Positions 1 through 64,000 of a stretch of 64,000 nt of DNA are shown here, in pieces. The stretch's first letter is position 1. Each line of letters starts with the position of its first letter. Both the position numbers and the translations under genes were made by a program. The notes beneath the pieces were generated by a model, which ran no database searches, had not been told where the DNA came from, and was given only the letters and a program-made list of their open reading frames with translations. The DNA is taken from assembly GCA_038049695.1 (NCBI GenBank), contig CP142460.1:38063501-38127500 (forward strand), in the 5' to 3' direction. This DNA comes from Cinnamomum chago (taxonomy: Eukaryota > Streptophyta > Magnoliopsida > Laurales > Lauraceae).

Positions 1-89
1 TGTTGTAGAATCTTTGAATCCGATGTCGATCCTTCCCATCCAGCACAGATATACTGAAAACACATATCAAATGATACAACAGTCATAAC
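1..89 (-). pseudogene. PIF/Harbinger transposase, C-terminal part (distal piece)
   Basis: Read on the minus strand this segment continues the transposase found at 12925-13627; the two are separated only by the family A insertion. Across the junction the reading runs through SQNVMTVVSFDM to FQYICAGWEGSTSDSKIL. This matches the conserved stretch of PIF/Harbinger (HARBI1-like) DDE nucleases, where an FDM-x-F-x-Y-x-x-AGWEGS-x-xDS pattern follows the first catalytic Asp. The remaining C-terminus lies left of the window. The protein would cut and join DNA at Harbinger ends together with the Myb-like ORF1 protein. It is a pseudogene because of the insertion and two frameshifts upstream. Confidence 0.85.
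85..89. repeat. Target site duplication ATAAC, left
   Basis: ATAAC directly precedes the first family A LTR (TGTTAGG...) and recurs at 12920-12924 directly after the last LTR (...CTTACA). Only one duplication flanks the whole three-LTR array. Confidence 0.93.
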
Positions 90-483
90 TGTTAGGAATT
101 TTCTAGATTGCAATTTGATGGATGCATTATCATTCAAAGCATCATTTGATTTACACACTTGCATTGGTTTTAAATAAACTTGAAATCTTGTTTTATTCAT
201 GCATTGCTTTTAAGATTTGTAATAGTATTGATTTATGCATGATTTGTTTTTTCATCTTGGATGCATTTGATTTAGAAAAGAGTTTTCAAGAAATCAAGCA
301 AGCCTTTGTTTTAAAAGTTTTGAATCTTTTTAGGCTTTTTATGTCATGTTTTAAAAACCATTAGAATCTTTAAAACATGTTTTCCAAGCTTGATTTAGTG
401 GCCAAAAGGTCCCCCAAAGAAATAACTTTGAAATGACAAAAGTTGGATTTTTTGTCAAAAGGGGGGTTGTCCCGGCAGTGTCG

Positions 484-613
484 TCGGTCGACCGAGAGGC
501 AGGTCTCGGTCGACCGAGACAACTGCAGGCAAAAATTGCCTGGGAGCACCAACGGTCAGAAATATGACCGTTGTGTGTTCTCGGTCGACCGAGGCCTGTT
601 TCTCGGTCGACCG
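484..613. repeat. Four CTCGGTCGACCGAG-type palindromes in the family A LTR
   Basis: GTCGAC cores lie at 487-492, 509-514, 584-589 and 605-610, each within a 12-14 bp perfect palindrome of the form CTCGGTCGACCGAG. Between the second and third is an inverted repeat CAACGGTCA / TGACCGTTG (550-558 with 565-573). The cluster ends about 30 bp upstream of the TATA box, so it lies in U3. It is CpG-rich in otherwise AT-rich DNA. The same cluster recurs at about 5794-5923 and 11103-11232. Confidence 0.9.
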
Positions 614-639
614 AGAACTAGCCGTTGGCCACTTTTCCC

Positions 640-647
640 TATAAATA
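640..647 (+). promoter_or_regulatory. TATA box of the family A LTR
   Basis: TATAAATA within CCCTATAAATATGAG, just downstream of the palindrome cluster. It is the likely core promoter for element transcription and recurs at 5950 and 11259. Confidence 0.7.
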
Positions 648-805
648 TGAGTTCTTTCCCTTGCCAAAAGTTGGGAATTTTTAACCCCTCCTTGAGAGGA
701 TTTGAGGCATATCAAAAGGGAAAAGAACCAAGGGATGAAGGGGAAGATTAGGAAAGCTAAAGCTTGGATTAATGAAGTTAAACCACCAAGTAGGCTCTTC
801 CTTTC

Positions 806-1400
806 TTAATCATATGTTTTCATGCTTTGTTTTATTTTTGGTAAATCATTTCTAGCATGATAAACTATGTTTGTGTTGTGTCCTTAACATGTTTTATGTT
901 TTGAGTTGATTTATTATTTTGGATACAACACCATGTGATTCAATTTAAGTAGTACTTAACTTTGGTAAATCTAAGTAGATCATGTTAATGAAAAACCTTT
1001 GAAATCATATGTAACATGATCCATATACTTGGTTGAATCTTTGGTTGTTGTTTTTCCTTCATGAGAAAATCACTTTCAAAACTATCTTATGTTTTGGACT
1101 CAACCTCTTTACAAATCATATGTTTTCATGTTTTGCTTTATCATTGGTAAATCTTAGTAACATGTTAATCTATGATTTGTTGTATCCTTAGCATATTCTA
1201 TATTTTGAATAGATCTATTGTTTTGGATACATCACCATTGATTCATCAAAGTAGTACTTAACTTTGGAAAATCTAAGTAGATCATGTTAATGAAATATGT
1301 AACATGATTCATATACTTTGTTGAATCTTTGGGTGTTGTTTTTCCATCATAAGAAAATCTTTTTCAAATGTATCTTATGTTTTGGATTCAACATGTTTAC
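806..1400 (+). repeat. About 300-bp imperfect tandem duplication inside the LTR
   Basis: The words CATATGTTTTCATG, TTGGTAAATC, GTAGTACTTAACTTTGG, AAGTAGATCATGTTAATG and GTAACATGAT occur in the same order at about 806-1105 and 1112-1400, offset by about 300 bp. A partial third start (ACAAATCATATG) follows at 1402. It is present in all three LTRs. Confidence 0.75.
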
Positions 1401-1917
1401 AAATCATATGTGTATTATTGTTTTAATGTTTCACAACTTGCTTCACTTTGATAGGTAAATCATTTTCAAGTTGTATTTATAATTACATATGATTTGTCCC
1501 CTAATTTCAATCAAATCAATTTTTATGTTTTGAGCTTCATTGATGATTTGATTGACATCCCTATGCATCACATGTTTAGAGCTAATCCATTTCATACAAC
1601 TTGTGTAACTTTGATATCATTAACAAGTTGTTACTTTTAACATGTGATTGCATTGCTTCCTCAATCATAAATGTTTTTGAGCTAAAACTTTCAAAAGCCT
1701 TAGGCTTACATTTATGAACTTTCATTTTCAAAATGATTGAGGATCACACACACACACTTCATTTGTTTTCATCTTTGCATTCATAGTGTGAGTGTGTATT
1801 TGTATTTCACTTCCATATCCGCCTATTATAAGAGGCATTGTAATGAGCTTAATAGAATCTCCATCAAGTGTATTAAAGACACTATCTTAGTGAGATAACC
1901 AACCTTGTGGTTGAAGA

Positions 1918-2050
1918 GGTTATTGCTTAGCCTATAAAAGCATAATGGATAGGTTGATGTTAAGCCTTGAAAAACATCAATGTAAGGTTATTGCTTAGCC
2001 TTGGAAAGCATATTGTAAAGGTTATTGCTTAGCCTATTGAAAAGCATAAA
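1918..2050 (+). repeat. Short tandem repeat built on GGTTATTGCTTAGCC
   Basis: GGTTATTGCTTAGCC followed by a short variable stretch and AAAGCAT occurs three times, from 1918, 1985 and 2019. A degenerate TTAAGCCTTGAAAAACAT lies between the first two. It is present in all three LTRs, near the U5 side. Confidence 0.75.
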
Positions 2051-2302
2051 TAGTGGAAATCCGGTGGGGTGTTGGATCACAAGCCGGTAGTGGATGTAGG
2101 CATTGAGGCCGAACCACTATAAATCCTTGTGTGATGGTGCTTGCTTTGTGGTGATTGTTTATATTAGCTTCCGCATATTGTTTGATAATCATCACTTGTG
2201 ACTAGTTGGTTTTAAAGAAGTTAAAATTGTTAAAATTGGTCATAATTGGAGCTCACCCTATTCACCCCCCCTCTAGGGTTCGGATCCCCATGGACTTACA
2301 AG

Positions 2303-2313
2303 TGGTATCAGAG
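2303..2313 (+). other. Primer-binding site, family A, internal copy 1
   Basis: TGGTATCAGAG begins two bases after the LTR end. It complements the 3' end of plant initiator tRNA-Met, the usual primer for minus-strand DNA synthesis in copia and many gypsy elements. The second internal copy has it at 7613-7623. Confidence 0.9.
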
Positions 2314-2451
2314 AGGGTTACTCCATATTAGGGCTTAACAACCCGGAGTTGATCCTTGCTAGATTAGAACCCTAGTGTTGTGTTTTTATTGCATATCTTT
2401 TTAAAGATTTCCACTATGATTGAAAATGATATTTTTCCCTAGCCTCATTGC

Positions 2452-4622
2452 ACCACTCTAAGACTTTTCCAAGTTATATCTTCTAGAGTTGGTGAGTCCT
2501 CAAAGTGATCTCTCAAGGACACATTTTCAAGACCTTAGGTGTATTTTCAAAGGTAGACTATTTGAGTAACCTTAAGGCCTTGATACCCCTAGACCAACCT
2601 ATGCTTTTTAGTTATATCTTTTTGTTGGTCATGTTACATTTGCATTTTGTTTCTTTATAGTCACATCTTTTAAAATGCAATGTTTCTTTGTGATCATTTG
2701 ATTTTGTCTTCATGAACTTTTATAGTTATATCTCATGGTTTTCAAAATCCCTTGATTGCAATTTTTTTTTTTTTCATGATGGATTTGCATGTTGTTCATT
2801 TAGTAATATCTCTTATTGTGCATATCTATTCATGATCAATTGATTGTGATTACAAATGCTTTCTAGCTAGTTTTTCATGATCAATTGATGTTGGAAAATC
2901 ATTTGATGATTGTCATAATTATATCCTTTTTGAATCAAATGATTTGAATCTATTTAAGTTTTCCATTGATTTTCAAGTTATATCTCTTGATATGGAAATT
3001 TGTAAGTGTCTATTGTTTTTAGATATTGAAAACTTTACAATAGTACACTTCTTGTTTTTCAAAGTCACTTGCTCTTAATTCTATAAATGATTCTTTGTTG
3101 AAATTTCATACATTGAAGTGATTTGAAAAACTTTGGAAAATGTTCTAAGCTTTATTAGTTATATTTATAGAAGCATTTTCCTTGAATTTATTTCCTTGTG
3201 CATAATTATGATTGTATCATTTGGAAGGAAATAATTCTTACAAACAATTTGCATCTTTGCTCTTTGAGTTACATTCTTTATGCAAATTGATTTTGTTGTC
3301 TTACATTGCATGGTTGGATATGATATCATTGATTTGCATATTTGTGCCTAACTTGGTATATTCTCATTAATGCATTTTGATGATTGTTTATGTGCTTTAT
3401 AGTAAAATCTTGTAATTGAGCTTTTTAAGTACATATGTGATTTTATGTGCTAAGTTCATTTGGTTTAAACCACATATCCTTTTCCATTGTATTGTAAGCT
3501 TAGTACATTTGCTAAGAGTGGAGATGTTACATGATAGCTTATTGGATCATTTTAGATGAATTGGAATTAAACCATTGTTCTTAATAGGTATATCCATTTA
3601 TGTGGTCCATCTTCATCTTTATGTGATCCATGATGTCTCTCTAACTTCATACCTTCTTGTGCTTACTTAGTTATACTCTTTATTGATGATATGGTATGAG
3701 TTAGATCTTGAGTGTTGATTGATCCTCTCTATGCAAATGTCAAATTGTTCTATGTATGATTGTGATCTTAGTTATATTTGTTGAAACCATACTAGAACTC
3801 AAATCCATCCTCTATGCTTTCTAGTCATTTCTTTTTGGATGGTTATGATGTTGATTCATGTATATGCTATAAGTGATATCATACTAATACATGTTTCAAC
3901 TTCATAGTAGTGATCTTGATCATATGAAACTCTTTGAAATCCATTCCTCATATTTCTATGTGTTTGATGGATAACTTAGATGTTGAATTCATATGATTTA
4001 GTCACTTTATAAATTGCATGCATTTCAAAGTCATATCTTTTTGCATTGCAATTTCTCTTGTTCATCACTATGCTCAATAGTTATATCTTTAAAAGTGATG
4101 AATATGCATTTATGATGCTTGATGGAATTTTGTCACATTCTTGCTCTTTATCATGTTATCAAATTCAATTGGTTTCATTTGGTATAATGTTTGATTGATT
4201 TGATTTCTTGTGAATGTGATAAATCTTGTGTGCATTGGATTGAACTTGATAAGTAATATGATTGTTCCATGTCACACACCATTAGCATCATAATGTTCAT
4301 GTTGCCACCTCTTTTGCTCTCATAGGTATATCTCATGACCACCATGTTTATGTGTTCATAATATTGGTTGGTTATTAGTTGAGGTTGGCTTCATGTTTGA
4401 ATTTCTTTTCACTCTTTCATGCACCTTAATAAGTCATATTTATTGATTGAATGAAATGATTTTCAAAATCTTACATAGCATATGATTTTCTTAAGTAATA
4501 TTGATTGATGCTATGTTTGAGTAAACCCCATATCATGGATAGCTCTAATTTGGATTTTTCCTAATAGGTATATTTTTAAATCCATTTTAGAGTGATTGAT
4601 TTAAATAGTCATATCCTAAATC
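2452..4622 (+). repeat. Chain of more than 20 hairpins with variable stems and a shared loop motif
   Basis: Successive inverted repeats of mostly 7-15 bp, each with its own stem sequence. Clear examples (5' arm / 3' arm): 2592-2598/2624-2630; 2640-2648/2672-2680; 2896-2907/2934-2945; 2960-2966/2992-2998; 3004-3016/3037-3050; 3055-3070/3116-3130; 3135-3147/3168-3181; 3184-3197/3225-3237; 3245-3254/3280-3289; 3445-3454/3499-3508; 3641-3653/3693-3704; 4011-4022/4042-4054; 4061-4069/4094-4102; 4473-4481/4508-4516; 4543-4557/4578-4592; 4598-4603/4617-4622. Many loops hold variants of AGTTATATCTT. The function is unknown; the second internal copy repeats the whole chain. Confidence 0.82.
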
Positions 4623-5027
4623 TCAATTGGTATTCTTTGTCTTTCCAATTGATATCCATGATGGCTTTTCCCATAGACCTTGCTTTCTTTTGGCAATTTG
4701 ATCATATGAGCTTGATAGTTAAATGAATCTAATCCTTTCTTTGAAGTTGACCCTCACTTGGTTAAACCATCTTCTTCTTGTACCTAATAGTTAAATCTTT
4801 GTCAAAAGTTTGACAAAAGAAGAGAATGGATTGAGGGGGAGTGTAAACCTTCATAGGAAGTATTAGTTGTGATCAAATTGACCCTAGGATTGCCTTTGAA
4901 CCCTTAGAGACTACTACCTCACATGATAGCCTGTTATGGATTTCATCTTCGATTTCATTTGTTAACAGGTGCTACTAATGGTATTTTCCTTGTTTCATGT
5001 GTGTAGGTACCTTTGCAATTTAATGGC

Positions 5028-5399
5028 AAAGGGGGAGAAATTATGCAAGTTCTCAAAAGGGTGAAGAGAAAGTCCAAGCTTCCAAAGGGGAGAGTTGTGT
5101 ATGATCTTCTACAAAGGGAGAGAATGCATACCTTGCCAAAGGGAGAAAGAGGCATGGTCAAAGGGGGAGAGCTAATAGAAGAAACAAAGCTTGGAGCTAA
5201 AGAATGTGCTTGGCAGAAGAAAGAAAGCTTGAAGGTTGATCAAGCTCCAAGCATCATGAAGATTGAAGTCCAAGAGCCCAAGCTATGAGAAGAAGCATCC
5301 AAGAAGATTTCAAGCCTTGTCCAGCTGAGGGGGAGCTGAAGACTAAGTGTGTATTGTCAGTGGTGAGTGTGTTTGCCATCAAATTGCAAAGGGGGAGAT
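5028..5399 (+). repeat. Multiple polypurine tracts ending in the PPT of family A
   Basis: CAAAGGGGGAGA-like tracts recur near 5028, 5083, 5112, 5138, 5158 and finally 5388-5399 (AAAGGGGGAGAT), the last abutting the 3' LTR at 5400. GAGGGGGAG also occurs near 4833 and 5327. The final tract is the expected plus-strand primer. Multiple tracts of this kind are a known feature of Sirevirus copia elements. Confidence 0.75.
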
Positions 5400-5431
5400 T
5401 GTTAGGAATTTTCTAGATTGCAATTTGATGG
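5376..5431. repeat. 14-bp inverted repeat spanning the PPT/3' LTR junction
   Basis: CCATCAAATTGCAA (5376-5389) is perfectly complementary to TTGCAATTTGATGG (5418-5431). The 28-bp loop contains the PPT and the first bases of the LTR. The same pairing occurs at 10685-10698 with 10727-10740. Confidence 0.9.
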
Positions 5432-7610
5432 ATGCATTATCATTCAAAGCATCATTTGATTTACACACTTGCATTGGTTTTAAATAAACTTGAAATCTTG
5501 TTTTATTCATGCATTGCTTTTAAGATTTGTAATAGTATTGATTTATGCATGATTTGTTTTTTCATCTTGGATGCATTTGATTTAGAAAAGAGTTTTCAAG
5601 AAATCAAGCAAGCCTTTGTTTTAAAAGTTTTGAATCTTTTTAGGCTTTTTATGTCATGTTTTAAAAACCATTAGAATCTTTAAAACATGTTTTCCAAGCT
5701 TGATTTAGTGGCCAAAAGGTCCCCCAAAGAAATAACTTTGAAATGACAAAAGTTGGATTTTTTGTCAAAAGGGGGGTTGTCCCGGCAGTGTCGTCGGTCG
5801 ACCGAGAGGCAGGTCTCGGTCGACCGAGACAACTGCAGGCAAAAATTGCCTGGGAGCACCAACGGTCAGAAATATGACCGTTGTGTGTTCTCGGTCGACC
5901 GAGGCCTGTTTCTCGGTCGACCGAGAACTAGCCGTTGGCCACTTTTCCCTATAAATATGAGTTCTTTCCCTTGCCAAAAGTTGGGAATTTTTAACCCCTC
6001 CTTGAGAGGATTTGAGGCATATCAAAAGGGAAAAGAACCAAGGGATGAAGGGGAAGATTAGGAAAGCTAAAGCTTGGATTAATGAAGTTAAACCACCAAG
6101 TAGGCTCTTCCTTTCTTAATCATATGTTTTCATGCTTTGTTTTATTTTTGGTAAATCATTTCTAGCATGATAAACTATGTTTGTGTTGTGTCCTTAACAT
6201 GTTTTATGTTTTGAGTTGATTTATTATTTTGGATACAACACCATGTGATTCAATTTAAGTAGTACTTAACTTTGGTAAATCTAAGTAGATCATGTTAATG
6301 AAAAACCTTTGAAATCATATGTAACATGATCCATATACTTGGTTGAATCTTTGGTTGTTGTTTTTCCTTCATGAGAAAATCACTTTCAAAACTATCTTAT
6401 GTTTTGGACTCAACCTCTTTACAAATCATATGTTTTCATGTTTTGCTTTATCATTGGTAAATCTTAGTAACATGTTAATCTATGATTTGTTGTATCCTTA
6501 GCATATTCTATATTTTGAATAGATCTATTGTTTTGGATACATCACCATTGATTCATCAAAGTAGTACTTAACTTTGGAAAATCTAAGTAGATCATGTTAA
6601 TGAAATATGTAACATGATTCATATACTTTGTTGAATCTTTGGGTGTTGTTTTTCCATCATAAGAAAATCTTTTTCAAATGTATCTTATGTTTTGGATTCA
6701 ACATGTTTACAAATCATATGTGTATTATTGTTTTAATGTTTCACAACTTGCTTCACTTTGATAGGTAAATCATTTTCAAGTTGTATTTATAATTACATAT
6801 GATTTGTCCCCTAATTTCAATCAAATCAATTTTTATGTTTTGAGCTTCATTGATGATTTGATTGACATCCCTATGCATCACATGTTTAGAGCTAATCCAT
6901 TTCATACAACTTGTGTAACTTTGATATCATTAACAAGTTGTTACTTTTAACATGTGATTGCATTGCTTCCTCAATCATAAATGTTTTTGAGCTAAAACTT
7001 TCAAAAGCCTTAGGCTTACATTTATGAACTTTCATTTTCAAAATGATTGAGGATCACACACACACACTTCATTTGTTTTCATCTTTGCATTCATAGTGTG
7101 AGTGTGTATTTGTATTTCACTTCCATATCCGCCTATTATAAGAGGCATTGTAATGAGCTTAATAGAATCTCCATCAAGTGTATTAAAGACACTATCTTAG
7201 TGAGATAACCAACCTTGTGGTTGAAGAGGTTATTGCTTAGCCTATAAAAGCATAATGGATAGGTTGATGTTAAGCCTTGAAAAACATCAATGTAAGGTTA
7301 TTGCTTAGCCTTGGAAAGCATATTGTAAAGGTTATTGCTTAGCCTATTGAAAAGCATAAATAGTGGAAATCCGGTGGGGTGTTGGATCACAAGCCGGTAG
7401 TGGATGTAGGCATTGAGGCCGAACCACTATAAATCCTTGTGTGATGGTGCTTGCTTTGTGGTGATTGTTTATATTAGCTTCCGCATATTGTTTGATAATC
7501 ATCACTTGTGACTAGTTGGTTTTAAAGAAGTTAAAATTGTTAAAATTGGTCATAATTGGAGCTCACCCTATTCACCCCCCCTCTAGGGTTCGGATCCCCA
7601 TGGACTTACA
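5400..7610 (+). mobile_element. Family A LTR, copy 2 (shared, middle)
   Basis: This LTR serves as the 3' LTR of the first unit and the 5' LTR of the second. It is the same 2211-bp length as copy 1, with no differences noticed by eye, and carries all its internal features shifted by 5310 bp. Confidence 0.9.
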
Positions 7611-10600
7611 AGTGGTATCAGAGAGGGTTACTCCATATTAGGGCTTAACAACCCGGAGTTGATCCTTGCTAGATTAGAACCCTAGTGTTGTGTTTTTATT
7701 GCATATCTTTTTAAAGATTTCCACTATGATTGAAAATGATATTTTTCCCTAGCCTCATTGCACCACTCTAAGACTTTTCCAAGTTATATCTTCTAGAGTT
7801 GGTGAGTCCTCAAAGTGATCTCTCAAGGACACATTTTCAAGACCTTAGGTGTATTTTCAAAGGTAGACTATTTGAGTAACCTTAAGGCCTTGATACCCCT
7901 AGACCAACCTATGCTTTTTAGTTATATCTTTTTGTTGGTCATGTTACATTTGCATTTTGTTTCTTTATAGTCACATCTTTTAAAATGCAATGTTTCTTTG
8001 TGATCATTTGATTTTGTCTTCATGAACTTTTATAGTTATATCTCATGGTTTTCAAAATCCCTTGATTGCAATTTTTTTTTTTTCATGATGGATTTGCATG
8101 TTGTTCATTTAGTAATATCTCTTATTGTGCATATCTATTCATGATCAATTGATTGTGATTACAAATGCTTTCTAGCTAGTTTTTCATGATCAATTGATGT
8201 TGGAAAATCATTTGATGATTGTCATAATTATATCCTTTTTGAATCAAATGATTTGAATCTATTTAAGTTTTCCATTGATTTTCAAGTTATATCTCTTGAT
8301 ATGGAAATTTGTAAGTGTCTATTGTTTTTAGATATTGAAAACTTTACAATAGTACACTTCTTGTTTTTCAAAGTCACTTGCTCTTAATTCTATAAATGAT
8401 TCTTTGTTGAAATTTCATACATTGAAGTGATTTGAAAAACTTTGGAAAATGTTCTAAGCTTTATTAGTTATATTTATAGAAGCATTTTCCTTGAATTTAT
8501 TTCCTTGTGCATAATTATGATTGTATCATTTGGAAGGAAATAATTCTTACAAACAATTTGCATCTTTGCTCTTTGAGTTACATTCTTTATGCAAATTGAT
8601 TTTGTTGTCTTACATTGCATGGTTGGATATGATATCATTGATTTGCATATTTGTGCCTAACTTGGTATATTCTCATTAATGCATTTTGATGATTGTTTAT
8701 GTGCTTTATAGTAAAATCTTGTAATTGAGCTTTTTAAGTACATATGTGATTTTATGTGCTAAGTTCATTTGGTTTAAACCACATATCCTTTTCCATTGTA
8801 TTGTAAGCTTAGTACATTTGCTAAGAGTGGAGATGTTACATGATAGCTTATTGGATCATTTTAGATGAATTGGAATTAAACCATTGTTCTTAATAGGTAT
8901 ATCCATTTATGTGGTCCATCTTCATCTTTATGTGATCCATGATGTCTCTCTAACTTCATACCTTCTTGTGCTTACTTAGTTATACTCTTTATTGATGATA
9001 TGGTATGAGTTAGATCTTGAGTGTTGATTGATCCTCTCTATGCAAATGTCAAATTGTTCTATGTATGATTGTGATCTTAGTTATATTTGTTGAAACCATA
9101 CTAGAACTCAAATCCATCCTCTATGCTTTCTAGTCATTTCTTTTTGGATGGTTATGATGTTGATTCATGTATATGCTATAAGTGATATCATACTAATACA
9201 TGTTTCAACTTCATAGTAGTGATCTTGATCATATGAAACTCTTTGAAATCCATTCCTCATATTTCTATGTGTTTGATGGATAACTTAGATGTTGAATTCA
9301 TATGATTTAGTCACTTTATAAATTGCATGCATTTCAAAGTCATATCTTTTTGCATTGCAATTTCTCTTGTTCATCACTATGCTCAATAGTTATATCTTTA
9401 AAAGTGATGAATATGCATTTATGATGCTTGATGGAATTTTGTCACATTCTTGCTCTTTATCATGTTATCAAATTCAATTGGTTTCATTTGGTATAATGTT
9501 TGATTGATTTGATTTCTTGTGAATGTGATAAATCTTGTGTGCATTGGATTGAACTTGATAAGTAATATGATTGTTCCATGTCACACACCATTAGCATCAT
9601 AATGTTCATGTTGCCACCTCTTTTGCTCTCATAGGTATATCTCATGACCACCATGTTTATGTGTTCATAATATTGGTTGGTTATTAGTTGAGGTTGGCTT
9701 CATGTTTGAATTTCTTTTCACTCTTTCATGCACCTTAATAAGTCATATTTATTGATTGAATGAAATGATTTTCAAAATCTTACATAGCATATGATTTTCT
9801 TAAGTAATATTGATTGATGCTATGTTTGAGTAAACCCCATATCATGGATAGCTCTAATTTGGATTTTTCCTAATAGGTATATTTTTAAATCCATTTTAGA
9901 GTGATTGATTTAAATAGTCATATCCTAAATCTCAATTGGTATTCTTTGTCTTTCCAATTGATATCCATGATGGCTTTTCCCATAGACCTTGCTTTCTTTT
10001 GGCAATTTGATCATATGAGCTTGATAGTTAAATGAATCTAATCCTTTCTTTGAAGTTGACCCTCACTTGGTTAAACCATCTTCTTCTTGTACCTAATAGT
10101 TAAATCTTTGTCAAAAGTTTGACAAAAGAAGAGAATGGATTGAGGGGGAGTGTAAACCTTCATAGGAAGTATTAGTTGTGATCAAATTGACCCTAGGATT
10201 GCCTTTGAACCCTTAGAGACTACTACCTCACATGATAGCCTGTTATGGATTTCATCTTCGATTTCATTTGTTAACAGGTGCTACTAATGGTATTTTCCTT
10301 GTTTCATGTGTGTAGGTACCTTTGCAATTTAATGGCAAAGGGGGAGAAATTATGCAAGTTCTCAAAAGGGTGAAGAGAAAGTCCAAGCTTCCAAAGGGGA
10401 GAGTTGTGTATGATCTTCTACAAAGGGAGAGAATGCATACCTTGCCAAAGGGAGAAAGAGGCATGGTCAAAGGGGGAGAGCTAATAGAAGAAACAAAGCT
10501 TGGAGCTAAAGAATGTGCTTGGCAGAAGAAAGAAAGCTTGAAGGTTGATCAAGCTCCAAGCATCATGAAGATTGAAGTCCAAGAGCCCAAGCTATGAGAA

Positions 10601-10708
10601 GAAGCATCCAAGAAGATTTCAAGCCTTGTCCAGCTGAGGGGGAGCTGAAGACTAAGTGTGTATTGTCAGTGGTGAGTGTGTTTGCCATCAAATTGCAAAG
10701 GGGGAGAT
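7611..10708 (+). mobile_element. Family A internal region, copy 2
   Basis: This is a near-exact duplicate of 2301-5399, one base shorter because of a T-run near 8072. PBS, hairpin chain, purine tracts and the terminal PPT are all conserved. Confidence 0.9.
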
Positions 10709-12919
10709 TGTTAGGAATTTTCTAGATTGCAATTTGATGGATGCATTATCATTCAAAGCATCATTTGATTTACACACTTGCATTGGTTTTAAATAAACTT
10801 GAAATCTTGTTTTATTCATGCATTGCTTTTAAGATTTGTAATAGTATTGATTTATGCATGATTTGTTTTTTCATCTTGGATGCATTTGATTTAGAAAAGA
10901 GTTTTCAAGAAATCAAGCAAGCCTTTGTTTTAAAAGTTTTGAATCTTTTTAGGCTTTTTATGTCATGTTTTAAAAACCATTAGAATCTTTAAAACATGTT
11001 TTCCAAGCTTGATTTAGTGGCCAAAAGGTCCCCCAAAGAAATAACTTTGAAATGACAAAAGTTGGATTTTTTGTCAAAAGGGGGGTTGTCCCGGCAGTGT
11101 CGTCGGTCGACCGAGAGGCAGGTCTCGGTCGACCGAGACAACTGCAGGCAAAAATTGCCTGGGAGCACCAACGGTCAGAAATATGACCGTTGTGTGTTCT
11201 CGGTCGACCGAGGCCTGTTTCTCGGTCGACCGAGAACTAGCCGTTGGCCACTTTTCCCTATAAATATGAGTTCTTTCCCTTGCCAAAAGTTGGGAATTTT
11301 TAACCCCTCCTTGAGAGGATTTGAGGCATATCAAAAGGGAAAAGAACCAAGGGATGAAGGGGAAGATTAGGAAAGCTAAAGCTTGGATTAATGAAGTTAA
11401 ACCACCAAGTAGGCTCTTCCTTTCTTAATCATATGTTTTCATGCTTTGTTTTATTTTTGGTAAATCATTTCTAGCATGATAAACTATGTTTGTGTTGTGT
11501 CCTTAACATGTTTTATGTTTTGAGTTGATTTATTATTTTGGATACAACACCATGTGATTCAATTTAAGTAGTACTTAACTTTGGTAAATCTAAGTAGATC
11601 ATGTTAATGAAAAACCTTTGAAATCATATGTAACATGATCCATATACTTGGTTGAATCTTTGGTTGTTGTTTTTCCTTCATGAGAAAATCACTTTCAAAA
11701 CTATCTTATGTTTTGGACTCAACCTCTTTACAAATCATATGTTTTCATGTTTTGCTTTATCATTGGTAAATCTTAGTAACATGTTAATCTATGATTTGTT
11801 GTATCCTTAGCATATTCTATATTTTGAATAGATCTATTGTTTTGGATACATCACCATTGATTCATCAAAGTAGTACTTAACTTTGGAAAATCTAAGTAGA
11901 TCATGTTAATGAAATATGTAACATGATTCATATACTTTGTTGAATCTTTGGGTGTTGTTTTTCCATCATAAGAAAATCTTTTTCAAATGTATCTTATGTT
12001 TTGGATTCAACATGTTTACAAATCATATGTGTATTATTGTTTTAATGTTTCACAACTTGCTTCACTTTGATAGGTAAATCATTTTCAAGTTGTATTTATA
12101 ATTACATATGATTTGTCCCCTAATTTCAATCAAATCAATTTTTATGTTTTGAGCTTCATTGATGATTTGATTGACATCCCTATGCATCACATGTTTAGAG
12201 CTAATCCATTTCATACAACTTGTGTAACTTTGATATCATTAACAAGTTGTTACTTTTAACATGTGATTGCATTGCTTCCTCAATCATAAATGTTTTTGAG
12301 CTAAAACTTTCAAAAGCCTTAGGCTTACATTTATGAACTTTCATTTTCAAAATGATTGAGGATCACACACACACACTTCATTTGTTTTCATCTTTGCATT
12401 CATAGTGTGAGTGTGTATTTGTATTTCACTTCCATATCCGCCTATTATAAGAGGCATTGTAATGAGCTTAATAGAATCTCCATCAAGTGTATTAAAGACA
12501 CTATCTTAGTGAGATAACCAACCTTGTGGTTGAAGAGGTTATTGCTTAGCCTATAAAAGCATAATGGATAGGTTGATGTTAAGCCTTGAAAAACATCAAT
12601 GTAAGGTTATTGCTTAGCCTTGGAAAGCATATTGTAAAGGTTATTGCTTAGCCTATTGAAAAGCATAAATAGTGGAAATCCGGTGGGGTGTTGGATCACA
12701 AGCCGGTAGTGGATGTAGGCATTGAGGCCGAACCACTATAAATCCTTGTGTGATGGTGCTTGCTTTGTGGTGATTGTTTATATTAGCTTCCGCATATTGT
12801 TTGATAATCATCACTTGTGACTAGTTGGTTTTAAAGAAGTTAAAATTGTTAAAATTGGTCATAATTGGAGCTCACCCTATTCACCCCCCCTCTAGGGTTC
12901 GGATCCCCATGGACTTACA
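10709..12919 (+). mobile_element. Family A LTR, copy 3 (right end)
   Basis: The 2211-bp LTR ends ...GGACTTACA at 12919 and is followed at once by the ATAAC duplication and Harbinger coding sequence instead of a PBS. This fixes the right end of the array. Confidence 0.9.
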
Positions 12920-12924
12920 ATAAC
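12920..12924. repeat. Target site duplication ATAAC, right
   Basis: Perfect partner of 85-89. Removing the array and one copy rejoins the Harbinger transposase in a single frame across the junction. Confidence 0.93.
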
Positions 12925-13627
12925 ATTCTGTGACAATCCTCCCTTCCTATTTCGAAAACGCCTTGATCTTCAAGTCTAACCCATGCTAGGATATGTGTAC
13001 CATCTATTGCTCCGACACAATCCTATAAACAAGTACAACATGTATCATCATATGGCATATAGTTTTTTGCAATTCATTATCATAAAACATTTACCTTGAA
13101 AGATGGATAGAACAAATGGTTATTTGCTATCTCAGGTGGACACTCCCCTTCGAATTGCTTCACATAATATGGCACGAGTTTTACAATTCCATCCAGTGTC
13201 AAGTTAAAGTATCGGCTGATTGTTTCTCCTGAATGTTGAAACAAGTTCTGCATTACGCGATTTCTTCGGCTATGACCGACAGTGAATAAAAATATTGCCA
13301 ATTGCTTTTCTACTTTTCCACTGACATTGCACGAGAATCTCTTAAATGCCCCTTGCGCTTTAGCTCATTGACAAATAGTACAAAACAACCACTACTCATT
13401 CTGAATATATCAAGACATTTACGAGGGTGTCCAGTCAAGATCTCATTGAGATATGCCCTTCCACTTTGTGCATATTCATGAACTTTATCTTTGGTTAGAT
13501 ATTGGTAATGATACCATAAAAGACATGTTGACGTAACAACTCTAGTTAATAGCAACAGAAGATCCTGTCTATCCATGCTGCTGGTGAAGATGGATATAAC
13601 CAATTGAAATAAGTCATGACATTCCAT
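12925..13627 (-). pseudogene. PIF/Harbinger transposase, N-terminal and first catalytic region (broken)
   Basis: The minus-strand reading gives RDSRAMSVEK, then QLAIFLFTVGHSRRNR and FQHSGETISRYF, then DCVGAIDGTH after an intron, then RNRKGG and SQNVM. This is the order found in PIF/Harbinger (HARBI1-type) transposases; GAIDGTH holds the first catalytic Asp. A 72-bp intron (13023-13094) has GTAAAT and TATAG borders and joins FK to DCVGAID. Two lesions are visible: an imperfect 8-bp duplication near 13310 that puts a stop after VEK, and a one-base deletion near 12965 between VRLEDQ and RFRNRKG. The gene continues at 1-89 past the family A insertion. It would have acted with the ORF1 protein at 13820-28005. 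Confidence 0.85.
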
Positions 13628-13688
13628 AAAGTTGAATAAAAGTGTTCATGACATTCCAACAATAAAAAGACATAAAGTGTTAATAGAG

Positions 13689-13730
13689 TTATACATGATA
13701 AAAAAAAAGAAAAAAAAAAAAGAAAGAAAG
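13689..13730. repeat. A/G-rich simple repeat
   Basis: An A-rich run with scattered G between the Harbinger transposase and ORF1. The open frame at 13546-13809 across it is low-complexity and not a gene. Confidence 0.6.
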
Positions 13731-13819
13731 CATGTATGAGTCCAACAAACCAACTATGACCAGCAATTAGAAGTCCAAGATAATAACCCAAAACACCAGT
13801 GTTATACATGTTAAGGAAG

Positions 13820-14283
13820 TTAGTTGTTAGGGGTAAGTATAAAGAGCTTGCAATATTCGTAATCTAAGGCTAGAAACTGCGACACCTTCTCTTCATTTTC
13901 TAGTTGTTGAAACGCCCTTAACTTCATTACTAGCTCTAGATCAAGGGGTAGTATTGCTTCCCACACCTTCTTCATTCGTTCTTGAGATGTATTCCTTGCC
14001 ATTATGTGTATCGCATCTGCCATGTTTTGAACAACTGCCACCATTGCATCCCCTGCGCTTTGGCGCCTTGTTGTTTGACGGGAGGAGCCTCCAGGGGCGG
14101 CACTACGCCCCCTATCTGTAGAGATGTGCTCATCCCCAACCTCCTCAGTGTTTGGGGTGGCATCATCGTCATCATTCGGGTCATGTCCATCCAAGGCATC
14201 GTTATGTATGGAAGGTGGTGATTGAGTACTATCATTTGCAACTAATTCATCTCGACCATCGGAAATTGAGTCGCCAAATATTT
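13820..14283 (-). pseudogene. PIF/Harbinger ORF1 (Myb/SANT-like), C-terminal exon part
   Basis: This minus-strand frame joins exactly to 27518-27578 once family B (14284-27512) and one TATTT are removed. The joined frame reads CEIFG from the far piece, then GDSISDGRDELVAND and an acidic DPNDDDD stretch, ending FILTPNN before a stop at 13820-13822. Harbinger ORF1 proteins have an N-terminal Myb/SANT-like DNA-binding domain and a variable C-terminal region that helps the transposase bind element ends. I see no internal stop or frameshift here, so the family B insertion is the only visible lesion in this part. Confidence 0.8.
14279..14283. repeat. Target site duplication TATTT, left (family B)
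   Basis: TATTT precedes the TGTGAGACCCC start of family B and recurs at 27513-27517 right after its ...GCGTGACA end. Confidence 0.93.
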
Positions 14284-15654
14284 TGTGAGACCCCGACCCC
14301 TAATTTCCTAGATTAGCCTTGTTTTATTTGTGGATTAGTTTCTCTAACTGAGATTAGTGTTTGTTTGGTTGAATTTGTGAGCTAGAATGATTTTTCACTA
14401 GTTTTGGGGAGTTTTGAGAGCCAGTGAACCTAGACAGTGACCGTATGGTCCTACTTGTTTTGCATGAACAGCTTGGAGAGGTTCTTCGTGATTCCCAAAA
14501 ATTCCCATTTTGGCTCCATTTGACTTATCTCGTTAATCTCTACAACTTTCGTGGTGATCCCGTCTCCGTTCGAGACCCCGAAACCTGACTTTTCCGAGGG
14601 CAAAACAATCTTTCTACACCAAGTCTGGACCCAAACTTCAAGATCTCAGAAACATGCCAAAATTATACTTTTTGAAAACTAGATTTTATGAGAAACATTT
14701 TTTTCTTCTTCGTAGAGTCCATCCGAGACCCAGAAAGCCCAGTTTTAGCCCTTATTAGTTGTGGGCCCCACTTGAACCTTTAAATAATGGCCAAAACCCA
14801 TGTTTTCTTCTTCACTCTTGCCCTCCACGAGATGGAGCACGCCCAGCCCTGCAACAGCAGCTCCCTTCCCTTCTTTTTCTCACTTTGTTGCTTCCAAACT
14901 CAAGATCTATGCTACCAATCACCAAAAGAAGCTTGCCATTGCATTCTCCTCCATCTCTTCTCGCTTTAGACACCATTTTCGTGGGAAACCATGAATGGCA
15001 GCCACCCTCATTTAGTTATTCCTTGCTGGTTGGACCACGTATAGGTATGCAATCACTTTCACTCTTCCATTTTATGTAATAGCATCCCCTTAAGCTCTAT
15101 TTCCTAGTTTGATTTGAACCCATTCCTTGTCTTTCTCGATTTGCCATTTTAGGGTTTGTAATGGTTTATTTTGGGGGTTTTTGTATAGCTTGGAGGTCTT
15201 TGGCTTGGGAGTGTGATTAGGAGCTTGATTTGCTAACTTAGACCCAAGGCAAGTGGATGAATGGATTGTTTTGATTATTGATATGTTTTGTGAGAAAAAC
15301 TTGATTTCATTCATGGTTTTGATGGTTTTAATACTTGTCTTTTGCTATGACTAATATTGATTTCGAAATGTACTTATTGATGAGTCTATTTCTCTCTTGT
15401 TCAAATCTTGGAAATGCATATATTATGTTGTCAAAGTTGCAAATGGTTTTCATATAAGATGGGTTTTTCTCTCTTGGGATAGAATGTGAATGGAAAGGAA
15501 GTGAAAGGAGAAATGTGAAATGATGAGAATGGAAGTGTTGAATGATGAATTGGAGGAACTTTTGAGTTCATTTTATTGCAGGAAATGAATGAGAAGTAAG
15601 GAGAGTGGTTTTGAGGAGGAAAAGAGCTCAAATCTGAACACAATGGGAGTTTCC

Positions 15655-15960
15655 CGCACCTAGTGGTCAGCGGACGGTCACCTGTCGGCTAGCCGTCTGG
15701 TGACTGGCGGTTAACCGTCAGATAACCGAACCGTCGCGATTACAATTCCAGAGAGCATTCTTGTCTTCCTAAAGACGCGGTCAGCCTCACGGTTAGCCAG
15801 CGGCTAACCGCCGAACCCATCGACGGCTTATCGCCAGCTAACCGAACTTATTCACGGTTACAATTCCAGTAAGCTGCATTCTGTCAGAGCAACAGCGGTC
15901 AGCCAGCGGCTAATCGCCGAACCAATCGGCAGCTGATCGCCAGTTAACCGTTAGGTGACC
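15655..15960. repeat. Palindrome cassette of family B (CGGCTAGCCG / CGGTTAACCG type)
   Basis: Perfect palindromes CGGCTAGCCG (15686-15695) and CGGTTAACCG (15708-15717) sit among many imperfect CGGCTAACCG and CGGTTAGCC words over about 300 bp. The start is marked by TTTCCCGCACCT near 15650. In the solo copies at 41954 and 51007 the equivalent place holds CCGATCGATCGG instead. Confidence 0.8.
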
Positions 15961-16944
15961 GAAATTACCCAGGAAAAATTGAAATGAAGAGAAATGGAAG
16001 GGGTTTTTGTCCCAATCATTTGTGAACCCTTTTAGAGAATGATGGGGACTGTTCACCTGGAGATGTGTATGAAGTCCGTTTGAGAAAGAAACCACATCAC
16101 GAAGATTCATTGAATGTTTTGAAATTATCAAGGTGTATAAGGAGCCCTGAATGTCTCCAAACTCAAGGAGTACCAAGTTGTTATTAAATCGACATACGGG
16201 ACCCCTACTCACCTTAAACAAATATTGAACCCAGTACTTGCCCGAAACTTCAAAAGTTTAATTGTATCCTCTTGTTTCCTGAGATTTAAACTACATGACT
16301 TGTTGTTCCCAAAAGCATTGAAATTGTACTTTGTAATACTTGCTAGCCCTAAGTGCATTGCCTGACATGAAATGGAAGTTGTGCCTTTGAGCACCCCCGC
16401 CTTGCCCATTCATTTATTGCACTTGATGTATTTTTATACATATCTTGATTTCGGTTATTTAACCTATGAGTCGGCACCACTAAGCTTGGATAACCCTGTT
16501 GGTCTGATCCACCGACTTGGAGATCCCCCTCTTGTCCTGCCAGCTGCAGTTTGGATCCCGATACCCGGTTATTACCGTGGTCTTGTCCCGATACTCTGGA
16601 TTGCTACCGTGGTTCCCGATGCCCGGCTCACTACCGTGGTCATGTCCCATATATTATATGTATGTGTATATATATTTCGTTGTTTCTCCTCACCTCGTGT
16701 GACTGAGATCAACGCCTTGATATTGCTTTGTCACTTCGGTGATAGAGGACTTAGCTTCGTGTGGTTTCCATCTTGCTAGTTCCCGATTCCTTGGATACCT
16801 TACATGTTTTATATTGCTTATATGTTTTCCAGTAAATGATTCATTTCTTTATGAAAGTTATTGTTTAAACAGGTTTTAATGTTTTACAAGGTAAATTCAA
16901 TTATTGTTATATTGTTTCTCGTTCCTTGGTACATTTATATGCAT

Positions 16945-17175
16945 TAAATGAATACCCGGTTTGTCGAATATCCATGTTTTTACATATGTTTTAAATGAAC
17001 ACTTGTTTTGCCAGATCTCTATTCTTACACATGTTTTAAAGGAACACTCGATTGTCAAATATCTTTGCTTTTATAGATGATGTAAATGAACATATGTTTT
17101 GTTAGATCTCCATGTTTTACTCATGCTTTAAATGAATACATGTTTTGTCAGAGATCCATAATTTTCCACCCGTTT
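16945..17175 (+). repeat. 46-bp tandem array in the family B LTR, about 5 units
   Basis: Units run AAATGAACAC-x-TGTTTTG-x-CAGATCTC-x-AT... and end near ATGTTTT, starting at about 16945, 16993, 17037, 17083 and 17129. Other family B LTRs have different numbers of units. Confidence 0.8.
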
Positions 17176-17793
17176 TAATTATATGTAGCCTTTGATCAAA
17201 TAGTATGAATTATCACATGTTTTATTTTTCAGCACATTTATTATCTTTTCACCGAGCTGCCAGACCGTCGTGTCTGACCCACTATTTTGGTATCCAGGTT
17301 CAGACTTCTCCGCCCTGAGCTGAGTGCTTTTGTTGGCTGTGGAGCCATGATTTGCACGTTGTTTTGTCGGCTATGTCATATAGACATTCAGCTTGACATC
17401 GGAGTTGCATCACATATGGGTAGTGGTTATTAGCTTGTCATTGTATGGCTTATATTAGCCTTTTCTTGGGATTCTTAATTAATGCACATTGATAATTTGT
17501 AATTCGAACATATATGGGAATGTAATATCCTGTTACTGTCAGCTTTGTACTTGGTTGTGATGGTTTATGCAGTCTGATATGATTCTTGATATAATAGCTA
17601 TATGCTAGCGGTTGAGTGCGACACAGAATCCGATGGCCACGGACTCCGAGTCGCAACGCCATGAAAGCTTCCGCAAAATATTTAGAGTGTCTTGGAATGT
17701 GTTGTCTTCACACACGCGGATCTTGGGAGAAAAGTATAATTATCCTTAATCCCATTCGCGCCCCCAAGGTTCTGGTTTGGGGGCGTGACAGAC

Positions 17794-17805
17794 TGGTATC
17801 AGAGC
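17794..17805 (+). other. Primer-binding site of family B
   Basis: TGGTATCAGAGC, three bases after the LTR end, complementary to the initiator tRNA-Met 3' end. Confidence 0.9.
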
Positions 17806-17853
17806 AGGCAGATTTCTAGGAAATAAAATACTCTAGGAACCTTAAGACGTGTT

Positions 17854-20800
17854 GTTGTGACCCCGGACCGGGCCCACGGGACTGATCCGGGATCGGGACT
17901 AATGTGATGAGTGTACACATTTATTTAATTTCCCATAGTGTCCGCGGTGAGGATATCACAGCCATATATGAACATTTCTTTTAAGTGCGGAAGCGTGTAG
18001 CAAATCAAATGTTCAAACCATCTCTAGTCATAAAGACAATATCACATGTATAAATACCGTATTAGAACAAGCAATGATCATTAGCATATTTCCCAAAAGT
18101 AAGTTAAAGTTTACACAAAAGATCATTTAATTACATTCTCAAAACTGGAGGCCAACAAAGGCCAATACATCTCAAATTAATAACCTAAAAGAATGGTTAA
18201 ACAGTTTCCCAAAATGTTACGTCTCTCGTAGCAACTAAATGTCTAAATGACATCATCAGCATGCCACTCAACTAGGCGTTGCGGTTCACTGACCGCATCC
18301 TCAAGCTCCGCCTCGGGATAGACAATGTCTGGACCTGAGTACCAATGAGTGAGTCAAACACGACGGTTTGACAAACGGGTGAAAAGACATAACTATAAAA
18401 CATAACAAATACATTTACCTTTAAAATCATTTAAACCTGTTCAATCAGTAAGTTTGTAAAAGAAACGATTCATTTATTGAAAACATACGTGCAGTATAAA
18501 ACATGTATGGGAATCCAAGGAATTCGGGAAACAAGCAAGATGGCAACCACACATAGCTAAGTCCTCTATCACCAAAGTGACAGAGCACGATCAAGGCGTT
18601 GACCTCAGTCACCGTAGTGAGGAGGTACAACGAAATATACATATACATATATATACATATACATATATATACATATACATATATATACATATACATATAA
18701 TATACTATACATGACCACGATAGTGAGCTTGGCATTGAGAACCACAATAGTAATCTGCAGCATCGGGACAAGACCACGGTAAAAAAACCGGGTAGCGGGA
18801 TCCAAACTGCAGTTGGCGGGATAAAAGGGAGATCTCCAAATCAGTGGATCAGACTAACAAGGTTATCCAAGCTTAGTGGTGCGACTCATAGGTCAAATAA
18901 CAAATCGAGACATGTGCAAGTAAATAAACGGGCGGGGTAAGAATGCTCAAAGGCATAACTGTCATTTTATGTCGGGCAATGCATTTCGGGACAAGTAACT
19001 CTTACTAGTGTAACTTCAATCCTTTCGGGAAAACAAGTCATGTAATGTAAGTCTCGGGAATAAGGAAATACAATGAACTAGTACAATTTCGGGTAAAATA
19101 GAGATTTCAAGATTTGTTTAAGGTGAATAGGGGTCCCGTATGTCGATTGTAATAATGACTTGGTACTCCTTGAGTTTGAAGACATTCCGGGCTCCTTATA
19201 CACTTTAGGGTTTTCAAAACTTCAATGATTATTTGTGATGTGATTTCTTTCTCGAACGAGCTCCAAACATATCTCCAAATGAACAGTCGCCATCATTCTA
19301 AAAAAGGGTGCACAAATGAATGGGACGGAAATCCTCTTCATTTCTCTCCATTTCCATGTTTCTGGGCAATTTCGGTCACCTGGCGGTCAGTCGCCGATAG
19401 GTTCGGCGGTTAGCCGCTGGATGACTGCGGTTGGTCTGACAGAATGCAGCTTACTGGAAAAGTAACCGCCATGGTGCGGTAATCTAGCGGTTACTCGTCG
19501 CTGAGTTAGGCGGTTAGCCGTTGGCTAACCGTGAGGCTGACCATTGGCTCAGGGGAGAGAGATGCTCTTTGGAAAAGTAACCCCAAGGTTCGGTCAGCTG
19601 GTGATTAGCCGCCTGTCACCAGCCGGCTAGCCGACATGTGACTGTTGGCTAACCGCCAGGTGCGGGAAAAACCCCATTGTGTTCAGATTTGAGCCGCTTT
19701 CTCCCTTAAACCATTCTCACCTCATCTCCCCCTACATTCCTGCAATAAAATGAGTCCAAGACTCCTCCAATTCATCATTCAACACTTCCACTCTTTCATT
19801 TTACATTTCTCCCTTCACTTCCCTTCCATTCTCAATCAATCACAAAAGAGGAGAAATCCACCAAATCACAAGCATTCATTTAAGTCACTTGAAAGCATTA
19901 AATGATAGGCCATAATTGCTAGCATTTATAAGGATTAGACAAGCTAACAAGATTCATTATGAACATTTATTTCAAATCAATGCAACTCAATAAAAGCATG
20001 AAAGAAATAATGAAATCATTAATACTTCTCACGAAAATCATTCAAAACTCAAAACATCAATTTATCCACTTGCCTTGGGTCTCTAATAAAGCAAATCAAG
20101 CTACTAACCAAGCTCTCTCTCAAGAATCCTACAAGCACAAATAAAACCCCCAAAAACAAACCCTAAAATGGGTCAAACCATGAAATAGAAGGAGAGAACT
20201 CTCAATAAAGGAGATGGGGCTTCTCTAGGATTAGAAGAATACAAATCTAAAAGATGGAGATGATCACTTACTTGTAAGGTCCTCTAGTGGCAAAAGTAAG
20301 TTCAATGAAGATCTTGGAATGGGAGGTTTTCTCTCAAAATGACATTAATGGGTAGTCTTCAAGATAAGGAAGAGAATGGTGAAGTCCATTTTGATGTTAG
20401 TGCAAGTTTGGTAGGAGATTGAGATGAAGAGAGCAAGAAGAAGAAGGAAAAAGTTGCAAGAAAATCCTAGGCTAAAGCTTGTGCTGGAAAAAGGGAAATG
20501 GAAGATGGGTTCTCCTTATATAAGCAATGGGAATGGGTCCCACCACTTAAGAAACTCTTTGGGCTGAAATCATGTCTTTCAGGATCTCGAATGAATTCAA
20601 CGAAGAAAGAAGAAATGATCGCTGAAATATCTAGTTTCCAAAAAGTATATGTTTCGTGAGTTTCGAGGATATCAAGTTTTGGGTACAGATTTAGTGTAAA
20701 AAGACTGTTTTGCCCTCAAGGCTAGGAAATCGGGTTTCAGGGTCTCGAATGGGGACGGGATCAACATGAAAGTTGTCAGGATTAACGAGACAAATGAAAC

Positions 20801-21026
20801 GGGATAAAAACACAATTCAAAACAATTCCGAAAAATCCCCTAAGTAAACGCAAAGTCATTAAAAGAACCCCCAAAGGGCCCCACTAATCACAAAGGACTT
20901 AAAACTCCCCAAAACTATTTCAAAAGGTATTCCAAACCCAACTTAGTCAAAGACTACTATTCACGCTTAAGACTAACACACGACTTAGTTAACACTAATC
21001 GGGTTCACTCGGGTCGGGGTCTTACA
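17854..21026 (-). mobile_element. Solo LTR related to family B, minus strand
   Basis: Perfect CGTGT duplications lie at 17849-17853 and 21027-21031. The ends are TGTTGTGACCCCGG on the plus-strand left and GGGGTCTTACA on the right, that is TGTAAGACCCC...CA on the minus strand. Most of it (18280-21026) resembles the reverse complement of the family B LTR but is clearly diverged, and it lacks the 46-bp array. A palindrome cassette is present near 19380-19660, including a perfect CGGCTAGCCG at 19624-19633. It inserted 48 bp after the end of the family B PBS. A TA-rich microsatellite (ATATACATATAC) lies at about 18637-18702. Confidence 0.9.
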
Positions 21027-21031
21027 CGTGT

Positions 21032-23067
21032 GGTGAGGACTCGTTTTCTTTTGTCTAGTTATTGTTTCTGTGAGTTCGGGTTTGTTTTCTTCTAGTGGGG
21101 GAGACTATCTTTGTCTCCTTTTCTTATCTTTGTTGCTAGGGAATTTGGGGGACGAAATTCTTTTCTAGTGGGGGAGAATTTAATGTCTCCGCACCCACAT
21201 ATAATACATTTTCCTTGTTTTCGCGCCAGAGAGTCGGAGTTTTGTGGACTTAGCATGTGTTTCTCGAAGGGCTTTGGCAGAATTTTCAGCTTTTCGAGGT
21301 CACAGATAGAGCTAGAGAAGGAGTTTGCGAGCAATTGTTAGTCAGCAAGGAATATGAACGGCATATCGAGATCCAATTACAATTGAACGTGGACTGTCAA
21401 AGGGTGTATTAGGCAAGTAAGTGTGGATTTTTGGATAAACTTGGATTATTTTCCTAAGTCAGAAGATTCCATAAGCTAAATAAGTGGTGGACTTTATGAG
21501 GTTTGAGGTGATTTTTAGTGGTACAGCTCCAAGAAGATGTGAAAGTTAGAAATTTCTCGGATATTGATGAACTTTTGTCGGATAAATGCTAGATGATTTT
21601 TAACAATTGTAGCTATGATAGTGAAGTCGACTCAGCAGGGTGTGTCAGTGGATAGTTAAAAGCATAGGAAATTAGTTTTCAGTAGCAGTGTAGAGAGTTG
21701 TATGTGGAATTGATTGTTACTTGATCACATGATAGAGAAGATTTTATGGATTTTACCGACTTGTAGAACATCAGCTTGGGCAGAGTACAGGTACGAGCAG
21801 GAGAATCATCACCTATGGACAATGACAGTTGAAAGATCCAGAGAAGAATGAATTTGATAGAAGCACACCCCATGAAGTTTGGACATGTGGAGTAGCATGA
21901 CAGTTAAAGTGTTAGCAGGTCTAGTCAGAGTTGGAAACCTATAGAGTTGTGAACCTTGTGTTTTCAGAGCAGATAGAGTTGGGTGAAGTGTTCAAAGGAC
22001 CGTTCAAACATTTGATTGAATCAACTTGGCATGCGAAGAAGTGATAGATTTCCAAGTCATTCACCTCGAAGATTGTGCATTGGCATGAGACCTAATTTTG
22101 ACAACTTTGACAGAGATGACAGAAGAGTACCGAGGACTGGACAACATTGCCTAAAGTAAGAGACATCTGGTAGTACTCAGCGTCACCAATTTTCCGAAGC
22201 CAAGGGCAGATAGAAGGACTAGGCAATATTTCAAAAAAAAAAAAAAAAAAAACTCCAAGGAGATGTTAAGAGTTAGAGATTTCTGGAATTCGATGAGCTT
22301 TGTCAGAGAGCTATTCGGGAATTTTCAACAAGTGCAACCATGTGGTGAAGTAGACCCAGCAAGATACGAAGCATTGGAAGTCAGATTTCAGCAGTTGACT
22401 ACAGAAAGGATCTATACTTAAACGCCTGATAACGAAGATTTTTGGTAGGTTTGATCAACATGAGAAACATTGAATTACAACGCACAGATACATGGAGCAG
22501 GAAGTCAATTATTTTGGTATTATTGGGGGAAGCAAACTTAGCAAAACAGTTGCACGAGTGAGTGTAGTGCTTCAAATGCTGAAGAATGGTGAAGGGACAA
22601 GAATGATAGTGTCAGAGATCGATTGTTGTGCAGTGGATTAAGAGCAACGAACAGAAAGAGTTAGAGCTAGAGAGAGTTCACATTGAAGATTGTCCATTTG
22701 ATACAAGACCCTAGCTTCGATAGTTGTGATGAAGTCGACATAATTGTTCCAAGAATCTTCTGTATCAAGTGGCTAGAAGCGAGAGACTTGGCGGAACTTA
22801 GAAGGAGTCAGAGATGGCAAAATTCTTGAGCAGTCAGGACGACAGAGCAGTAATGGATTCCAGCCAGTGGTGGAATGTCTGACGACTGTTGATAGGTGAC
22901 CGAAGAGTTCTACAACGAGGATGACCTAGTGAGTCCAGATGCTTTCGAGAGGACCGATTGGAGCAGTTGTTTGAGGTTTTGTTTTCGAAGTGTGGGATTA
23001 ACGTCCCCACTTGTTTTTGGGCTTGTTTAGTTCATTTGGAGGACCAAATGTTCTAAGGGGGGGAGGA
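21032..23067 (+). mobile_element. Remaining internal region of family B
   Basis: This is about 2 kb with no recognisable protein. Near 21100-21190 there are repeated AGTGGGGGAGA phrases. From about 21526 to 22960 the sequence consists of two diverged copies of a roughly 0.65-kb unit: each starts CTCCAAG-x-AGATGT and later has GAAGATTGT-x-CATT and AAGTCGAC-like words. The copies are split by an A-run (22227-22250). It ends with the PPT AAGGGGGGGAGGA (23055-23067). Confidence 0.75.
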
Positions 23068-26000
23068 TGTGAGACCCCGACCCCTAATTTCCTGGATTAG
23101 CCTTGTTTTATTTGTGGATTAGTTTCTCTAAGTGGGATTAGTGTTTGTTTGGTTGAATTTGTGAGCTAGAATGGTTTTTCACTAGTTTTGGGGAATTTTG
23201 AGAGCTAGTGAACCTAGACAGTGACCGTAAGGTCCTACTTGTTTTGCATGAACAACTTGGAGAGGTTCTTTGTGACTCCCAAAAATTCCCATTTTGGCTC
23301 CGTTTGACTTATCTCGTTAATCTCTACAACTTTCGTGGTGACCACTGTTGGAATATAGGTGGGCCATTCAGATAGGTTTCAAAAACTTTTGATCCACTTA
23401 ATGCAGGGATCAACTATCTAGAAGGCAATAAACCCAATCCAGGATGCAATCCCTCAAACTCATAAACCATGTACAACAACATAACCTATTTAGAAGATAG
23501 AAAATAGCACCTAAACATGCAACCACGAAATCTACAATATACAAAGATGTAGATTATACCTTTGGAGCTTAGTTGTGCTCTAATGAAGAATTTGAATTCT
23601 TTCTTTGATGATGAACACCTTCACTTAATCAAATCAGCATCTCCATCACCTTTTGATCTTCCAAGCTATGACTCGTATCGGATTCTCTTTTCTCAGGAAG
23701 ATGGTGGAATCTCCAAGAGAAAAACCCTAGAGGAAACTAGAAGATAAACTAGAAGAGGGAGAGGAAGAGGAGTGTGCAACACTTGTACAAAAGGGGCTTG
23801 GGCGTGAATTCCAAGATGGAATTAATGCAATGGGACGTCCAAGGCACTCCTCTCCCCTTTTTATAGCACTTAAGCAACCACCTCATTCTAATTGAAATAG
23901 AAGTCTTACTTCCACAACAATTAGTTGCTTACTAAATCACTATTAGAAGTCTTACTCCAAATATGATTAGTAACTTTCTCTTTTTCTAATTAAAATAGAA
24001 GTCTCACTTCCATTAATAATTAGTAACTTACTATTAACACTATTAGAAGTCTCACTTCAAATAGAAATAATAACTTTCTATTTCCTTTTAGAGTTCTACT
24101 ATAATTAGTATCTTTCTAATATCTTGGGCTAGCGTGGGGACCACTAGGGATTCCTTAGAAAGCTGGCTCCAACTGGGACACGTGACCCCACATCTCATGT
24201 GCAATCTGGGCCCACAGTTAATTGCAAATAACTCCACTATATAAATGCAATTGCACTCCAGTCTTAGGAATAAATTACAATGAAGACCCTAAACTTCCAC
24301 ATTACCACAAGTAGGCCCCTCCATCTATATCCATGGATCAATTGGACTTGTCCACCAAATTAGATCCATATCTTATTATTCTTAAGCCCCAATTAATTAT
24401 AATGATCATTTGGTAACGATCCAATTAACTCTTAATTGGAATGGGTGCGCACTTACCAATGATAAATCCATTAATTGGCACAAGGGGATATTAAAGATAG
24501 ATTCCATCTTGACCATTGAATGTTCCCACAGCTCTACTACCACATACCCAAATCACCGAGGTGTTGACCTACAATTGGCCTCACTCATTGGTGACTCAAA
24601 GCAAATGAATAGATAGAAACTTGAGTTCATTAATGTCTCAGGATTATGAGCCTATTGCTAGGGAATTATGAGAGCAGACCTTAAAATAAAGACAGTGTAT
24701 ATAAGGTGCTTCTCATGGTCATTCAATACATCCAATGTACCAGCACCATGATCCAGAATCTTACATTCCGACGATCGAGACAAATCACACTATCTCATAG
24801 TGATCAAAGTGCTGCAACCTTATCAGATGAGATGTCCAACCTCATCACTGGTTGTGAAGATATTTAAGTATAAGATTTGCAATACATATCTCTTGTATGT
24901 GGATCTCATCAATACACATGTATTATATCTAATATACTTGTAGACTCCGGTTCATCTCATGAACCATTATGTCATTTGTATTGGTTATGTGCCAGTATAT
25001 AATTAAACACCATTCATCTCATGAAAGGAAAGCATGATTGTATTGATAAATAAAGAAATGAATCAATTTATTACATCATATACTTGGTATTGAGACCATC
25101 AAAACTAACAACGTCCCCATTCGAGACCCCGAAACCTGACTTTTCCGACTTCGAGGGCAAAACAATCTTTCTACACCAAATCTGGAACCAAATTTCGAGA
25201 TCTTAGAACCATGCCAAAATCATACTTTTTGAAAACTAAATTTTATGAGAAACATTTGTTTCTTCTTCGTCGAGTCCATCCGAGGCCCAGAAAGCCCAGT
25301 TCTTAGCGCATGTAATATTATTAGTTGTGGGCCCCACTTGAACCTTTAAATAATGGCCAAAACCCATGTTTTCTTCTTCACTCTTGCCCTCCACGAGATG
25401 GAGCACGCCTAGCCTTGCAACAACAGCTAACCGCCAGCTACAACAGCTAACCTTCGTCGCGGTTACAATTCCAGAGAGCATTCTTGTCTTCCTGAAGACG
25501 CGGTCAGCCTCACGATTAGCCAGCGGCTAACCGCCGAACCCATCGATGGCTTACCGCCAGCTAACCGAACTTATTCACGGTTACAATTCCAGTAAGCTGC
25601 ATTCTGTAAGAGCAACAGCGGTCAGCCAGCGGCTAATCGCCGAACCAATTGGCGGCTGATCGCCAGTTAACCGTTAGGTGACCGAAATTACCCAGGAAAA
25701 ATTGAAATGAAGAGAAATGGAAGGGGTTTTTGTCCCAATCATTTGTGAACCCTTTTAGAGAATGATGGGGACTGTTCACCTGGAGATGTGTATGAAGTCC
25801 GTTTGAGAAAGAAACCACATCACGAAGATTCATTGAATGTTTTGAAATTATCAAGGTGTATAAGGAGCCCTGAATGTCTCCAAACTCAAGGAGTACCAAG
25901 TTGTTATTAAATCGACATACGGGACCCCTACTCACCTTAAACAAATATTGAACCCAGTACTTGCCCGAAACTTCAAAAGTTTAATTGTATCCTCTTGTTT

Positions 26001-27512
26001 CCCGAGATTTAAACTACATGACTTGTTGTTCCCAAAAGCATTGAAATTGTACTTTGTAATACTTGCTAGCCCTAAGTGCATTGCCTGACATGAAATGGAA
26101 GTTGTGCCTTTGAGCACCCCCGCCTTGCCCGTTCATTTATTGCACTTGATGTATTTTTATACATATCTTGATTTCGGTTATTTAACCTATGAGTCGGCAC
26201 CACTAAGCTTGGATAACCCTGTTGGTCTGATCCACCGACTTGGAGATCCCCCTCTTGTCCTGCCAGCTGCAGTTTGGATCCCGATACCCGGTTATTACCG
26301 TGGTCTTGTCCCGATACTCTGGATTGCTACCGTGGTTCCCGATGCCCGGCTCACTACCGTGGTCATGTCCCATATATTATATGTATGTGTATATATATTT
26401 CGTTGTTTCTCCTCACCTCGTGTGACTGAGATCAACGCCTTGATATTGCTTTGTCACTTCGGTGAGAGAGGACTTAACTTCGTGTGGTTTCCATCTTGCT
26501 AGTTCCCGATTCCTTGGATACCTTACATGTTTTATATTGCTTATTTGTTTTCCAGTAAATGATTCATTTCTTTATGAAAGTTATTGTTTAAACAGGTTTT
26601 AATGTTTTACAAGGTAAATTCAATTATTGTTATATTGTTTCTCGTTCCTTGGTACACTTATATGCATTAAATGAATACCCGGTTTGTCGAATATCCATGT
26701 TTTTACATATGTTTTAAATGAACACTTGTTTTGCCAGATCTCTATTCTTACACATGTTTTAAAGGAACACTCGATTGTCAAATATCTTTGCTTTTATAGA
26801 TGATGTAAATGAACATATGTTTTGTTAGATCTCCATGTTTTACTCTTGCTTTAAATGAATACATGTTTTGTCAGAGATCCATAATTTTCCACCCGTTTTA
26901 ATTATATGTAGCCTTTGATCAAATAGTATGAATTATCACATGTTTTATTTTTCAGCACATTTATTATCTTTTCACCGAGCTGCCAGATCGTTGTGTCTGA
27001 CCCACTATTTTGGTATCCAGGTTCAGACTTCTCCGCCCTGAGCTGAGTGCTTTTGTTGGCTGTGGAGCCATGATTTGCACGTTGTTTTGTCGGCTATGTC
27101 ATATAGACATTCAGCTTGACATCGGAGTTGCATCACATATGGGTAGTGGTTATTAGCTTGTCATTGTATGGCTTATATTAACCTTTTCTTGGGATTTTTA
27201 ATTAATGCACATTGATAATTTGTAATTCGAACATATATGGGAATGTAATATCCTGTTACTGTCAGCTTTGTACTTGGTTGTGTGGTTTATGCAGTCTGAT
27301 ATGATTCTTGATATAATAGCTATATGCTAGTGGTTGAGCGCGACACGGAATCCGATGGCCACGGACTCCGAGTCGCAACGCCATGAAAGCTTCCGCAAAA
27401 TATTTAGAGTGTTTTGGAATGTGTTGTCTTCACACACGCGGATCTTGGGAGAAAAGTATAATTATCCTTAATGCCATTCGCGCCCCCAAGGTTCTGGTTT
27501 GGGGGCGTGACA
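23068..27512 (+). mobile_element. Family B 3' LTR, rearranged
   Basis: It matches the 5' LTR closely, with two large differences: a 1.77-kb family E solo LTR at 23346-25110, and loss of about 0.86 kb near 25420-25450 (corresponding to about 14860-15725 of the 5' LTR, including part of the palindrome cassette). The two LTRs differ by scattered substitutions, so this insertion is older than family A. Confidence 0.88.
23346..25110 (-). mobile_element. Family E (copia-like) solo LTR, minus strand
   Basis: 1765 bp, reading TGTTAGTTTTGATGG...CTATATTCCAACA on the minus strand. It matches the LTR at 41589-47182, which is followed by a TGGTATCAGAGCC PBS; that fixes its identity and orientation. The flanking pentamers differ (ACCAC and ACGTC), so the duplication is decayed or lost. 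The open frame at 24410-24616 is within the LTR. Confidence 0.82.
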
Positions 27513-27517
27513 TATTT
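27513..27517. repeat. Target site duplication TATTT, right (family B)
   Basis: Perfect partner of 14279-14283. Confidence 0.93.
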
Positions 27518-28005
27518 CGCACATGATGTAGTAGTCGGGCATGGTCCTAGACCTATACATGCTGGCTCCAGGATGTGCCTGTGTTCCAAAATAATAACAA
27601 AGAAAAAAAATTATACTTACATTTCCCAAAAAGATTTTATAAATTGAATAAAGATCTCACCGCTATGTAATCATCCCACACCCCTGCTTCCGTAGTGACT
27701 TTTTTCCTTCCTTCGTCCCATCCAAACCCACTTAAGTTTAGCATAGCCTTCATCGCGCTATACCATTTTTTATAGCTCTTCAACCTATTCTTCAACTTAT
27801 CTTTGCTGAATTTTGGCCCAAACTTTGTTTGCATTTCCTTTGATATCAGACCCCATCCCTCCGAGGTAAACCCCCCATGAATAACTTTCCCTTCTTTGCA
27901 CATTTCAAGCATGATGTGGAGGAGCGCTACATCATTTGTGCCCATCCACTTCATGTTTCTCAAAGTAGATCCTCTTATGGCTTGAGAGCTACTTTTTGAG
28001 ACATC
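27518..28005 (-). pseudogene. PIF/Harbinger ORF1, Myb/SANT-like DNA-binding domain
   Basis: Minus-strand exons 27661-28005 and 27518-27578 flank an 82-bp GT-AG intron (27579-27660). The first exon carries the Myb/SANT-like (Myb_DNA-bind_3 type) domain: NMKWMGTNDVALL, then GFTSEGWGLI, then KLKNRLKSYKKWYSAM, LSGFGWDE and VWDDYIA. After splicing, AHPGASMYRSRTMPDYY and CEIFG continue the typical domain end. The frame then passes into 14283-13820 on the other side of family B. A likely splice acceptor (TGTAG) at 28006 suggests an upstream first exon that I did not identify. The protein would bind Harbinger terminal sequences. Confidence 0.85.
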
Positions 28006-28009
28006 CTAC

Positions 28010-31000
28010 ATTTTTCATTAAGTGTTAAACAAACAAGTTTTACATATATGTTGATTTGGAATACTGCCCATCTTTTGATTAGAAAAAAACACTCAAAAGT
28101 TTCTTGCCATAATAAAGTTGAACCCTACCTATTTCCCATAAACAACATTTTATGGGTTCCCATAAACTATGAGACCTTCAAATTTATCTTTCATCATCTA
28201 TCATGAAAGTCATATCCCTAACTATTACTGTCGACTTAAAGCTTGTCTTGACCCAGTCTATTTAGGTATAGGGCACAATATTCAAGCCTTTTTTAAGATG
28301 ATTGAGAAATTTACAAGTTGGGATCGTTGTATTAGTTAGGTTTTGCAGACCAAGTTCTCACATGAGTTCAAGAATGTATATTGAACATATTGATATTATA
28401 CACAAACAACAAAACACCAAAGAGTGGTGGCATAGCATATCATATTTTTTTATGACTTCTACACATAGATTTATATGTACAAGCCAGCAAGCAAAGCTGC
28501 TAACAGCTGACATTTCTACAGCTGATGGATAAAAAAGTGTATTTCTTCACTTGCACCAAACGAAAGCTGCATAGGCAAGACATGTGAGTTTAAATGATAG
28601 TTGGACTACTCCATAAATAAAACTCATCCAAAACCAAGTCGGTTTGGCTCGTGAAAGAAAAAGAAATGAGTAAAGCATGTGCACATCTACATGTATATGA
28701 AGCAGTGGAATATGAATAGTGAAAAAAAAAATAATATATCTATTTATGAAGTAGCGGATCATGAATATGAATATATACAAGAATGATGGTATAAACGTAG
28801 AGGTGAGCATGTATCCACCATTAAGAAACACAAGCAGAGTGGTTGGTAAGAAGTTTTTTCAGCCTCAAGACACCACTATAAATAGCATGCTCTATTAGAA
28901 AAGAATAAGGTCTATTTTTTTTCTTTGCATTTTATAGCTCGTTACAATTCCCATGAGCAGTTACTATGCATGTTAAACATGAAATTGAAAAAATTTGTGA
29001 CAGTGAGACTTGACATGTCCACACTGATATCATCATCAGCTAAGCATTAACCCATTTATCTTTCGTATCATACTATTCACCCCGCACCCCATATTATCAA
29101 TCTACTTTGAGGCTAGCAATTTCAAACATGATGGCTTTTGGTGTACTATATCAAAAGCAAAGCCCACAAGATCACACCGTACTCACATCTTCACAAGCAA
29201 AAAAGTAGAACAAAAGCTAAAGTAAATGGATCATTAAAAAATGGGACAAACAGTAAATTGAGAACAAGCAAGATGTCTCGTGCATTGAATTAAGCCATGG
29301 AACCAGGACATATGGACTTTGACTGTGACCATGTAAAAATGAATTAATCTATCAATTGCACATATCAAATTAGGTAATGCATAATATGCATTTGTCCCCC
29401 CCCCCAATAGCCCAAACGGTCCACAAAAATGGACTGGCCACGATCCCACTGAATGAGGCGTTCATCAATTCCACCAAACAACCCATTTGAGAAATTGGCC
29501 ACTTTCGATTCTTACAATCAATAACTATTGAAGATAGATGGTACAGTTGAAGATCCTAAAAAAAAAAGAAGAAACAACAGCTTAGAAGAATCAAGGAGGG
29601 TTCACTTCATCAAAATCTTCAAGTTCCAGGATTGTCGTGTGTTCAATAAACTCCCAACCACAATCAACTGACAAAAATGCTTATTCCATAGTGATACAAA
29701 TAACTATTTTTTTATTTGTTCCTAAACCATCTTTTGTTATAAATTTGACAATGAGAACTCCTCCTTGGTCTAAGAAAACCTTAGGGAAAGTCACTGAAAT
29801 GCCTAATTCTAGAAAACAAAAAAAGATCACATTCCCACACAAGAAAAGAGGTAAGAAATCAACAAAAGTGGTAAGAAATATGCAAAATGGGAAAAAAATG
29901 AAAAAAACAACAAAAACCCTAACATGATTTGTAGTGAATGACTCCATAGGGGGGAGAGAGAGAGAGAGAGAGGGATGGTGAAGCAAGATGGTGGGAAGAT
30001 GGTCGAGGTCTACAAGTACTGTAGGAGGGCTGGAGATAACCTTGGATCTGTGTTCCTTGTTGAGAGAGGAAAATGAGTGAGACTACAGTTACAGCAATAC
30101 GGAGTCCAGACACGTCTGGGCATGTCGGAGCAGATTTGATCACCTCCGTTCTGGAGTAGCTCTCATCATCGCGTCGTCGCCTCCCTGGTAGCAGCGGTAA
30201 GAAAAAAGATTGGAGATGAAAGATAGCTCGGGAGACCTCGGGGCTTTTGATTCAGCGCAGAAAATGGGGCTTATATACCCCTTCTTAAAAAGCAATGATT
30301 TATGGGGTCGGGGGGGGGGGGGGGGGGGGGGGGGGGGTGGGGGAATCAAACCGTAGATATCCTTTCTACCATAGATTTTGGATTATGAAAATCTTCTCCG
30401 CATGTTGCACCCAAATATGGGTTTTCCACGATAACATGGAAAACTGACATGGATTCCTCTGAGAGGATTTTTGCCAAATGTGCCCCAATATGTTCCAAGG
30501 ATTCATTGGAATCATAGTAAGGAAATGTCTTCGATTTTTCTCCATTACTATTTTTTTATTGTTTGATGTTAGTATTTTTCATTAACTTTTTTTTTTTTTT
30601 GCATGTTTGTGCAGAACGTAGGAAACCAATTTCGTGGCTTCTACTTATTCCCAAAAAAAAAAAACAAACAAATCTTAACCTCGCCTTTCTTGGAAACATT
30701 TATTTTCCGCGAAATCACAAAAAATCAAGTTTATTTTTGTGATTTTCCTCACGAAATAGCGCTCGACCAAATGATGAAAGTTTTTAACTGAGAAAAAGCT
30801 TCCCACTTTTTCTTGCATTTTGATGTAAACACGTGGCTAATGTGCACTACATGTGCATCACTTAGATACTTCATTTATTTTGTGGCGTAAAAAGAGGAGA
30901 AAGTTGAACTATCTTTTTCCACAACCTTACAAAAAATCATTCCCTGTGGGAGGGAAAAAAATTGCATCTTTAGATTAATGCATCTTTAGAGCATGTTTAG

Positions 31001-31207
31001 GCAGTGTCCACCAAGAATAGAAGTCTGGGAACTTTCTTTTTTCTAAAGGTCCCTTCCCCCAACCCACTTGCCCCCCCCACCCCCACCAAAAAAAAAAAAC
31101 TACTTTTTGTTTTTTTGTTAAAAAAAATTACACATTAGACAATGGAAAAGGTTATTTGCATAAAAATACCTTGGTTAGTCTTCTATTTCCACAAAAAAGT
31201 TGTTATA
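28010..31207. other. AT-rich region without a recognised gene
   Basis: It should hold the 5' end and a terminal inverted repeat of the minus-strand Harbinger, but I could not fix them. Small open frames (28302-28532, 28547-28831, 29637-29927, 29681-29986) have no recognisable domain. An (AG)n tract lies at 29949-29972 and a long G-run at 30309-30341. Confidence 0.6.
30309..30341. repeat. Poly-G run, about 30 bases
   Basis: An almost uninterrupted G homopolymer, broken once by T near its end. The proline-rich minus-strand frame over it is an artefact. Confidence 0.9.
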
Positions 31208-33304
31208 TGCTGGTGGGTCCTAAGTGCAAGGCCTCAATTGTAGTTTAATAACCCAGTGATTAGGGGGTTGATCCTCAGGGTTGCAGTTTGAAATTCAAAT
31301 CCATTTCAATCTTGAAATTGTACCTTGGAAAAAACTCAAAAGTTAAGTATCAATCCAAATGAAAAGTTAAACTAAACTAAGACTCTCTAGTTCTAGAACT
31401 CTCAATTATTCAAGATATTTCAAGGCAATTCATATTCAGAAAAACTCTATACCTATTAAGAACTCTAACCTATCTTAACCACTTATAACCTAAGATTTCC
31501 AGTTTTTGAAGACTTTCTAATCCAATTAAATTTCTTCTTTTAGAAGAATTATAATTATTTCAAACTCTAGAAATCTCCTTAAGATTAGTGAGAATAAAAA
31601 CTAAACCTCCAAAAAGTTAGTTCCTTAATTAACTAGAATTAGTTTCCTAATCTAACCTAAATTCTAATTAATTATACCAAATTATTAATTAATTATCCTA
31701 AATTCTAATTAATCCTAAACTAATCCTAAAACCTATTTTTATGCAAATATGAATGAGTTATGCAATCCTAATATGAAACTAATGCAATCAAAATCTAACT
31801 CTAAGATGAATGCAAAAACTCTTTTAAGTATGAAAAAACCTTGTTACAGGTCCAACTTTTCAGACTTAAACGACTGACCTAGGATGATCTAATCTTAAAC
31901 TTTGTGGCTAGGTTTTAAACTCTGATGATGCATGATTCAAACAAAAAAACAGAGATAAAAAAGGATTTCAAACGAGTGAGATATGCTTGCTTTAAAATGC
32001 CTAGATGATCATGTTGTGTTGTTGAAATTCTGATGCAATCTTGTTGAACACCCATTTTTAAGCCATTAGAAAACTGACATCCCAAAATTAGTATTCTCCT
32101 CTAAAATTCTGCGGTTTTAAAATCATGTTACCATAGTTTAATTCAGTAAAATCTCAAGCAAAAGCAACATCTCTAGACTTGTTTTCAAAAAGTGAAATTT
32201 TGGAAGAAATAAATAGTCCAAAACCGTGGAAATAATGCAGTTTCTTTTTTGTAACTACACTATTAACTAGTCTGAATTTTCTTCTCATAATCATTCATTA
32301 AATCATCATATTCCAGCAACAAAAACATGATTAAATAAAAGTCCTACCTCTAATGCATGCCATGGTTACATTCCAACCATAAAATCATGCACAAATCCTA
32401 AACTACGATGCATAAAACACATAGAGAATCCTAACAGTAGTGTCAAATTTGCAATAATTTAAATGTAGTCAAGCATACAAGAATTTAAATGTGGTGAATC
32501 ATACTGAAAAGTAAATGTGGTGAATCCACTGAAAAGTAAATGTAGTCAAGCATGCTGAAAAGTTAATGTGGTGAATCCAATATCATTTCTACTTTTCTCC
32601 GACTTGGGTCAAGAATCACTAAGATCACAATCTAGGGCTTGTTCTACAACTTGAGTCGTCAATCCAATTGTAAACCCTAAACTACTATGCAAATTGCCCA
32701 AGGTTTCAAGATACTCCTCATAATCATTATTAGGCACATAAACAATTCGCTTTGGTTTCTTAACTTGCATTGCCTCCTGTTCATGCTCAAGGATCAAGTC
32801 CTAGCCCACACATTGGAGTTTACTAAGCCAAGCCATTCATATTAAGGGCGAGTTTTACTAACCTTACCCTAAGCACATTTAGTTAACCCTTTTGAAAAGA
32901 CTAATGAAATTAGCATCCAAAAACACACAAATCAAAATACAAAGATCATCAAAAGAATATGGATTTTACTAGCATAGAATGTTCATTACAAAAGATAAAA
33001 GAAATTAAAACGGAACCATAGACATGCTAGGATGAAGAAGCCTTCTCTAGCCTACGTGATATTCAACTTGGAACAAGCCTTCTTGAAGAGAAACATGGAG
33101 GAGTGGAGGAGATGGAAGGAGGGAGGGAGTGGATGGGCGTGGGATGGGAGAGAAACTAGAGAGAGGGGGTTTATTTCTTCATGCCTTTGGACGTCCACCC
33201 CTAGGTCCTATTTATAGGTTTTAAAGCCTCACTCCTTCTCCATCTTTAACTTCTTCTTTGATTGCAATTATCTCTATTGAGAGAGAGTTTGTTCCAATTT
33301 GAAC
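31208..33304 (-). mobile_element. Family C LTR-like element, minus strand, first part
   Basis: It starts TGCTGGTGGGTCCTAAG and shares ordered words with the complete copy at 34136-36684: CAATTGTAG..., GTTGATCC, CTCTGATGATGCATGA and TTTGGACGTCCA-like sequence near 33187. It is interrupted at 33304 by the hAT and resumes at 39457. There is no coding sequence. Short repeats of AAATGTGGTGAATC / AAATGTAGTCAAGCAT lie at 32460-32580. A minus-strand open frame at 32609-32797 is not recognised. Confidence 0.65.
33297..33304. repeat. 8-bp target duplication ATTTGAAC, left (hAT)
   Basis: Perfect partner at 39449-39456. Eight bases is the hallmark of hAT insertion. Confidence 0.95.
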
Positions 33305-34126
33305 TAGAGGTGAAAAATTGGGCAGGCGGCCCAAGCCCAGCAGGGGCCTGGCACGGAAAAACCGTGCCTGGGCCCGTTGACTTGGTCAACAGGCTGGCCC
33401 AGCTCGGCCCGATAGTCTACACTAGGCCGTGCTAGGCTACGGTTGCCAGGTCTGAGGCCCGGCCCGGTTAAAATCCGACATGCGGGCTGCCCGGCCCGAC
33501 ATGAGGCACGATCCAGGCACGGCCCGGCCCGTGGAAGGCCCCCAACGGTTAGTTTTTTGAAAAACCCACCCCCCTCTCAAAAAAAGGTAAAATGTGGTTT
33601 TTTTTACCTTTTTAACCCTCCCAACAACTATAAATGGTCAAAGGGGGGTATTAGTGTCTTTTGATCATTTTTTACCATTATACCCCCCAACTGCTATAAA
33701 ACGGTCATATGAGGGGGTATTTTATGCCATTTTATCACTTAAGAATTCTATAAATAGCCATCATTCATCTCATTACTCTACACTCATCTACTCTCTCATT
33801 TCTCACCACTCCCACTAAAGTTCTAAGGCTCTAAGCTCTCTTAAGTCTCAGTCTAAAGTCTAAGCTCTCTACAAAGTTTTCTACGAAGTAAAGAGTGAGA
33901 GTGACTTCTCTAAAGTGGAGGATTTAACTAAGAAGGACTTCTCCATTAGCTCTCCCTCTCTCATAAAGGTATTTATTATCTTTAATTTTTAGTTTTGTTT
34001 AGTAATAATATACATAGTAATATTATATATTGAGTCTCATCTTCTCCCCTTTCTTATATAAATTATCACAAAAAACACATTATGCATAATTATTTATTAA
34101 AATTTTTTTATCTTTCATTTAGAAAA

Positions 34127-37100
34127 ATGGCTGGATGATTAGACCCCAAGTATAGGGTGCAATTGTAGCAATAATCTGGTGAGTCCAGGTCGATCCACAT
34201 GGAGCAATGCCTTTTGAAAGTCTTTCCAACTTTGACCTATCCTAAATAAATACTGAATTTGGCCTAAATGTAAACTAATTAAATTACAAGAAAATTCCTA
34301 GAAACTGAAAATTAACAATTACAACTTTCCAAATAAAAAAACCTAAACTAAGTAAAGAAACCTAGTTTATTCAACCCTATTCTAACTATAATCTGCAAAA
34401 GTAACAAACTCATCAAAACAACCAATTTAATATAAAATAAATCAAAACAAAACTTCCTAAATTAGATCCTAATTACCAAAACCACTTTTTATGAAAATAT
34501 GAATGATCTATAATGCTAACAATGCAATTTTATGCAAGTTTCTAAAAATTTGATGCATGCTGTGAAAAAAATAAGTATGGAAACTCTTGCACAGGCACAA
34601 TTTCGTTGGACTGTACGACTAGTCTAAGATGATATGAACCTAAATCTAATGGCTGGAATCAATACTCTGATGATGCATGAACACAAAAAAAAGAAAAGAA
34701 AAAGGACTTAAAATGAAAAAGATATAATCACCTAAAGATGCTTAGTTGAACCAGTTATGCAGTTGAAATCTGGTACAGGCTTTGCTAAGTACCTTTGTTT
34801 GTGCCTCTGGTTGACACGATTCCCGATGTTATTTTTGGCTGAAATTTTGGGTTTCAAAGTCCAATTACCATATTTTAAGTCTGCTATTTTTCGGATCAAA
34901 ACATTCGCGTTTACCTGGTTTTTGAATTGCGCACTTTTGTAACACAATTAGGTCAATTTTGCTGAAACTGTGTAGAAATTTTCACTATTCTCCTACCAAG
35001 TCCGAATTTAGTCTTTCTAATCAGTTAATAATCTTGTGATTTCAGCAATAAAAACCTGCTCTAATGCAATTTCTAAATATGAAGTATGCACAAAGACACT
35101 TTCCAACCATATATTATGCAAGTAACAAAAATAGTAAGTTTCTACTAAACATGGAAAGATGCAAGTTGGGTTTCTAAATCAAGAATTTGCAAGTAAAATA
35201 AATAATCAGAATATTAACTAAAAAATAAAAACAAAAGGGTGGAAAAATAAAAATCGGAAAGGATGTACCAAAGATCTAGAAACTAGATGATCATACAAGT
35301 ATTGAGAATGCGATGATGATGTCCTCTCTTCTCAGAGTAGGAAAAATTTATGCAAGTGATTACTTGTTGTCTCTCGACTTTTAATCCTTTTATTTTATTT
35401 TCAAATCCCTAGATCTAATCATGTGAAATATTGTATCCAATCAAAACACATAAAAGAACTAGAAATAGAAAATTAAACCACTTACATAAAGAATACGCAG
35501 AATAAATCCAAGTAGTGTCTTTATTCCTTGATCTTGAAGTACAAAAAAATTAAGATTCTTCTCTCTTCATCATTCTGTCAACATGATCTCTCAATCTATG
35601 TCTAAAGAATTAGAATGGAGAAGAAGAAGAAAGGGATTAGAGAGAGAAAGGGTGGATGGGAGTGGAAAGGGAGAGAGCACTTCCAAGATTTCTCATTTAC
35701 AAGGCATGGACGACCAGCCCTCTTTGGCTGAATCCTTTTTATAATTTTTCATGTTCCTTTGTTTGGTAACATTCCTCTTCCATTTTGGCTTGAACTCCAA
35801 GCAATCCTCCTATCTTGGCAACTTTAATTGATTTCTTGCTAATGATAAAGTCTTGTGGTCCCATTCTTTCCATCTTTGGATTCTTCAAAAGATCTTTAAG
35901 ATTGCACATGAGAAGGATTAAAAAAAAAATCAGATTGTGTGCCAAATTTGTGCTCCCATATGTGGGACGTCCAAGGCATGTGGACCCCACCTTGATCGTC
36001 CAACATAACTTGGTTTCTCCTCTTTCTTGATTTTACTTTCCTTCTTAATCTTTATCTCCTTCTTGGATTAGATTTCTTCTTCCACAAGTTTGACTTTTCT
36101 AAGCTCCTTTAGACCTTCTTTCCACTCTTGAACAAATCTCTTTCTTGAATTTGAATCACAATTTTTTTTTTTTTTTGCAACACATAGAAAGAAGAATTTC
36201 TCAAAATCTTGGAAACTTGCATGCTAACAAAGTGGGGCTCCTCCTTGGGCGTGTAGTGTGGTCCCTACTCAAGTGCTTTTCAATGCGGGTCCCATTTCTT
36301 GTTTTCTCCTACAAATTGAAAGAGATAAATTTAACATTAATTATATGTAAGAAAATAATTATGAACAATGTATGGGACCCTACATGCCTAGTGATGTACT
36401 AAAATAACCATCTTTCCAAAAATATCACATGGTGCCAAAAATAGCAAGATATGCATTGATGAAACCAAAAGCTTAATTTTTGGGGTGATAAATGTTATGA
36501 AAAACCTTAATTTCATAAAAGACATGCAATGTGATGAATTTTGACCTATTTTGACCATGTTTCTAAAAATAACCTCAAATGCATGAAATCGTGGAATTGA
36601 GTGTAATCTATGCAATTAAACCTAATTAAGTCCACAAATGCTAATGAAATAATGACCTAATGACCTAATTTTGTGGACTTATCACTGTACCATCACAACC
36701 TTTCAACCTTGACTTTTCTCTAAATGAGGAAGATCCTGGATTTATTCATTTAGATCAAAGTCAGAGCATAGAAGTAGATAGTAATAGTCTCCAAGATACT
36801 GTATTTTTGGTTTTTACAACTAAAAAGAAGAGAAAATCAAGATTGACTTCTCCTGTATGGTCTTATTTTGTTAAAGTTACTGTCCTAAGTCCCACGGGAG
36901 GAACAGAGGAAAAGGCACAATGTAAATTTTGCAAAGATCTCCTCAGTGGAAAATCATCAAGCGGCACTGGCCACTTTAATAGACACATGAAAAAGTGTTT
37001 GCGCAAACACACGAATACCGCTAACGATGGAAAAAGAGGTGGGATGGTTCAAACACAACTTTCTCAAACAGATTCATTTGGTGGTTTAAAAGTTTTCAAC

Positions 37101-38766
37101 TATGACCCTACTAATGCTAGATATCAACTTATTAAGTTTATAGTAGTTTGCCAACTACCATTTATACTTGCCGAAGACCGATCATTTGAAAGATTTTTTA
37201 GGTCTGCCTTTGTTCCTTCATGGTAGAAAATATCTAGAGTTACTGTTAGAAATGATGCAATAAAAACTTTTTTTGAAAGAAAAAGAGAATTTAAAACAGG
37301 TTTTTGAAAATCTACCTGGAAAAGTGGCTTTAACTTCAGATTTATGGACTTCTAAAAAAAATCTGAGGTACATTGCAATCACAGCACATTATATTGATAG
37401 TGATTGGGTGATGCAAAAAAGAATGATGTCATTTTCTTTATTAGAGTTCCCACACACTGGTGCTAGGATATGGTCCACCATCCTTGAAAAACTTAGAGAA
37501 TTTAAAATTAAAAATAAAATAATTTTTATAACTTTAGATAATGCAAGCACTAACAATGTCGTAGAAGATTTACTAAAACCTGCGATTCAATTTGATTTAA
37601 ATAGAGATCTATTTCACAATAGATATGCATGCCACATCATAAATCTTATCGTACAAGTAGGGGTAAAATCTATTAGAGATGATTTAGAAATCATTAAATG
37701 GGTTGTAGGATACATTTTTTCTTCTCCCTCGCGAAGACATTGGTGGAGGGATATATGTGTAAATTTGGGTCTAAGACAAAAGAAAATATCACAAGATGTA
37801 AAACATAGATGGAATTTTACCTATAAAATGTTAAAAGAATCATGTGTCTATAAAATGGCACTAAATCAATATTGTCAACTTTATTTGGAGCATGAAAATA
37901 TTTTTATAAGTGATGATAGATAGACCCTTCTTGAGATAATAAGAGATTTTTTTAGAAGTTTTTCATGATGCAACATTGTTTTTTTTTCCGGGGTATATTA
38001 TCCCACAACAAATCAAGCTTTAGCCCATTTTTATGAAATAAGTCTTACTTTTAAAAAGTATAGAGATTTTCCAATTTTTCAACTTATGTGTGTACAAATG
38101 GAGGCAAAGTTTATTGGAGAATAACTCCTTTAACATTTTGTATAGCTGCTGCATTAGACCCTAGATTGAAATTAAAAGGTGTACCCTTCTTGATGAAATA
38201 AACTCTAACATGAATACAACTAATATAAATGACATGTTTACAGTTAAGACACAATTAGAAACACTTTATTTGGATTATGCTACCTGATTAGGTAGATCCA
38301 TAGCACCCACGGTCCCAACTAGCCCTCCCCAAGTACATAAAGGAAAAAAAAAGGCCATTTGGAGTATTATGAGGAAATCTTACGAAAGTAACTCCTCTTC
38401 TTCCGGAGGATCCTTTTACAACCTTAATAATTACCAATGTACCTGGGGAGCGATCCTGTCTCAATTTCGGATGAAGAAGAAGATGATTTTGATCTTTTGG
38501 AATGGTGGAAATCATTCGAAACTAAGTTTCCTATGCTTTCCGCCATAGCCCATGATATACTAACAATACCAGAGTCTACAGTTGCATCAGAGCAAGCATT
38601 TAGTGCAAGTAGGCACCTTATTGAACCCAGGAGGACTATGCTTATAGAAGAAACCGTTGAGACCTGCATGTGCTTACGGGATTGGTATCAAGCACAGGAT
38701 AGGGAACAACACATCGATGATGAGTTTGAGATAGAAGACGAGCTAGCAACGTTACATATATCATAG
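34127..38766 (+). pseudogene. hAT transposase (BED zinc finger, RICESLEEPER-like), broken
   Basis: The start codon at 34127 gives MAG; the frame then resumes at 36690 after the nested LTR and continues in phase into 36807-37226. Domains in order: an N-terminal BED zinc finger (VWSYF, then CKFC, then GHFNRHMKKC; about 36852-36995); the RNase H-like core (ALTSDLWTS, TAHYID, FITLDNASTNN; 37328-37560), where the Asp of DLW and the Asp of LDN fit catalytic positions; HIINLIVQVG near 37635; and the C-terminal dimerisation region (LLEWWKSF, PMLSAIAHDIL, SEQAFSASRHLIEPRR; 38491-38640). Lesions include the nested LTR, a TAG at 37224, a frame change in the T-run near 37270 and further breaks at 37921-38430. 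It cannot encode a working enzyme. Confidence 0.92.
34136..36684 (-). mobile_element. Family C solo LTR inside the hAT gene
   Basis: 2549 bp with TG...CA ends: TGATTAGACCCC at the left, GGACTTATCA at the right. Flanking pentamers are CTGGA (34131-34135) and CTGTA (36685-36689), one mismatch. Removing it with one pentamer restores the hAT reading frame. The reverse complement near 36400-36480 matches 40090-40190 of the plus-strand family C piece. It is non-coding; small open frames here are ignored. Confidence 0.82.
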
Positions 38767-38775
38767 TATAATTTT

Positions 38776-38970
38776 TTTAGAATGTATATTAGGCTTTCAA
38801 CTTGTAATTTTTTTTTTAGAATGTATCATAGGTTTTCAAAGTTGTAATTTATTTTTTAGAATGTATCATAGGTATTCAAAGCTGAATTTCGTTTTTTAGA
38901 ATGTATCATAGGTTTTCAAAGTTGTAATTTATTTTTTAGAATGTATCATAGGTTTCTAAAGTTGTAATTC
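38776..38970 (+). repeat. 42-bp minisatellite, 5 copies, downstream of the hAT gene
   Basis: TTTTAGAATGTATCATAGG followed by TTTTCAAAGTTGTAATTT-like sequence is repeated five times with few changes. It lies just after the transposase stop (38766), in the 3' non-coding part of the element. Confidence 0.88.
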
Positions 38971-39448
38971 TTTTTTCATTTATCAGAAGGTTTGAATTTC
39001 ATTATATATATATTGATCCAGGTTTCTAAAGTCCAAACTTGTAATTTTTTTGAACTTTTGTAACTTAAATTTCAAGGAAATACAATTTATTTGATGTATT
39101 TTTTCAAAACATCATTAGTGTTATTCTACTTATTTATTTCTCTTAATTTCTTTATTTTAATGAAATTGGTCCAAGACCAAGAGTCTAAGTCTCTAAGACT
39201 TAAAAAAATTAAAAAAAAAAAAAATAAATAAAAAGGGGTATGGGATCTGTGGGCCGCCCACGGGCTGCACGGCCTAGGCCAGACTAGGGCCTAGCCCAGC
39301 ACAACACGACTAGAGCCGTGCCTTGGGCCGGGCTGGGCTGACCCCAAAGAGTTAGGCCAGGCACGACACCGCCTGCATATTAATCATGGGCCATGCCGAC
39401 CCGGGCCCGGGCCCAGTCTTCAGTGGGCCGTGCCGATTTTCATGCCTA

Positions 39449-39456
39449 ATTTGAAC
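39449..39456. repeat. 8-bp target duplication ATTTGAAC, right (hAT)
   Basis: Perfect partner of 33297-33304. Confidence 0.95.
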
Positions 39457-39928
39457 ACAGTTGAGATAACCTGAGAGAACTCTGGAATCTTCTAGCCTTT
39501 AAGAATTTCTCTGCACACCCTCTTCCAATTTGAAAATTCTTCACCATAGGGCCTACTTGAATGGTTCTCAAATATGAAATAATTTGAATTATTGCATTTT
39601 GGAATGGACTAGACCCCATCATGGTTGTGCAACTCATGGAAGAGGGGTGGAGCCCTCTAAACAATTGCCATAATTGTCATCCTGAGTAGAGATTTTAGCA
39701 CTAACTTCGAGAGGCCATATCTCCCTCATTTTAGCTTCAATTGACGCGATATTGGGCTCTACGGACATGTACTCGAAACGAGGTTTCCAACGGCGTGTAG
39801 CTTACCCAAAGACGACATACGGATAAAATGTTATGCCCTATTCGAGGTTAGCTATCATGAGAAAAATGTGATTGACTTTGGATCTCCTTTTCACTTAGGA
39901 CTCTTCAAAGACGTCTTTCCTTCCTAAT
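39457..39928 (-). mobile_element. Family C LTR, minus strand, part beyond the hAT
   Basis: It continues 31208-33304. TAGCACTAACTT...GAGG-CATATCTCC...TTGACGC near 39690-39750 is the reverse complement of 40739-40802 in the plus-strand copy. It lacks the expected start of the LTR (TGATAAG-like), so it is truncated where the plus-strand copy begins. Confidence 0.6.
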
Positions 39929-41588
39929 TGATGAGTTATGAAAAGTGCATATTTTCATACACATTTTGGGCCATTTTAAGGACTTATTGATATTAAAAAG
40001 CCTCATTCAGTGTCAAATCATGTTCTTATGCATTTAGGATTCATTGTAGTGTATTCATGCATAATTTGCTAAAAAAATAATACTTTTAGCATAAATTTAT
40101 GAAACTTGCTATTTTTGGAAATTTATTTTTGGAAAGTTAGTTATTTTTGGTGCATCAAGTAGGGTACCACGCATAGTACATTCAAATTCCTCACATGTGA
40201 TTATTGTTGAATTTGTTTATTTTAATTTGTGTAGGAGAAATCAAGAATGGGACTCATGCACATTGGTGAATTTTGAGAGAGATCAAGTGTAGGACATCTT
40301 TCATGGTGGACCCACATATCTTGGTATTTTTGGAGAGTTTGAAAAAGTCAACAATGGAAAGTTAGATTTGGAGTTTCAAGATCAAGAGAGGAAACTTCAG
40401 ATTTGGTAAGATCTAATGCTTATTAAGTTTGAAATTCAAAAATAAAAAAAGAAAATGTGCTAGAAGAGTTGACTAGTCAATCAAATAAACTTGGAAGCAA
40501 ACCAAAGATAGAATGAGTGTCAAGAAATAAAGAAGGAAAGATCCCAAGACCCCTTTGGACGTCCACATGGGTCCCACACACCCCATTGCACAACTAACAT
40601 AGAACCTTCCATACATGTACAATTATTCTCGGACTTTTTAGGGGCAGCAAGATTAAAATGACTATAACTCTCATTCCCACCATTGGATCAGTGCAATATA
40701 CCCACCGTTAGAAATCTCTTTTCAAGTATATATATGTGGAGCCTAAGATTGCGTCAATCGGAGATAAAAAGATGGAGATATGACCTCTTTAAGTTAGTGC
40801 TATAATTTTTACTCGGGATTGCAATTTTGCACATGGAAAGCACCAAAAATCTCTCACTCACCTTGCTATTTCTTTGAAGACTTGTTGGCCAAGGAATGGA
40901 CTTACCATGCAAAGAAGATTTCATGCTACAAACTTGGAACAAAGAAGGAAAGAAAGAGAGCAAAAATCTATAAATTGAAGGCATAGACATCCATCTCCTC
41001 TCATGGGAAGATAGACCACTTCTCTCTAGAATTCATACTACACTCCATCCTCTCCCTCTCTCTTTCTCTCCATTGGAGTCCTCAAGGAGATTTGGCCTAG
41101 AAATCGCTCTACACTCTTGGGTTTTTCATCTAGAAGAGGCTTCTCTTCCTAGTATGTAATTTTCTTTGTTTATTTTCTCATCTTATGTAAAGACTTTGCA
41201 TACTAGTAAAAGTGTTACTTTGTTTTTTCAAATTTTCTTTTCATGTCCTTGATTGATTGGTGCTTGATTTGGGTTCTTTACTTGTTGGTGTTTGGATTGA
41301 CAACCCAAGGGCCCTAAGAGCATGATTCAAATTATGAACCCGCTTAGAATAGAATTTTGAGAGAAAAGAATATACTTCCGCATATTTAAATTTATGTTCT
41401 TCCACACATTTAAATTTCCGTTAAAACCACACATTTACTTTTCTTTTCTTTTTTTTACCACACATTTAAATTCTTGAATTTTTGTTTATTTTGTTTATTT
41501 TCATGATCAATTCAAGTTTATGTCTATTTTTGCATAGTTTATTGTTGGAACTAGTTAGCATTGCATGCATATTCATATTAGTGGAGTC
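39929..41588 (+). mobile_element. Family C LTR, plus strand, 5' part
   Basis: It starts TGATGAGTTATGAAAAGTGC and aligns with the reverse complement of 34136-36684. It is cut at 41588 by the family E LTR. AAATTTAAAT/CACACATTTAAAT words at 41385-41470 match the reversed words at 32460-32500. No gene is seen; minus frames 40754-40990 and 41466-41663 are unrecognised. Confidence 0.65.
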
Positions 41589-41948
41589 TGTTAGATTGTA
41601 TGGACTCAATCCATCAGATGATTTAATAAATTGATTAATTTCTTTATTTATCAATAAAATCATGCTTTCCTTTTATGACATGAATGATGTTTTATTACTT
41701 AATGCACATAACCAATACATATGACATGATGGTTAATGAGATGAACCGGATCTCATTAGTATATTAGATGTGATATATGTGTATGGATGAATCGACATAC
41801 GGGAGACATGTGTCACAAATCTTATACTTAAATGTATTCACAGCTAGTGATGAGACTGAGCATCTCATTTGATAAGGTTGCAGTACTTTGATCACTATGA
41901 GATAGTGTGATTTGTCTCGATCATCAGAATGTAAGATTCTGGATCATG

Positions 41949-41953
41949 GTGCT
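41949..41953. repeat. Target duplication GTGCT, left
   Basis: Perfect partner at 45869-45873; flanks the family B solo LTR. Confidence 0.93.
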
Positions 41954-44900
41954 TGTCACGCCCCCAAACCGGAACCTCGGGGGCGCGAATGGGATTAAGG
42001 ATAGTTATATTTTTCTCCCAAGATCCGCGTGTGTGAAGACAACACATTCCAACACATTCTGAATATTTTGCGGAAGCTTTCGTGGCGTTGCGACCCGGAG
42101 TCCGTGGCCATCGGATTCCGCGTCGCACTCAACCTTTAGCATATAGCTATCATATCAATAATCATATCAGACTGGAGTAAACCATCACAATAAATTACAG
42201 AGCTGACAGTAACAGGATATTACATTCCCATATATGTTCTAGTTACAATTATCAATGTACATTAATTAAGAATCCCAAGAAAAAGGCTAATAAAAGCCAT
42301 ACAACAATAAGCTATAATCACTACCCCAAATATGACGTAGCTCCGATGTCAAGCTCAATGTCTACATGACATAGCCGACAAAACAACCTGCAAAACATGG
42401 CCCCATAGCCAACCTAAGCACTCATCTCGGGACGAAGAAATCTGAACCTGAGTACCAAAAGTAGTGGGTCAGACACGACGGTCTGGCAGGTGGATGAAAA
42501 GATAATAATATACTGAAGAATAAAACATATGATAAATCATGCTATTCAATCAAATGCTGCATATAATTAAACGGGTTCAAAATCGTAAATCTCGGACAAA
42601 CATGTATTCGTTCCAAGCATGTGTAAAACCTGAAGACCTAATAAAGCATATGGTCTTTTACACCATCTATAAAAGCATAGATATTTGACAATCGGGTGTT
42701 CGTCTAAAACACGTATAAATATAGTAGTCTGGCTAACAACGATCATTTGAAACTTAGGGAAAGCATAAGTATTCAACAAACCGGGTATTCATTTAAAACA
42801 GGTACAAACGTATGGATTTGGCAAAACAAGTGTCATTTAAAACATATTTCAAAGCATGGATATTTAACAAATCGGGTATTCATTTAAAACAGGTATAAAC
42901 ATAGGGATCTGGCAAAACAGGATCCAACAAACCGGGTATTTATTTAAAACATGTGCGTGTACAAGGAACAGAAAACAATATAATAACAATAACTGAATTC
43001 ACTTTGGAGACTATTAACACTTGTTTAAATAATAACTTTCATAAAGGAAATGAATTATTTATCGAAAAATAATAAGCAATATAAAACATGTTGGGTATCC
43101 AAGGAATCGGGAAACAAGCAAGATGACGACCACACGAAGCTAAGTCCTCTATCACTAAGGTGATAGAGCAATAACTAGGCTCTGATCTCAGTCACTCGAG
43201 GTGAGGAGAAACAGGGGATCTCATATAAATACATATACATATACATATACTATACATGACCACGGTAGCGAGCCGGGCATCGGGGACCACAGTAGCAATC
43301 TGCTGCATCGGGACAAGACCACGGTAATAACCGGGTAGCGGGATCAAAACTGCAGCTGGCGGGACAAGAGGGGGATCTCCAAGTCGGTGGATCAGACCAA
43401 CAGGGTTATCTACGCTTAGTGGTGCCGACTCATAGGTCAAATACAATCGAGACATATGCAAGTAAACCAAGTACAAATACATAATCAAACGGGCAAGACG
43501 GGGGTGCTCAAGGGCACATGACATATCATGTGGTGCAATGCACTTCAGGACAAATAACTGTTACTAGAGTAACTTCAATGCTTTAGGGAAAACAAGTCAT
43601 GTAATGCAAATCTTGGAAATGAGGTGAAACAATGAACTATAACAATTTCGGGTAAAATATCGGTTTCAAGATTTGTTTAAGTGAATAGGGGTCCCGTATG
43701 TCGATTATAATAATTTACTTGGTACTCCTTGAGTTTGAAGACATTCCGGGCTCCTTATGCACTTTTACTATTTTCAAAACTTAAAATGAGCTTATGGGTA
43801 GTACTAATAGAAAAATCGAGACATAAGCGGTCCATCCTAGGCATGACGTTAATCCGGAAACATCGAGCCACCTATTCAGTCATCGAAAGGAGTATGATTC
43901 GCGATAACCAAAGAAATAGGCTTTGTGTATAGGTATAAGAAAGATATCGCGTCGTTCCGTACTGTTCAAGATTGAAATGGATTAACTTCGATCCATCCGA
44001 ACCAACCGTGAAGGGCATCGGCTCAAGACGCCCTCACATATGGTCAAATGAGTCCAAGAAGGGTAGCCAAGGTCCCACCTAGAACCAAGAATTAGTGCCT
44101 AGATCATCACCATTCTTTTCTTTTAGTTCCCTAGTCTTGAAGACCTTAGATTAGGGCATAATTAGTCTTAACACTAAGGTATATACCCCTAGGACTCATA
44201 GAAAGCACAATTGTTTCCCAAAAAAAACAATATCAAATTTCACTGGGTCCGATCGATCGGCCTGAAAAGCCTCACAATTAACAACAGTCCGATCGATCGG
44301 CCTGCATGTCCGATCGATCGGACCTGGGCGTATAGCAGGTCCGGGAACTTGATTTTTCTCCTCTTTTTCCTTTCCTTCCAACACATACACAAACTGAGTT
44401 TTTTCCTTGCTTCAACAACATCTTAACTACAATAAAACTCCCATCAAAACTCCATTAAAAAAATTAAATCTAAACACCTCTTTCTTCCCATTTCACAATA
44501 AACAAAGGGAAGAATCCCCAAAATACACAAGGGTCCATTTGAGCCAAAAATCTAGAGATAAATCAAGACTATTGATTCACATTTCCTTAACAAAAGATGA
44601 TTTAGTAAAACTCTTCAAATGAGCATCAATTTCAAATCAATGCAAGCTAGTAAACATAAACATGGATGGAAAACCAACCCCATTCATTATAAAACCATAT
44701 GAGCAAACCTTGACCAAATGAAATACATACATTTCCAAGAGATTTAACAAGAGAGAACAGCCATTAATATGCATTTTCGAAATCGATATATAAGTGGCAA
44801 GAAACATATGTGAAAACATGTATCCAATGATCAAGAACAAGTAATAAAACTTAGGATTTTCTCATAAAACTTTGATAACATTCAAACCATCCATTCATCC

Positions 44901-45868
44901 ACTTGCCTTGGGTTCCAATAAGCTAAACCAAGCCTCTAATCACCTCTCAAGCTCAAGATTAACAATCTCTACAAAAACCCTCAAAACAAACCCTAGAATG
45001 GGTTAAACAATGAAAGACAAGGAATGGGCTCAAACCAAGCTAGGAAATAGAACCTAAGGGAAAGCCATTGCACATAAAAGGAAAATGGGAAGGAGTCTTT
45101 ACCTCTAGAGTCATCAATCAACAAGAAGAAGCTCGAAATAGGGGCTGCCCACCTTGGTTTTGCACAAGAAATACACCCATGGGAAGCTAAAGAGATGGGG
45201 AAGAAGATGGCATGGTGGGGTTTCCAAATGGCAAGGTTTCCTCCATGAAATGAGAGGAGAAAGCAAGAAGAAAGGGAAGGGGAAGCTCAGTTGCAGAGCT
45301 CCCCTTGTGGCTGGAACGAATGAGTGAGGGGAGAGAGAAGAGTCAACTATTAACATGGGTGGGTGTGGGCCCCACTACACTCAAAACTTGCCAAGGGTAA
45401 AACATCTATTTGTGGGCCTCGGATGCGATCGACGAAGAAGAGAAAAATGCTTCTCATAAAATCTAGTTTTCAAAAAGTATAATTTTGGCATGGTTCTGAG
45501 ATCTCGAAATTTGGGTCCAGATTCTATGTGAAAAGACCGATTTTGCCCTCAGGGCTGGAAAAACTGATTTTCGGAGCTTCGAATGGGTACGGAGTGAACA
45601 CGAAAGTTATAGAGGTTAACAAAATAAGTCAAATGAGGCTAAAACAAGAATTATCGGGAATTTCGAATAACCTCCCAATCACGCGCAAAGTCACTAAAAG
45701 AACCTCCAAAGGGTCCCACTAATCACAAAGGCACTCAAAATTCCCCAAAACTAGAGAAAAACCATTCTAGCTCACAAACTCAACCCAACAAATACTAATC
45801 CCACTAAAAGAAACTAATCCACAAATAAAACAACACTAATCCAGGAAATTAAGGGTCGGGTTCTCACA
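41954..45868 (-). mobile_element. Family B solo LTR, minus strand
   Basis: 3915 bp reading TGTGAGAACCCGACCC...GGGGGCGTGACA on the minus strand, with perfect GTGCT duplications. It has about 8 units of the 46-bp array (42585-42960) and three CCGATCGATCGG palindromes (44249-44321). Open frames inside (for example 43192-43524 and 41895-42128) correspond to LTR frames in the other copies and are not genes. Confidence 0.92.
44249..44321. repeat. Three CCGATCGATCGG palindromes
   Basis: Perfect 12-bp palindromes at 44249-44260, 44289-44300 and 44310-44321. They occupy the place held by the CGGCTAGCCG-type cassette in the 14284 copy, next to the shared CCCGGACCT/CCCGCACCT flank. Confidence 0.9.
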
Positions 45869-47182
45869 GTGCTGGTACATTGGATGTATTGAAGGACCAT
45901 GACAAGCACCTTATGGAATACTGTCTCAATTTTAAGGTCTGCTCTCATAATTTCCTAGCAATTAATCCTGAGACATTGATGAACTCAAGTTTCTGTCTAT
46001 TCATTTGTTTTGAGTCACCAATGAGTGATGTCAACTGTAGGTCAATACCTCGGTGTCTTGAGTACGTGGTAGTAGGACTGTGGGAACATTGAATGGTCAA
46101 GATAGAATCTATCTATATTATCCCCTTGTGCCAATTAATTGATTTATCATTAGTAAGTGCGCACCCATCTCAATTAAAAGTTAATTGGATGGTACTGATG
46201 ATTACTGGATTAATTGGGTATCAAGGATAATAAGATTTTGATCTAAGATTGGAAGGGACAAATTTAATCCAATTAATCCATAGATATTGATAGAGGGGTC
46301 TACTTGTGGTAATTGAGAAGTTTAGGGTCTTCTTTATAATTTGTTTCTAAGATTGGAGTACAATTGCATTTATATAGTTGTATTATTTGCAATTAATTAT
46401 GGGCCCTGATTGCACATCAGATGTGGGGTCGCGGTGTCCCAGTTGGAGTCACCTTTCTATGGAATCCCTAGTGGTCCCCACGCTAGCCCAAGATTGGATC
46501 ATTACTAATTCTACTTGAACTCAAAAGGAAAGGAATTAGGAAGTTACTATTTCTATTTGAAGTGAGACTTCTAATAGTGGTAATAGTAGGTTACTAATTG
46601 TTGTGGAAGTGAGACTTCCATAATAATTAGAACGAAGAAAGTTACTAATTCTTTTGGAAGTGAGACTTCTAATTAATTATTAGTAAGAAGATGATTGCCA
46701 AGCTATAAAAAGGGGAACCAAACCCCTTTGATACCTACCTTGGAATTCACGCCCAATAGTGCAAGAGTTGCACTCCCTCATTTCTCTTATTCTTCTAGTT
46801 TCCTTAGAGCTTATCTTGAAGATTCCACCATTCTTATTGAGAAAAGAGATCTGAAAGTGGGTCATAGCGTGGAAGACAACAAGGTATTGGAGATCCTAAT
46901 TCACTACAAGAAGAGTTCTTGTTCAAGTAATTTGTCTTCTTCTCCATTAGTGCACTACCGAGCTTAAAAGGTATAATCTACTTCCTTGTATGTTGGAGAT
47001 TTATTTTGGTTGCATGGTGATGCTATTTGCTATCTTAGAGATAGTGTTTTACTGATCTTGATTATGAGTTTGAGGTTCTTGGATCCTGGATTGGGTTTTA
47101 TGGCCTTATGGGTACTTGATCCCTGAGTCAAGTGGGTCAAAAGTTTTGAAAACATATCCATGAAGCCCACCTACTTCAAACA

Positions 47183-48821
47183 ATTGGTATCAGAGCCATA
47201 CCTCATCTTTAATCATGTTAGATCCGTTGTCTAAATCTAATCTTTGCATGAGATGCGAAAATGATAAACATAGGGCTATGTAAGGATCAGTTCTGGTATT
47301 TTCTGCATTTATTATGTTTTCTGAATGCACAAGAAGGGACAAGTTCGGGCAAAATCGCGGTTTTCTACAAAAACCCTGAGTTGGGTTATGGACTTTTACT
47401 AGCAGCCACAATACGCCTTTACCGTCGGCCAGGCCTTTACCGGCGGCTAGACTTTTACCCGCGGCCCTCGGCCCCAATTTCCTTTTTTATGTGGCTATCC
47501 GGGTTTGTTCATCATGAGATGATGGATGGCTTCTTAACCCAAGTCCCTATTGTGCATGAGATGTTAACTTGCAGGTGTTCTTGTCCTCTCCATATGGCCC
47601 ATAAGTTTTTATTTTCTTTTTATGGTTATTAGTTTATTTTGGGCAAGTTGTAAAGGGCATCATAGTTTCCTTGGTTTCCCGTGAAAGCGCAAGGCATGGT
47701 GAATTTCCCTACAACCCTTTTTAATTTCCATGTTTAGATTACCATGTAAGTCTCATTATCGAGGCATAGTAATTTATTTAATTTTTCTAAATTTGTAAAT
47801 TCTGGTGATGTCTAAAGAGTTTGAAGATTACCAAAAGGTTTTGGAGATGCCCAAAGAGTTTGAGAAACCCCAAAGTTTTGGAAAGTCTAGAAGTCCAAGA
47901 AGTCTATTCCGCTTGGGCCATGTGGAGGAGAGGACTAGTTTCTATTTTTGCACTTTCTATTTGTGAATGGTTGCTTTTATAGAATATTTCCAAATCTGAT
48001 CCGAACATAGCAGTTTCCAAAAATGGTCAAATCAAATTAATTTTTGGAAAGAGTTCTAATTAGTGTTGGTGGACCCTTGAGATGGACCTATTGGTAACAC
48101 TAGTCTTAGAAACTGGACTTTCCTTAAAATAACTTGAATTGGAACCAATCATTGGTCATATCATGAGATAATTTGATGTCTATATATGTGGGCCCATATA
48201 CCTATAAGGAAATCCTCAATTCTAAAATATTAAGTGGTATCGGGGCATTTATATTGAGAAATCCACATGGTTTTCCACCATACGTCTATTGTAAGGAAAG
48301 TATTTGCCTCGCGCAATCTTGAGAATGATCGTTCCCCACGGAGGGTTTTTATTTGTCTGGTTACTAGATATGTATCTCCTAATGGATAGTGTTTGTGAGA
48401 CGGGGCGGGGGCCCATTCCCCAAGGAGGAGCTGCCCGCAACGGTTGTCATGCAATGCTAGTTAGTGGGTCACACTTAACTAAAATAATGATGTAGTATCC
48501 CCAAGGATTTGCCCCATGTATTTTAGAAACCAAAGTTAATCGGGAGTCATACATTATTTGGTAAGAGATGCCTAGATGATAATGAATGATGGGGATCACG
48601 GATAGTTAGTCTTAATCTTAATTTTAACCAACTTTGATCCGCACCAATCTAGGTGGTATTCGCACTCCCTAAGGAGGCATACCCCAAGGGATTGTGATTC
48701 CGATGTATTCTGAATTTAGTGGTTATGAGGATTCCCACATAAATTTGGTATAATACTAAACCCTAATGTCATCTATATTCTTTAATTGAATGTATGGTTA
48801 TGTACTACAGTTTTTTAAAGC
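47183..48821 (+). mobile_element. Leader region of the family E element
   Basis: Non-coding leader between the PBS and gag. A GC-rich patch at 47405-47475 has three imperfect repeats of CTTTTACCGGCGGC-type sequence. Open frames at 47261-47632 and 48249-48454 are not recognised. Confidence 0.65.
47185..47197 (+). other. Primer-binding site of family E
   Basis: TGGTATCAGAGCC, two bases after the LTR end; initiator tRNA-Met type. Confidence 0.9.
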
Positions 48822-49000
48822 ATGAATTCAAATACTTTCAATCCACTTGCAACCATCTTCAACCAGAACAAGTTGGTGGGATTCAACTATGTTGACTGGA
48901 AACGGAACTAGATATTGTCCTGCCTGCTTCAGGATATAAATATGTCTTTACCAAACCCCCCCTTGATGAGCCTGATGGGGGCCCGACCTTCGTCCTCTCC
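48822..49000 (+). pseudogene. Copia-type gag start (broken)
   Basis: The start at 48822 gives MNSNTFNPLATIFNQ, then NKLVGFNYVDWKRN. A frame change near 48909 is followed by DIVLPASGYKYVF and TKPPLDEPD. This is the usual N-terminus of plant Ty1/copia gag (LNG-x-NY-x-DWKRNL pattern, then an IVL motif). Gag would package element RNA. After about 49000 the similarity is lost; a GC-rich stretch and a G-run (49043-49056) follow. No protease, integrase or reverse transcriptase is found, so the element is truncated here. Confidence 0.78.
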
Positions 49001-49079
49001 TTCTGCCCCGGGGACTGCTGGGGTTCGGTGGAGAGGACCTTTGGGGGGGGGGGGGGTGGCCCCCTAAGGGACTTCAATC

Positions 49080-50261
49080 ACCTTTTGGTGTTTCTGCAGT
49101 AGAGTAATAGGATTTCTTCAAAGTTTTTCTTTCTTCCTTGTGAGTATGGATCTCTCTTTGTGTGTCTGTGTATGTGTGTCTTGGAGTGACCCCTTTTTAT
49201 AGGCTCTTGGTAGCCATGGGGTGATTTATGGGATTGATGACCCATGATGAGAGAATTGATGGCATTGATGCTCCATGATGGGAGGAGTTACGACGAGTTT
49301 TAATTCTTTGATTTTGTAACTCCTTTTTCCTTGAATATGATTGGCTGGTGGAGAATGATGAGCATTTAATCGCCCTTAATCTCCATGATGAGGGGAGTTT
49401 CATGATTTTAATATCATGATTACTTGAATTTGTAACTCCCATTTGCTTGATTTTGATTGGACTGTCCAAAATAATCGGTTAATGACCGTATTAAGTTGTC
49501 ATAAAATGGGTCAATTAACTGCATTAAGTGGTCACCGGGGCATTTGAAGAGTCGCGGGCCGTGCCGCGTCTTTTGGAATTTTTCTTGTGACAATCGCCGA
49601 TGAACCCACATATTGTTTGATGTCGGATGGCGATATAACTTTAGACATTGGTTGATATCAGTGGGTCGGTGACATCTGTCTTGTCGATTTTTTGATCGAT
49701 CGGATAGAAAGTGTACTTTCTTGGTCAGCCGGTTGGCAATCTTGGAGCGATTAATGATGATTTCATGCTCTTGACGGTGGATCTGGAATATTGATGAAGA
49801 TCAGTCGATTTCGAGCATAAAAAATCAGATTTTTGGAAAACCACAAGGACTGAAGTTCCCGAAACGCGAAAAGGGTCGGAAAACAGGCCATTCAGCGGAA
49901 ATCCGGCGACCTGGATTTCCAGGGTCGCCGGTGCGGTTGCCGTGGTCGCCGGGGGTTTTTCCCCTTCCGGTGGCCGTTTCTCGACCGTTTTTCGATCTTT
50001 TTGATTCTTTCTTTCTTCTGTATTTTTCTTGACATTTCTCCTCATTTATTGTCTTGATTCTCCTGAAGAAAACCTGACTAGAAGCCGTGCAAATCGGAGC
50101 ACAACGTTTCCTATTTTTTGGAAAAGCTGAAGACTTTGTAGCCGATTTTCCATCAAGAGTCAAAACTAGGTCAAACGATGTCGGAATGACCTGAGATTTG
50201 AGATGAAGCCTCCTGAGCAGTATATAGGACCAGCGATGGGATTTTATCTGAGTTTTGAAGC
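49080..50261 (-). mobile_element. Unassigned, probably transposon-derived DNA with two TATA-like sites
   Basis: On the minus strand CCTATAAAAAGG (49192-49203) and a CTATATACTGC site (about 50216-50226) look like core promoters, as in LTRs. Minus-strand frames (49825-50346, 49725-50045) are rich in Arg/Lys with no domain I recognise. I could not define ends or duplications. Confidence 0.4.
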
Positions 50262-51001
50262 TGTTACACCCCCGAACCGAGGCCCTGATAATCAAGTCCT
50301 TAATTCGGGGGACGCGGCATGACGGGTTAGAAAATTCCGCCCGCACACGCTAATTATTTTCCCACAGGATTCTGCGGTGAGGATTCCAGATGATCCATCA
50401 CAACCAATTAATTGAATTCACAACAAATAATAATATGCGGAAGCATGTAGGAAAATAAAAACCAAACGAAATATAAGATAATTGCACAAACTCTGTATCA
50501 AAAGAGTAATATATAAATGGGCATAACCCTAAGTTAATTAAAGTTGTCAGGATCACAAAAGTGTATTTAATTTATACAGCCCAAAAAGAAAGGGCCAACA
50601 GAGGCCATAAGAAAAATTCCAAAAAAAAAAAAGCGTTATCGAACTCCAGATCCAACATGACGTCTACATGACATCATTTGGCTGCCACTCGTGCTCCACC
50701 GCAGGCCCTACTGCCTCCTCCGCGCGCTCCGCCTCAAAGGCTTTCGGGTCCGACATCTGACACAAAATAGAAAAGTATCAGACACGATGGTCTGGCAGGT
50801 GAATAAAGCATATAAGTTATATAAGTTTTATAAATGCCATGTTTAAAATCATAGAAATGCAATTGGAACGAAACATATATAAAAAGTAAATCAAATGAAC
50901 AATTTCTATACAATTAAAAGAATTTCGTAGTTGAAATGTTTCAAACTAACTGATAGATAATTAAAGTATTGGCAAACCACATTTAGCTATATTCTCTTAT
51001 T

Positions 51002-51006
51002 ACTGA
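51002..51006. repeat. Target duplication ACTGA, left
   Basis: Perfect partner at 55001-55005; flanks the next family B solo LTR. Confidence 0.93.
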
Positions 51007-54000
51007 TGTCACGCCCCCGAACCGAAACCTCGGGGGCGGGAATGGGATTAAGCATAAATGTATTTTACTTCTCCCAGGATCCGCGTGTGTGAAGACAACA
51101 CATTCCAACACATTCTGAATATTTTGCGGAAGCTTTCGTGGCGTTCCGACCCGGAGTCCGTGGCCATCGGATTCCGCGTCGCACTCAACCTTTAGCATAT
51201 AGCTAATATATCAAGAATCATATCAGACTGGAGTAACCATCACAATAAATTACAGAGCTGACAGTAACAGGATATTACATTCCCAAATATGTTCAAGTTA
51301 CAATTATCAATGTACATTAATTAAGAATCCCAAGAAAAGGGCTAATAGAAGCCATACAACAATAAGCTATAAACTACTACCCAAATGTGACGTAGCTCCG
51401 ATGTCAAGCTCAATGTCTACATGACATAGCCGACAAACCAACCTGCAAGGCATGGCTCCACAGCCAATAAAAACACTCAACTCGGGGCGAAGAAATCTGA
51501 ACCTGAGTACCAAAAGTAGTGGGTCAGACACGACGGTCTGGCAGGTGGATGAAGAGATAACAAATATACTGAAGAATAAAACATAAGATAAATCATGCTA
51601 TTCGATCAAATGCTGCATATAATTAAACGGGTGCAAAGTCGGGAATCTCGGGGAAAACCTGTATTCATTTCAAGCATGGGTAAAACATGACTATCTAATA
51701 AAACATGTGTTCGTTTACATCATCTATAATCATAGATATTTGACAATCGGGTGTTCGTCTAAAACATGTATAAATATAGTGGTATGGCAAAACAACGTTC
51801 ATTTGAAACTTAAGTAAAAACATAAGTATACAACAAACCAGGTATTCATAGCAGTCTAGCAAAACCAATGGCCATTTGAAACCTATGTAGAAATGCGGAT
51901 ATTTAACAAACCGGATATCGTTTAAAACAGATATAAACGTAGGGATCTGGCAAACAAGTGTCATTTGAAACATATTTCAAAGCATGGATATTTAACAAAT
52001 CGGGTAATCATTTAAAACAGGTATAAACATAGGAATCTGGCAAACAAGTGTCATTTGAAACATATTTCAAAGCAGGGATATTTAACGAATCGGGTAATCA
52101 TTTAAAAACAGGTATAAATATAGATATCTGACAAACCAAATGTCCTTTAAAGCAAGCTCGGATATTTAACAATTCGGGTATTCCTTTAAAACATGCGTAA
52201 TCATATAAATCTAGCAAAATCATTGATCGTTTGAAACATATGTAAAAGCATGGGTATTCACCCAACCGGCATTCATTTAAAACATGTACGGGTACAAAGA
52301 ACAGAAGACCATATAATAATAACTGAATTTACATTGGAGAATATTAACACTTATTTAAATAACAACTTTCATAAAGGAAACGAATCATTTATCGGAAAGC
52401 AAGTAAGCAATATAAAACATGTCGGGTATCCAAGGAATCGGGAACTGGCAAGATGGCAATCACAAGAAGCTAAGTCCTCTATCACCGAAGTGACAAGAGT
52501 ATAACGGGACGTTGGTCTCAGTCACACAAGGTGAGGAGACTCAACGCAAATCATATATACAATATAAATATACGGGAACGGGACCACGGTAGCGAACCGG
52601 GTATCGGGACGGGACCGCGGCAATAACCGGGTATCGGGATCCAAACTGCAGCTGGCGGGACGGGAGAGGGATTTCCAAGTCGGTGGATCAAACCGACAAG
52701 GTATCCAAGCTTAGTGATGTCGACTCATAGGTCAAATAACAAATCGGGACATATGCAAGTAAATCAAGTACAATAAATAAACGGGTAAAACGGGGGTGCT
52801 CAAGGGCACACTGTCACTTCATATCGGGCAATACATCTCGGGACAAATAACTGTTACTAATGTAACTTCAATGCTTTCGGGAAAACAAGTCATGTGATGC
52901 AAGTCTCGGGAAATGAAGAAATATAATGCACTATACCATTTCGGGAAGAATATTGATTTCAAGATCTATTTAAGTGAATAGAGGTCCCGTATGTCGATTA
53001 TAATAATTTACTTGGTACTCCTTGAGTTTGAAGACATTCCGAGCTCCTTATGCACTTTTACTATTTTCAAAACTTAAAATGAGCTTATGGGTAGTACTAG
53101 ATGTTACAATAGCAAAAATCAAGATTATAAACGGTCCATCCTAGGCATGACATTAATCCGGAAGCATCGAGCAACCTATTCAGTCACCGAAAGGAATAAA
53201 ATTCGCGATAACCAAGGGAAAGACTTGTGTTTAGATGTAAAGAAGATATCGCGTCGTTCCATCCCGTTCAAGATTGAAATGGATTGAACTTCGATGCCAC
53301 CGAACCAACCGTGAGGCGTGTCGGCTCAAGACATTCTCACACATGGTCCAAACAGTCCAAAAAGGGTAGCCAGGGTCCCACCTAGAACCAAGAATTAGTG
53401 TCTAGATCAACACCATTCTTTTCTTTTAGTTCCCTCGTCTTAGAGACCTTAGATTAGGGTATAATTGGTCTTAACACTAAGGTATATACCCCTAGGACTC
53501 ATAGAAAGCCCAGAGGTTTCCAAAAAAAAAACAATATCAAATTTCACTTTCGGTCCGATCGATCGGCCTGAAAAGCCTCCCAGTTAAAGACAGTCCGATC
53601 GATCGGCCGATCGATCGGACCTGGGCGTGCAGGTCCGGGAAACACTTGATTTTTCCTTCCTTTTTCCTTTCCTTTCCAACACTTAAACAATCACATAGAA
53701 CTATAATCAAGAAGACTCAAATACATGTTTCCAATACAATAATATGAGCTAAAGAGCTCCTCATTTCAAGTTTCTCCCTTTCCATTCTTCCATTCACAAC
53801 AAATCTCAAGGTGGAGAAAACTCATTCATGTGAAACCATTTGAAACCTTGACAATATGATGCATACATTTTCCAAGCACGAACAAGAGGGAAATAAACTC
53901 ATCAACAAGCACATTTCGAAATCAATATTAATCATAGTAAAGACAACTACTAAAATCACCAAAACCCTTAATGAAACAAGATTTTTCTCACAAAACATGT

Positions 54001-55000
54001 TAATAATCAAAACGATCCAATCATCCACTTGCCTTTGACTCAAATCAAGCAAATCAAGCTCCTAATCACCTCTCAAGCTCAAGATCCACAATCTCTACAA
54101 AAACCCCCAAAACAAACCCTAAAATGGGTTAAGCAATGAAATGACAAGGAAACCTTTCAATAATAAAGGTTGAGCTTCTCTAAGGCTAGAAGACTACAAA
54201 TCTAGAAGACAGGAAGAATCACTTACTTGGATGACTTTCAAATGAAGAGAACTAGCTCCAAGAAGATCTCAATGTTGATGGATTTCTCCAAAAATGGTAT
54301 CAATAGGGAGCCATGGTGAAGAGGAAGAAGAAGATGGTCTCCATTTCTTGATTGATGAACTATTGGTGTGGCTTGGAGATGAAGAAGCAAGAAGAAGAAG
54401 AGAAACACAAGGGAAAACCCTAGGTTCAGCTGGCTGTGCTGGAAAAATGGAGAATGTGATACAATGAAGGGGGTGGGTTCTCTTATGTTAACAAAGGAGG
54501 TTAAGTCCCACAACTTAAGGGACTAGTTTGGCTGAAATCATCTGATTCGGGACCTCGGATGGATTCGACGAAGAAGGAAGAAATGATCGTCGAAATATCT
54601 AGTTTCCAAAAAGTATATGTTTCGTGGGTTTTGGGAATATCAAGTTTTGGATACAGATTTGGTGTGCAATGACTATTTTGCCCTCAAGGCCAAGAAATCG
54701 GGTTTTGGGTTCTCAAATGGATACGGGATCAACATGAAAGTTGTAGGATTCCTTAAGATGAATGCAACAGGCCAAAAACACAATACGAAACAAATCGGGA
54801 AAATCTCACAAGTAAATGCAAAGCCGAAAAGGGAACCCCCAAAGGGCCCCACAAGCTGCCAAAGCACTCAAAAGCCCAAAACTAGAAGAAAAATCATTCT
54901 AGCTCACAAACTCAACCCAACAAATACTAATCCCACTAAAAGAAATTAATCCACAAATAAAACAACACTAATCCAAGAGATTAGGGGTCGGGTTCTCACA
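51007..55000 (-). mobile_element. Family B solo LTR, minus strand, with an expanded 46-bp array
   Basis: 3994 bp reading TGTGAGAACCCGACCCC...GGGGGCGTGACA on the minus strand, with ACTGA duplications. The 46-bp array spans about 51640-52300 with about 14 units. Three CCGATCGATCGG palindromes lie at 53555-53566, 53595-53606 and 53607-53618, the last two adjacent. It is closest to the copy at 41954. Confidence 0.92.
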
Positions 55001-55689
55001 ACTGAAGTAACAAGAGCATACAGACAAATAATCGTTGCCATATAAAATGGCCGGAACAGACAGAAAAACAGAAACCGTTGCCACTACTCGTGGGACCGAA
55101 ATACAGAACTGTTGCCATGGTCGGAGCAGACAGAGTCCAAACTGCAGTTGGTAGATAGTTTAAAGATCCCAAGCCGGGTGATCAGCCCAACTAGGTGACC
55201 TAAGCTTAGTGGTGCTATTCAAAAACAAAACCTGAATCGATACAAATCAAATCATAGTAATACATTTCCAAAATTGATAAAAGGAACTACTCCAGACAAA
55301 TACATACTGACAAATTCAAACGAATCAGATGAGTAGCCTTATCGATGTTTCCGAATGTGGCCAAACTACACAAATCCATTTCAAAACAATTTGTAGAAAA
55401 TATACAAATTTCCCTAATTTGGAATGAATTAATGTATAGTGGTTTAATGGTTTACCACGGGTCGTCTTGACATACACTTAGACCCTTAATGTCGATAATA
55501 AATGCGGAGCTTGGTGTCACTGAAGATCTCCAACAATTAAGGATATAGAGTGTGTATTAAGACTTAAATAAATTCCCGGGTAATTATAACATCAAACAAT
55601 TCCATCATTTTTCCATTTAAATTTCACGATTTAAGGTTATTCGATTCAATTATACATCTCACACTCCTATGCTCCAATAGGGTTTGAAT

Positions 55690-55980
55690 GAGTTTCAAAT
55701 AATGGGGGAAATGGGCTGGAAATAGAGCCTGATATGGGCTGGAAAACAGTCCAGAAAATGGGCAGAAAACAGCCCTGGAATGGACTGGAAAACAGCCTAG
55801 AAATTGGGCACAAAACAACCCTGGAATGGGCTGGAAAACAGCCCAGAAATTGGGCAAAAAACAGCCTTGGAACGGGCCAAAGATGGACCTGAAAACAAGC
55901 TTGAAAATGGGTCTGAAAACAGCCCAGAGAAAGGCCTGAGAACAGCCCAGAGGAGGGGCCTGGAGACAGACCTGGGCCCT
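55690..55980 (+). repeat. Minisatellite of GGGCTGGAAAACAGCCC-type units
   Basis: Units of about 26 bp built on ATGGGCTGGAAAACAGCCC and AAATTGGGCA-AAAACAGCC are repeated about ten times. The minus-strand frame 55624-56043 (repeated FWAVF/GLF phrases) is a translation of this repeat. Confidence 0.85.
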
Positions 55981-55989
55981 GGCCAGGCC

Positions 55990-56070
55990 CGCTCGAGTGG
56001 TGTTGGGTCCGCTCGAGCGAGGCCTATCCAGAGGCTGGGTCACTCGAGCGGCCCAAGGCCTGCTCGAGCG
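55990..56070. repeat. Four CTCGAG-centred palindromes in the family D LTR
   Basis: CTCGAG cores at 55992, 56012, 56043 and 56063 lie within CCGCTCGAG(C/T)GG-like 12-mers, two of them near-perfect. They lie about 60 bp on the downstream side of a minus-strand ATAAATAG (about 56127-56134), a possible TATA box. Confidence 0.85.
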
Positions 56071-56214
56071 GACTGAGCTCTGTCCAGTCCGAAACTGCTT
56101 GCAGGTTCTGCACCTCTCTCTCCTCTATTTATGGTTCATTCACTTCTCCATTTCCCACCTGATTCATTTGTATTTGTCCCAGTTGAATTCACATCCCACT
56201 CAACCACAAACACA

Positions 56215-56460
56215 CACTACAAGAAAAATTACATTTAGTGGCGGATAAAAACCGCCGCTATATGTATGAAAACTGCCACTAAATCCTTTAGTGACGGAAA
56301 AATATCCATCGTCACTTTTGTCGTAGAAGATCTTGTCGCTGATTGTATTTGCAACGGAATAATAGTTGTCGCTAAAAAATTATTAATAGCGACGGTTATA
56401 AACCGCCACTAATTATCTAACTTGCAGCAGTAAACACTACAAATTGTTGCTGAAACCCAT
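56215..56460 (+). mobile_element. CACTA (En/Spm) transposon terminus
   Basis: CACTACAAGAAAAATTAC at 56215 is the classic plant CACTA inverted end. Subterminal repeats follow in both orientations: TAGTGGCGG, GCCACTAAAT, TTTAGTGACGG, ATAGCGACGG and CCGCCACTAA. The opposite CTTGTAGTG end was not found to the right within this window. Confidence 0.88.
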
Positions 56461-56713
56461 TTAGGTGTGCACAAAGAAAATATACTTGAATGCTCACAAA
56501 ATGATAAAGAAGCAAAAATCAAGAGGATGGTATTTACTTTGAGTTCCAAAATGATAGAATCATTTATATCGGTTCTTAATTCATTTCAAATGAATTATAA
56601 GCAAATGAACTATAATATTACAAAACAAGCATTTCCATGCATGACCAAAAGGTGAACCTAAGACTATCTATTAATATCTTTCCCACCTTTGATCTGAATT
56701 CTTTCTGAATATA

Positions 56714-57184
56714 TCACAAGGAAGCCAACAAGCTTTCCAAGTAGTCGTTTCCAAGGTCCTGTAAATCTACCACATCCAATTCATTTCTGAAGATCTCCTT
56801 TATGCATGCCAATCTCTTCCACATGGGTGTTTTTTCTCTTCTTACATCTTTTGGTTCTGAAGCTAATTCAGCTCCTCCTGAAGTACAATTAGATGCAGAG
56901 GGCTCACAATTGTTTCCTACTATATTTCCATCAAGCAGTTGCTCCCAATCCTCCTCTCCCATAGATATCCATCTCCCAAGACTAAGAAGCCTATGTAGCA
57001 GCTCCGCAGACCCTTCTCTCTTCAGGTGAGGTAGATCCTCCCACGTTTGTGGCGATGTTGATTTCTTGCTATGTTCTTCATTGTGGGAGCTGCACTTCAT
57101 TGGTACAAAAGAATGCACAGATAGAATCACAATGAGGGAGATAATGATGATTGACCTACATGCATATTGGGCCATTGGCCCCAT
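56714..57184 (-). CDS. Hypothetical protein, possible secreted or membrane-anchored, 156 aa
   Basis: Not recognised. The minus-strand frame starts MGPMAQYACRS and has a strongly hydrophobic segment (residues about 11-26, rich in I, L and V), a good signal peptide or membrane anchor. An acidic, Trp-containing body follows (HLKREGSAELLHRLL, then SMGEEDWEQLLDGN), ending DYLESLLASL. There are four cysteines after the hydrophobic stretch. It lies between the CACTA end and the FAS2 exons, on the same strand as both gene pieces. It may be a small plant gene, a captured exon, or a chance frame; the clear signal-like segment argues mildly for a real coding origin. Confidence 0.4.
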   Translation of the reverse strand: MGPMAQYACRSIIIISLIVILSVHSFVPMKCSSHNEEHSKKSTSPQTWEDLPHLKREGSAELLHRLLSLGRWISMGEEDWEQLLDGNIVGNNCEPSASNCTSGGAELASEPKDVRREKTPMWKRLACIKEIFRNELDVVDLQDLGNDYLESLLASL

Positions 57185-57487
57185 CTGTTGTTAGTAAAGA
57201 TGCTTGAGACAAAGATATGCAGTAATGACATTGATTAAAAAAAGAGATGCATTAAAAAAGCGGAACATAAAACATAAGAAACAAAGTTGAAAAGCTACAT
57301 GTTACATTAGTTGCATGCAAGAATCCATGGAATATCATAGCGACTTCAAAAGACTTTCCATCATTTAGGTAGTTCAATAATTTTGATCAGTTACAAAAAT
57401 AGGAATTTAATAGTAATATGGGAAAAAGAGGCACAGTATTTCAGAGCCTACACTAAACTGGGCTGAACACTCAGTTGAGGACTGTAC

Positions 57488-58508
57488 CTGCTGGCACTAG
57501 TAGAAAGGACCCATCAGGGGACCATGCTAATCTTCGAAAGAAGGATGGTAATGTCTCATCATGAAAGAGATGACTTTTTGTTAACTGTAACTTAAAACCA
57601 AAACAAATAGAGAAATGCATTATTAAACCATCTAAATTTTACTGAAACACAATAAAGGAAAAGACAGTGGACTAACCTTGGAATCATGAACAAAAACAAA
57701 AACAAAAGAACAGGTATAATATGCATAAAACCCGTACAATTTTAAATGGCAGTCAGAAAGAAGAAAAACTAACCTTAGAATCATCAACTATTTGTTGCTC
57801 AAACTTTGAGAGGACATGCTGACAAACATAATACATCTTTTTTTATGCCTTTTGCAGTACCTGTAGGCTTGTTAAAATAAATTCGGCAAGTCCTATCAGA
57901 ACTAATCGAAGCCAGATATTGACCTAATGGATCCCATGCAACACCTTGAACATAATGCAAATGGGAATCGAATATCTGATGGACTGAACCTAGAATGAGT
58001 GACAGCCAAAACAGTATAAATAATTGATTAATTTCAGACTGGGAAACCTAAAGTCATTCCTCTTACACATACCTTTGCTTGCATCCCATATGATGCAAGA
58101 GTTATCCACAGACCCAGAAAAAAGAAATGCCCCATCAGTTGACCACTGCAGGTCTAGAACATCCTTGCGGTGAAATCTGACAAACAAAATTTTGGAAAAT
58201 TACAAACAACAGTATCTGAAAGCAATCAAAAAGTGTAGACAAAACGATTCAGGTGGAATCTTACGATAAAGTCTTGAGTACTTTCCAAGTATGACCATCA
58301 TCTGTAGGGTGCATTTTCCATATGACAAGCTCTCCTCCTACCATGAACCATACACCGTTTCCAACAAATCAGCTAAAATACCTAACCCATCAAGTTTTCT
58401 AAAAAAATTTAAAGCTATTCAAAAGAAAAGCCCAATCCAATTAAAGAACATCATGAATTGCAAAGGAACTGCATTCCATACCATCAGCACCAGATGCCAG
58501 TTGTTCTC
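57488..58508 (-). pseudogene. FAS2: FAS2 (CAF-1 p60 subunit) internal exons, fragment
   Basis: Minus-strand exons with GT-AG borders: 58482-58508 (GEQLASGADG), 58265-58337 (GELVIWKMHP), 58073-58176 ([15 protein letters not shown], then [16 protein letters not shown]), 57774-57989 ([20 protein letters not shown], then [13 protein letters not shown], then YVCQHVL) and 57488-57584 ([19 protein letters not shown]). These match consecutive WD40 repeats of plant FASCIATA2, the chromatin assembly factor 1 subunit that helps deposit H3-H4 at replicated DNA. Upstream exons (the MKGG start) and the C-terminal half are absent. A run of A's near 57836 shifts the frame between NKP and YVCQHV. A second splice-donor-like copy lies at 57673-57690. 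Most likely a captured or duplicated fragment. Confidence 0.88.
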
Positions 58509-59038
58509 CTGCAGAATTCAGAAGACAATTACTTTTTTGTTCAAGTAACATGACAGATGCAAGCACTCTAAACGAATTTTCTGTTCATGCAAAGGATTTC
58601 TCCAAATGCCTTGACAAAAGGGTATCGAAACAGGGAAAGTTTCTTATGGTTTAACCGTGTCAATTTAGACTAAGCAAGCATGAACAACGTCCTCATGAAG
58701 ACCCATTGTTACAAAAATATAACATAATCAAAATTTGAACATAATTAATACTTAAGTACTAAATACTAAATAATAAACCAAACATATTCAAAAGATAAGT
58801 GCACTTTGACAATAATATGAAGCTAAAATATCAGCACCTAAAAGAAAAACTTTGCAATCCTTTCTCAATAAAATTTATAATAGTATCACTTACACCTACT
58901 GAGAAGGGTAGGTGCTCTATCCAGCAGTTCTCATGGTATGAAATCGCTCCAAGACAAATGAAAATAGTTTACAAAACATACATGAGCACTCACCAGAAGG
59001 AGAGAATCACAAAACGTTCACAGCAGAATTAGCATGTG

Positions 59039-60835
59039 CTAAGAAATGTTTATCATAAGCATACTGTATGCTACTGTATCATAAGCATATTGGTTCTCAA
59101 TCACTTCCACTGAATTTTCTTCAATGTCAGCTACTGTATCATGATAGAAGGTGACACACAGGTGATCCAAAAAAATATTGGCCATGTTCTTGGAGATAAT
59201 GGCCATGTTCTGAAATTGGGATCTTGATTCGGGTTCTTCAATTGTTGTTTGTTGGCAATTCTTCTCACTAGCTTTAACATACTGCACAGAAAGGGTAAAG
59301 AGATGCGACACTGCATTATTAGAAGTAAATTCCAGTTCCAAGCTTCCGCATTACATCCTCATCATAGGCATTGTTGCTGAATGGGCATAATAAAAAAAAT
59401 CTAGGGAACTGGCAAGGATTAACTCATCAGACCAGCTTTCTGCCAATGCAGATTCCTCACTGTGTGAGGGTGAACATCTTCTTTGAGGATAGTAAGTATC
59501 CTACTGCTTTATGTAGGTGTTTACAAGGTCCACATTTCAGCAATTCAGACTTTTGTTTGTCGGCCCTTGTACCCCATAGGCTCACACCATGAGTAGACCA
59601 TGTCATAGAAATAAGACAGAAGATCCTAGCTATCCAATATTTTGGCCATTTTATGTAAGATCATAGATGTGAATCTTTGCAGCATGCAATGCTTAACTGT
59701 CTGTTCACAGGTTGTTAACTGAACAGAAGGGCTAGGATTGTCCCACAAGTGTGATTCTAAGACGTGGCCTGTGAGCCATCAGACAAGCAGTCTAAATCAT
59801 CAAAAAATTGGCCGAACATGGACATTCTCAGACCTGTTAATATTATACATAGCATCAGGTCAAGGATTATATTATCATAAAACTCCTATCTTAAAAAAAA
59901 AAAGGAGTGGGACAATCCTAGAATCAAGAAAAAGGAGCACCTTAAAGGTTTCTTTCCACATTCCAAAAATCAAGAAAAAATCTCCACTCTCAACTAGCAA
60001 AGAGACTAAAAAAAAACCATTTAAATTTCTTGATGAGCGAGTTTATACATCATCTTATATAGCAATTGCATGGTGAGTTCAAACCTAAAAGGTAAATTTT
60101 GATTGAGGCCCTACTTTCTAATGTATTGTGTTAATGAAAGGGATAGCAACATACCTCTTCAGCCATGCTCATCAGATCTTCCATGGTCAGATCTTCATCG
60201 TCACTTCCTTCAGTAGGAGATGAAGATATATCCTCACTAGTTTGATTTCCATAATCCTTCAATTTTTGCTTCTTTCTAGAAGTGTGTTTCCGAGCAGCTC
60301 TCTTTTCTTCCGCACATCTCATCTTGGCTTTCTTTGTCTGTGCATCAACATCACTAGAGTTGGTGATGGAAGTGTCATAATCTTCTTTTCGCTTGCCTTT
60401 TTTCACCGTTCTCCTTTTGTTACACCTTTTGAGGGTGCTTGAATTCATCTCTGGAGCTCCATTCTCATTAACAAGCACATTCACTTCAATCTCCTCCCTA
60501 TTTTCAGTCCCATACTTTGTCAACTTTTGCTTCTTTTTAGCAGCTAGTTCCAGAGCGATTTCCCTGTCTCCATTGCATCTGTTAGCTTTGTTATGTACGA
60601 GAGTGCCCAAATCCACCTCAGAAGCTGCCTTCTCAGTAGCAGATACTTGATGCTCAAGCCTTCTAGTAACGGGTTTTGCCTTCGGACGGGCTGCTTGAAA
60701 TGTGGATTGCTCTTCTAAAAGGGTGTGATTTTCATCTTTGTGTTTGGATTTCCTCAGCTGGTCAGCTGCAGTTACACCCAGCATCCATACTGGTAACCGT
60801 CGCTTACCTCCAATACTGGTATCAACTTCAACCAT
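59039..60835 (-). CDS. Lysine-rich, probably nuclear protein, partial (not firmly identified)
   Basis: Exon 60155-60835 starts MVEVDTSIGGKRR and holds LPVWMLGVTAADQ (residues about 14-26), a motif that looks conserved. It then has several basic clusters (KKKQKLTKYG, RRTVKKGKRKED, RKKQKLKDYG) that could be nuclear localisation signals, and an acidic end (GSDDEDLTMEDLMSMAEE) before a GTATGT splice donor. The next exon begins at 59281 after a GTGCAG acceptor and continues in frame as YVKASEKNCQQ to FLDHL. The frame runs to 59039, but the real exon end is uncertain. KKKQKL-x-x-YG occurs twice, showing internal repetition. I do not know the family. It sits on the same strand, about 0.5 kb upstream of the FAS2 fragment. 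Confidence 0.6.
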
Positions 60836-60859
60836 TTGTCATCTGAACCTTTGACAATA

Positions 60860-61239
60860 GCTACTATGGTCTAAGAAGGAAACCTCCCAATGCTTGCCAC
60901 TGGTCAAAAAGGTCCTGCACTACTGCATCACAAGTATATCGGTTAACACAAGGAATATCTTGACGAAAATTGGAAACAATAAATAACATGATAGTAATAA
61001 GAAGGTTCAAACTCTTTAAATGAAAGGACATGAACAAAAGAAAATAATTTTTCTTTTTAATTAGGTTCTCTTCTTCCCCTTTTTGCTTCGAGGCGTTTGC
61101 GCCTCCTCGTATAGTTCCCCATCCTTTTGGGTGGTGGCTACTTTTTTTTTTTTTTTTTTTTTTTAATCTTTCCCAGCTGCTTCTCAATATAGCTCTTTTA
61201 TACTATAAAGCTTTTGATCAATACAAGTTACCATTTCAA

Positions 61240-61272
<33 letters not shown>

Positions 61273-63081
61273 TTTTATTTGATTTGAAAGTGAAATAGTA
61301 CAAAAAGTGATAGTATATGGTAAAGGAAATATCAAAATATATTAGTAAATGTGTACACATACAGAAAGGCATGAAAACCATAGACTTTATCATTATACCT
61401 TTCTCGATATTCCATTTTAGTTTTAAACCAGCAGATATTCAGACTAAAACCGAAATGCCTGTAATTATGGATGATTTGGTGCGTATAGTTGGACAAAATC
61501 ATATCATAATCTACATGCCATCTATTTCATAAGAACCGCAGTCAGTGAGGAATCATATTTTCCCTAGTCCTAGGATATGAACTCCATGCATTATTATGGC
61601 CTTGAGTTCATATATGTGGGGCTCATTTTATTTATTCTTTCTTTTTCTTTTTTAATGCTAACTGTTGACATGGCTGAAACCAGCATAGATAGCTTACATT
61701 GTATGATTCACCTATTAAGTTCAAATGATGTTTTCCTGTTGAAGTAAACCATATGCATACCTCTTTCTTAAATGTCTATACGAATGCTAGTTGATTGAAG
61801 ATACAGGGTTTTCACAAGAAGAATTTTGCGAATTGTCCATGCACACTTGACACTACACAGGTTGGTGTACCAAATATATGACTTGGGCCAACAAACAATG
61901 GACCCATTTGTCAATAACACTCACAACCAGAAGATACAATGCATATACTTGGATCCAAGAGCATATAATTTCTCCAAAAACAGTTATATTTAGGGATGCA
62001 AATGGATACCCAATTCTCGAACTACATGGAGGTTCCGACTTAAGAAAAACCAGGTTTGGAGCCTTATTTTAGGTTCCAATAAGTAAATGGGTCCGGTTCC
62101 TGAACCTTTTTTTGAAGGTGGGCCTCAACAGGTCCGGTTTCGTAACCACCTAGGTTCCGACCTGTTATGCAAAGATCTGGGCGCAGATGATTAGTAAAAA
62201 AAAATGTATGGTAGAATTATTATATTTAGATCTGGGTCCTGGACAAACATATCCACTCCATGCATTCAGGTCTAGACAATTTCTTGTCGCCCTTCCAGCC
62301 AAAGGTTTCTTCATAACATTTCTTCACCATTGCCAACTAAAGATACAATAAAACAAATGGCAACCCAGAGCCATCAATTGAAGAAGCAAAAAATATTTGC
62401 CCCAGTAAAATTCAGCTACAAAATGGCTACAACTTTGGAAGTTGCCAATGAAAAAACAAAAAACCCGGTGGGGCCTACCTCGATGAATGCCAATCAGCCA
62501 ATCACAGGTAAGGTTGTGATCATAAGGTCTTAATATGAATCAAAAGGAGGGCCAAAATCTCAAAACGGTCTGATGATCATAACCATCTATATAAGGGCCC
62601 CAAAATTCAGTAGTTACATATGCACATGCCCAAAAAAAAAAAAAAAATCATTAAAATTTTTGGGGCTCCATAGATGATCGCAATCATCTGATCATATAGA
62701 TTTTGTACACCAACCCTTTTAACATCTTTCCCTCCCAACCATTACACAGGATTGGAATGTACCTGAAGGCGCTCCCGTTGCTTAGCGCAATTTTTCTCCT
62801 TTCTCTTAACCCTACAAACACTTATTAGATATATTGTAAAGCAATCTGACTTACATCAATTCATTAAAAAAAAAAAAGCTAAAAGATTCATATAAAAAGA
62901 ATTCTAAAAGAACATCAAAACAAGATACATAGGTTAGAATTCTATGAGACATGGAATTCCCTAAAACTCCTTGATCCAAACAAGAACACAGACAGAAACC
63001 CTAAAAGAATTCCCTTCAACAAAGCAAGATGCAATACAATTATCCATACTTTTAAGTTAAATTACATAAAAGAATAGAAAC
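60860..63081. other. Non-coding region with microsatellites
   Basis: It contains a T-run (61141-61164), an (AAT)n tract (61241-61272), and a TTAGGGATGCAAATGGATACCC stretch near 61990 typical of small hAT-like element ends, with A-runs near 62630 and 62865. No convincing gene is seen; frames over the T-run and (AAT)n tract are artefacts. Confidence 0.6.
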
Positions 63082-63624
63082 TGATGAGTCAGGCCCAAAT
63101 GACTCGGTCCGTAGTGGCAGGTTAGGCCCAAGTGGCCCGGTCCACGATAACTGGTCAGGTCAAACTGACCTTAGTCCATGGTGAGCCCGGGTCGTCATCT
63201 ACTCGTTAAGGGCAGGGTCCGGATCCACTGAAGGAAGAAGTCATCATGTCGTTTCACCTACCTGCTTTTACCAATTCCCGTGGAGGAAATCTAATCTGCT
63301 CATCTATTGAGGAGAGTTCGGAAGACTCCACCAGACTGGAGCGTACATCATTGGAGATCCCTGGAGAATCTCCCCATCCGTTGGAGAAAGAGTATAAAAG
63401 GAGGAGTCCTAGCAAAGGAAAAGAGATCTCTCGAATTCTTCACATCATTATTGTATCTGATTACTTTGTAATCTCCTCCTCAGAGCAATAAAGTGATCAT
63501 TTAAAGTGGACGTAGGTCATACTGACCGAACCACTATAAACTTCCTCTCTCTCTTCATTAATTTTCACGTTTATTACATATCACTTGACCGGTGGTGCCC
63601 GAAAGCCACTTTTTGGCATCATCA
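63082..63624 (+). mobile_element. 5' LTR of a Tat-like Ty3/gypsy element
   Basis: 543 bp beginning TGATGAGTC and ending GGCATCATCA, so the ends are inverted TGATGA/TCATCA. It contains AGTATAAAAGGAGG (TATA box about 63391-63398), a GCAATAAAG polyadenylation-like signal near 63487, and repeated GGCCCAA-TGACTCGGTCC / GGCCCAAGTGGCCCGGTCC phrases at its start. A PBS follows at once. Confidence 0.82.
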
Positions 63625-63625
63625 G

Positions 63626-63643
63626 TTTGGCGCCGTCTGTGGG
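63626..63643 (+). other. Primer-binding site, TTTGGCGCCGTCTGTGGG type
   Basis: This sequence just after the LTR is typical of plant Tat-lineage gypsy elements and differs from the initiator-Met sites elsewhere in the window. Confidence 0.85.
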
Positions 63644-63676
63644 AAACCGAAAAGAATTTCCTTTTTTCAAAAAGCC

Positions 63677-64000
63677 ATGCCTATCACCAGGTCAACAAGG
63701 CGACAAGATGGTAACCCCTCGCGCGAGGGTGAGGGTAATCCTCCACCGACCAACCCTACACCGAATGCTCCCGCTCCCTCTCCCCAGCAGATGCTGGAGA
63801 CCATGCAGCAGTTGGTAACTCAAAACCAACAAATACTGCAGCTCATGCTGGCGAGTCAGGGAGGAGCGCTAGGTGCGGGACCGCAGGAAGCACCACTCTC
63901 GGAACAACCGGTAGCTCCACGCAGAGGGGCACCTCACCCGGGCGCCCGTCCACACGGTGCCCGGGGCCGAGGCGCCAACCGAGGCCGCCATCACCTGGGC
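63677..64000 (+). CDS. Gag N-terminus of a Tat-like gypsy element (continues past the window)
   Basis: The open frame starts at ATG 63677 (MPITRSTRRQDGNPSREGEG), 33 bp after the PBS, and stays open for 108 codons to the window end. It has a Pro/Asn-rich stretch, a Gln-rich helix-like segment (QQMLETMQQLVTQNQQILQL) that may form a coiled coil, then an Ala/Gly/Arg-rich region (GARGRGANRGR). This layout fits the N-terminal part of gypsy gag; the MPxTRS start is common in plant gypsy gags. Gag forms the virus-like particle. No lesion is seen in the visible part, so the element may be young or active. Confidence 0.75.
   Translation, partial: MPITRSTRRQDGNPSREGEGNPPPTNPTPNAPAPSPQQMLETMQQLVTQNQQILQLMLASQGGALGAGPQEAPLSEQPVAPRRGAPHPGARPHGARGRGANRGRHHLG

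Follow-up and report, generated by a model that had tools for sequence, protein, structure and literature searches.

An LTR element of Cinnamomum chago, in which a chain of hairpins takes the place of gag-pol, raises the question of which kind of element it is, whether its hairpins exceed what base composition would give, and what could make use of them. The element was analysed within a stretch of 64,000 nucleotides (hereafter the window). All structures given here are predicted ones, and the comparisons with published work refer to the accessible parts of the cited sources. In plants, how protein-less elements recruit the copying machinery of others is, to our knowledge, largely open.

Layout and class of the element

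The element spanned 90-12919 of the window as a tandem LTR-INT-LTR-INT-LTR structure, and its internal region was present as two copies, both inside this one insertion (Table 1). Since the three LTRs were identical and the internal regions were one T apart, the insertion is young or was recently homogenised. The LTR matched only its own three copies, and an autonomous partner was not found within the window. No gag-pol frame was present in the internal region, as had been predicted, and no stop-to-stop frame of at least 90 aa in the array; the only internal frames of at least 90 aa were two (93 and 94 aa), both in the 3' linker. Relatives of the linker frame were three peptides with 70-92% identity over 49-60% of the frame, and one peptide with 56% identity was related to the LTR frame (ENA contigs of 506-863 bp); protein relatives of an array frame were not found.

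On the basis of sequence, the element is classified as LARD-like and non-autonomous, and as derived from a Sirevirus (Ty1/copia). Its LARD character lies in the LTR of 2211 bp and the long non-coding internal domain of 3.1 kb, with a longest frame of 94 aa. Because gag-pol is absent, the element offers neither the RT nor the large gag by which the Sirevirus genus is tested, and it is therefore regarded as a derivative and not as a full member.

The cis-signals were compared feature by feature with the Sirevirus description of Bousios 2010 (PMC2829016). The CGG-CCG palindrome CGGTCGACCG, situated upstream of the TATA box at 640, was the same word as the RM of the Vitis Sirevirus in Table 3 of that paper, in which RM is present in 13 of 21 published Sirevirus elements. 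Only exact copies were counted; each LTR had four and the internal region had none, compared with eight or more per element in Sireviruses in which RM is present (PMC2829016). The C-rich integrase signal of Sireviruses sits about 21 bp from the LTR end, and their junction is CA/A(T or G)TGG followed by the PBS TATCAGAGC (PMC2829016); the junction here was CA/AGTGG followed by TATCAGAGA, in which the ninth of nine PBS bases deviates. Five PPT octamers AGGGGGAG were found per internal region, the last one starting 10 bp upstream of the LTR and running into the attachment site (AGGGGGAG-AT/TG at 5390-5401). The arms of the inverted repeat (5376-5389 and 5418-5431) were 14 nt long and perfect, with the right arm 18 bp inside the LTR, compared with 28 on average in Sireviruses (PMC2829016).

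Table 1. Positions of the features in the window; P values of single hairpins were obtained with fixed geometry and 300 flank shuffles.
Feature	Position	Strand	Remark
Target-site duplication ATAAC	85..89, partner 12920-12924		same 5-mer at both outer edges of the tandem element
5' LTR, 2211 bp	90..2300	+	identical copies 5400-7610 and 10709-12919; BLASTN 100% over 2211 bp
Four palindromic motifs CGGTCGACCG (485, 507, 582, 604), Sirevirus RM type	485..613		in U3
TATA box	640..647	+	transcript expected to begin about 30 nt downstream
R-U5 hairpin-rich part; some loops with GGTAAATC (hairpins 811-869, 1111-1180, 1433-1474)	676..1800	+
C-rich integrase signal TTCACCCCCCCTCTAGGG	2261..2278	+	22 bp from LTR end; compared with PMC2829016
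5' LTR/PBS junction CA/AGTGG/TATCAGAG, tRNA-Met type	2299..2313	+	compared with PMC2829016
Hairpin chain with shared loop motif AGTNATATC	2451..4830	+	second copy about 7761-10139
Motif hairpin, motif 2472	2451..2494	+	P 0.003
Motif hairpin, motif 2610	2592..2630	+	P 0.027
Motif hairpin, motif 2659	2636..2683	+	0/300 shuffles
Motif hairpin, motif 2802	2774..2835	+	P 0.003
Motif hairpin, motif 2917, 12 bp perfect stem	2896..2945	+	P 0.017
Motif hairpin, motif 2976	2955..3002	+	P 0.11, alone not significant
Motif hairpin, motif 3157	3135..3181	+	P 0.007
Motif hairpin, motif 3267	3242..3293	+	0/300 shuffles
Motif hairpin, motif 3770	3747..3798	+	0/300 shuffles
Motif hairpin, motif 3823	3805..3842	+	P 0.13, alone not significant
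Motif hairpin, motif 3872, 19 bp, two interruptions	3842..3908	+	0/300 shuffles
Motif hairpin, motif 4029	4011..4054	+	P 0.007
Motif hairpin, motif 4079	4059..4104	+	P 0.013
Motif hairpin, motif 4252	4227..4278	+	P 0.107, alone not significant
Motif hairpin, motif 4494	4473..4516	+	P 0.003
Motif hairpin, motif 4566	4538..4597	+	0/300 shuffles
Linker with five exact PPT octamers AGGGGGAG (4834, 5030, 5162, 5328, 5390)	4834..5397	+
Inverted repeat CCATCAAATTGCAA / TTGCAATTTGATGG, enclosing the terminal PPT, the AT/TG attachment site and the start of the 3' LTR	5376..5431
Second internal region of the tandem element	7611..10708	+	one T more or less in a T tract than the first

Density and limits of the hairpin chain

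The hairpin chain is real and non-random. Among its 34 hairpins (2452-4830), 16 were strong (score of at least 22), whereas block shuffles averaged 2.75 and never exceeded 8. The score of the non-overlapping chain was 314, compared with 170 ± 16 (maximum 201.5) in 100 block-wise shuffles and 160 ± 13 in 15 plain shuffles. With a loop of 6-60 nt allowed, the region contained 10 perfect stems of at least 9 bp, with 1.1 expected and a maximum of 4 in 40 dinucleotide shuffles, and each of four 2.4-kb control regions of the window contained at most two of them. One control region (40000-42400) had an excess of shorter stems (10 of at least 8 bp, with 3.0 expected and a maximum of 7), and its chain score of 183 was within the shuffles (mean 148, maximum 198.5).

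Folding was done with 600-nt tiles and 60 shuffles each. The z values of the array were -6.2, -5.5, -2.4 and -4.4 on the plus strand and -6.2, -4.6, -4.6 and -3.6 on the minus strand, and eight control tiles of the same length had no fold excess on either strand (z from -1.4 to +1.3). The 250-nt tiles were noisier, with a mean z of -2.3 over 17 array tiles (9 below -2) and of -0.4 over 51 control tiles (sd 1.35, 8 below -2, 2 below -3); no enrichment was seen at 3626-3875 or in the tiles between 4501 and 5125. The excess over dinucleotide shuffles that the original prediction called for was thus obtained (z from -2.4 to -6.2 in the array), and the six stems quoted there were all recovered in place or a few bases off.

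The chain had also been said to fill the internal region. The array is indeed enriched, and the R-U5 part of the LTR (about 676-1800) is enriched too, with z values of -5.0 at 676-1240 and -7.1 at 1241-1800. Enrichment was weak at 1801-2300 (z -1.8), and it was absent from U3 at 90-470 (z -0.9; chain score 36, compared with 32 ± 7), from the surroundings of the PBS at 2301-2451 (no fold excess, z 0.0) and, as regards hairpins, from the PPT-rich linker (z +1.0 on the plus strand and -0.4 on the minus strand). The 250-nt tile at 251 (z -2.6) reaches into the U3 palindromes. No Rfam family reached its gathering score at 1-5400; a microRNA-family match over the U3 palindromes (21.3 bits, with a gathering score of 86; E 0.43) was taken as chance.

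Because it lies downstream of the TATA box at 640, the structured part is inside the expected transcript, and RNA or cDNA is therefore favoured over chromosomal DNA as the working form. Stem interruptions had no G-U bias (GT 1, AC 1; very few in all), and since both strands fold similarly as well, RNA and single-stranded DNA were not distinguished by structure. Both observations would suit an array that acts in single-stranded cDNA, by RT pausing or by template switching and recombination, with the loop motif described below as a DNA pause or recognition site, and the tandem arrangement suggests recombination or a complex insertion at the locus. However, tandem LTR elements are reported to be frequent in plants (PMC11899658), so that the tandem form needs no special array, and a pause array requires no common loop word at a near-constant place. 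Action in cDNA is accordingly considered quite improbable.

A common loop word on unrelated stems

Many loops contained one and the same word on the plus strand, AGTNATATC, spaced about 9 and 5 nt from the 5' and 3' arms, respectively, and words of this type ranked top in an unbiased k-mer scan. The loops are therefore not all unrelated, which the original prediction had missed. With at most one mismatch, AGTTATATC occurred in the internal region 16 times on the plus strand and never on the minus strand (0.6 expected), and never on the plus strand of the LTR; with at most two mismatches, the internal counts were 30 and 12, respectively (9.4 expected). The core over 25 sites, which were picked by eye among the 30 matches (2301, 2504, 3186, 3699 and 4648 being excluded), was A G T N A T A T C, T-rich before and with TTT after it, and position 3 of the motif was variable (T15, C5, A4, G1). 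The loop word was contained, with at most two mismatches, in 18 of the 34 chain hairpins. Although the chain was picked without the motif, 18 of 29 motif matches lay fully within chain loops, where 7.2 were expected from loop coverage. The predicted unpaired fraction of the 16 best motif 9-mers was 0.52 (an estimate in which window averaging gave slightly negative values at some sites), compared with 0.25 for GC-matched 9-mers (0/10,000 permutations) and 0.33 ± 0.05 once the flanks were shuffled.

The coupling of motif and stem was estimated with free and with fixed loop geometry. With free geometry, the mean helix score was 20.0 around 30 motif matches, 18.8 at random array positions and 17.3 with shuffled flanks. 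With a fixed geometry, which was chosen after the free-geometry result and on the same data, the stem had P < 0.05 at 13 of 29 matches with at most two mismatches (Fisher P about 1e-12, neighbouring matches being partly dependent) and at 5 of 60 random array 9-mers; the remaining 16 motif matches had no significant stem. A scan of the window with slightly narrower geometry gave a stem score of at least 18 around 14 of 29 plus-strand and 2 of 12 minus-strand matches in the array, 3 of 18 plus-strand and 0 of 22 minus-strand matches in the LTR, and 0 of 93 plus-strand and 3 of 103 minus-strand matches outside the element. In R-U5 the related word GGTAAATC was in a hairpin with P < 0.05 at 3 of 7 matches (Fisher P 0.0016), with a geometry looser than that of the array and with two of the three positives being paralogues in duplicated units.

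Arms paired with their own partner at 14 of 29 sites, compared with 56 of 812 swapped combinations, and none of 20,000 permutations was as good. When the 3' flanks were exchanged between motif sites at fixed geometry, scores of at least 22 dropped from 12/29 to 12/812. Composition is excluded by the shuffles together with the swapped partners. That the array is ordinary T-rich filler with hairpins formed by chance might be thought of from its 43% T, from the unenriched 250-nt tiles and from the control region with excess 8-bp stems, but dinucleotide shuffles, block shuffles and swapped partners all speak against it, and it is hardly credible.

The inner arms of different hairpins were 0.26-0.27 identical (background 0.29) and the loop core 0.74, in a set of 16 hairpins chosen at P 0.13 or better, where the core figure is inflated by motif selection. 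The stems are thus unlike one another, as had been predicted; the description as tandem repeats applies to the related loop core and fails for the unrelated inner arms. The central claim, that pairing is preserved under diverse stems, gained support from the shuffles and from the swapped partners (0/20,000 permutations), and such pairing points to selection on structure; random formation of palindromes would hardly give a common loop word at so constant a place. Hairpins 3805-3842 and 2592-2630 had a 26-nt stretch that was 88% alike (family D15), with different stems.

A mutational origin was weighed at this point: the inverted repeats would have arisen wherever the recurring motif prompted fold-back synthesis or template switching, and the array would passively record these events. 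Inner arms that are unrelated between hairpins would be the direct outcome of repeated independent fold-back. The copies of the motif must, however, pre-exist, which leaves the loop word unexplained, and the stems of the 16 motif hairpins (6-19 bp) look maintained and not freshly copied, 12 of the 16 being interrupted once or twice and most of these still strong. The mutational origin is judged improbable.

Changed pairs were followed in the duplicated units of R-U5. With single-sequence structures, 6 were kept and 13 broken, and 11 were kept and 9 broken in the reverse direction, which gives no clear excess of conserved pairing overall. All 7 changed pairs (2 of them changed on both sides) were retained in the alifold consensus, but nothing is claimed from this, because the consensus structure was chosen using both sequences. 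One clear double change was found in an R-U5 motif hairpin (C825-G855 in one unit and T1131-A1160 in the other, alignment columns converted by hand), in a stem that by eye also has one lost pair.

Related arrangements were looked for by pattern searches. The PPT/LTR pattern gave no viral loci, a slightly wider one gave four bacterial loci (judged from their titles to be chance), and a three-motif pattern gave five viral loci; the PBS string was in none of these nine. Motif matches were in hairpins at 3 of 4 in L002, at 6 of 62 on the plus strand and 4 of 100 on the minus strand in L005, and at 0 or 1 per strand in the remaining loci. Mimicry of the PBS was dismissed: the motif resembles AGTGGTATC, but its position 4 is A in 25/25 sites, where the PBS has G.

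Possible readers of the array and known systems

The preferred reading, with a probability of about 0.4, is that of a Sirevirus derivative whose loop array recruits a trans-acting RNA-binding partner, for which the Gag of an autonomous Sirevirus is the likeliest candidate. The hairpin chain (16 strong hairpins plus weaker ones) would be an RNA domain that replaces gag-pol and acts as RNA. Its stems would be interchangeable scaffolds, free to change while pairing holds, each of which would keep a loop of about 17-29 nt open and present the word AGUNAUAUC single-stranded. Many copies of the loop along one transcript would provide avidity for one trans-acting protein that binds the loops, probably the Gag of an autonomous Sirevirus helper, and the borrowed machinery would pack and reverse-transcribe the non-coding RNA to the benefit of its packaging. 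Gag is proposed because it would be the most useful reader for an element without proteins. Precedents for this reading are mini-Ty1 elements without functional gene products, which are mobilised by proteins in trans (PMC4974528), and hepatitis B RNA, in which several stem-loops carry a common loop motif for the core protein (RGAG loops; PMC7612645). Since Ty1 has its packaging sequences in the 580 nt next to the 5' end (PMC4974528), the additional 2.4 kb should be unneeded for packaging as such. A narrower version, in which the array is a multivalent RNA docking site that captures the Gag of autonomous Sireviruses in competition with their own genomes, is tentative and rather doubtful.

The main rival to Gag is a host RNA-binding protein, through which the array would help to export, stabilise, localise or silence a long non-coding transcript. 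Constitutive transport elements serve some retroviruses comparably. The structural evidence (multivalent loops that lie past the TATA box, both in R-U5 and in the internal part) fits a host protein equally, yet no named host factor is indicated, and this reader is considered unlikely. Among the uses put forward in the original prediction, packaging or the use of partner proteins in trans is the best candidate reading of the predicted structure. Dimerisation lost ground: TATAGTTATA is self-complementary with two wobbles, and the variation at position 3 (T15, C5, A4, G1) would, by argument and not by computation, disrupt the self-pairing of kissing loops. The production of small RNAs was likewise weakened, because the 16 motif hairpins have only 6-19 bp.

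If the preferred reading is right, the likely recognition signal can be read in the sequence, and a test of it would require no more than one protein and short RNAs. Such elements could also be sought by this structural signature, whereas annotation that relies on coding domains would overlook them.

The element shares with Sireviruses multiple PPTs, AT/TG, the inverted repeat, the RM word, the TATA box, CA/AGTGG with a tRNA-Met PBS and the integrase signal, and differs from them in having neither gag nor pol (PMC2829016). Its LTR is 2.2 kb, compared with 1.28 kb on average, its TATA box is in the first third of the LTR and not near the middle, and a hairpin chain with AGTNATATC loops is absent from the Sirevirus description in the accessible part of that source (PMC2829016). 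The LTRs of maize Sireviruses contain palindrome clusters with strong predicted secondary structure (Bousios 2016, cited in PMC10760457). Those palindromes follow one consensus in a cis-region of the LTR, whereas here the stems differ, the loops are common and the hairpins are in R-U5 and the internal region; the RM palindromes of the present element are in U3, separate from the chain. LARDs are LTR elements without gag, pol and env that are said to specify well-conserved RNA secondary structures (PMC7215508), and the element resembles them as an LTR element without gag-pol and with RNA secondary structure, here a predicted one. With Ty1 mini-elements it shares LTR RNA without functional gene products; those are laboratory deletion constructs, and a hairpin array is not mentioned for them in the accessible part of PMC4974528.

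The kind of element is thus a known one. We know of no report of a LARD with a chain of independent hairpins and a common loop word, and of no LTR element in which gag-pol has given way to hairpins whose stems vary freely around one loop word. A hairpin-chain LTR element was not among the matches listed for the full-text literature (e.g. the best 15 of 6,468), in a collection that leaves out most subscription papers.

A further likeness in architecture is viral. The RNA of satellite tobacco necrosis virus has stem-loops with a common loop motif as dispersed packaging signals. The present element has, in its predicted structure, many hairpins with a common loop motif along the RNA, as in that virus and in hepatitis B RNA (PMC7612645), where several stem-loops share one motif. 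The loops of both viruses bind core or coat protein in assays, whereas those described here are predicted loops of a non-coding RNA. If the proposed recruitment holds, the array would be to a natural retrotransposon what dispersed packaging signals are to these viruses.

Repeats and palindromes in the LTR

Whole hairpins recur in the LTR through the duplication in R-U5, the units of which were 83% identical. In U3, pairwise pairing of the four CGGTCGACCG palindromes is possible and is predicted to give very strong hairpins of 17 bp each; this site is CpG-rich (CpG observed/expected 1.16), with the TATA box directly 3' of it.

Features of the window
Feature	Position	Strand	Detail
Tandem LTR retrotransposon	90-12919		two units, middle LTR common to both
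CGGTCGACCG palindromes in U3	479-618		n=4
Diverged tandem duplication in R-U5	808-1411, plus copies		~300 bp
Linker frame with public-data relatives	5007-5285	+	peptide identity 70-92%
Second pair of long direct repeats	15732-17790 and 25455-27512		98.8% identical
Myb/SANT-like DNA-binding domain frame	27640-28005	-	PF12776, E 1.3e-18
BED zinc finger frame, then second frame	36669-37923	+	PF02892, E 2.5e-7

Possible other elements in the window

The second pair of long direct repeats is likely to represent the LTRs of another element, and parts of these repeats were matched by inverted sequences inside 41954-44392 and 51007-53690. The Myb/SANT-like frame lies a short way outside the repeat ending at 27512. 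The frame following the BED zinc finger frame gave no significant Pfam match and was taken by eye to be hAT-transposase-like; the two are perhaps a hAT-type transposon.

The tandem element and its relatives

Relatives of the frame in the linker between hairpin chain and next LTR were carried by ENA contigs of 506-780 bp, and thus the element family or a relative is present in other public data. The outer target duplication of the two-unit element was intact and its divergence was approximately nil. Tandem LTR retrotransposons sharing a middle LTR are described as frequent in plants in PMC11899658.
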